A DNA stretch of 40,178 bases, taken from assembly GCA_030378105.1 (NCBI GenBank), contig JAUCGL010000024.1, positions 1 to 40,178 on the forward strand, read 5' to 3'. This document shows, piece after piece, positions 1-40,178 of the stretch. The translations under genes were made by a program, and so were the position numbers. Every line of letters starts with the position of its first letter. Position 1 is the stretch's first letter. This DNA comes from Candidatus Halobeggiatoa sp. HSG11 (GTDB taxonomy: Bacteria > Pseudomonadota > Gammaproteobacteria > Beggiatoales > Beggiatoaceae). The notes beneath the pieces were generated by a model. The model made no database searches. It was not told the DNA's origin and worked only from the letters and a program-made list of their open reading frames with translations.

Positions 1-163
1 CCAACAATAATTTATCAATTAACTCTTTCTTTTCCTCAGAAATTTTGTTTTTTGGATTCAAAACAAATTGTCTCAAACAATCTTTGCAGGCATATTTTTG
101 TTTTCCATTGTGAATGGTTCCATTTTTTATAACGTTTTCTGAGTTGCAGGTTGGACAATTCAT
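1..163 (-). CDS. IS1-family transposase, N-terminal fragment cut by the window edge
   Basis: Reading the minus strand from an ATG at 163-161 gives 54 codons that stay open to the window edge. The protein begins MNCPTCNSENVIKNG and has a zinc ribbon made of C3-x2-C6 and C26-x2-C29, followed by an RQF motif and a basic/acidic helix. This is the InsA-like N-terminal DNA-binding part of IS1-family transposases. The catalytic DDE part would lie to the left, outside the window. The AT-rich 60 bases upstream probably hold the IS end, but I could not define the terminal inverted repeat. Confidence 0.75.
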   Translation of the reverse strand, partial: MNCPTCNSENVIKNGTIHNGKQKYACKDCLRQFVLNPKNKISEEKKELIDKLLL

Positions 164-224
164 TATTTTTTCCTTAATATTTTTAATATATTATACACCA
201 CTACTTTCTGGAGGACTACCCATA

Positions 225-362
225 AATTAACGGTAAGATTGTTCAAAATTTCAAGAAATGCCTCTTCGCTTAAACTATTTCTTCAAATTTTTGAACTCTC
301 ACGCAAGTTACAAACAACTCGACCTCGACCTCGGCTTCGTCTCTCCATGTCTCGCAGCGAAA
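225..362 (-). repeat. Partial inverted copy of large repeat C
   Basis: This is the reverse complement of the first half of the repeat at 7296-7576 and 33117-33551. Recognisable parts are the block ending in CATGTCTCGCAGCGAA, a stretch containing CTCACGCAAGTT, and TTGTTCAAAATTTCAAGAAA. It is diverged and lacks the second half. No gene or other structure was seen between 363 and 535. Confidence 0.7.
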
Positions 363-535
363 GATGTTTGCTAATCCAAGAATTAAAATAGAAAAAATAG
401 CGGACAGACCACATTTTATTTGATATAATTTACAACTGGTTATTAGTCTTTGTTCAAAAGCTTGATGGAATTCTAATACATATAAGGAAACCGAGAAATA
501 ATCGAAATGCTTGTTTTTTTGTTGATGAAGATTAA

Positions 536-816
536 ATGAAATCAGTCAGGCTGCTTGATGGAGGCTACGTACTGCTGCAAATTCCAGCAATCGCTATTGA
601 GCGTAGAACATTTTTGATAGCTGATGAAAAAAAACTTAAATTTACTAGGTTCTGTTGACATTTCATTTTTATAATCATCTTAAACCTTTGCTGGACAACG
701 GTTTTAGTGAAATTACAATGATTTTTGTAACGTTTTGATAAATCAAGTGTTTTAGCCAAATGTCAACAGAACCTAGAAGAATAACAATTTACGTACTTAA
801 GGAACTACAATGTTAA
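536..816 (+). pseudogene. Small ORF interrupted by a MITE, just upstream of the CHASE2 gene
   Basis: An ORF starts at ATG 536 (MKSVRLLDGGYVLLQ...) and hits a stop at 656-658 inside the MITE at 646-775. Removing the MITE and one copy of the TA target restores one frame of about 50 codons. That frame ends ...YVLKELQC with a TAA at 814-816, overlapping the ATG of the CHASE2 gene (ATG 810-812), as in translationally coupled genes. The product family is not recognised. The ORF is short, so it may be a chance frame; the clean restoration and the stop/start overlap are the only support. Confidence 0.4.
646..775. mobile_element. 130-bp MITE with perfect 16-bp terminal inverted repeats
   Basis: The ends are TAGGTTCTGTTGACATTT and its exact complement AAATGTCAACAGAACCTA. 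If the outer TA on each side is a target duplication, the element proper is GGTTCTG...CAGAACC. Flanking bases read C-TA and TA-G, so a 4-bp CTAG site is also possible. There is no room for a transposase, so this is a non-autonomous element mobilised in trans by an IS with the same ends (IS630- or IS5-like by target preference; inferred). Confidence 0.85.
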
Positions 817-2171
817 TAAAACGTATCTATAAAAATATCATCCACACTTTGATTATTCGCCATTTATTTCAATGGTTAATCAGGATAATGCAACCAGTAC
901 AATGGCTGCGGAAAAAATACTGGCAAATACTTTCCCTTTTCCAACGTAACATTATTATTGGTGGCTTTATCGCCTTGCTTATCTTAATTTTACATCATTT
1001 TGCTTGGTTACAGGAAATGGAAAATTTTGCTATGGATAGCATGATGGAAGTCAATCAATCCCTACCACGTATTTCCGCAACTACCCAAGGCTTGGCTTTT
1101 ACCCTGCTGGATATTGATGAACAGAGCTACCGTGAATGGGGAGAACCATTTTATACTCCCAGAGATAAACTACTCACGCTAATTCGTTTGGCAATAGCAC
1201 AACAAGCGAAACTGATTTTGGTTGATATTGATATTTCCCATGTTGGACACGATCCGGTTGCTGATGCCAAGTTGCAACAATTTCTACAAGAATATAATGG
1301 AAAGCCGCCGTTGATATTGTTGCGTAGCTTTTATCCAGATATTCCAAACCAACCAAAAGATACCACAATGCCACAGTTGCGTCCCTTGTTTTTCAATCCA
1401 GATTTGGTGGGCAGTGGGGTATTCTGGGCCCATCCTTTGTTTAAGAAAAATCAACATGACCAATTAATTAGCTATTGGTATTTACTCAAAGCTGGTTGTG
1501 AAAATGGTAGAGCTACCATATTGCCATCCTATCAATTAATCAGCCATACTCTGTTACATGCACAGACTCTTGCCACTGCACTGCAACAAATAACTCCTAA
1601 CGATTGCCAAAGTCAGCTACCAAAAGTTCTGACTTATGATGACAAAACCCTTGAACTTTCTAGTAACAATATTGGTGAACGGATTATTTATACTCTTGCC
1701 GGTTTGCTGGATAATGAGGAATTTAAACGTCTGCCGGCCAGAAGTTTGTTGTCATGTCTTGAAAACCCTTGTGCAAATGATGCAATTAAAGATCGGGTTG
1801 TGGTTATTGCTGCTGATCATTCTGGTACTCGTGACCACCATTTGACCCCATTAGGCGTGCTTTCTGGTGGTGTGATTATTATCAATGCGGTTAAGTCCTT
1901 TTATATGTTTGGTCAGATTGGTCCGCCTCCACTTTGGTTGCAATTGTTACTTGAAATTATTCTGATTGTTTGTATGGCATGGCTTTTTAGCCGTTTTAAT
2001 TCTAAAATAGCTACCTTTATTGTCGGGATTTTTATTGTTATTATCTTAATACCAATTAGTTTTTATTTTTTCAAATTTGGTATCTGGATTGATTTTGCTT
2101 TGCCGATTTTGGCTATGCAGTTTTATCAAATGATTGCTCAATATGAAGAAAATGCGAGGAAAAATTTATGA
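810..2171 (+). CDS. CHASE2-domain membrane protein without an output domain
   Basis: A 453-aa protein with one membrane helix near residues 46-66, a large extracytoplasmic region (about 70-365) of CHASE2 type, and three hydrophobic helices between about 372 and 445. This is the usual CHASE2 topology. In most family members the helices are followed by a cyclase, GGDEF or kinase domain; here the protein stops within about ten residues of the last helix, so it is a sensor without its own enzymatic output. The start is supported by AAGGA about seven bases upstream. The next gene overlaps its stop by four bases (ATGA), so the two are probably co-translated. The sensed ligand cannot be told. Confidence 0.82.
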   Translation: MLIKRIYKNIIHTLIIRHLFQWLIRIMQPVQWLRKKYWQILSLFQRNIIIGGFIALLILILHHFAWLQEMENFAMDSMMEVNQSLPRISATTQGLAFTLLDIDEQSYREWGEPFYTPRDKLLTLIRLAIAQQAKLILVDIDISHVGHDPVADAKLQQFLQEYNGKPPLILLRSFYPDIPNQPKDTTMPQLRPLFFNPDLVGSGVFWAHPLFKKNQHDQLISYWYLLKAGCENGRATILPSYQLISHTLLHAQTLATALQQITPNDCQSQLPKVLTYDDKTLELSSNNIGERIIYTLAGLLDNEEFKRLPARSLLSCLENPCANDAIKDRVVVIAADHSGTRDHHLTPLGVLSGGVIIINAVKSFYMFGQIGPPPLWLQLLLEIILIVCMAWLFSRFNSKIATFIVGIFIVIILIPISFYFFKFGIWIDFALPILAMQFYQMIAQYEENARKNL

Positions 2172-3028
2172 AACAAATATTAAAAAAAAGACCTGTCAGG
2201 TTTTGGAAACTTAACAGGTCTGGGTTGGAATTTATTTGGCTGTCTATACTCACTTTTTTACTAACTGCTACACTGCCGGTATCAGCAGCTTGGTGGATAG
2301 CAGAAATCGGTGGCGGAGATTGTACGATTACCCGTGATGCTAAACCACTGAAAGTTTTACAACTCATGGCATTGAATGAGGGAGATGTCGTTTGGGCCGG
2401 CAAAGGTAGCTATTTGAAACTTATCAAGGAAAATCGGCAATTTCAAAAGGTGTCTAGTGAAAATAGTCCATTTACGATTCCACAAACGCCACCGCCATCT
2501 AGTTTGATTGGCAATCTGTTCATTATATTGGAAAAGTGGTTTTCGCAAAAAACTGGACAACAAACTGCTGATATTGATCTCAGTTCACGAGGTGGTACTT
2601 GGAAGGGTTTTGGATTACAGGGTGTGAGTAAGAAAAATTATTTGCGGTCTGGGTTGAAACAGTTACAGGTTTATTGGCAAGAAGGTGTTGCTCCGTATAA
2701 ATTGGTATTGAGACAGGGGAAAAACATTATTGCCAGTTCAGATAGCCAACAACGTCAGGCACGTTTATCTTTTCCTGCATTAGCGGATGGCAGGTATGAA
2801 TTGGTATTGGATGATGATTATTATCAGCAACAAGTCATTCAGTTGGAAGTTGGGGTGGAACTACCTGAAGAAGCACGAATTATTCAGCAATCCGAGTTGC
2901 CGGCAATAATTAAACAGGGTTATTTTGCCTTGGCATTGGTTAAACATCCAAGTTGGCGATTACAGGCTCAACAAGAATTGCATAAGCAACCGGCTTTATT
3001 GGTGCAGGTGTTGAATATGCGGGAATGA
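2168..3028 (+). CDS. Secreted FecR-like protein of the CHASE2 operon
   Basis: A 286-aa protein with a signal peptide: a basic n-region, a hydrophobic core around residues 24-38, and a likely cleavage after VSA near residue 40. The region from about 48 to 80 (GGDCTITRD...GDVVWAGKGSYLKL) has the look of a FecR-like beta domain. A second beta-rich part follows (about 155-240), then a helical C-terminus. It probably sits in the periplasm or is membrane-tethered and works with the CHASE2 protein, whose stop overlaps its start. The first codons are formed by a palindromic repeat core (2190-2222), so the true start could be a little downstream, for example TTG 2224. Family assignment is tentative. 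Confidence 0.6.
   Translation: MKQILKKRPVRFWKLNRSGLEFIWLSILTFLLTATLPVSAAWWIAEIGGGDCTITRDAKPLKVLQLMALNEGDVVWAGKGSYLKLIKENRQFQKVSSENSPFTIPQTPPPSSLIGNLFIILEKWFSQKTGQQTADIDLSSRGGTWKGFGLQGVSKKNYLRSGLKQLQVYWQEGVAPYKLVLRQGKNIIASSDSQQRQARLSFPALADGRYELVLDDDYYQQQVIQLEVGVELPEEARIIQQSELPAIIKQGYFALALVKHPSWRLQAQQELHKQPALLVQVLNMRE
2190..2222. repeat. Palindromic core of repeat F inside a coding start
   Basis: AGACCTGTCAGG and CTTAACAGGTCT form an inverted repeat. It is the same core as in the MITEs at 15275-15367 and 31397-31490, here without their outer arms. It encodes part of the signal-peptide n-region of the FecR-like protein. Confidence 0.65.
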
Positions 3029-3034
3029 GAAAAA

Positions 3035-3134
3035 TGTAGGTTGGGTTAGCTTATTGAGCGTAGCGAAATAACGTAACCCAACATGTTAAGTTAAATAAAT
3101 TGTGTCGGGTTACGTTGCACTTAGTTGACCTACA
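3035..3134. repeat. Palindromic MITE-like repeat G
   Basis: It begins TGTAGGTTGGGTTAGC and ends TTGACCTACA. Internal GTAACCCAAC and GGGTTACG blocks form further inverted pairs. It fills most of the gap between the FecR-like gene and the toxin-antitoxin pair. Confidence 0.7.
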
Positions 3135-3323
3135 TAAACTGAGATAGCAACTGGGTGAGTAAATGTTTTAAGTTGGGTGAGGAGTGATTGTTGTTTTTGG
3201 TTCATATCGAACAAATATACAGCATATATCGGACATATTTCGGACATTTTATAAAGGGAGTTGTTAATTATTTGTTTTTCAGATAAAATTAGAACATTAT
3301 TAAAAAAATAATGGTAAAATAAA

Positions 3324-3611
3324 ATGCAACCTATTGAAGTACAAAATATTAATCCCGTATCATACCGGACTTTCAACTGTGAAGTGCAAGTCCCAAAAGG
3401 ATTAAACCCTATTGAGATTCAAGAAGCTCTTATAGCCGTGCTATACCATATTAACAAAATTTCAGAACCTCAAGCTTGTCATATACTTAATATACCGAGA
3501 CGAAAATTTGAAGAGGCTATATTACCAAAATATGGCTTAACTACCTATTCAGAAGATGAAGAAGAATTAGAAATAGAACTCAAAGCTGCTGGATATGAAA
3601 CAAATTGTTAG
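3324..3611 (+). CDS. UPF0175-family antitoxin
   Basis: A 95-aa protein. The middle, about residues 28-75, has the helical UPF0175 pattern: EIQEALIAVLYHINKIS, then QACHILNIPRRKFEEAI, then a short segment before an acidic tail. UPF0175 proteins are usually DNA-binding antitoxins encoded just before a DUF3368 PIN-domain toxin, and that is the arrangement here, with a 17-base overlap. It would neutralise the toxin and probably repress its own promoter. The AT-rich stretch at 3230-3320 likely carries that promoter. Confidence 0.8.
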   Translation: MQPIEVQNINPVSYRTFNCEVQVPKGLNPIEIQEALIAVLYHINKISEPQACHILNIPRRKFEEAILPKYGLTTYSEDEEELEIELKAAGYETNC

Positions 3612-4095
3612 TAATACCGGCCCATTAATTTCTTTAGAAAAAATACCAAATGGTTTTGAACTCATCCGAAGGAGTTACGATCAAATTATTATCCCTACGA
3701 GCGTATTACTTGAATTAACAGAAGGTATTACACCAGAAAAACAATCTTATCTTGAATACTATCAAATCAAAGATTTAATTACTGTTATCTCTGTTGGAAT
3801 ATTAGATAATATTCCTGAAAAGCATTATCTTGACATAGGTGAACTGGAAGCAATCTCTCTTGCATTTAAGCTAAATTATCAATTACTTATTGAAGAAAAA
3901 CATGGGAGAAGAATTGCAAAAAAAATGGGGCTAGAAATCTCAGGTATTGCTGGACAAGTGATGAAGCTATTTCATGAAAACAAGATATCTTCGATTGAAG
4001 CTTTGAGCTATTTAGAAGCTCTTTATCAACATTTTAGAATCAATAAAATAATCTATGAAGGTTTAAAAATACAGATTCTTAAAGAGAGTAAATAA
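3595..4095 (+). CDS. DUF3368 PIN-domain toxin (putative RNase)
   Basis: A 166-aa PIN-like protein. The N-terminal motif VSNTGPLISL is the first conserved strand of DUF3368, where N or D can occupy the metal-site position. The second motif, LDIGELEAISLA (about residues 80-92), carries the conserved acidic residues. The third, LLIEEKHGRRIAKKMG (about 97-113), has EE where many relatives have DD. The family is thought to cleave RNA with bound magnesium or manganese. It follows the UPF0175 gene with an overlap, giving a type II toxin-antitoxin operon. The pair sits between the CHASE2 operon and the TPR-CHAT gene and may have entered that cluster later. Confidence 0.8.
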   Translation: MKQIVSNTGPLISLEKIPNGFELIRRSYDQIIIPTSVLLELTEGITPEKQSYLEYYQIKDLITVISVGILDNIPEKHYLDIGELEAISLAFKLNYQLLIEEKHGRRIAKKMGLEISGIAGQVMKLFHENKISSIEALSYLEALYQHFRINKIIYEGLKIQILKESK

Positions 4096-4122
4096 ATTAT
4101 AAATCAATCAGAGACCAGAACT

Positions 4123-7100
4123 ATGCAATCCATTCTTAAACTGATATTTTTAACTGTTTTGCTGTTTAGCGGCCAAAGCTGTATGCAAGATAACGACCAA
4201 GCTTTGTTACAACAAGCTGAATCTCTCAATCAACAATTGGTTAAAGCCTATCAACAAGGCAAGTATCCACAGGCAATTGAACTGGGGAAACGGGCATTAA
4301 AAATCTATCAACAAGTGCTGGGAGACCATCCCGAAACTGCCACCAGCCTCAACAACCTCGCATTAATGTATGAAAGTATGGGCGAATATGCCCGCGCCGA
4401 ACCGCTTTATCAAAAGGCTTTGGCAATCAAGAAAACGGCCCTCGGCGAAAACCATCCTCGCTATGCCAACAGCCTCAACAACTTTGCAGAACTGTACAAA
4501 AGTATGGGCGACTATGCCCGCGCTGAATCGCTTCATCAAAAGGCTTTGGCAATCAGGAAAACCGCTCTTGGTGAAAACCATCCTGACTATGCTCAAAGCC
4601 TCAACAACCTCGCATTACTGTACAAAAGTATGGGCGACTATGCCCGCGCCGAGCCGTTTTATCAACAGGCTTTGGCAATTGACAAAATCGCTCTTGGTGA
4701 AAATCACCCCGATTATGCCATAGACCTCAACAACCTCGCAGTACTGTACGAAAGTATGGGCGACTATGCCCGCGCCGAGCCGCTTTATCAACAGGCTTTG
4801 GCAATTGACAAAATCGCTCTTGGTGAAAATCACCCTGGTTATGCTACAGGCCTCAACAACCTTGCACAACTGTACGAAAGTATGGGCGACTATGCCCGCG
4901 CCGAACCGCTTTATCAACAGGCTTTAGCAATCAGGAAAACCGCTCTTGGTGAAAACCATTCTGACTATGCCCAAAGCCTCAACAACCTTGCCTTTCTGTA
5001 CAAAAGTATGGGCGACTATGCCCGTGCCGAACCGCTTTATCAAAAGGCTTTGGCAATCCGGAAAACCGCTCTTGGCGAAAACCATCCTGATTATGCCCTA
5101 AGCCTCAACAACCTCGCAGCACTGTACAAAAGTATGGGCGACTATACCCGCGCCGAGCCGCTTTATCAAAAGGCTTCAAAGATATGGAAAACTGCCCTCG
5201 GCGAAAACCATCCTCGCTATGCCACCAGCCTCAATAACCTCGCATATCTGTACAGTGATATGGGCGACTATGCCCGTGCCGAGACGCTTTATCAAAAGGC
5301 TTCAAAGATATGGAAAACTGCCCTCGGCGAAAACCATCCTCGCTATGCCACCAGCCTCAATAACCTCGCATATCTGTACAGTGATATGGGCGACTATGCC
5401 CGTGCCGAACCACTTTATCAGCAAGCCTTACTCATCTGGCAAAAGAAACTTGGTAGTAGCCATCCCAGCACCGCCCTAGCGTTAATGAACTACGCCCGTC
5501 TATTACAACAACAATCCCAACCTCTTGCCGCAATATTCTTCGCCAAACGAGCCATAAACACCCTACAAAGTAGTCGTCAACAAAACATCACCCTATCCAC
5601 AGAACTAAAAAAAAGCTTCATTCAATCCAAAGAAAACGATTACCGCCTCCTCGCCAAATGGCTAGTTAATGCCGGCCGCCTCCCCGAAGCCGAACAAGTT
5701 CTTGCCCTACTAAAAGAAAAAGAAGTCTTCCACTTCCTCCGCCGCGACCGCAGCCGCAGTGCCAACTTCAGCCACAACATAACTTGCACCCAACAAGAAC
5801 AAAACTGGTGCCAACGCTATCAACAAATCAGCGAACAACTTGCCACAATGGGCATGGAACACGCTAAACTAGAAGAAAAAGGCAGCAACCTTCGCACCCC
5901 GCAAGAACAAGCACGTTTTGAACAACTAAGAAAAGATTTGGATATTGCCGATACCGCCTATTATGCCCTAATTACAGACTTGAAACAGGCATTTAGCCAA
6001 CAAGCCAAACAACAAAAACGGCTAACTACAGCCCAAATTGACGACATGCCAGATAACTTTCAAGAAACCTTGCATACCCTAAGCAAAGAACTAAATGGCC
6101 AAGTCGTAGCATTATACTACTGGCTAACCGAAAACCAACTCAACATCATCCTCACCACCCAACACTCCCGTCTCGCCAGAGTAGTAAAAACCGACACCCA
6201 AGACCTACGTCATAAAATCATGGCATATCGGCAAAAACTCCTCAACCAACAAGATGTTAGCACCGAATCCCAAGAATTATACCAACAAATAATTCAACCC
6301 ATCGCCGCCGACTTAAAACAAGTCAAAGCCAATTTTCTGATGCTATCACTGGATGATGTCCTGCGTTACCTACCAATTGCTGCCCTCCACGATGGCAAAC
6401 AATACCTTATTGAACAATACGGCCTAAGTGTTTACACCGCCGCCACTGGAACCGGTTTCCACCTACAAACCCCACCAAAAACCAATTGGCAAATGGCCGG
6501 ACTTGGTGTTAGTCAAGGTGCAGAGGCAGTTGAAAACAACGGCGAACAATTTGATTTCTCTCCCTTACCAGCAGCAGCCCAAGAACTACAAGACATTATC
6601 CGTGAAAATAAGCAAGATACAGGCATTCTCCCCGGTAAAGTCCTACTCAATGAAGCATTTACTCTGCAAAGTCTACAAGACACTCTCGGACAGAAGCAAC
6701 ATCAAGTTCTACACCTAGCCACCCATTTCAAATTAAGACCCGGCAATGAAAGCCATTCCTTCTTATTACTTGGCAATGGCAAAACCTTAAATCTCAGCGA
6801 ACTCAACCAACGCCGTTACCGTTTTCGTGGCATTGACTTACTCACTTTATCCGCTTGCAACACAGCTATGGGTACAGTTAAAACCAAAGCAGACGGTGCA
6901 GAAATAGAAAGCTTCGGCACTATCGCCCAAACCAAAGGAGCCAAAGCCGTACTCGCTACCCTCTGGCAAGTCAACGACACCAGCACCAGTGTCCTTATGC
7001 AATATTTCTATCAACTCCGTGAACAACAAAAAGTCAGTAAAATAAAAGCCTTACGTCAAGCACAACTTGCATTCATTCAAGGCAAAATCAAATCATCAAC

Positions 7101-7167
7101 CAGCAAAACGCCTTATCACCATCCCTATCACTGGGCAGCGTTTATACTTATGGGGAACTTGTTGTAA
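4123..7167 (+). CDS. TPR-CHAT protease-like protein, exported or lipid-anchored
   Basis: A 1014-aa protein. It has an N-terminal signal-like segment with a Cys near residue 20 (weak lipobox GQSC). About ten kinesin-light-chain-type TPR units of 42 residues follow (about 60-440; consensus LNNLAxLYxSMGDYARAEPLYQ), then a helical linker and a C-terminal CHAT domain (about 690-1014). The putative catalytic His868 lies in LHLATHF and Cys912 in LTLSACNTA, so the caspase-like dyad is intact. TPR-CHAT proteins are caspase-fold peptidases or scaffolds in bacterial signalling and defence. The CHASE2 and FecR-like genes upstream are frequent companions in bacteria rich in CHAT proteins (inference). The substrate is unknown. 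Confidence 0.85.
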   Translation: MQSILKLIFLTVLLFSGQSCMQDNDQALLQQAESLNQQLVKAYQQGKYPQAIELGKRALKIYQQVLGDHPETATSLNNLALMYESMGEYARAEPLYQKALAIKKTALGENHPRYANSLNNFAELYKSMGDYARAESLHQKALAIRKTALGENHPDYAQSLNNLALLYKSMGDYARAEPFYQQALAIDKIALGENHPDYAIDLNNLAVLYESMGDYARAEPLYQQALAIDKIALGENHPGYATGLNNLAQLYESMGDYARAEPLYQQALAIRKTALGENHSDYAQSLNNLAFLYKSMGDYARAEPLYQKALAIRKTALGENHPDYALSLNNLAALYKSMGDYTRAEPLYQKASKIWKTALGENHPRYATSLNNLAYLYSDMGDYARAETLYQKASKIWKTALGENHPRYATSLNNLAYLYSDMGDYARAEPLYQQALLIWQKKLGSSHPSTALALMNYARLLQQQSQPLAAIFFAKRAINTLQSSRQQNITLSTELKKSFIQSKENDYRLLAKWLVNAGRLPEAEQVLALLKEKEVFHFLRRDRSRSANFSHNITCTQQEQNWCQRYQQISEQLATMGMEHAKLEEKGSNLRTPQEQARFEQLRKDLDIADTAYYALITDLKQAFSQQAKQQKRLTTAQIDDMPDNFQETLHTLSKELNGQVVALYYWLTENQLNIILTTQHSRLARVVKTDTQDLRHKIMAYRQKLLNQQDVSTESQELYQQIIQPIAADLKQVKANFLMLSLDDVLRYLPIAALHDGKQYLIEQYGLSVYTAATGTGFHLQTPPKTNWQMAGLGVSQGAEAVENNGEQFDFSPLPAAAQELQDIIRENKQDTGILPGKVLLNEAFTLQSLQDTLGQKQHQVLHLATHFKLRPGNESHSFLLLGNGKTLNLSELNQRRYRFRGIDLLTLSACNTAMGTVKTKADGAEIESFGTIAQTKGAKAVLATLWQVNDTSTSVLMQYFYQLREQQKVSKIKALRQAQLAFIQGKIKSSTSKTPYHHPYHWAAFILMGNLL
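4335..5440 (+). repeat. 126-bp tandem repeats encoding TPR units
   Basis: Nine near-identical 126-bp units encode the 42-residue TPR repeats. The last two (roughly 5180-5430) are identical over about a whole period, including the SDMGD variant, which points to a recent duplication. Confidence 0.9.
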
Positions 7168-7295
7168 ATCAGAATGCCTGTTTCTTTACAGACGAAGATT
7201 ATCAGTTTTACTATGAATCTCTTGATAACTAACCATGTCCACAGATGGAGTGATGAAAATTCCCTCTTTATTGTTTGATTTAATATCATCAACTG

Positions 7296-7576
7296 CTGCG
7301 AGACATGGAGAGGCGAAGCCGAAGTCGAGTAGTCCGCGACTTGCGTGAGAGTTCTTAAATTTGAAGAAATAGTTAAGCGGAGCGCATTTCTTGAAATTTT
7401 GAACAAGCTCACCGTTAAGTCATGGGGGGAGTCGGTGGGACGGAGCTGCTTCAGTGCGGAGTCGCCCGATGAGACCGGACGTGTCGGGGCAATTATAACA
7501 GGTTTCGCTGAAAAATTGATTAGTTCACGGGACATGGACGTTCCGGGGACATCATGAAATTTCTGCGAAACTCATC
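7296..7576 (+). repeat. Full copy of large interspersed repeat C
   Basis: About 280 bases shared with 33117-33551 and, in part, inverted at 225-362. Landmarks are CTGCGAGACATGGAGAGGCG, AAATTTGAAGAAATAG, a GTGGGACGGAGCTGCTTCAG block, and an end reading CATGAAATTTCTGCGAAACTC. No meaningful coding frame is conserved between copies. The rest of the 7168-7295 gap shows nothing else. Confidence 0.8.
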
Positions 7577-7734
7577 AATTTATTATTGTTTCAAATACAC
7601 AATTAAGTAAACCCAAACTAAGAACGTTAGAAAAAGAATATAACCTAAGAGTAGGCAATATTGTACATAGTGAGCCAAGAAAACCTATCCCTGATTAAAA
7701 AAGTAAAATATGAAGAGTTTCGCAGAGATTTCAT
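7554..7734. other. Inverted-repeat cassette holding a C-terminal ORF fragment
   Basis: CATGAAATTTCTGCGAAACTC at 7554 is matched by its near-complement GAGTTTCGCAGAGATTTCATG at the other end (20 of 21 positions). Between them a plus-strand frame reads ...LSKPKLRTLEKEYNLRVG... and stops at a TAA near 7698, as if it were the tail of a lost gene. The family is not recognised. The left arm is also the end of repeat C. Confidence 0.5.
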
Positions 7735-7795
7735 GTTTACCTCTCATGTCTCGCAACACAAGAGGCGAACAACCATAACATAACAAAATCTACTT

Positions 7796-9238
7796 TTAAG
7801 TATCTTCTTTACCGGAAGGGTTAGTAAAGCGATTGTTAAGCTTTTGTACATAAGAATTAACACTACCTAAAATTTCATTGAGGCGTTGTTGAGTTTTGCG
7901 ACTCCAACCAACTGGCTGATCAACAAACCAAATAAATAATGTATTCCAAGTACCAGTATTTTTATTAAAAGCTCTGGTTAAACCTTCACGAGTTTGCTCA
8001 TCAACAACTTCAGTTTGTAACTGTTCCAATACCTTTTCAGCAGCCATGTCACCTATCTTAAGATGTAACCATAGACCAACTATAAAAATTAAAGCAGCTA
8101 TAGCTCCCAATGGGGCAGTACCTAATGACATCAAATGTTGCCAAGTTCCAGACCAAGTATTATCGGTGATAGAAAACCATAAGACTGCAAGCAAGACTAT
8201 TATTAAATCTAATGAAAATTCAGTCCAAATAACTCGTTTTTTCCAATTTCGCAATAACTTCTTTATCTGTGGAACAACATTCTGTTCAAGGTCTTTGGTT
8301 ATATGTTCCAGCATTCCAATAACCCGGTAAGAACGTTCAATTCCAATTTGCTCCATTCGAGAATGAATTTCTTTTAAATCAGATTGAGATTTCTTTTCTA
8401 ACCGTTCTTTAACATTTTCTGGCAATTCCACGCATACATCAGGATTAAAAGTACGATAAAATCTACCTGTCACAAGACCAGTTTGAGCTAACGCTCGCAT
8501 CCAAGCCGCTACTACTTCTTCTGGATTGTCTTCCTGAGCAGTTATGTCCATCTGATTTAAAATATATAAAAACTTATTAGAATCAGGTCGGTCAAGAGTT
8601 TTGGAAACAAGATGTTCTAAGGTATCACGCATCGCTCCCGGTTCTGGATGGCGAGCATCAAAAAATACTAGCACTAAATCTGATAAATCAACAATATGTT
8701 GAGTTATCCGCAAAGTAGAACTACGTTGATTATCAGCATCAAATCCCGGTGAGTCTATTAAAATTTTACCTTGCAATTTCTCACTTGGACAAGCTTTTAA
8801 TTGCAAATAAGAATCAAGACGTTGTTCTGCATCATCAGCCACATCATTTAGGTCTTGGCTTATTTGGTAAAATGGAAAACGTGGATCAGCATCAATGGCA
8901 ATTGCTGGTAAAATATTAATGTTTTCATTGCTACCAAAACAAATAACACTAAACTTATCGTCAACTGCATGAGTACCAGTACGTTGTAAGTCAGGCTGGT
9001 CAAGATAATGGTTTATAAAAGTTGACTTACCGGCCGAATAAGTACCCAATACTGAAATCATTGGCCACCATGAAACTCTTATTGCATAGGATTGTTTATC
9101 CGGGTTAAGATACCCCAATTTATAAGCAATTTTGTCAAGTTCTCGAAATTTATCTACCACTTCACAGAGAATATTGTTTTCTTTTTTGAGATGCTCTTTT
9201 AAATTTTTAAGTCTAACTTCAATCTGAGTCTGTGCCAT
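7796..9238 (-). CDS. Dynamin-like membrane GTPase
   Basis: A 480-aa protein with a GTPase domain: P-loop GTYSAGKST (residues 65-73), G3 DSPGFD (162-167) and G4 NQMD (228-231). The dynamin/EHD-like order and the short N-terminal helix before the P-loop fit bacterial dynamin-family proteins. Two hydrophobic helices near residues 335-355 and 372-393 anchor it in the membrane, and a coiled-coil-like tail follows. It is short for a full dynamin and lacks a clear assembly stalk. The start lies 20 bases inside the end of ribF, so it is the second gene of that operon. The role is unknown; membrane remodelling or stress protection is usual for the group. Confidence 0.78.
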   Translation of the reverse strand: MAQTQIEVRLKNLKEHLKKENNILCEVVDKFRELDKIAYKLGYLNPDKQSYAIRVSWWPMISVLGTYSAGKSTFINHYLDQPDLQRTGTHAVDDKFSVICFGSNENINILPAIAIDADPRFPFYQISQDLNDVADDAEQRLDSYLQLKACPSEKLQGKILIDSPGFDADNQRSSTLRITQHIVDLSDLVLVFFDARHPEPGAMRDTLEHLVSKTLDRPDSNKFLYILNQMDITAQEDNPEEVVAAWMRALAQTGLVTGRFYRTFNPDVCVELPENVKERLEKKSQSDLKEIHSRMEQIGIERSYRVIGMLEHITKDLEQNVVPQIKKLLRNWKKRVIWTEFSLDLIIVLLAVLWFSITDNTWSGTWQHLMSLGTAPLGAIAALIFIVGLWLHLKIGDMAAEKVLEQLQTEVVDEQTREGLTRAFNKNTGTWNTLFIWFVDQPVGWSRKTQQRLNEILGSVNSYVQKLNNRFTNPSGKEDT

Positions 9239-10175
9239 AATGTTTCCTCATTGAATTAAATAAAGCTCTGGCGGATTGTACATCAATTTCAATTTGCTGT
9301 CTTAATATTTCAAAAGAAGCAAATCGCTGTTCACTGCGTAACTTGCTCACAAATTCTACTTCCACATAATGTCCATAAATTTGTTCATCAAAATCCAATA
9401 TATGCACTTCTAATAACAGTTGGTCACCACCAATTGTAGGTCGAGTTCCTAAATTTGCTACTCCGGCCAATGCATGGTCAGTGATACCGTGTAAAAATAC
9501 AGCAAATACACCTAATAGTGGTGATACATGCCGATGGAGAAATATATTAGCAGTCGGAAAGCCTATGGTTCTACCACGTTGTTGTCCATAACCAATTCGC
9601 CCACAAAATGTATAAGGTCTACCTAATAATTTGGTAGCTTGTTGCATATCATTCTGCTCTAAAGCTTGCCGAATACGAGTGCTACTAACCCTTTCATCAT
9701 CTATAACAAAAGTATTTTGCTTTTCTACAGTAAAGTTGTATAGTTTTCCAGCTTGTTGCAGAGTAGCAAAATTACCTTGTCGTCCCTGTCCAAAATGAAA
9801 ATCATCACCAATAACAATATGTTTTACTTGTAAATTTTTAACTAGCAATTGTTGGATGAATTCTTCTGTGGACAAGGCCGCAAATCGGCTATCAAAATGT
9901 ATACACAATACCTTTTCAACACCATAGCGGTGCATTGCTAATAATTTTTCCCGTAATCTAGTCAAACGAGCTGGAGCAACATTGGCAGCAAAAAATTCCT
10001 GTGGTTGAGGTTCAAAAATAACCACAATCATTGGTAATTGTAACTGTTTGGCTTTAGCTTCCAGTTGTTGTAGTACAGCTTGATGTCCAAGATGCACACC
10101 ATCAAAATTACCTATCGTTGCAACACAACCTTGATGACTAGAATTTAATTGCGATATACTTCTAATAAACTCCAT
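9219..10175 (-). CDS. ribF: Bifunctional riboflavin kinase / FAD synthetase
   Basis: A 318-aa protein of typical RibF length. The N-terminal adenylyltransferase domain has IGNFDGVHLGH (21-31) and a later SSTRIRQAL motif near residue 163. The C-terminal kinase domain has GRTIGFPTAN and GVANLGTRPT. It makes FMN from riboflavin and then FAD. In many gammaproteobacteria ribF sits beside ileS; here it is followed by the dynamin-like gene, which starts within its last 20 bases. The ATG at 10175 gives a full-length protein, and an AT-rich stretch with no other gene lies upstream. Confidence 0.96.
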   Translation of the reverse strand: MEFIRSISQLNSSHQGCVATIGNFDGVHLGHQAVLQQLEAKAKQLQLPMIVVIFEPQPQEFFAANVAPARLTRLREKLLAMHRYGVEKVLCIHFDSRFAALSTEEFIQQLLVKNLQVKHIVIGDDFHFGQGRQGNFATLQQAGKLYNFTVEKQNTFVIDDERVSSTRIRQALEQNDMQQATKLLGRPYTFCGRIGYGQQRGRTIGFPTANIFLHRHVSPLLGVFAVFLHGITDHALAGVANLGTRPTIGGDQLLLEVHILDFDEQIYGHYVEVEFVSKLRSEQRFASFEILRQQIEIDVQSARALFNSMRKHYGTDSD

Positions 10176-10396
10176 ATCATAAATCGGTTTTGAAATTTAA
10201 AAATATGATTATAACTTATTATTGGGTTAATAGGTTAATAATTATTAGTTATAGATATCAACTAAAAGTTAAATTATTTTTAATAGTTTGATTATACAGG
10301 AAATTAATATAAATCAGACCGGGTGAGGTCAAAATATTCGGGATTTTTCCAATTTCCACGTCATTCTTGGTTATATACAAATTAAGATGTGGTAAA

Positions 10397-10472
10397 TGCA
10401 GGGTGGATAAGCGAAGTGTCATCCACCTTTATATAATAGGGCGGTGTATGACGTTAACACTTATACACCCTA
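10397..10472. repeat. MITE-like palindromic repeat A, copy 1
   Basis: It begins TGCAGGGTGGATAAGCG and ends CACTTATACACCCTA, with the shared middle GTATGACGTTAACAC. The second copy lies at 28804-28882 between csy3 and csy2. The rest of the 10176-10502 gap is AT-rich with no other structure recognised. Confidence 0.8.
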
Positions 10473-10502
10473 TTTTTAGTTTGATTTAAGAGTCAAAAAA
10501 TT

Positions 10503-11774
10503 CTAAAAAATCCCCAACTTAAAACTAACAAATGCTTCATCTCGTAACTGACGTAACCAAGCCTGTAATTCTTCATTTATTTTACGTTGATGAATTTGTT
10601 TAGTTGCTTCAGTACGGATAACTTCTTCAGTATTATCATGTTTACGCCGTTGTAATACTTGCACAATATGCCAACCATAACGAGATTTAAATGGTTCACT
10701 TAACTGGTTTATTTCTAAAGTATTAATAACAGCCTCAAACTCCGATACGACATCACCCGGACTTAACCAACCCAAATCACCACCTTTAGCTGCTGAATTT
10801 GAATCATTAGAATTAGCCCGAGCCAAATCAGCAAATTTATCACCTTGTTCAATTCTTGCTTTGAGTTCTTCCAAATGATTGCGAGCATCATCATCTGATA
10901 TAAAATCATTTACTGTCAATAGGATATGCTGGGCTTTAGTTTGAGTTATGATGCTCTGTTCACCTATATTTTTATTAGCCAATTTAATTATATGAAAACC
11001 ATTGGAATCTCGTAAAGGTCCAACTATTTCACCAATTTTCATTTGATTAACAACTCCAGCAAATAAAGTTGGCATTTCTCCAATTGTCATCCAACCTAAA
11101 TCACCACCTTCAAGAGCTTGACCACTATTCGATATAGCAACAGCCATAGCTTGAAAATTATGACCTTGTTTTAATTTAGCCACAGCATCTTCAGCTTTTT
11201 GCTTGCTTATTTTTATAGCTTCTGGAGAAGGACTGTCCGGAGTTTCTATCAAAATATGCCGAATATGATATTCACTTGAGGTAGCTTCTTGTTTTTCTTT
11301 ATTATCCAAAAAGTTATCCACCTCACGATCCGTTATACTTATACGACTAGCTACTTGCCGTTGTTGTAAACGATGAATAATCATATCTTTACGAATTTGC
11401 TCTCGAACTTGTTCGTAATTACGATTTTCTGCTTCTATTTTTGTCTTAAAACTTTGCAAATCAAGATTATTTTTAGCAGCAATTTTTCGTAATCTTTCAT
11501 TTAAACTGCTATCTTCAACATTGATACCAATACGTTTAGCTAATTGTAATTGCAAACTAGTGAGAACCATTTTTTCTAAAACCTGCCGTTCTAATTCCTT
11601 GGTTGGCGGCAAACTAATATTTTGTTGCTGTAATCTAGTGGTTACATCTTGCATTTCCTGTTGTAAATTGGTATTAACAATAACATCATCATCAACAATA
11701 GCCACAATGTAATCAAGTAATTGAGCATATGCAAGAGTTGGGAGCAGTATTAATAGTAATACATTGTATTTCAT
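10503..11774 (-). CDS. surA: Periplasmic chaperone and peptidyl-prolyl isomerase SurA
   Basis: A 423-aa protein with a signal peptide (about residues 1-17, cut after AYA), a helical N-terminal chaperone domain (about 20-160), and two parvulin domains. Domain one (about 168-268) contains HIRHILIE and GGDLGWM. Domain two (about 278-382) contains AQHILLTV and GGDLGWLSPGD. A short C-terminal segment completes the chaperone core. SurA escorts outer-membrane beta-barrel proteins through the periplasm. It lies 106 bases after tolA in the same direction; in many relatives tolB or pal would occupy that place. Confidence 0.95.
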   Translation of the reverse strand: MKYNVLLLILLPTLAYAQLLDYIVAIVDDDVIVNTNLQQEMQDVTTRLQQQNISLPPTKELERQVLEKMVLTSLQLQLAKRIGINVEDSSLNERLRKIAAKNNLDLQSFKTKIEAENRNYEQVREQIRKDMIIHRLQQRQVASRISITDREVDNFLDNKEKQEATSSEYHIRHILIETPDSPSPEAIKISKQKAEDAVAKLKQGHNFQAMAVAISNSGQALEGGDLGWMTIGEMPTLFAGVVNQMKIGEIVGPLRDSNGFHIIKLANKNIGEQSIITQTKAQHILLTVNDFISDDDARNHLEELKARIEQGDKFADLARANSNDSNSAAKGGDLGWLSPGDVVSEFEAVINTLEINQLSEPFKSRYGWHIVQVLQRRKHDNTEEVIRTEATKQIHQRKINEELQAWLRQLRDEAFVSFKLGIF

Positions 11775-11800
11775 AAGTTTTTTAAATATTTAGGTGAAGT

Positions 11801-11878
11801 TTAATTGTTAATGGTTAATTACCTTGATGGTTTTGTTTTTCATTAACCATTAATAATTTATCATTAACAATTAATAAA
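11801..11878. repeat. AT-rich inverted repeat between tolA and surA
   Basis: TTAATTGTTAATGGTTAAT on the left pairs with ATTAACCATTAAT and, further on, ATTAACAATTAAT on the right. It can fold into a long weak hairpin on the transcript. It may attenuate or end the tol transcript, or be a small repeat element. It lacks a GC-rich stem, so I do not call it a terminator. Confidence 0.4.
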
Positions 11879-11880
11879 GT

Positions 11881-12669
11881 TCATTTCTTAAAGTTAAAAT
11901 TAAATTCTTTGAATTCCATAAATAATTCATCAGGTATAGGTAATGGGGAAGCATCTTTGACTGCTGTTATTGCTGAATGATCAAATGCAATATTACCGCT
12001 TCTAGTAACTATTTCAACATCTTCTACTATTCCTCCCATTTGTATGCTGATTTTTATCAGGCAAGATAAACCTCCATAAAAACCTCGTGGTCGTACCCAA
12101 TGTTGATCTAATTTATTTTGTAAAAGTTCTATAATCTCTTTTATTTGCTCAATATTTTTGCTAGTTCCTTGTTCTTCTTGTGCTTCTTGAACTTCTTCAG
12201 ATTGTTGTTCAGGTTGTAAATTTTCTAATTCTAAACGAGCTAATTCTTCAGCTTGCTTACGTTCTTCTATTAATTTTTTTTCAGCCTCTAAACGAGCAAT
12301 TAATTTTTTGGCTTCTTCACGTTCTTTAGCTAATTTTTTTGCTTCAATTGCTTTCTGTTCAAGAATTTTATTCAATATATCTTGTTCTTGTTGCTTTCTT
12401 TTTTCAGTTTTGGTAAGCAGTTTTTCAGCAGAAATAATTTTCTTTTCTATACGTTGCGTTTTAACTTGTAAATTTTGTTGTTGTTGAAAAATATTTTGAT
12501 GGTCTAGATTTTTTTTTACTATCAAAGATTCATTCACGATAGCTGCCGGCATAATCTCTTCTAGTAACGGAGGTGGAGCTGGTTTATTAAATACCTTCAT
12601 ACTAAAGAATATTAGCGATAAAAATATTGAATTAATGAAAATTGCTTTAATTATTGCTTGAATTAGCAT
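11881..12669 (-). CDS. tolA: TolA, Tol-Pal envelope protein
   Basis: A 262-aa protein with an N-terminal membrane helix (about residues 8-26), a long charged coiled-coil (about 60-165, rich in K, E, A, Q), and a C-terminal TolA domain (about 180-262) with HWVRPRG, SCLIKISIQ and SGNIAFDHSAITAV. It links inner-membrane TolQR to the outer membrane and supports envelope constriction at division. It starts 23 bases inside the preceding small TolA-like gene and is the last tol gene of the operon. tolB and pal are not adjacent; surA follows instead. Confidence 0.85.
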   Translation of the reverse strand: MLIQAIIKAIFINSIFLSLIFFSMKVFNKPAPPPLLEEIMPAAIVNESLIVKKNLDHQNIFQQQQNLQVKTQRIEKKIISAEKLLTKTEKRKQQEQDILNKILEQKAIEAKKLAKEREEAKKLIARLEAEKKLIEERKQAEELARLELENLQPEQQSEEVQEAQEEQGTSKNIEQIKEIIELLQNKLDQHWVRPRGFYGGLSCLIKISIQMGGIVEDVEIVTRSGNIAFDHSAITAVKDASPLPIPDELFMEFKEFNFNFKK

Positions 12670-13060
12670 GAGTTTTAGTTAATTTTTCTCGTTCTTGACG
12701 AATTTTTTCTAATTCTTGTTCTGCTTGTTTACGTTCCTTTTTTAACTTATTTAACTGTTGTTGTTTTTTTCGTTGTTGAGAGGACAAAGTTTCGATATAT
12801 TCTTTATTTTGGACACTAAGAACTTGATATTCTTTTTGTTCTTGTTCTAAAACTTGTTGTCTATATTTTTGAGCGGTGTCTACAACGATCTTATTTTTTT
12901 GTAAACGCTCCACTTCTTTATGTATGGCAACTTCATCTACAGTTTTTTGCTCAACAATTTGAGTAGATTCAGGTAATTTGGTATTAAAGAATAAAATAGC
13001 CGACATTATAACCAACAAAAAGGCTGCTTTAAGAAATGCAATAAATTTATCTTTGAACAT
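12647..13060 (-). CDS. Small TolA-like membrane coiled-coil protein between tolR and tolA
   Basis: A 137-aa protein with one N-terminal membrane helix (about residues 10-26) followed by a highly charged coiled-coil (about 45-130) rich in K, E and Q. It resembles the front two thirds of TolA but has no C-terminal TolA domain. It overlaps tolR by 14 bases and tolA by 23, so it is translated with them. It could be a truncated duplicate of tolA or a separate partner that binds TolQ through its helix. No specific family is recognised. Confidence 0.7.
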   Translation of the reverse strand: MFKDKFIAFLKAAFLLVIMSAILFFNTKLPESTQIVEQKTVDEVAIHKEVERLQKNKIVVDTAQKYRQQVLEQEQKEYQVLSVQNKEYIETLSSQQRKKQQQLNKLKKERKQAEQELEKIRQEREKLTKTHANSSNN

Positions 13061-13472
13061 TTTTTTGAATTTTAGTTAATAAACCAACTTTTTCTACTCC
13101 AGCTTCCCGTAATATAGACATTAATTTGACTACTTCCCCGTAACTTAGCCGATGATCGCCTTTGATTAATACCTGTGAACTGGTATCAAAACGAGTCAAA
13201 GCCACTACTTTAACCAACAATTCTTTAGTAGTTAAGACCTGTTTATCATCGTCCAAAAACAGTTGACCTTTTGAATTAACGGTTATAATGACAAAATTTA
13301 TATCTTCAGTTTTAACGACCTCTGCCTGTTTAACGGCTGGCAGCTCAACTTCAACGCTACGGGTCAATAATGGTGAAGTTATCATAAAAATAATCAATAG
13401 TACCAACATAACATCAATATATGGTACAACATTCATTTCTGCCATGTGGCGGCGGTGTTTACGATAGTTCAT
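13047..13472 (-). CDS. tolR: TolR, ExbD/TolR-family proton-channel subunit
   Basis: The protein begins MNYRKHRRHMAEMNVVPYID. It has the conserved membrane helix with the proton-path Asp (PYIDVMLVLLIIFMI) and a periplasmic ExbD-type domain (about residues 60-140) with LIKGDHRLSYGEVVKLM. I chose ATG 13472 over an in-frame TTG at 13499 because it gives the usual short cytoplasmic N-terminus; it overlaps tolQ by 14 bases. TolR works with TolQ to turn proton flow into movement of TolA. Confidence 0.92.
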   Translation of the reverse strand: MNYRKHRRHMAEMNVVPYIDVMLVLLIIFMITSPLLTRSVEVELPAVKQAEVVKTEDINFVIITVNSKGQLFLDDDKQVLTTKELLVKVVALTRFDTSSQVLIKGDHRLSYGEVVKLMSILREAGVEKVGLLTKIQKNVQR

Positions 13473-14121
13473 TTTGAGCTTTACGTTGCAAAATACCAAG
13501 AAATTCGTCTAAAAAAGTATCGTAGCTGGTTATTAACCGATCTATATCATCAGTGTAGTGATTATAAGCCATAACTGCCGGAATTGCGACAAATAAACCC
13601 ATTGCTGTTGCAATCAAAGCCTCGGAAATACCCGGAGCTATCATAGCGAGAGTCACCTGTTGTTGGTCTCCTAAAGCATGGAATGAGGTCATAATTCCCC
13701 AAACAGTACCGAATAAACCAATATAAGGGCTAACTGAACCGATTGTTGCGAGAGCAGCTAATTCTGATTCTAACTCATCTATTTCACGGCGTAATACTAT
13801 CTGCATGGCTCGTTTAGCATTTGCAACTAAGGTTTCAGCATTACTTCGTGATTTCACAAATTCTGCATAACCAGCAACAAAAATTTTCTCTATTCCAACA
13901 GCTTGGTTGCTGCGAATATGATTATATAAAATATGTAAATCTTTGCTTCTCCAAAACAGTTCTTCAAAGTCATTAACTGTATTGTGTATATTTTTCAAAT
14001 AGCGACTTTTATAAAATATTAAAGTCCATGAATACAAAGAAATAAACAATAACAACAGCATAACCATTTGCACAAGCAAACTGGCTTCAAGAATTAATTT
14101 TATTAACGACAACTCATTCAT
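13459..14121 (-). CDS. tolQ: TolQ, MotA/TolQ/ExbB-family proton-channel subunit
   Basis: A 220-aa protein with three membrane helices: one near residues 10-36 and two in the conserved C-terminal block with IGSVSPYIGLFGTVWGIMTS and IAPGISEALIATAMGLFVAIP. The length and the TolQ pattern are normal. It forms the inner-membrane channel with TolR. One base separates its ATG from the stop of the upstream transporter gene, and tolR overlaps its end, so all belong to one transcript. The usual upstream neighbour ybgC is absent. Confidence 0.93.
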   Translation of the reverse strand: MNELSLIKLILEASLLVQMVMLLLLFISLYSWTLIFYKSRYLKNIHNTVNDFEELFWRSKDLHILYNHIRSNQAVGIEKIFVAGYAEFVKSRSNAETLVANAKRAMQIVLRREIDELESELAALATIGSVSPYIGLFGTVWGIMTSFHALGDQQQVTLAMIAPGISEALIATAMGLFVAIPAVMAYNHYTDDIDRLITSYDTFLDEFLGILQRKAQNELS

Positions 14122-14122
14122 T

Positions 14123-14974
14123 TTAACTTGGACTCGTTTTCAATAAATATGAATTATATATGTTTTGAAAAATTAAATAAAACATTGGACCTAAAGCTGC
14201 TAAAGGATTAACGAAAGTTAAGGCAATCCAAATCATAAACATAGTATTTTTTTGACCCAATGATTGACTTGTTTCCCGACAATATTGTTTTTTTCCAATT
14301 AAGGTTCCCAAATAAAAGTTAATAATACACAACAACATAGCGACAATAGCAATGGCAGTTATTGTTATTATGGGAGTAGCTGCCGATTCAGTGAATATAT
14401 AATGAGATGCTTTTGCTGTTGCTAAATATAAGGCTGTTAGCCATGAATAAAAGAAAATATTTGGATTAATTTTTATTTTTTTGAAATTAACAATTTTGGC
14501 AAATAATATGGGTACTATAACCACTGTCAATGTAGAAAGCAACATATTTCCAATTGGAATATTTGTTGTGGTTGAAGTTATTAATGGCAAAAAAAATGGA
14601 ATGGAAATAGCTACTAAACAATTAGTTAACACAACTGATGAGATAGCATAGTTAACATTTTTCTTAAGTAATTTAAGCATTACTGGGGCTGAAGTTGCAG
14701 TTGGAGTCATTCCAATAAGAAAAGCTATAACTGCAATATCTTGATTTATAAAGCTAATTAAGTAATAAGCTGAAAAAGCAATTCCTAGCATAGCAATAAA
14801 AATATAGATGCTTCCTTGATATATGTCTTTTGTTCCAGTTAATTTAGCTTCCAAAAAAATGAAAAATAACATTAACATAATTATATATTTAATCAGAAAA
14901 GAATATACATGACCTTGATTAAATAATAAACCAAAAATAATGATTCCAAATAGATAGATGGATTGTTGATTCAT
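14123..14974 (-). CDS. BASS-family (bile acid:sodium symporter-like) transporter
   Basis: A 283-aa hydrophobic protein with about nine or ten membrane helices. The SBF/BASS signature is seen in GMTPTATSAPVM (about residues 88-100) and in RETSQSLGQKNTMFMIWIA (about 238-256), the two crossover regions that bind sodium in this family. The substrate cannot be predicted; family members move organic anions or are called arsenite- or pantothenate-like. It is the first gene of the tol operon, ending one base before tolQ, which is an unusual partner. Its promoter should lie in the short gap before the tRNA terminator. Confidence 0.75.
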   Translation of the reverse strand: MNQQSIYLFGIIIFGLLFNQGHVYSFLIKYIIMLMLFFIFLEAKLTGTKDIYQGSIYIFIAMLGIAFSAYYLISFINQDIAVIAFLIGMTPTATSAPVMLKLLKKNVNYAISSVVLTNCLVAISIPFFLPLITSTTTNIPIGNMLLSTLTVVIVPILFAKIVNFKKIKINPNIFFYSWLTALYLATAKASHYIFTESAATPIITITAIAIVAMLLCIINFYLGTLIGKKQYCRETSQSLGQKNTMFMIWIALTFVNPLAALGPMFYLIFQNIYNSYLLKTSPS

Positions 14975-15027
14975 TTGTCAATAATTAATATAATTGATGC
15001 TATGCAAAAGGAAGGAAGTGGGAAAAA

Positions 15028-15064
15028 TAAAAAAAGCCCGCATCATTCAAATGATAACGGGCCT
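15028..15064 (-). terminator. Rho-independent terminator of tRNA-Asn
   Basis: On the minus strand a GC-rich stem (GCCCGTTATCATT with ATGATGCGGGC, three-base loop) is followed by a run of seven T. It lies directly downstream of the tRNA gene. Confidence 0.85.
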
Positions 15065-15076
15065 TTTCAAGAAATC

Positions 15077-15152
15077 TGGCTCCCCGGGACGGACTCGAAC
15101 CGCCGACCAATTGGTTAACAGCCAACTGCTCTACCGACTGAGCTACCGAGGA
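15077..15152 (-). tRNA. tRNA-Asn (GTT), CCA encoded
   Basis: 76 bases. The acceptor arms TCCTCGG and CCGGGGA pair with one G-U. The D arm has AGCTCAGTCGGTAGAGC, the anticodon loop is CTGTTAA with anticodon GTT, the T arm has GGTTCGAGTC, and the 3' end is GCCA. A terminator follows within 15 bases. Confidence 0.97.
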
Positions 15153-15274
15153 ATTTCAATGTCAGTACTCCGAGAATTATAAATAATCTTGTTATTAATG
15201 TCAAGGCAATTTTGGAAAAAATTAAATATACTTAAAAATATAAACAAGTTATCAGACCTGTTAGTTTCAAAATA

Positions 15275-15367
15275 TATAGATTTTCAAAAAAATAAAAGTT
15301 CTCAGACCTGCCAGGTTTGCGAAACCTGGCAGGTCTTTTGGCCAAATATTTATCTGAAAAGCTATAG
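15275..15367. mobile_element. MITE F, copy 1
   Basis: The outer arms are TATAGATTTTCA and TGAAAAGCTATA. The core is a palindrome (AGACCTGCCAGGTTT / AAACCTGGCAGGTCT). About 90 bases match the reverse complement of 31397-31490. It lies between the tRNA and the glycosyltransferase gene; the ORF formally runs through it, which argues for a later start of that gene. Confidence 0.85.
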
Positions 15368-15413
15368 CAGGGTCTTATCCAACGATTATTTTTATTGTGA
15401 AATATTAAAAACT

Positions 15414-17480
15414 ATGCAATATTCAAAACTTCATCAACAAACTTTAAGTCCATTTGAAAAACTGTTGTTAAAATCTGAAAGGCGAGCTTGGCAGTCTAAA
15501 TCATCTCAGTTTCTCAATCATATTATTGCTCCGGCTGTATTTGTATCTGATAAACCTTTGATAGAGCTGTATCATTATGGTTTAACTCCAGTTATGAATT
15601 CTGTTGCAACTGTCGAGCAAAATATGGAAGTACCAGTTCCAATTTTAAATGGCAAAATATTTCAATGGCATCTCAATATTAAAAAACCTACTACAGAAAT
15701 TTTAATAAAATTAGGCACTGGAAATCGAATTAATCATTGTCAATTGCTATTGGAAATTAACGATCAGGATTCTTTAGTGGCAACCGCTAAATTAGATGGA
15801 ACTAAAGTTCAAGACAATCAAAATAATAAATTTGTTCTGGATAAACCATTAACAGCCAATCATTATACCTGTCAACTGAAATCGCCGGATACAGATAACG
15901 GTGCTAATACTTTATTTTTATGGTTAGAAGCTAAATTTGAGAATAAACAAGGATTAGCAAACTATTGTTATAGATTACCAGCAGATTTGCCAATTCCCAC
16001 CAAATCAACTTTAATCACCATAATAATCCAAGTAGAAGACCATTTACAGGCTTGTTTAGACAGTATAATAAAACAAATTTATCCACATTGGGAATTGATT
16101 ATTAATGGTGAAAAATCGGACAATATTAATTATCCAGCAACAACTAAATTTATTCCTAAATCTGCTGATATTCTCAAAGCCATAACTGGTGAATATGTCA
16201 TTATCATGCCCTCCAACGATTTGTTGACTGAAGATGCTTTGCTGGAAGTTTCGGAATGGCTTAATGATGATGTTGATATGTTGTATTCAGATGAAGATCG
16301 TTTTGATACTGAGGATTTATTTGATGAGCCATATTTTAAACCAGATTATTCAGTAGAAATGCAGCGAAGTCAATCATATACTGGCCAATTAGGAGTTTAT
16401 AAAACTAAATTATTGCAACATTTGCAGGATGTAGCATCCCAATTTAGTGGCCATCACATTCAACATATTCCTAAAGTTTTATATCATCGCCGCCGCCAAA
16501 CGGTTGCCATTGATTATCCACTACAAACAACTCAAGCTATTTTAGACAGCGAGGCTCATGGTGGAATTGCTAAAAAAATCAATAATAATAACATTATAAC
16601 TTATCCAATAACTGGACAACCGTTGGTTAGCATTATCATTCCTACCAAAGATAAGCCAGACATTCTAAGTCGTTGTATTAATTCGATTCATCATATAACA
16701 AGTTATTTGAATTTAGAAATTATCATTGTTGACAATGGCAGTATAGAAGAGGAAACACTGCAACTATTTGAAAAATATAAGACAAATTGTAAAATATTTA
16801 GTTGTGATACTCCATTTAACTTTTCTAAATTGGTTAATTATGGAGTCCAAAAATCTCAAGGTGAAATTATTTTGCTATTGAATAATGACACTGAAGTGAT
16901 TGGGCCAGTTGATTGGCTGCAAGAAATGATCGGTTTTGCTCAACATCCAGAGATTGCAGCCGTTGGTTGTAAATTATTGTATCCACAGGACAATACAGTT
17001 CAACATGCCGGTTTAATATGTGGTATTGGAGGAGTTGTTAATCATAGTCATAAACATTTTCCAACCGAAAGTGCTGGTTATTTCAATCGGTTAGCTATAG
17101 TGTCTAATTATTCTGCTATTACCGGAGCTTGCCTTATGATTAAACGGAATTTATGGGGAGCAGGTTTCGATGAAAATTTATCAATAGCTTTTAACGATGT
17201 TGATTTCTGTTTAAGGTTGTTACATAAAGGTTTGCGTCATGTTGTATTGCCACAGGTTACTTTATATCATCATGAATCTCAAAGTAGAGGTTTAGAAAAC
17301 ACTTCAGCCAAACAAGCTCGTTTACAACAAGAAGAAGACTATATGCGACAACGTTGGGGAACTATATTACAAAATGATCCGTTTTATAATCCTAATTTAA
17401 CTAAAGCAGATGAGGATTTTACTATAAGTCAAGATTCTATTTATTATTGTCATGATTATGAAAAACTGTTGTGTGATTAA
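15414..17480 (+). CDS. Tandem family-2 glycosyltransferase
   Basis: From ATG 15414 the protein is 688 aa with two GT2-like regions. The first (about residues 195-350) is degenerate at its front but keeps YSDEDRFD and YFKPDYSVEMQRSQSYTG, typical of the first module of tandem GT2 proteins. The second (about 400-660) is complete: VSIIIPTKDKPD, IVDNGS, LNNDTEV, then ITGACLMIKR, NDVDFCLRLL and a YHHES motif. Such enzymes build O-antigen or other surface polysaccharide from nucleotide sugars at the inner membrane. The frame is open back to 15189, but those 75 codons come from MITE F, so I prefer the internal start. Confidence 0.85.
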   Translation: MQYSKLHQQTLSPFEKLLLKSERRAWQSKSSQFLNHIIAPAVFVSDKPLIELYHYGLTPVMNSVATVEQNMEVPVPILNGKIFQWHLNIKKPTTEILIKLGTGNRINHCQLLLEINDQDSLVATAKLDGTKVQDNQNNKFVLDKPLTANHYTCQLKSPDTDNGANTLFLWLEAKFENKQGLANYCYRLPADLPIPTKSTLITIIIQVEDHLQACLDSIIKQIYPHWELIINGEKSDNINYPATTKFIPKSADILKAITGEYVIIMPSNDLLTEDALLEVSEWLNDDVDMLYSDEDRFDTEDLFDEPYFKPDYSVEMQRSQSYTGQLGVYKTKLLQHLQDVASQFSGHHIQHIPKVLYHRRRQTVAIDYPLQTTQAILDSEAHGGIAKKINNNNIITYPITGQPLVSIIIPTKDKPDILSRCINSIHHITSYLNLEIIIVDNGSIEEETLQLFEKYKTNCKIFSCDTPFNFSKLVNYGVQKSQGEIILLLNNDTEVIGPVDWLQEMIGFAQHPEIAAVGCKLLYPQDNTVQHAGLICGIGGVVNHSHKHFPTESAGYFNRLAIVSNYSAITGACLMIKRNLWGAGFDENLSIAFNDVDFCLRLLHKGLRHVVLPQVTLYHHESQSRGLENTSAKQARLQQEEDYMRQRWGTILQNDPFYNPNLTKADEDFTISQDSIYYCHDYEKLLCD

Positions 17481-17531
17481 TTTTGGTATATTTTCAATTC
17501 AATACCTTAGCCAATGTTAAAATTTGTTATT

Positions 17532-17555
17532 GTTCCCAAACAAGGGTTTGGGAAC
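17532..17555. terminator. Possible terminator or repeat hairpin after the glycosyltransferase gene
   Basis: GTTCCCAAAC and GTTTGGGAAC form a perfect 10-bp stem with a four-base loop (AAGG), about 50 bases after the stop codon. The T run after it is weak. The same GGGAACGA motif recurs in other repeats of the window, so it may be a repeat remnant. Confidence 0.5.
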
Positions 17556-17675
17556 GATATTTAAACGGTTTCATTAAATGTTTATCTTGTCAATGCGTAA
17601 GTCCTATTTGAATTATTATTTGACATATTGATTCTCTTTTTTATATCATTCTTAATATCTTTATCGTAATACTGA

Positions 17676-18227
17676 ATGTCAACAATGTTTAAAAATTGGA
17701 ATTTATGTATGTTAGATTTGTTACTTGAACCTACAGCACTTTTTGTTAAAGGTGGAATTGACGCTTTCCGTACATCAAAAGAGCATCATAATTTATTAAT
17801 TGCTGTCCAAGACCGTATTCGGCGAGAAGTTAAGTTTAATACGGCCATTTTACAAGAATTTATGAAATATTCTAATGATTCATCCAAAGATGAGTATTTA
17901 TGCTTAACATTGCTTAAGGCATTACAAACAGAAGCTTTTGATGAAATTAATCGAGGAGTGTTACCACTGTCAATCTTTTTTGAAAAGAAATCGTTAAAAA
18001 GTGATTTCCCAAATTGGCAGAAAAAGGAGACAGAACAATTTTTTAAATGGATGGAAAACATTGAAAGCCAATATGATTTATTGGAAAGAGTTTATCATCG
18101 TATCAAACTAGCTCAAACTTTTGCGGAAGGTAATCGTTTACAAGGAAATATGAGATATATTCAATTTATGCTTATTGGTCTTCAAAAATCAATAGCTAAT
18201 ACTGAGTTGAAAGCTATAAAGCAGTAG
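17676..18227 (+). CDS. Uncharacterised helical protein
   Basis: A 183-aa protein with no recognised family. It is predicted to be mostly alpha-helical and soluble, with a charged, amphipathic pattern over most of its length (for example VQDRIRREVKFNTAILQEF and QYDLLERVYHRIKLAQTFAE). There is no signal peptide or membrane helix. Start codons at 17676 and 17685 are both possible and no clear ribosome-binding site is seen. It stands alone, with gaps of about 200 bases on both sides. Codon use looks like that of its neighbours. Confidence 0.6.
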   Translation: MSTMFKNWNLCMLDLLLEPTALFVKGGIDAFRTSKEHHNLLIAVQDRIRREVKFNTAILQEFMKYSNDSSKDEYLCLTLLKALQTEAFDEINRGVLPLSIFFEKKSLKSDFPNWQKKETEQFFKWMENIESQYDLLERVYHRIKLAQTFAEGNRLQGNMRYIQFMLIGLQKSIANTELKAIKQ

Positions 18228-18319
18228 GATGCTGGTATTGAAAGTTGGAGGTGAGTCACTAAAAGATGTCGGGTTACTTAGGAATATGCATTAAATAATA
18301 TACGTTTTTTATGATTTTT

Positions 18320-18368
18320 GGAGTACAAGGTTCCCTTGTTTCGACTCGTAAGAAAACCTTGCAACTCC
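18320..18368. repeat. Palindromic repeat
   Basis: GGAGTACAAGGTT at the left pairs with AACCTTGCAACTCC at the right. A related GGAGT...ACTCC core lies inside the MITE at 19634-19766. Confidence 0.6.
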
Positions 18369-18486
18369 TTATATTACAGTTGACGAGATTATTTCATATA
18401 ATTAACATCTTGAACTTGTGAAACCAATCCTTAATAATCTTAAGTTTAATTAACCTAACCAAATTAAAATTTGAAAAAAAATATAA

Positions 18487-19443
18487 ATGCCTATGGATAC
18501 AATTATTGATATAAAGAATTTGTGTAAACAATTCGACTCATTAACCGCAGTAGATAACATATCGTTTCAGGTTAAAAAGGGTGAAGTATTGGGCTTTTTA
18601 GGTCCGAATGGAGCTGGTAAATCAACCACCATGAAAATGGTAACTGGTTTTTTATCTCCAACAAGTGGCACGGTTACAGTTGATGGTTTTGATATTGTAC
18701 AAAATCCGCTTGCAGTTAAACAACGAATCGGCTATTTGCCAGAAGGAGCTCCGGCTTATCCAGATATGACTCCAGCTAGTTTTCTGGATTTTATAGCTCA
18801 AATAAGGGGACTGAGTGGTAAAGATAAGAGTAATCGTATTGCCGATACCATAACTCGGGTGAATTTAGAAAATGTGTTGCATCAACCAATTGAAACTCTT
18901 TCCAAAGGTTTTAAACGGCGAGTTGGGTTAGCACAAGCGATATTGCATGATCCAGAAGTATTAATCTTAGATGAGCCAACTGATGGCCTCGATCCAAATC
19001 AAAAATATGAAGTTCGTAGCCTAATAAAAAATATGGCTCAAGAGAAAGTTATTATTTTGTCTACTCATATTTTGGAAGAGGTTCATGCGGTTTGTAGCCG
19101 AGCGATTATTATTGCTGATGGTAAGATTTTAGCCGATGGCACTCCTGCCGAGTTGGAAGCTAAATCCAAATACCATAATGCTGTTAAAATTTCTTTACGA
19201 GCAGAATCAAATCAAGCTGATAGCATCCGCCAAGCTTTGTTAAAACTGCCAAATGTTAATAAATTAGAAACTTTGACTGAAACTAGTTCTTATTTAAGTT
19301 ATCAGATATTTCCTAAACAAAATAAATCTGTTATTGGCGAGATAAGTCAACAAGCTCGCAAAAAACAGTGGAAGGTGGAAGAATTGCATGTTGAAAGAGG
19401 ACGGTTGGATGAAGTATTTCGTTCTGTAACTACTGGTGTTTAA
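18487..19443 (+). CDS. ABC-2-type transporter ATP-binding protein, permease missing
   Basis: A 318-aa ATPase with Walker A GPNGAGKST (residues 39-47), signature LSKGFKRRVGLAQA (about 138), Walker B LILDEPTDGLDP (about 160) and a switch His in STHILEE. The sequence is of the GldA-like ABC-2 group, which pairs with a membrane permease usually encoded directly downstream. Here the next 450 bases are nested repeats and then the CRISPR locus on the opposite strand, so the partner has been separated or lost. The start could be the Met at residue 3. The substrate is unknown. Confidence 0.85.
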   Translation: MPMDTIIDIKNLCKQFDSLTAVDNISFQVKKGEVLGFLGPNGAGKSTTMKMVTGFLSPTSGTVTVDGFDIVQNPLAVKQRIGYLPEGAPAYPDMTPASFLDFIAQIRGLSGKDKSNRIADTITRVNLENVLHQPIETLSKGFKRRVGLAQAILHDPEVLILDEPTDGLDPNQKYEVRSLIKNMAQEKVIILSTHILEEVHAVCSRAIIIADGKILADGTPAELEAKSKYHNAVKISLRAESNQADSIRQALLKLPNVNKLETLTETSSYLSYQIFPKQNKSVIGEISQQARKKQWKVEELHVERGRLDEVFRSVTTGV

Positions 19444-19633
19444 TTAAGATAAAGCAATAGTTTGGATAGTTTTTAAGTCTATTCAGTTGAGTGGCTCTTG
19501 GGAACTTCTTAACCTGTCTAAAATAGTTATTTTGACTAATTTATGGATAGCAAACAATTGAAAATTGAAAGTTATGGTAGGACTTAATATATTCCACCGA
19601 TTTCTCTCGTTTCTCGTTCCCAACCTCTTGGTT

Positions 19634-19766
19634 CACTGCCATTAAGTTAAGGATAAGTGATTGGAGTCCAAAGCAAAGCTTTGATATTATTGGTTTATAA
19701 ATTAAATACTTACAAAGCTAACACTTTGAACTCCGAAAACATTATTTTCTTAACTTAATGGCAGTG
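19634..19766. mobile_element. 133-bp MITE H with perfect 18-bp terminal repeats
   Basis: It begins CACTGCCATTAAGTTAAG and ends with the exact complement CTTAACTTAATGGCAGTG. Inside is a GGAGTCCAAAG...ACTTTGAACTCC palindrome. The left flank is half of a GTTCCCAACCTCTTGG repeat and the other half (GGGAACGAGA) lies near 19844, so this MITE, with repeat E, appears to have been inserted into an older repeat. Confidence 0.85.
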
Positions 19767-19845
19767 GGGTAACCACAAGAAATAACCCCTACAAATCATC
19801 ATTTAACGTAGGGGTAATCCTTTATGGTTGCCCTTAACGCAATGG
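19767..19845 (-). repeat. Repeat E, copy 1
   Basis: Reverse complement of the element at 31579-31650: both share TTAAGGGCAACCATAAAGG and GTAGGGGTTATTTCTT. It forms two hairpins. Confidence 0.75.
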
Positions 19846-19893
19846 GAACGAGAAATCAAGTATTTGAAGAATTTCAGAAAACATAATTAAGAG

Positions 19894-22800
19894 TTACAAA
19901 ACGCCCAAAAATTCATTGTATTTATTGTCTTTTTTATCAGAAACCGTTATATCTCTAGCTAATTCAATATCAAATTTTTCCTTATATATTTCCTCAATTT
20001 CTTCGAGAGTTTCTTTTATTAATAAACGCTCTTCATTTATTACAATATCATTTTCCTTAAATTCATTGTTACAATTTTCAGTACCAAATTTATAAGTTTT
20101 TGCATCACGTTTATGCCAATTTCCATTTTCATCCTGCCTATAAACATTCTCTTTTATATTTGATTGCCTAAAAGGACGGGCATCACTATTTGCGGTTGTC
20201 AAATATTCTGTTGCATTATTTAAGTAACTGTTAAAACTTAATATTTTGTCATCATCTCTTAAATTATGAATCTGTTTGTCTTCAATACGCTTAATTGCCA
20301 AATCAGCATTCCCATCTGTCAAGGTGACACGACTATCAATTTTTTGTGAAAATTTATCAAAATCAAATAATTGTTTGATATTTTGTTCCTTTTCTTTTTC
20401 ATCCAAATTTAATTTATCTTTTTTATCCTGTTTTAACTTATCCTCTTCATCTTCAGGTCCGGGATAACGGTAATAATATTTTTTAGTCTTTGGTTTACGA
20501 ACTGCTTTCATACTATGACTGAGCAGCATAACATTATTTTTGTCATAAAGTTCACGATGCCGCAAAATACGCCCAACCGTCTGCACAATTGACCAATGTG
20601 AAGCTGGTTCTATAATGCCCCAATCAAAATCAAAGTCACGGCCAATTTCAATAATCGTAGTGCTAACAATAACTAACATAATATTACTATAGTTATTAGA
20701 TTTAGCCTGTTCTATCGCATCTTGAACTAAATGATTATTTTTAAAATCTTTGATATTCTTTCTATTAAGTAATTGATTTAACTGTCTTTCAACATAAGCA
20801 CGCCTTATAGGAAAATGGCGAGAATGATAGCATTCAATTTTGATAACTGCCTGTAATTTCTCTTCAAGTTCTGGTTCTGGTAGACTCAAAAGAAACTTTG
20901 CAACTTCAAAACAATCCATAGTATTACTGAATTTAACCAGACCTGTTGATATTTTTATGCCATCAATGATAGTGTGATTATTCTTATGGCATTCCCGCAT
21001 GGATTCAATCAGTTGATGATGAAATTCAGGTGGATGGTTTTCACTATGCAAATAATCACTTATATCTAGCATAGTTGCTTTTCGCTTGGTTGCTTCTTGT
21101 TCAATTGCGAGATAAAGCTCTTGAATATATTGATTTATTTCACTATTAATTGAGCTGTCATTTGGATAAATCTTATTCAAATTATCATGATGACTGAACA
21201 ACCCAAGGTGAATTTTATTCGGCTTATCACTTAAGTAAGCATAACGACAATAGCCAGTTTGGTAGGCGTTATACAAAGTTCCAATCAAAATTTCTGGAAT
21301 TGTGGCTGAGGAAATAATGAGTTTTTTGCCATAAAATCCAGTTAAGTAGCAAAGTTTATGGATTGATATTAAGTCGTCTTGCTGATAACTATCAATTTCG
21401 TCAATAATTAAGTCAGAAGTCATTAATCTGGTTAGGTAACGGCTTTTAGAGGATTTCCAAGCATTAATACCATTAATCAAATAGTCAATCGTTGCCACAA
21501 CAACTGGGGCTTGGCTGATTTTGTCAAGTTTTGTATCACGTTGGCTGCTGAAACATAGTTCTTCCGGGAAATCGGTATCAACTTGTAATTGTTTCAGTTC
21601 AGTTACATTTAACAAATTGCTTTCATTATAAAATTCTTGCAGATTGCTTGTATCTGAGTCTATTCCATCATCTTCCTTATTTTTTTTATCTTCATCAGTA
21701 TGAGCTTTATGCAAAGCCAAAGTTGCATTATCACCGATAATTCTAACTATGCCGTTTTTTATATCTAGATCATTTTGATATTCTTCTAAAGTTTGTACAG
21801 TTAAAGCACGCAATCCCAATAAAGTAGTGAAGCGTAATGGTTGATTAAAAGCAGCTAGTAATTTTGCATTAAGGCGAGTTTTCCCAGTTCCAGTCTTTGC
21901 CATAACTACGCCAAAAAAACCAAAACTACTACTTTGATCAATAGTTTTAATGGCATTAACTGCGGCATTTTGCCATAGAAATTGAGGTTTGGTTCTCGGA
22001 CTGGGTTTGATTAATTTTTTAGGAATATCAATTGTGTATAAATTTTGATTTGACCAGAGACAGTGCAATAAAACTTTAGTATTTTGATAGCTTTGTTGAG
22101 CAACTTGAATTAAGTGTTCTTCTAAAGTTTGCTTGTTCTCCTTATTTTTTAGGTTAGCGATAGGATTTTCATCACTATTTTGCCGAGTTTCTAAGTCAAC
22201 TTTGCTATCTTGAGCAGAAACACTTTGATCTGCCATAATCAGTGCTGGCCGTAAAATATAATGAATTAGATTCATAAATAAATCATGGTCTTGAATTAAT
22301 TCATCAAGCTGTTGTTGGTTCTCTTGGTAGACTTTTAATAAACCATCAACAGTGTAGTTAAATTGAGCTTTCCAGTCTGATTGTTCTAATACAAAATGTT
22401 GATTTTTATATGGTTTAAATAATTTCTCTCTTTCTGGTTCAGTTTCATCTTTGGCATAGAATTTTTTATGATTTTTGCTGTCAGCTTTAATTGAATTACC
22501 ATTTTTTTTACCTCGTAACAAGCGATGATGACTGATTATTAAATGAGAGATAGCTTTAAGTATGGCATATTTTGAGTTGGGATTATTAAAAATAGAAGAT
22601 ATAAGTTTTTCTGTATTGAGTGCTTGTTGGATATTTTTTGAGTGGTCTAACTGGTCAATATTTTGTTTAAGTTGTTGTAATTGTTCCTGATAACTATCTG
22701 GTTTATAATCATAAATTGTAAATAGATAGAGCAAAGATAAATATTCATGCCGATATGGATCGCTTGCATCTTTGCCAGTTTTTCCTTTAAGTAATTTATT

Positions 22801-23205
22801 TTGAAAGAAGTAAAAGTTTTTGCCTAAATCATGAAATAAAGCGGCAAGTTTATTGAGGTAAGCGAGGAATTTTATAATGTTACGATATTGTTCACTTAAA
22901 TTCATATCATATTTTTTTGGATTTTCAGTATAACGAAATGCGAAATTACCATCTTCATCAAATTGTTTACGACTACCAACAATCCATTCTAATTCAATCT
23001 GATGGCGATTAATTACTCGATGGCAAGCTATAGCTGTATTTTTATTGGCAATGGCATTTAATTCATCTTGTAAATGTTTAAGCCCTTCTTCGGTAAGATT
23101 ACCTAACCAAGTACGTCTTCCAATATTACGCAAATATTTTGACAAAATACGCCGACTAAGAATAGCTGCTTTTTTGTGGCTTTCGCTAATAATAATAACA
23201 TTCAT
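19894..23205 (-). CDS. cas2-3: Cas2-3 fusion, type I-F nuclease-helicase
   Basis: A 1103-aa protein with the fusion that defines type I-F. Residues 1-95 are a Cas2 domain (RRTWLGNLTEEGL, NTAIACHRV, WIVGSRKQF). An HD nuclease follows with HD at 125-126, H153, HH 226-227 and D326. The SF2 helicase has Walker A AKTGTGKT (436-443), DEID (602-605), SAT (633-635) and QTVGRILRHR near 875. All key nuclease and helicase residues are present, so it should be active. It unwinds and degrades DNA bound by Cascade, and its Cas2 part holds Cas1 dimers for spacer capture. It overlaps cas1 by four bases (ATGA). Confidence 0.96.
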   Translation of the reverse strand: MNVIIISESHKKAAILSRRILSKYLRNIGRRTWLGNLTEEGLKHLQDELNAIANKNTAIACHRVINRHQIELEWIVGSRKQFDEDGNFAFRYTENPKKYDMNLSEQYRNIIKFLAYLNKLAALFHDLGKNFYFFQNKLLKGKTGKDASDPYRHEYLSLLYLFTIYDYKPDSYQEQLQQLKQNIDQLDHSKNIQQALNTEKLISSIFNNPNSKYAILKAISHLIISHHRLLRGKKNGNSIKADSKNHKKFYAKDETEPEREKLFKPYKNQHFVLEQSDWKAQFNYTVDGLLKVYQENQQQLDELIQDHDLFMNLIHYILRPALIMADQSVSAQDSKVDLETRQNSDENPIANLKNKENKQTLEEHLIQVAQQSYQNTKVLLHCLWSNQNLYTIDIPKKLIKPSPRTKPQFLWQNAAVNAIKTIDQSSSFGFFGVVMAKTGTGKTRLNAKLLAAFNQPLRFTTLLGLRALTVQTLEEYQNDLDIKNGIVRIIGDNATLALHKAHTDEDKKNKEDDGIDSDTSNLQEFYNESNLLNVTELKQLQVDTDFPEELCFSSQRDTKLDKISQAPVVVATIDYLINGINAWKSSKSRYLTRLMTSDLIIDEIDSYQQDDLISIHKLCYLTGFYGKKLIISSATIPEILIGTLYNAYQTGYCRYAYLSDKPNKIHLGLFSHHDNLNKIYPNDSSINSEINQYIQELYLAIEQEATKRKATMLDISDYLHSENHPPEFHHQLIESMRECHKNNHTIIDGIKISTGLVKFSNTMDCFEVAKFLLSLPEPELEEKLQAVIKIECYHSRHFPIRRAYVERQLNQLLNRKNIKDFKNNHLVQDAIEQAKSNNYSNIMLVIVSTTIIEIGRDFDFDWGIIEPASHWSIVQTVGRILRHRELYDKNNVMLLSHSMKAVRKPKTKKYYYRYPGPEDEEDKLKQDKKDKLNLDEKEKEQNIKQLFDFDKFSQKIDSRVTLTDGNADLAIKRIEDKQIHNLRDDDKILSFNSYLNNATEYLTTANSDARPFRQSNIKENVYRQDENGNWHKRDAKTYKFGTENCNNEFKENDIVINEERLLIKETLEEIEEIYKEKFDIELARDITVSDKKDNKYNEFLGVL

Positions 23206-24083
23206 TTTTCTATCAATTGTTTCATGCAGTTAAATAGCACATCTAAAGTTTTAGAGTTATTAAATTCGGCAATACAGCGTTTACGCATTTTATTTCTGGG
23301 TTCATCATTTTTGGCATAAGACATAGCAACTGGCATAACAATACCATCTTTAATAACATCAGCAAGGTCAAAAACTAAAGCTCCACGCCGAGTTGCACCG
23401 TGACTTACAGCCATGCTGTGCGGAATACCCAAAACCCACAAGGTAACAGCAGCCAATCCATAAGCTAAATATCTTGCATGATCTAAGTAGCTATTGAATA
23501 CATCTGTTTCATCTTTTTTGCCGGGTTTTCTGGTAAATTTTTCGATATTAAGATGTTTAATTTGAACGGCATAAAGTTTTTTAGCATAATTTGCTTCGTA
23601 ACCACGTAACTGTTCATTATCTTTAGCTAATTTTATTTTTTGCTGAAAAGTTTCTCCGGCAGCAATTACTGCCTCAAGTTCAATATTAAGTCGTTGCCAT
23701 TGTTTTTCAACAAAATTAATACGCTGTAGCTGTAATTGCTTTGCCATTTCAAGGCATTGTATTGGGTCTTGCCATTTCTTTAGATAAGCGAAAAAATATT
23801 CATTAGGGCGATATTCACTTTGAGAAGCAAGATATAAGGGAGTGCCACCGCCACCAACTACTGCTAACATAACTCCATTTTCTGCCATGATACGCATGGC
23901 TGCTTGGGTAATTGATGTACCAGTTCCCATTAAGATGATATTTGTGTTAGCAATAGGCAGGCTTAAATACTGGGTTATGCCTTTTTTTGCTTGATTGTAG
24001 ACAATTTTTTCATCAACTTGAGAAATACGGCAATATTCAAGATAGTACATTCCAGTACGTTTGCTGGGCATAATAGCTATCAT
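23202..24083 (-). CDS. cas1: Cas1, type I-F spacer integrase
   Basis: A 293-aa protein matching I-F Cas1 closely: LPIANTNIILMGTGTSIT, VVGGGGTPLY, SEYRPNEY and LAYGLAAVTLWVLGIPHSMA. The catalytic metal ligands are Glu163 (in YEANYAKKLY), His228 (AVSHGATRRG) and Asp242 (FDLADVIKD). It inserts new spacers at the leader end of the array with Cas2-3. Met5 at 24071 is an alternative start. Unusually it lies downstream of the array and away from the effector genes; a mosaic of repeats separates it from the last CRISPR repeat and presumably holds its promoter. Confidence 0.96.
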   Translation of the reverse strand: MIAIMPSKRTGMYYLEYCRISQVDEKIVYNQAKKGITQYLSLPIANTNIILMGTGTSITQAAMRIMAENGVMLAVVGGGGTPLYLASQSEYRPNEYFFAYLKKWQDPIQCLEMAKQLQLQRINFVEKQWQRLNIELEAVIAAGETFQQKIKLAKDNEQLRGYEANYAKKLYAVQIKHLNIEKFTRKPGKKDETDVFNSYLDHARYLAYGLAAVTLWVLGIPHSMAVSHGATRRGALVFDLADVIKDGIVMPVAMSYAKNDEPRNKMRKRCIAEFNNSKTLDVLFNCMKQLIEK

Positions 24084-24098
24084 AATTTTCTTATTTGA

Positions 24099-24355
24099 GT
24101 TTTTCTCGTCCCAACCTCTTGGTTGGGAATGCCTTCTGCAATGCTCTGCGTTGCGGGACGCAGAGCGTCCCTGACTGTATTCTCAACGAGACGTTGGGAA
24201 CGAGATATAAATATATTATGTAGGGTGGGTAGTAACGAAGTGGAAACCCACCGAACCTTCAAAATGGTGGATTTCATTTCATTCTATCCACCCTACATTT
24301 GTTACTTTTGACTTAATGTATAACGATGAGACGGGACATTGGGAACGAGATAACA
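24099..24355. repeat. Repeat mosaic between cas1 and the array, with a nested MITE B
   Basis: A GGGAACGAGA-type palindrome (from TCTCGTCCCAACCTCTTGG near 24102 to GTTGGGAACGAGATA near 24205) is followed by MITE B (24219-24297, ends TGTAGGGTGG and CCACCCTACA). A second GGGAACGAGATA lies at 24341. MITE B recurs, truncated, inside 33257-33408. Confidence 0.7.
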
Positions 24356-24360
24356 ATATT

Positions 24361-24846
24361 TTTCTAAGCCACCTAGTTGGTGGATAACCATACCAATTAC
24401 AATTTCTAAGCCACCTAAGTTGGTGGATAACATGATTTTCACCTTACTCATAAAGCCTTTCTAAGCCACCTAGTTGGTGGATAACCATACCAATTACAAT
24501 TTCTAAGCCACCTAGTTGGTGGATAATATCACCCGGTACAAAAATGAACTCAATCCAATTTTCTAAGCCACCTAGTTGGTGGATAACCATACCAATTACA
24601 ATTTCTAAGCCATCTATACGATGGATAACAGAATTTTCACCTCGCTCATAAAGCCTTTCTAAGCCACCTAGTTGGTGGATAACAGAATTTTCACCTTGCT
24701 CGTAGAGCCTTTCTAAGCCACCTAGTTGGTGGATAATTCAACCATTAAAATTAAGCAACCAAATTTCTAAGCCACCTAAGTTGGTGGATAACAGAATTTT
24801 CACCTTACTCATAAAGCCTTTCTAAGCCACCTAGTTGGTGGATAAT
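24361..24846 (-). repeat. Leader-distal block with variant CRISPR repeats and short recurrent spacers
   Basis: Repeats start at 24361, 24403, 24458, 24500, 24560, 24602, 24656, 24710, 24764 and 24819. Except for 24602 they have stem CCACC/GGTGG with loop AACTA (AACTTA, 29 nt in all, at 24403 and 24764). Three repeats (24500, 24710, 24819) begin with A instead of G on the transcript. Spacer lengths left to right are 14, 26, 14, 32, 14, 26, 26, 26 and 26, with 32 after the tenth repeat. The 14-nt spacer is the same three times (24389, 24486, 24588). Four 26-nt spacers (24432, 24630, 24684, 24793) are diverged copies of one sequence. Confidence 0.95.
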
Positions 24847-27007
24847 AACCTAAATAACAAACTTGTCAAGTTTAAATTTTTCTAAGCCATCTATACGATG
24901 GATAACATCATAATGTAAGCTTTGATACAATTTTAAGCTTTCTAAGCCATCTATACGATGGATAACTAGCGTTTAGTACTTTAGAGCTTATTAAATTTTT
25001 TCTAAGCCATCTATACGATGGATAACGATACTTTTGTGGCTCATTTGTTGTTTTTAATTTTCTAAGCCATCTATACGATGGATAACTCAAGAGGTTTATG
25101 GCTGATTGGAATACATACTTTCTAAGCCATCTATACGATGGATAACCTGCATATTTAGCCATTGCAGTGTTACGAATTTTTCTAAGCCATCTATACGATG
25201 GATAACATTATACAATGGCCATATTCTGCGTGAATAGTTTTCTAAGCCATCTATACGATGGATAACTATTGATGCCGTCCGTATTCCATTCTGTCCTCTT
25301 TCTAAGCCATCTATACGATGGATAACTTGTTTTAAAGCGGGTGGTAAATTCCATCTATTTTCTAAGCCATCTATACGATGGATAACGGTATCTGGAGTGG
25401 CTGGTATCTGGAGTGGCTTTTCTAAGCCATCTATACGATGGATAACTATAACATCTATTTCCAACTTGACGACAATATTTTCTAAGCCATCTATACGATG
25501 GATAACGTGGAACTAGAAAATTAACGATAACATGGAAATTTCTAAGCCATCTATACGATGGATAACAACCTGCTGAAAAAGGCGAGGACGGTGGTTTATT
25601 TCTAAGCCATCTATACGATGGATAACGAACGAAGCTATAAAAGATGCGTTGGATGTTTTTTCTAAGCCATCTATACGATGGATAACACCTGTCAATGAAA
25701 GTTTATTAGATAACTTTATTTCTAAGCCATCTATACGATGGATAACATCTGTTTTTTAGTTGGAATACTTGACCGAATTTTCTAAGCCATCTATACGATG
25801 GATAACATAACATCTAAATTCCATCTCATTAAAATCAATTTCTAAGCCATCTATACGATGGATAACAGGCTTTATAAAATGAAGAAAGTTATTTTAGTGT
25901 TTCTAAGCCATCTATACGATGGATAACCTTAATGATAGTAATCTTAGTATAGAAGACTTTTTCTAAGCCATCTATACGATGGATAACGCTACAAAGATAG
26001 TCGTGGTTTTTTAACTTGCTTTCTAAGCCATCTATACGATGGATAACAGTCCACTGACTGGACACAGATTACAGGAATTTTTCTAAGCCATCTATACGAT
26101 GGATAACACCACACAAACATAAAACGTGTGGAAATATTTTTTCTAAGCCATCTATACGATGGATAACCAAAAACAGCTATAATCTTCGGCTGTTTTGTCT
26201 TTCTAAGCCATCTATACGATGGATAACCAAGCGTTGAAAATTATCAAATTGCTAGTATTTTTCTAAGCCATCTATACGATGGATAACGGGATTATCTGCA
26301 CTAAACAATTGACTCTCAATTTCTAAGCCATCTATACGATGGATAACGTTTGGCTACAAAAAACGCTATAATCTTGCGTTTTCTAAGCCATCTATACGAT
26401 GGATAACACACCGGCACACGTTGTTGGCATTGTTGACATTTTCTAAGCCATCTATACGATGGATAACGCTCCTTAATATCGTTTACAGTGCATAATCTAT
26501 TTCTAAGCCATCTATACGATGGATAACAAAACTGTAGTTATAAGAATCTATATTCGTATTTTCTAAGCCATCTATACGATGGATAACAGGGACGTAACAG
26601 AATAGTATGGAAACTAACTTTTCTAAGCCATCTATACGATGGATAACTGAAATATGCAGGAGTTGCTGTTTATCCTAATTTTCTAAGCCATCTATACGAT
26701 GGATAACTGAATGGTTATACACAAGTTTTAAGTTGCAAATTTCTAAGCCATCTATACGATGGATAACTAGATAGCATGGCATCTTATGCGGATAAGTCAT
26801 TTCTAAGCCATCTATACGATGGATAACTTATTGTACATAGTTTTGGCTTATCGTTTTCTTTTCTAAGCCATCTATACGATGGATAACGCTGATTGCAATT
26901 AAGATACTTTGTTAAATTTTTTCTAAGCCATCTATACGATGGATAACGATTTTTTCAACTCCAATCTCTATGCTTCCATTTTCTAAGCCATCTATACGAT
27001 GGATAAC
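24361..27007 (-). CRISPR. Type I-F CRISPR array, 46 repeats
   Basis: The array is transcribed on the minus strand, as shown by the repeat ending in the I-F 5' handle CTTAGAAA. The main repeat is 28 nt: GTTAT, stem CCATC, loop GTATA, stem GATGG, then CTTAGAAA. I count 46 repeats and 45 spacers. The 36 leader-proximal repeats (24879-27007) are identical, with 32-nt spacers apart from one of 33 nt (25867-25899). Nine of the ten leader-distal repeats carry a different stem and loop and have spacers of 14, 26 or 32 nt. The leader is at 27008-27165. The cleavage hairpin matches what Csy4-type enzymes recognise. Confidence 0.98.
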
Positions 27008-27165
27008 ACACAATCAGTGTAACAAACAATTTATTTTAATTCAAATTTTAAAGAAAAATGAATAAAACACAATGTTTTTTGCTCTATATTTTTTATCATT
27101 TAAATTCAAATACTTACAAAATATCGAAAAAACATTGTATTTTATTCATAATTTATTTATCTCAA
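27008..27165 (-). promoter_or_regulatory. CRISPR leader with a long inverted repeat
   Basis: These 158 AT-rich bases lie between the csy4 stop and the first repeat. Arms of 23 nt at 27058-27080 and 27127-27149 are inverted copies with one mismatch (ATGAATAAAA...CAATGTTTTTT), separated by 46 bases. On the minus strand TTGAAT, then 15 bases, then TATAGA is a possible array promoter inside the loop. No clear IHF site was found. The array could also be read from the csy operon. Confidence 0.7.
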
Positions 27166-27711
27166 TCATGATTTTCTGAGCAAACCGTAGCTGTTAAATA
27201 TTTGTCTTACAAAATCATCACTTTTAACATGTATCGGTTTAACAAAAATTGTAAAACGTTTTTCTTTTGTTTTAATAACAAAATACTTTTTACTACCATT
27301 TTCTGCTTGCTCATTGTAATACTCAAGCAATTTTCGTCGCTTAGTTTCTACATCTTCAGCACTTAACTTAAACTCTTTTTTTATGTAACGTATTTGTTCA
27401 CGAACTTTGCGTTGAACATCGTAAATCGTTCGTACACGCTTACAAAGAGTTATTTCAGCATCAGCCTGCTCAAACTTAGCACTAAAAATATGCCGTCTGA
27501 CATCATGAACCAGTGCCTCATCCGCTAAAATTTGCTCTAACTCACTTAATTCACTTGCATAAAGCATAATCTTATCACGTTGAAAATATAAGCCAATATT
27601 GTTTTTATCATGCCGATGCAAATAACCGTGAATACGAGTCAGAGATTTATTAACAAAATAAGGCCCATCTTCTGGATCAGTCACTTCAAGAGTTAGTTTA
27701 TGAACTGACAT
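27166..27711 (-). CDS. csy4: Cas6f (Csy4), crRNA-processing endoribonuclease
   Basis: A 181-aa protein of normal Csy4 length. The likely catalytic His28 lies in RIHGYLHRHD, the place of the family's active-site His. A basic helix near residues 99-125 suits binding to the repeat hairpin, and the C-terminus has FTIFVKP followed by the conserved YGL (SYGLLRKS). It cuts after the hairpin and stays on the crRNA 3' end in the Csy complex. Its start shares one base with the csy3 stop (TAATG). The PWF-like end seen in some relatives is absent. Two hairpin types in the array and one in the guide upstream of csy1 are its expected substrates. Confidence 0.88.
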   Translation of the reverse strand: MSVHKLTLEVTDPEDGPYFVNKSLTRIHGYLHRHDKNNIGLYFQRDKIMLYASELSELEQILADEALVHDVRRHIFSAKFEQADAEITLCKRVRTIYDVQRKVREQIRYIKKEFKLSAEDVETKRRKLLEYYNEQAENGSKKYFVIKTKEKRFTIFVKPIHVKSDDFVRQIFNSYGLLRKS

Positions 27712-28742
27712 TATTTATCCTTACCTTTGCCAGAATAAACACCACCCCGAATAAAACAAGCCATTAAATAATGACCAGCACCCGAATTTCCTTCAATTCC
27801 CTTCTTCTCATCCAACAAACGATTAAGCATAGAATAAACACTATTATCTTTAATACTCGTACCAGTTCGATGTAATTTTTGATTCTTTTTATCCGGTCCA
27901 AAAGGATCAACAGGAATAGCATGAGTTGCATTTTCAGCATACCAAGTATCTATTGTGCGAATCGCATTACCAATCTTTTGACTATGAAAAGCCGCAACTC
28001 GTTTGCCATAACTGGAAACATCAAATAAAACCTTACTCTTAGTTTCTTTATCATCATTAACAAACTCTTGCGATGGATAAATCTCTTGTCCGTAGCCAAT
28101 TTTACCACTCGCCTCAACATAAATAACAACAGCATTATCCTTATCAAACAAAGCATTAGCAAATTGTTCAACAAAACCATCAAAAGCCTTTTGGTCTTGA
28201 CTTTTTTTGAACTTATCATCAAACCCAAAACCTAAATCAATGTTAAATTCATGTTTCTTCTCACCTATTTGCAGAGTTATTTGCCTATTTTCAGCATATT
28301 TATTCCGCCATAAAAATTTCCCGTTTACCAAGTTAGTCAAATAGCGATAGGCCAATAGTTTTCCACCAACTTCCGTTTTATAACGCTTAATAAACTCCTT
28401 AAAAATACCCAACGCATCAGGATTATTACTTATCACATCATCAAGTAACGAAGTGATTTTTAAATTGAACTTCAAACAATAACTATCATGTTCTGGCGGT
28501 AAAAAACAAGTATCAACAGTTTGAATATTAGAAGACACAGTTTGCTCTTTATTAGCATCCGAATCCTTCTTAGCCTTCTCACCTTCTTTCAGACTGCCCA
28601 ATGTACCAACCAAGCTAACTTCTTGTAACCTAACTGGTTTATTATCAGTTTTTTTATCCATACTATCAAAACTATAAAACAAACCATGACTTGGTGAAAT
28701 AGTACGAGTTATCGCATTAACTGATGGTAATTTAATAGCCAT
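27711..28742 (-). CDS. csy3: Cas7f (Csy3), backbone subunit of type I-F Cascade
   Basis: A 343-aa protein with strong Csy3 motifs: FLWRN (143-147), GYGQEIYPSQEF (216-227), FHSQKIGNAIRTIDTWY (252-268), and HYLMACFIRGGVYSG near the C-terminus. Six copies coat a 32-nt spacer, one per six nucleotides, forming the filament that holds guide RNA. AAGGAGT sits nine bases before the ATG, the best ribosome-binding site of the locus, as expected for the most abundant subunit. A MITE occupies the 157-base gap from csy2, so this gene and csy4 may depend on read-through or on a promoter in that gap. Confidence 0.96.
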   Translation of the reverse strand: MAIKLPSVNAITRTISPSHGLFYSFDSMDKKTDNKPVRLQEVSLVGTLGSLKEGEKAKKDSDANKEQTVSSNIQTVDTCFLPPEHDSYCLKFNLKITSLLDDVISNNPDALGIFKEFIKRYKTEVGGKLLAYRYLTNLVNGKFLWRNKYAENRQITLQIGEKKHEFNIDLGFGFDDKFKKSQDQKAFDGFVEQFANALFDKDNAVVIYVEASGKIGYGQEIYPSQEFVNDDKETKSKVLFDVSSYGKRVAAFHSQKIGNAIRTIDTWYAENATHAIPVDPFGPDKKNQKLHRTGTSIKDNSVYSMLNRLLDEKKGIEGNSGAGHYLMACFIRGGVYSGKGKDK

Positions 28743-28803
28743 ATATTTATACTCCTTAAATTTGTAAATTTTTGATTAAAGTGTTTAATAACAATAGTAT
28801 ATT

Positions 28804-28882
28804 TGTAGGGTGGATAAGCGGAGCGTCATCCACCATTGTATAATAATGATGGTGTATGACGTTAACACTTATACACCCTACA
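28804..28882. mobile_element. MITE-like repeat A, copy 2, inside the csy operon
   Basis: It begins TGTAGGGTGGATAAGCGGAG and ends CACTTATACACCCTACA, forming inverted ends. It matches 10397-10472. It lies between csy2 and csy3, which are normally adjacent or overlapping. Confidence 0.85.
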
Positions 28883-28899
28883 TTTAATGTCTCTCATAA

Positions 28900-29757
28900 T
28901 TAAAACTGCCCAACCTGTTTAACAAGATAACTATTATCAAGCATTTTAGCTTGCCAAAACAATTCATTAAAATCTTGTTGCCGATAATAAACTAATTCGT
29001 GCAAACCAATAATTGGCTCCGCAAATGCGTGAGGACAATCATCAACACGTACACCAATACGCTTTCTTGGATTTTCCAACAACTGATAACCGGATAAAGA
29101 AGCAAAATACCAACCTTTACGGCGTTTATACTGTTTCTTACCATTTTCATCAAGCTCAACAAAAGTAGCCAAAAAATTATTAAACGCCTTACTATAATTA
29201 GAGTTCTTTGCCTCCTCAACCAACTCATCAGTTGCATCTTGAACAAGCCAACCTTTTTCAGTTTTTAAAGCTTCTTGTAAATCTTTATCATTTTGATAAA
29301 CCTTAATATTATCATCTGCCATAACCTGAATATCACCACCAGCAAAACGATTGAATAACACAAATTTTCGGATATAGTCAATAAGAGATATTTCATCCGG
29401 TTCAGCAATATCTAAAGAAATAACAATTGTGTGTTGTAAACTGCCTTTTATTTCAGGTGGATTCATAGGAATATTCAAAGCTTTATGATTATTCTCATTC
29501 AAATGTCCGGCCAAACTAGCATTACCCTGATAAAATTCCAATTGCTTTATTATGCTAAAAACTTTCTCTGAACCAAGTTTAATAGCCCGATCTTCTCCAG
29601 ACAATTCATCTGGTTCTGGTAATTTTTTATCTAAATAACGAGCCAAATTATGAGCAAAACCAATATAAGCATTTTGGGATAAATCGGCGGTTAAATAACT
29701 GGAAGATAAATTGCAATTAATCACTTCCATGTTACGGTAAACAATATAAGTTGCCAT
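28900..29757 (-). CDS. csy2: Cas5f (Csy2), Cascade subunit at the crRNA 5' handle
   Basis: A 285-aa protein, slightly short for Csy2. Points of agreement with the family are GFAHNLAR near residue 33, RFAGGDI near 136, GWYFASLSGYQLLENPR near 216, and a C-terminal block with PIIGLHELVYYR. With Csy1 it grips the 8-nt 5' handle CUUAGAAA and the PAM end. It starts three bases after the csy1 stop and is followed by a MITE. Overall similarity to well-known Csy2 proteins is modest, so position in the operon adds to the call. Confidence 0.88.
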   Translation of the reverse strand: MATYIVYRNMEVINCNLSSSYLTADLSQNAYIGFAHNLARYLDKKLPEPDELSGEDRAIKLGSEKVFSIIKQLEFYQGNASLAGHLNENNHKALNIPMNPPEIKGSLQHTIVISLDIAEPDEISLIDYIRKFVLFNRFAGGDIQVMADDNIKVYQNDKDLQEALKTEKGWLVQDATDELVEEAKNSNYSKAFNNFLATFVELDENGKKQYKRRKGWYFASLSGYQLLENPRKRIGVRVDDCPHAFAEPIIGLHELVYYRQQDFNELFWQAKMLDNSYLVKQVGQF

Positions 29758-29760
29758 ATC

Positions 29761-31128
29761 TTAAAATCCTCCACCTAAAGTGATTTTCTGCTCAAACTGT
29801 AACCAAATCTCATCCACAATTTTATCGTGAATTTTTTCCCCAAATTTAGGCAACTTCTTAAAACTACTTTTCAGAGCCTCATAAAATGGAGCATATTTTT
29901 CATCTTTGTCCAATTTTATATTGTTGAAAAGTACAGCTTGATAAATCAATTTAGTTTCAGCAATTAACTGTTTCTTATCAGATTCATCAGCATTTTCATA
30001 ATGTTGTTGAATGCTATGTACTTGTTGCATCATACTGTTAATGGCCATATCAACCGCAATTTCTAAATGACGTTCCCTAGTTTTATTTGGCAATTTACTA
30101 TTTTCATAACCTGCAAGTTGTTTTTCTACGTCATCTTGTGTATCTTTATACCATAAAAAACGGCCAGTTTTATTAAGCATAAAAAGATAGCGTCTGGCTT
30201 GTTTTTTGGACTGTTTTGGAAACTTCATTTGAAACCGAGAATTTTGCCCGGCAACTTCACCAGTTGCAGTACCAGCATTACTTGGATTACTACCGCCAAG
30301 ACTTATATTTTTAAATTGATTGCTTTGATTTTTAACATAAAACCATTCTTTAGCACTAGCAGCAAATACCACTGGATTGATAATTGGAGTGATTGCAATA
30401 TAATCATTTTCACCATCAAACACTGGCAATAATATTTGTTTATCCATAACATGCAAACTTTCCACACAACTTGCTGTTTTACCAAATGCTTGTGTGAGTT
30501 TATCCTGCAATTGCTTAAAAGTTGGTTTAGAAATAACTTGCTGAAAAAACTGTTGAATTTGCTGACTATCATCACGATCATTTACAAGATGTTCAGCAAT
30601 ACTTGAACCATTGATACGAGTAATTAAACAAGCATAAAAAGCACTATCGGCATTAGTTCCACCACTGATACTTATTTTAGCAGTTGCATCCGACAATTGA
30701 TTGGCAGTAAAACCATGCTCACCTTGAGTTTGATTATCTGGTTCAGGACAAAACTGTACATTAGATAAAGTATTCAAAGGTTTGCTATGATAGAAACCAA
30801 GTTTATCTGCGGCATCTAACAGTTTTTTTAGCTTTTTATCAGTTGCAGTAAGCGGTTTAGGACTTTCATAATTGATTTCAATTTTATTCCAATTTGTTGC
30901 ATCTTCAGTCGTTGGTAAAATTATACTCAATTCAATCTCAAAAATTTTGGCACAAGTAACAGCAAGTATAGCCGTTATTTGGTCATTTTTTATCTTAATA
31001 TTACTGCGAGTATTTTTATAATATTTAATAAAATCATCAATTTTAATAGATTGTGATGTTCCATTGTACTTTGGTAACTGTGCCAAAGGAAAAATATTAT
31101 CACTTATTAAAAAATTAATTGTGGGCAT
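29761..31128 (-). CDS. csy1: Cas8f (Csy1), large subunit of type I-F Cascade
   Basis: A 455-aa protein in the first position of the csy operon, of normal length for Cas8f. The clearest motif is NISLGGSNPSN (274-284), which corresponds to the FGGTKPQNIS region of other Csy1 proteins. The rest is diverged and helical towards the C-terminus (about 345-455), where Cas8f has the bundle that recruits Cas2-3. Its job is to read the CC PAM and hold the 5' handle with Csy2. Only a weak ribosome-binding site (AGAGA) precedes the ATG. The 5' region is long and contains the target of the guide-like locus at 31501-31583. Confidence 0.85.
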   Translation of the reverse strand: MPTINFLISDNIFPLAQLPKYNGTSQSIKIDDFIKYYKNTRSNIKIKNDQITAILAVTCAKIFEIELSIILPTTEDATNWNKIEINYESPKPLTATDKKLKKLLDAADKLGFYHSKPLNTLSNVQFCPEPDNQTQGEHGFTANQLSDATAKISISGGTNADSAFYACLITRINGSSIAEHLVNDRDDSQQIQQFFQQVISKPTFKQLQDKLTQAFGKTASCVESLHVMDKQILLPVFDGENDYIAITPIINPVVFAASAKEWFYVKNQSNQFKNISLGGSNPSNAGTATGEVAGQNSRFQMKFPKQSKKQARRYLFMLNKTGRFLWYKDTQDDVEKQLAGYENSKLPNKTRERHLEIAVDMAINSMMQQVHSIQQHYENADESDKKQLIAETKLIYQAVLFNNIKLDKDEKYAPFYEALKSSFKKLPKFGEKIHDKIVDEIWLQFEQKITLGGGF

Positions 31129-31310
31129 GATTGGTTCTCTTGTAAATGATCTTCTAAACTAGAGATGTTTTCTCCATTGAAATGGGCAGACATTCTTAGT
31201 TCTTTATATTTCTCTTTCAAACTTGTATACTTTTTTGATAAGGCAATCTTGGCATTTATCAACTTGTTGGTTATCATTGGAATTAAAATTATTCATATTT
31301 TTTGCCTTTG

Positions 31311-31394
31311 AGTGTTTTAAACATTAATATTAAATAGGAACATTTTTTATTAACACAAGGGATATATTGATTTTTTAATTTATGTTATATTATA
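31311..31394 (-). promoter_or_regulatory. csy operon promoter region containing a partial protospacer
   Basis: On the minus strand a perfect TATAAT lies at 31394-31389. A second, weaker pair, TTGTGT (31358-31353) and TATTTA (31336-31331) with 16 bases between, lies closer to the gene. The bases 31336-31319 match the 31529 spacer at 17 of 18 positions and are preceded by CC (31338-31337). A bound Cascade would cover the second -10, or block elongation from the first promoter about 50 bases after its start. Confidence 0.6.
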
Positions 31395-31396
31395 GT

Positions 31397-31490
31397 CTAT
31401 AGCTTTTCAGATAAATATTTTCGCCAATAGACCTGACAGGTTTCGCAAACCTGTCAGGTCTTGGAACCTTTATTTTTTTGAAAAACTATA
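31397..31490. mobile_element. MITE F, copy 2, between the csy promoter and the guide locus
   Basis: The arms are CTATAGCTTTTCA and TTGAAAAACTATA; the core is AGACCTGACAGG...CCTGTCAGGTCT. It is the inverted counterpart of 15275-15367. Its right arm contains TTGAAA, the candidate -35 of the guide RNA. Confidence 0.85.
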
Positions 31491-31504
31491 AGAATGATTA
31501 TAAT
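31478..31504 (+). promoter_or_regulatory. Candidate promoter of the guide-like RNA
   Basis: TTGAAA (31478-31483) and a perfect TATAAT (31499-31504) are separated by 15 bases, two fewer than ideal. Transcription would begin near 31511, just before the stem half GATGG and the handle CTTAGAAA. Confidence 0.5.
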
Positions 31505-31583
31505 CTATCACTTAAGATGGCTTAGAAATATTTAATATCAATGTTTTTTTTAACCTCATCCACCAACTTAGGTGGCTTCCATT
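31501..31583 (+). ncRNA. Two-repeat mini-array upstream of csy1: putative autoregulatory crRNA-like guide (creR-type)
   Basis: The first repeat (31501-31528) is degenerate but ends GATGGCTTAGAAA, identical to the main repeat, with CTATC able to pair with GATGG. The spacer is 31529-31554 (26 nt). The second repeat (31555-31583) has an intact hairpin CCACC-AACTTA-GGTGG and CTT, exactly the 29-nt variant of the old array end; its last bases are replaced where repeat E begins. Spacer positions 1-18 (TATTTAATATCAATGTTT) match the csy1 upstream region except position 11, next to CC; positions 19-23 do not match. By analogy with creR guides in other types, Cascade would bind without cleaving and repress csy1. 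Seen: repeats, match, PAM. Inferred: transcription and function. Confidence 0.75.
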
Positions 31584-31681
31584 AAATTAAGGGCAACCAT
31601 AAAGGATTGCCCCTACATTATGTGTAGGGGTTATTTCTTATGGTTACATCCTAATCAATTTGCTTAACGCAAATGGCAGTG
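31579..31681 (+). repeat. Repeat E, copy 2, abutting the guide locus
   Basis: It starts CCATTAAATTAAGGGCAACC and contains CCCCTAC-ATTATGT-GTAGGGG followed by TTATTTCTT, which could serve as a transcription terminator for the guide RNA. It matches 19767-19845 inverted. Its first bases replace the last bases of the second CRISPR-like repeat. Confidence 0.75.
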
Positions 31682-31789
31682 ACCATTTTATTTAAATCAA
31701 TCAATATTTTAACTTGGTACACCTTATTAAATCCTGAAAATCCTAATTCTGACAAAAAATATCCTGTACAAAGCAACATCAGTTAAAAA

Positions 31790-33082
31790 ATGACTAACTT
31801 GAATTCTCATCTTGCCACTATAATACGCTCCTGTCCTGCCGACAAAACTTTTTGGATAGCATATAGTGGTGGTATGGATTCTCATGTATTGTTACACGCA
31901 ATGACACAATTGAGAGAATCTATTAAATTTAAATTACATGCAATTCATATTAATCATAATCTTAATTCTCAAGCTAATGATTGGGCTAAACATTGTCAAA
32001 ATATCTGTGCAAAATTATCCGTAACATGTGAAATTATCCAAGTTAAAGTTCAACCTAAATCAAGGGAGAGCTTAGAAGCTTGTGCCAGAAAAGTTCGTTA
32101 TGAAGCTATCGCTAAGTTATTGCTTAAGGATGATATTGTATTAGTTGCTCAACATGCGGATGATCAAACTGAAACTGTATTGCTACAATTATTGCGTGGT
32201 TCTGGAGTTGCTGGTTTGGCCGCTATGCCAGAAAAAAGCCGTTTGGGAGCTGGTTGGTTAGTGCGTCCATTATTAAACTATAGTCGTAGTCAATTGTTTG
32301 AATATGCTCAACATTTACAATGGGTAGAAGATGATAGTAATAGCGATACTAGATTTGACCGCAATTTTTTACGCCATGAAATCATACCGTTATTAACTCA
32401 ACGTTGGCCAAATATTAATAAGACATTGGGTAGGGTTGCTAGTCATAGTGCGGAAGCAAATGAATTAATTCAGTTATTAGCAGAACAGGATTTGCAAACA
32501 TGTGTTGGACAGCATTCAGAACAATTATTTTTACCGACTGTGAATAAACTTGCTCCAATACGTCAACGCAATCTACTTAGGTTTTGGTTAAAACAGCTTA
32601 ATTTACCGATGCCTTCAGCAGCACATTTACAACATATCTTAAGTGATGTGTTGATGGCCAAATCAGATAAGCAACCTTTAGTTAGCTGGAAAGGTGGAGA
32701 AGTCAGGCGTTATAAGCAACATTTATTCGCAATGCAAAATTTACCGCCGTTGCCCACACACGATATAACTTGGTCGTTCCCAAACCCAATAGATTTACCA
32801 TTAGGCAAGATGACCGTAACAAGAGTCCAAAATGGTGGTTTGCATTTACCGATAAATACTCAGTTACAAATTTGTTTCCGTAAAGGTGGTGAAGTTTTTC
32901 AGTGGCATAAACATAAGCGATCTGTTAAAAAGTTATTACAAGATGCTCAAATTCCTCCTTGGCAACGTCCATTTATCCCTCTGATTTATCTTGACAATAC
33001 ATTAATAACTATTCCAAATATTGGGGTTGCTGATAAATGTAAAAGTCAAGAAAATGGTTGGCAAATTAATTATGGAGTATGA
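31790..33082 (+). CDS. tilS: tRNA(Ile)-lysidine synthase
   Basis: A 430-aa protein of full TilS length. The N-terminal ATP-pyrophosphatase domain has the P-loop SGGMDS (26-31), HINHNLN, and the AQHADDQTETVLLQLLRG motif; ARKVRYEA is also present. TilS substrate-binding and C-terminal domains follow (FRKGGE and HKRSVKKLLQDA near residue 365-385). It modifies the wobble C of the CAU anticodon of minor tRNA-Ile to lysidine, an essential step. It marks the return to chromosomal core genes after the CRISPR locus. It has its own AT-rich upstream region and no co-directional neighbour in the window. Confidence 0.96.
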   Translation: MTNLNSHLATIIRSCPADKTFWIAYSGGMDSHVLLHAMTQLRESIKFKLHAIHINHNLNSQANDWAKHCQNICAKLSVTCEIIQVKVQPKSRESLEACARKVRYEAIAKLLLKDDIVLVAQHADDQTETVLLQLLRGSGVAGLAAMPEKSRLGAGWLVRPLLNYSRSQLFEYAQHLQWVEDDSNSDTRFDRNFLRHEIIPLLTQRWPNINKTLGRVASHSAEANELIQLLAEQDLQTCVGQHSEQLFLPTVNKLAPIRQRNLLRFWLKQLNLPMPSAAHLQHILSDVLMAKSDKQPLVSWKGGEVRRYKQHLFAMQNLPPLPTHDITWSFPNPIDLPLGKMTVTRVQNGGLHLPINTQLQICFRKGGEVFQWHKHKRSVKKLLQDAQIPPWQRPFIPLIYLDNTLITIPNIGVADKCKSQENGWQINYGV

Positions 33083-33116
33083 GTGTTTTTACTACCATAT
33101 ATTTTTTAGAAATCAT

Positions 33117-33551
33117 TCGCTGCGAGACATGAAGAGGCGAAGCTGAAATCAAGTAGTCCGCAACTTGTGTGAAAGTTCTTAAATTTGAAGAAATAGTTTA
33201 ACCGAAGTAGCATTTCTTGAAATTTTGAACAAGCTGTTAAGTCATGGGGGAGTCGGCTCATAGTTACACACAAGCATTTAAGTACTTGAAATGAAATATA
33301 TTATGTAGGGTGGGTAGAAACGAAGTGGAAACCCACCGAACCTTCAAAATGGTGGATTTCATTCTACCTTTTTTGCTTGGGACTTATGTATAACAATGAG
33401 GGGGAATTGGTGGGACGGAGCTGCTTCAGTGCAGAGTCTCCCAATGAGACCTGACGTGTCGGGACAAGTAATAACAGGTTTCGCTGAAAAATTGATTAGT
33501 TCACGGGACATGAACGTTCCGTGGACATCATGAAATTTCTGCGAAACTCAT
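33117..33551 (+). repeat. Large repeat C, copy 3, split by an insertion
   Basis: It matches 7296-7576 from CTGCGAGACATG to CTGCGAAACTCAT. After GGGGGAGTCGG an insertion of about 150 bases (33257-33408) interrupts it, and the match then resumes at TGGGACGGAGCTGCTTCAG. Confidence 0.8.
33257..33408. mobile_element. MITE inserted in repeat C, containing a truncated MITE B
   Basis: The outer ends CTCATAGTTA and TAACAATGAG are near-perfect inverted repeats. Inside is TGTAGGGTGGGTAGAAACG...AATGGTGGATTTCATT, matching 24219-24297 but without its right end. The sequence after it, ACTTATGTATAACAATGAG, also resembles the right flank of the 24219 copy. Confidence 0.7.
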
Positions 33552-33610
33552 TACAAGTTAACCGCTCATAATTAAGAATTGCTAGTTAAGTTATGACAAT
33601 AATTCAACAT

Positions 33611-36600
33611 CTATCCAGCCAAAGCCTTATCAATCAAATCAAGCAACTCTGTTTCCTGATATGGTTTAGTTAAATAAGCACTCACTCCAGCACTTTTAGC
33701 TTGTTCTTTATGCTTTTCTGTTGTTCGAGAAGTAATCATAAAAATAGGTAAACTCTGGGTAGCTTGATTAGCTCGCACATGGGCTGTCAATTCCAAACCA
33801 TTCATGCGTGGCATTTCCATATCAACCAACATAACATCTGGCTTACTTTGATTCATTACTTCAATTGCTTCAACACCATCCTTAGCTAATAAAACTTCAA
33901 ATCCAGCATCTTCAACTAGCAACGATAAGGATTTCCGTACACTCAAAGAATCATCAACAATCATAATGTTAGGGATGCCAGAACTAGCTTCTTCATCCAT
34001 ATCCCCAGATTGTTCTACTGGTCGCATAGTAAATTTAGCTGGAGAACGTAATAGTTCGGGTATGTCCAGTAATGGCACTAAACTACCATCACCTAGGATA
34101 CTAGCACCTGATACACCACGTACTTCCTTAACATAATTTCCCATGTTTTTCATAACTAAATCATGAGTATCCATTAATTCATCTACTATCACAGCACTTA
34201 TACCAGTTTCTTCATGGACCAAAACAATAGGCCGTTCTTTTAACTCGTCAATTGCTTCTTTATCACCTTTAATATTTAACAAATTAGCTAAATATTTCAA
34301 CGCATATACATTTTTATCAATTTTTAAGCTAGTTTCTTCACCAACTTGATAAAATTCTGAAATTCCAGCAGCCAAAGCTCGTTCCAATGTATTACTTGGA
34401 ATTCCAAATCGAAAATCTCCTATCCGTACCAGCAAAACATGGACTGTCACCAAAGTCATCGGCAATTTAATCAACATGGTAGTCCCTTTGCCAGTTTCCG
34501 ACATCAAGTCTAACGTACCTTTCATATCACGAATACTGGTATGTACCACATCCATACCAACTCCACGCCCGGACATTTGCGTTACACCAGATTTAGTTGA
34601 GAAACCAGACATAAGAATTAATCGAGCCAGCTCTTTTTCAGATAGTTCTTGCTCCTCAGTTATTAAACCACGTTTAATAGCAGAATAACGAATATTGGTA
34701 TAATTTAAACCCTGACCATCATCTTGACATTTAACAACAATATTATTACCTTCCCTATAAAAACTTAGTTGGATATTACCTATTTCTGGTTTACCCAACA
34801 TAACCCGTTCATCAGTAGATTCTAAACCATGATCAATAGAGTTCCGTAAAATATGTTGTAATGGATCACCTAAGTTATTCACTACATCACTATCCATTAA
34901 AATATCAGTACCAGACACATTCAAATCAGCTTTTTTACCAGTAGAGCGACAAGTTTGACGTACATTACGTTGTAACTTAGATAATAAAGTACTAGCTGGA
35001 ACCATACGGGTAGTCATAATATTGGTTTGGAATTCTTTATTAAGACGTTCCTGCCGAATCAACATTGTGTCCAAATCAACCAAATCTTCTTGAATTGTCA
35101 TGGTTAATTCTCTGTTATCAGCAATTGACTCAATAAAACTATGAGCAACACTATGTAATTCGTTATATTCTTCAAATTCTAATGGATCAAAATTTTCGTC
35201 ATCTTTATTGACTTGCTCAACGTTGCTTCCCATCCCAGTTATACCACGTATATCAACTAAATTTTCTAATTCAAAAGTTTTTTCATGTAAAACCAAATCC
35301 TGTTCTGTTAATAAGCGAGTGCTTTGTACAACATGTCGCATTCGTTCTTGAATCTGTCCTAATGAAATTGACAACTCTCCTACCAACCGCATTAATTCAT
35401 CAACTGTTTTAGTTGGAACTCGCAAAAACTGTTCTACTTCACCAGTAGCTGCTGGTTTGGCGGCTTTCTTAGCTGGAGCTTTACTTTCAGTTTTAGCTGG
35501 AGCTGGAGTATCTGCGGCCGGAGTAACGGCTGGTTTAGTTGGAGCTGGTGGAGCATCAAGCTTGCCTTTGTCAATTCGATTCGCCCAATCTAAAACTGAC
35601 TGTAACACCTGTAAAGATTGTTCTGGTGCATCGTCTTGACCAAGTAGAAAATCAACCATCATTTCAAGACAATCGGCAGCTTCCACCATAGTATCGGTCA
35701 ATTCAGGTGGTGGTGTTACTTTGTGTTTAGCTAAATATTCTAAGGTATCTTCCAAATGGTGTCCCATACTGGCAATACCTTTGATGCCAATAATATTAGA
35801 CGAACCTTTAAGAGTGTGAGCAATTCGTTGAGCTCGTTCAATTTCAGATACATCAGCTCCTTGAATAATATTTTGAATTGCTTCAGAAAAATCTTGTGCA
35901 TGTTGTGGAGTTTCTTGTAAATAAGCTTCCAACAATTCGGGATTTATATCTTCAGGGATATTTAATGCAACATCTTCTGGAGTTGCTTGAGTTTGTCGAT
36001 TATTGGCTTCATCTTCTTCCTCTTCTTCGGCACTGGAACCAGCCATTAATTGAGTTGCTAAAACTTTAGCTGTTTCATCGTTTAAAGGCTGTTGCCAAGT
36101 AGATAATCTGAAGTAATCAACTAACGGTAATACACCAGTGGTTGGACTGGTAAAATATCCTAATAATACAGTTGGCCAACCTTCTAATACTGTTCTAGCA
36201 GTAGCACGTTTAGACATTTCTATAGTGCTGGTAGCCATAACATTATCAACAATAAAAGAGCAAACTGCTTGTAATCCTTCTAATCCAACCATTTCGGCTG
36301 CAACATTCAAACGCTGCACCTGCTCAGTATAATTCTCCACCGCTTCAGTATTATCTGAAGTCATGATCCGTTCAAGTTCCTTGGCTAAGTCTTCTTTAGC
36401 AAATTCAAGCTCTCCGGTTAAAATTTCAATAACTTCTTCGCTACCTAAAGAAATATCTTCATTGACTGTTATATCAAGTGGAGTTAAAACTTCAGTTACA
36501 GGAGCTTCTTGAATTTCTTGTGGAATGTCTTCAGTGGATAACGTTGCAGTTGGCTCTTCATTGGCAGCAGGAGTAGTTAGTGCAATTAATAACTTATCAC

Positions 36601-39600
36601 CAGCTTCTTGTTCAAGTGGATTAGGCCACGTAGATTCTTGTAAAAAACTAACTAATTCGGTAGCACCAGTTTCCGGAGTTGTCAAATATGTTAATACTTT
36701 ACCCGGCCAAGCAATGAACTGAGGTTGACTAGCAAGTTTATCATCCTGTTGACTGGCAAACATTAAATTATCATTAATAAAAGTACAAACCTCCTGCAAG
36801 CCACCAAGATTAGCCATTTCAGCTACATCCCAAATTTCTTGTACTTTATTTGTATATTCTTCAATAGCTTCTAACAAAGCCGGATTATCATTTTCCATGG
36901 ACATACATACCTCAAGAGCGGCTGATAACCCCTCTGTTGAATCAGTTATTTGACTACGCACCAACTCCAATATATCAGGTGCAGCCAATTTAATAATTTG
37001 TAAAGTTGGTATTAAATGCTGCTTAAGTTCTGCAACATTTTCTGGTGGTGTAGGCCATTGTTGTAAATGACTTAATAAAACATCCACTCCTTGATAAGGA
37101 GTCTGTAAATAAGTTATTACTAGCTCTGGCCAAGCTAATATTAATTCTTTGGCATTGTTTCTTGTTTCCGCCGACTGTCCGCCAAGCTCCATTATATTGT
37201 TATTAATGAATGTACAAATGTCTTGTAAGCCAGTCAAGGAAGCCATCTCAGCAACATCCCAAATTGATTGAACATATTCAGTATAAGTTGAAACGGCTAA
37301 TAGTAAATCCTCACCTTCAGCATCAATTATTTGATTAGCTGTAGTTGCAAGTTCTTCGTTAATGTCAATTATTTGCCCAACTATCAATTCAATAGTACCA
37401 GCTTCTGCTAAAGAAATTTCTTCTTTAACTTCTGTAGTTTCGGTTTCAACAGGCAATGATTCTTCTTTAGTTTCAGAACTTGGCAGTAATTTAGTTAACC
37501 ATTCAATTTCTGACTGTGACGGCCATAAAGCATCTTGTAAATGATTGATTAATGGTTGAGTTTGATTGGCTGGGTCTTGTAAATAAGCAATGGTTAGTAA
37601 TGGCCAAGCTGTTAATATTTCTTGAGTTTTATTTCTTTCTTCCAGCGATAAACCACCAAGAGCCATCACATTATCATTAACAAAAGTACAAACTTCTTGC
37701 AGACCAATTAAATTAGCCATATCCGCAGCATCCCAGATAGATTGGACTAATTCGGTATAATCTGACACTGCCATCAATAAATCATCAGCTTCAGAACTAA
37801 TTAATTTAGCTAAAGTTTCTGCTAATTCTTCTTCAATATCAACTAACTGTCCAACTAACAATTCAATTATATCTTCACTAGCTAAAGTGATTTTTTGAAT
37901 TGGCTCGGAAGTTATTTCCGGTTCAGAAACTATTGACTCAGGCAATGGTTCTTTTTCAGCTTCAGAACTTGGCAGTAATTTAGTTAACCATTCAATTTCT
38001 GACTGTGATGGCCATAGCTCATTTTGTAAATGATTGATTAATGGTTGAGTTTGATTGGCTGGGTCTTGTAAATAAGCAATGGTTAGTAACGACCAAGCTG
38101 TTAATATTTCTTGAGTTTTATTTCTTTCTTCCAGCGATAAACCACCAAGAGCCATCACATTATCATTAACAAAAGTACAAACTTCTTGCAGACCAATTAA
38201 ATTAGCCATATCCGCAGCATCCCAGATAGATTGAACTAATTCAGTATAATCTGATACTGCCATTAATAAATCATCAGCTTCAGAGTTGATTAATTTAGCT
38301 AAAGTTTCTACTAATTCTTCTTCAATATCAACTAACTGTCCAACTAACAATTCAATTATATCTTCACTAGCTAAAGTGATTTTTTGAACTTGTTCATCAG
38401 GAGTTTTTGCAACTAATGGTAAATCTTCTATTTCGGGAACAGGAATTTCTTCTTTTTTATTCTCATCCAGTATTGTTGCCTCCGATAAATCATCTTGCAA
38501 GTCAGGAATTGTCTCTGGTAAATCTAATGAATCATCTATTGATATTTGTGGTTCTTGTTCTTCCAAACTCTCATCATCAGAAATGATTTCATCAGGTATT
38601 GTTGCCTCCGATAAATTATCCTGCAAGTCAGGAATTGTCTCTGGTAAATCTAATGAATCATCTATTGATATTTTTGGTTCTTGTTCTTCCAAACTCTCAT
38701 CATCAGAAATAATTTCATCCGGTATTGTTGCCTCCGATAAATCATCTTGCAAGTCAGGAATTGTCTCTGGTAAATCTAATGAATCATCTATTGATATTTG
38801 TGGTTCTTGTTCTTCCAAACTCTCATCATCAGAAATAATTTCATCCTGTATTGTTGCCTCCGATAAATCATCTTGCAAGTCAGGAATTGTCTCTGGTAAA
38901 TCTAATGAATTATCTATTGATATTTGTGGTTCTTGTTCTTCCAAACTTTCATCATCAGAAATAATTTCATCCTGTATTGTTGCTTCCAATAAATCATCTT
39001 GCAAGTCAGGAATTGTCTCTGGTAAATCTAATGAATCATCAGTGATTATTTCAGGTATTTCTTCCAATTGAGAATCTTCTGAATTAATTAAATCATCTTC
39101 GAAATCTGGAATTGCAGTCATGTTTTTTAATGGTTCTGCCGAATCAGGCAATTCATTCAAAGTTTCTTCTGAGTCCACTAAATCATCTTGCAAATCCAAG
39201 TTATCTAAAGTTATCGTCGATTCTGTAGATAATTCTGTTTCTAAATTATCCATTTCAGAAATTTGGACTGTGTCTTCATTTAAATTTTCTGAATTTTCTA
39301 TATTGTTTTCAAATTCTTCCATAGTTGGAATTTCTATATTAGCTATATCATTGATATTTGTATCTTCAATTGTAATATTCTCTACAGAAAGCTCTTCGTT
39401 TTCTACAACTTCATCTGTGTCAAAATTTTTTTCCATCCCAGATACCAACTGTTCCATATCGTCACTGTCCATTATATCATCATCAATCTCAATTGCACTA
39501 ATACTACTCATAACTGGTAAAATAGGTAATTCCGCATTGGAATTAAAAGCTTGTTTTGGAGCATCAGATGTTAACGCTTCAATATCCGAAGCTATATCAA

Positions 39601-40178
39601 GACTTCCAGCAATAAGCGGCAAATCATCTTTAATTAAAGCTGTTATATCGAATATTTCAGATTCATTTAATAATTGAGTATATGAATTTTTAGGGGCTTC
39701 TGTTTCTGAAGTTACCATTTTATCAGCATTAATCGCTTGCTCAATTTGCTTAGATGATAGTTCAGATGCTATTTCCTGAATAGAAGTTTTATTTTCTTGA
39801 GTTTTTTTAATTTCTTGAAAGTTCTTATTTTCTTGAGAATCCTTACTTGCCGGTTTAATTGATGGTTTAACATTTTTAGTTTCAATAATTCCAACAGCAT
39901 AATCTTTAACAAGCTGAACTGATATATAATTAGCATGTTTTTTTGATGCAATAATTGGCCAATTATTTTTACAGATATATGCAACTATGTCTTTAGTTCC
40001 TGATTCTGGTGACAATAAATATTCTAATATTAAATGTGGCCACAAATTTAATTGATCATGCAATAATTTTTTTTCTGCTTTTGATTTAAAACTGCACTCA
40101 AATATATTGTCATTAATAAAAGTACAAATTTCACAAAATCCATTTAAACCTAATTCTTTGGAAAATTCCCATAGCTCT
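33611..40178 (-). CDS. Giant ChpA/PilL-like chemotaxis hybrid kinase, 5' end outside the window
   Basis: The frame is open to the right edge (2188 codons visible), so the start is not in the window. From the visible N-terminus there are a partial helical module, a long acidic linker with five 42-residue repeats, and five more helical modules of about 130 residues (GLQEVCTFVNDNVMA pattern). A true Hpt domain follows with AHTLKGSS (phospho-His codon at 35816-35818), then an Ala/Pro linker. Next come a CheA dimerisation domain, an HATPase (HILRNSIDHGLE, DDGQGLN, GRGVGMDVV), a CheW-like domain, and a receiver whose Asp codon is at 33821-33823 (LVDMEMPRMNG). Such kinases control type IV pilus motility. 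The six modules look like Hpt domains without the His. Confidence 0.92.
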   Translation of the reverse strand, partial: ELWEFSKELGLNGFCEICTFINDNIFECSFKSKAEKKLLHDQLNLWPHLILEYLLSPESGTKDIVAYICKNNWPIIASKKHANYISVQLVKDYAVGIIETKNVKPSIKPASKDSQENKNFQEIKKTQENKTSIQEIASELSSKQIEQAINADKMVTSETEAPKNSYTQLLNESEIFDITALIKDDLPLIAGSLDIASDIEALTSDAPKQAFNSNAELPILPVMSSISAIEIDDDIMDSDDMEQLVSGMEKNFDTDEVVENEELSVENITIEDTNINDIANIEIPTMEEFENNIENSENLNEDTVQISEMDNLETELSTESTITLDNLDLQDDLVDSEETLNELPDSAEPLKNMTAIPDFEDDLINSEDSQLEEIPEIITDDSLDLPETIPDLQDDLLEATIQDEIISDDESLEEQEPQISIDNSLDLPETIPDLQDDLSEATIQDEIISDDESLEEQEPQISIDDSLDLPETIPDLQDDLSEATIPDEIISDDESLEEQEPKISIDDSLDLPETIPDLQDNLSEATIPDEIISDDESLEEQEPQISIDDSLDLPETIPDLQDDLSEATILDENKKEEIPVPEIEDLPLVAKTPDEQVQKITLASEDIIELLVGQLVDIEEELVETLAKLINSEADDLLMAVSDYTELVQSIWDAADMANLIGLQEVCTFVNDNVMALGGLSLEERNKTQEILTAWSLLTIAYLQDPANQTQPLINHLQNELWPSQSEIEWLTKLLPSSEAEKEPLPESIVSEPEITSEPIQKITLASEDIIELLVGQLVDIEEELAETLAKLISSEADDLLMAVSDYTELVQSIWDAADMANLIGLQEVCTFVNDNVMALGGLSLEERNKTQEILTAWPLLTIAYLQDPANQTQPLINHLQDALWPSQSEIEWLTKLLPSSETKEESLPVETETTEVKEEISLAEAGTIELIVGQIIDINEELATTANQIIDAEGEDLLLAVSTYTEYVQSIWDVAEMASLTGLQDICTFINNNIMELGGQSAETRNNAKELILAWPELVITYLQTPYQGVDVLLSHLQQWPTPPENVAELKQHLIPTLQIIKLAAPDILELVRSQITDSTEGLSAALEVCMSMENDNPALLEAIEEYTNKVQEIWDVAEMANLGGLQEVCTFINDNLMFASQQDDKLASQPQFIAWPGKVLTYLTTPETGATELVSFLQESTWPNPLEQEAGDKLLIALTTPAANEEPTATLSTEDIPQEIQEAPVTEVLTPLDITVNEDISLGSEEVIEILTGELEFAKEDLAKELERIMTSDNTEAVENYTEQVQRLNVAAEMVGLEGLQAVCSFIVDNVMATSTIEMSKRATARTVLEGWPTVLLGYFTSPTTGVLPLVDYFRLSTWQQPLNDETAKVLATQLMAGSSAEEEEEDEANNRQTQATPEDVALNIPEDINPELLEAYLQETPQHAQDFSEAIQNIIQGADVSEIERAQRIAHTLKGSSNIIGIKGIASMGHHLEDTLEYLAKHKVTPPPELTDTMVEAADCLEMMVDFLLGQDDAPEQSLQVLQSVLDWANRIDKGKLDAPPAPTKPAVTPAADTPAPAKTESKAPAKKAAKPAATGEVEQFLRVPTKTVDELMRLVGELSISLGQIQERMRHVVQSTRLLTEQDLVLHEKTFELENLVDIRGITGMGSNVEQVNKDDENFDPLEFEEYNELHSVAHSFIESIADNRELTMTIQEDLVDLDTMLIRQERLNKEFQTNIMTTRMVPASTLLSKLQRNVRQTCRSTGKKADLNVSGTDILMDSDVVNNLGDPLQHILRNSIDHGLESTDERVMLGKPEIGNIQLSFYREGNNIVVKCQDDGQGLNYTNIRYSAIKRGLITEEQELSEKELARLILMSGFSTKSGVTQMSGRGVGMDVVHTSIRDMKGTLDLMSETGKGTTMLIKLPMTLVTVHVLLVRIGDFRFGIPSNTLERALAAGISEFYQVGEETSLKIDKNVYALKYLANLLNIKGDKEAIDELKERPIVLVHEETGISAVIVDELMDTHDLVMKNMGNYVKEVRGVSGASILGDGSLVPLLDIPELLRSPAKFTMRPVEQSGDMDEEASSGIPNIMIVDDSLSVRKSLSLLVEDAGFEVLLAKDGVEAIEVMNQSKPDVMLVDMEMPRMNGLELTAHVRANQATQSLPIFMITSRTTEKHKEQAKSAGVSAYLTKPYQETELLDLIDKALAG
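38471..39100 (-). repeat. 126-bp tandem repeats in the acidic linker
   Basis: Five units with a period of 126 bases (marked by TATTGTTGC at 38471, 38597, 38723, 38849 and 38975) encode a 42-residue acidic repeat with LDLPETIPDLQDDL. Copies differ by a few bases only. Confidence 0.92.

Follow-up and report, generated by a model that had tools for sequence, protein, structure and literature searches.

Standalone repeats and mini-arrays that partly match cas promoters, that of cas8 above all, are said to be conserved among the CRISPR-derived regulatory elements of Shmakov et al. (NAR, 2023, doi 10.1093/nar/gkad495), who reportedly also tested an I-F1 mini-array. These mini-arrays, the I-F1 one included, reportedly resemble the element treated here in their partial matches to cas promoters. 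CreR autorepression has been published for the subtypes I-B, I-E and V-A (PMC13131331). Reviews describe CreR as a mini-array near the cas operon with a spacer partly complementary to the cas control region, for which autorepression is predicted (PMC13131331, PMC12737573), with relief once crRNAs or anti-CRISPRs take up the complexes (PMC12737573, PMC12948488, PMC13131331). For type I-F, CreA guides that use a CC PAM have been published (PMC10097628). The I-F CreTA of Acinetobacter has a mini-ORF in the gap between cas3 and csy1; it lies behind a CC-flanked target and runs divergently to creA. The spacer there has 20 nt, the mini-ORF 33 bp (11 codons), and creT is toxic (PMC10097628).

The contig of Candidatus Halobeggiatoa sp. 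HSG11 analysed here (JAUCGL010000024.1, 40,178 nt; the whole stretch is called the window) carries a type I-F locus on its minus strand. PADLOC assigns csy1 (cas8f, 29761-31128; Cas8f, E 7.7e-11), csy2 (cas5f, 28900-29757), csy3 (cas7f, 27711-28742; also above the NCBIfam cut-off) and csy4 (cas6f, 27166-27711; Cas6f, E 6.4e-6), the presumed guide-processing enzyme. A CRISPR array of 46 repeats (24361-27007) follows with its leader end by csy4, and then cas1 (23202-24083) and cas2-3 (cas3f, 19894-23205), both found by PADLOC and NCBIfam. Csy1 is divergent, and an NCBIfam search gave no match for it.

Divergent to csy1 and before tilS, the plus strand holds a mini-array of two repeat-like units and a spacer (31500-31583). 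The first unit, R1 (31500-31528), is a degenerate I-F repeat recognised by its sequence, by a hairpin in the predicted fold and by its alignment in a second genome. Its stem (31505-31509/31516-31520, CTATC/GATGG) encloses a 6-nt loop (31510-31515) and is followed by an intact handle of 8 nt, CTTAGAAA (31521-31528). Directly behind lies the spacer, i.e. the guide, of 26 nt (31529-31554), a length shared with the second genome, and then R2 (31555-31583), a degenerate repeat that keeps a stem (31560-31564/31571-31575, CCACC/GGTGG) and has lost its handle. The initial annotation had described two degenerate repeats divergent from csy1, with a 26-nt spacer straight after a perfect handle, and the sequence bears this out. 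Both units are kin to the repeat of the system itself, as expected for a CreR-type guide: the window contains 47 copies of GGCTTAGAAA, of which 46 belong to the CRISPR array and one to R1, and the R2 stem-loop (CCACC AACTTA GGTGG) is identical to that of variant repeats lying at the array's far end, whose handle is missing from R2. The predicted fold includes the two hairpins and scores modestly better than shuffled sequence (z -1.95). The mini-array does not qualify as a canonical CRISPR array, its repeats being degenerate and its spacer 26 nt long as against mostly 32 nt next door. An Rfam search gave no match at the mini-array, the array repeats alone appearing as CRISPR-DR4 below the gathering score. 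Solitary repeat-like units are also a feature of Racrs, the RNA anti-CRISPRs (PMC10651486), which are phage-encoded, whereas the window's element belongs to a host cas locus and carries a guide that matches this locus itself. An identity with Racrs thus fails, as the mini-array sits between csy1 and tilS in a host locus and not on a phage or mobile element.

What this guide would recognise lies in the leader of its own operon. The spacer TATTTAATATCAATGTTT agrees at 17 of 18 positions with CC-TATTTAATATTAATGTTT on the minus strand, with the target at 31336-31319, the CC, i.e. the I-F PAM, 5' of it at 31337-31338, and the only mismatch at position 11. This confirms what had been read from the letters at first, namely that spacer positions 1-10 and 12-18 match this target behind a CC and that positions 19-23 do not pair. 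A partial match of the spacer to the control region of cas, beside a fitting PAM, is also a mark of CreR-type guides. As the region is AT-rich and contains the promoter-like TATTTAATAT, the resemblance of guide and target, both AT-rich and next to a stray repeat, might be due to chance, a reading that we regard as exceedingly improbable. When 31129-31498 was shuffled 20,000 times with its dinucleotides kept, the best CC-flanked match averaged 9.7 of 18 positions, and 17 was reached in none (0/20,000). A search of the 5.2-Mb genome with CC and 17 defined bases, allowing up to two mismatches, returned only the target (no mismatch) and the mini-array itself (two mismatches). One point in favour of chance is that the same pattern read backward as a control also finds one place in the genome; the shuffles, the dependence of the matches on the PAM and the mirrored changes described below all speak against it. 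The match of spacer and target is confirmed as first described.

The decisive support for an autorepressor guide comes from comparison with a second genome. We searched 42 genomes of the order for csy1 and for the mini-array. A csy1 of this kind was present in two of them, the genome of the window itself and a Thiomargarita sp. MAG (G012; 77% identity), and only these two gave a strong hit to the mini-array (E 1.5e-6 in G012). As the E threshold of the mini-array search was 10, each of the 42 genomes yields some hit, the next after G012 being one of 27 AT-rich bases at 3.5e-4. In G012 the mini-array lies on a separate contig whose end overlaps that of the csy1 contig by 25 nt, and the small ORF ahead of csy1 continues across the join. 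The joined leader aligns with that of the window from this small ORF through R2, except for a MITE-like insertion in the window, and the mini-array takes the same divergent place relative to csy1. As had been proposed at the outset as a check, the alignment covers the handle, both stems, the spacer, the target and the CC, all of which are present in G012. Here the guide TGTTTATTATTTCATTTTGATTT matches its own target CC-TGTTTAATATTACTTTTAGATTT at 14 of 18 and at 19 of 23 positions, position 7 of the seed being mismatched. Shuffles reached 14/18 in 81 of 20,000 cases and 19/23 in none of 20,000, the count over 23 positions having been picked after the pairing was seen.

Over positions 1-18 the window and G012 differ at four positions in the target and at seven in the spacer. 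Three of the four target changes (positions 2, 13 and 15) are mirrored in the spacer, which was equalled in 1,175 of 200,000 random placements. Own spacer/target pairs agree at 17 and 14 of 18 positions, crossed pairs at 13 and 12. The stem of R1 has changed on both sides, from CTATC/GATGG in the window to CTACC/GGTGG in G012, and the stems of both units are kept; in either genome the handle is perfect in R1 and lost in R2, as would be expected from selection on a guide cut by Csy4. The guide measures 26 nt in both, one six-base step below 32. The fold of the G012 element is less distinct from shuffles (z -0.98), and R2 is not in its centroid. Conservation of the pairing in relatives, a further mark of CreR-type guides, was thus found in one relative, the comparative test resting on G012 as the relative whose csy1 leader was readable; the guide/target pair is known from two genomes.

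Further relatives were searched as follows. In L057 (Thiotrichaceae, csy3 70% identical) a tRNA-Ser lies upstream of csy1, and no mini-array was found there; in G020 (csy3 33%) no strict repeat occurs upstream of csy1. In a MAG that bears the title Bacteroidales, one contig (L056, DAOVUO010000331.1) carries a csy operon with a Csy3 85% identical to that of the window, probably through a binning error. This contig ends within csy1, and the best match to the leader in that genome (E 4.4e-4) comes without a repeat. A Csy1 search of 369 genomes of the class returned only the window's own genome, G012 being outside that draw, and one of a plasmid collection gave no match.

From these observations we consider it likely that the mini-array is a creR-like autorepressor guide for its own I-F operon, as the initial annotation had suggested; the mirrored changes in G012 and the CC-flanked match support this. 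We infer the following course from the parts of the locus. The mini-array would be transcribed divergently from the csy operon, and Csy4 would cut past the stems of R1 and R2 to yield an RNA that resembles a crRNA, its 5' handle intact, its guide 26 nt long and its 3' end a hairpin. Loaded into the Csy complex, this RNA would bind the csy leader by way of the CC PAM and about 18 bp, a pairing presumably too short or too interrupted for cutting by Cas2-3, so that the complex would stay on the DNA and dampen transcription of the small ORF and of csy1-csy4. The brake would lift once Csy complexes are claimed by crRNAs or anti-CRISPRs.

The point of attack appears to be the leader rather than a promoter. 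In G012 a near-consensus promoter, TTGACA-17-TATATT (11/12; L053 136-108), lies upstream of the target, which begins (L053 78-53) about 25 nt past the expected transcription start, the start itself being inferred; judged from this arrangement, the target position is that of a road-block in the leader. A weaker promoter candidate (9/12; L053 154-183) precedes R1 in G012. The initial reading of a guide aimed at its own operon is supported, while the site called a promoter is better called the csy1 leader, as it lies downstream of the promoter-like site in G012. A consensus promoter scan of the window reported none on the plus strand for the mini-array and none for csy just upstream of the target, and the candidate promoter whose -10 element had been placed inside R1 was accordingly not recovered. 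Compared with the CreR guides of I-B, I-E and V-A, the locus shares the mini-array near the cas operon and the partial match to the cas control region, and it differs in belonging to type I-F and in that the leader, past the promoter as judged from G012, holds the target; it is known here from sequence.

Short dispersed, partly palindromic, MITE-like repeats of two families, both with many copies in the genome, occur next to the mini-array. One (31398-31490) lies between mini-array and target and is absent from this place in G012; the other (31576-31684) begins directly after the R2 stem. In a repeat search of the genome, in which 40 of 575 candidates were scored, all 67 of the 67 other matches listed fall in these two stretches. 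The insertion beside the mini-array, together with the lack of a recognised promoter, means that the window's copy might be weakened. Both features would also suit a guide in decay, one that served as an autorepressor in an ancestor and was inactivated here by the neighbouring insertions, which abut it on both sides (31398-31490 and from 31576). A dead guide would be expected to drift, however, whereas the first 18 positions pair better in the window (17/18) than those of G012 do (14/18) and R1 has a perfect handle, so that we hold decay to be quite improbable.

Between target and csy1 lies a small ORF of 30 codons (31204-31296, minus strand), seen in three-frame translations. Its frame is broken in the window, with related residues spread over two frames. 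The counterpart in G012 comprises 62 codons in one frame, contains a CxxC motif, lies between target and csy1 and overlaps the csy1 start; a Pfam search of its product gave no family above the cut-off. Given this layout, a CreTA-like (CrePA-like) function has to be weighed, in which the guide, as a CreA, would mainly repress a small ORF of which the product or the RNA becomes harmful once the Csy complex is lost, making the CRISPR system addictive. In the Acinetobacter I-F CreTA, the arrangement of mini-ORF, CC-flanked target and cas3-csy1 gap is as here, and the two loci also have in common two degenerate repeats, a CC PAM before a partial target, divergent orientation, a short spacer, a small ORF downstream of the target and a partial match over some 17-18 positions, theirs without positions 6, 11 and 18 and the window's without 11 (PMC10097628). 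The residues of the small ORF are moreover recognisably related in the window and G012. The Acinetobacter spacer is shorter (20 nt vs. 26 nt here) and the mini-ORF measures 33 bp (PMC10097628). In the window csy1 follows directly. The overlap of the 62-codon ORF with csy1 in G012, which points to joint control of both, the broken frame in the window and the absence of a Pfam family above the cut-off for the G012 product argue against the addictive function, and we regard it as unlikely. It is similarly doubtful, perhaps slightly more so, that the guide governs, beyond csy1-csy4, above all a hitherto unnoticed small CxxC protein whose ORF heads the csy operon and overlaps csy1 (open in G012), in which case the brake would couple autorepression with an addiction or accessory factor. 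The autorepressor reading remains the one that we prefer.

The array itself shows some features of its own. Its far end (24361-24860, minus strand) contains variant repeats, three copies of one 14-nt spacer, four spacers of 26 nt that are related to one another and a further one of that length, while nearly all remaining spacers have 32 nt; the lengths 14, 26 and 32 lie whole six-base steps apart. With CC in front, the 14-nt spacer (among the spacers at 24602-24402) has one exact match in the genome and three with one mismatch, the backward control giving none. These four places (L153-L156, on contigs C90, C82, C276 and C305 of G000) lie inside a PC(N/S)WYG motif in long ORFs whose translations resemble leucine-rich-repeat proteins, and the ORF at L155 matches Pfam LRR and PKD models. 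The matches may be due to chance or may mark short regulatory guides; the ORFs are paralogues, so that the four are not independent. Compared with the window, the array spacers gave one weak match (spacer 38, 19/26, without CC), and the 26-nt family, searched against the genome with up to three mismatches, matched the array alone. A 70-nt direct repeat, 99% identical, flanks the CRISPR locus (24209-24278 and 33294-33363, 9 kb apart), and an ORF of 2150 aa (33611-40063, minus strand) has long internal repeats, including a 126-nt unit repeated at 38332-39087.

To survey other I-F loci we applied a strict search (5-bp stem, loop of 4-6 nt, C[TA][TA]AGAAA, up to 700 nt upstream of csy1). The first set consisted of the best 80 of 544 confirmed loci, and csy1 was located in 76; L055, which is identical letter for letter to the G012 csy1 contig, offers 162 nt upstream, csy1 is cut by the contig end in L056 and L099, and the ORF taken as csy1 is short in L117 and L119. 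A strict repeat was found in 14 of the 76 loci (from the best 80 of 544), each with a CC-flanked match of 14-18 of 18 positions. Spacer shuffles reached the observed value in 0 of 200 cases in 12 of the 14 and in 1 of 200 in L060 and L096. Ten of the 15 other dinucleotides were tried in place of CC, and the best match was lower with each. The second set comprised 31 of 32 other genomes with csy3 (G271 excluded) plus G020, csy1 being located in 29 of the 32. Six of the 29 had a strict repeat, with matches of 13-16/18 and shuffles at 0/200 in five and 1/200 in L173; in L164 the best other dinucleotide gave 15 vs. 16 with CC. By an exact-stretch test one locus belongs to both sets (L160 = L063), a negative one. 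The second hairpin (R2) of L132 gave no match, its 9/18 being the same as for shuffles. Mismatches of the surveyed guides often fall at positions 6, 12 and 18. These are the positions that are flipped out in type I complexes. Some of the surveyed targets may be CreTA-like, and not all need be cas promoters; that of L107 adjoins its own R1 and may reflect a local direct repeat.

A hint in the initial annotation that the element is of an undescribed kind did not hold, since an I-F CreA (PMC10097628) and CreR (PMC13131331) are in print and many I-F loci are alike. Our literature search returned no paper on this mini-array guide in relatives of Thiomargarita. The element extends a known kind and is a well-supported further case of a probable self-regulating I-F guide, which would carry RNA-guided self-regulation of I-F CRISPR-Cas to the family of the giant sulfur bacteria. 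Guide and target have here evolved in a mirrored fashion, a clean case that provides evidence for selection on the pairing itself. The survey suggests that, by strict criteria, about one in five I-F loci has such an element (14/76 from the best 80 of 544; 6/29), and control of cas dosage may be a common trait of subtype I-F.
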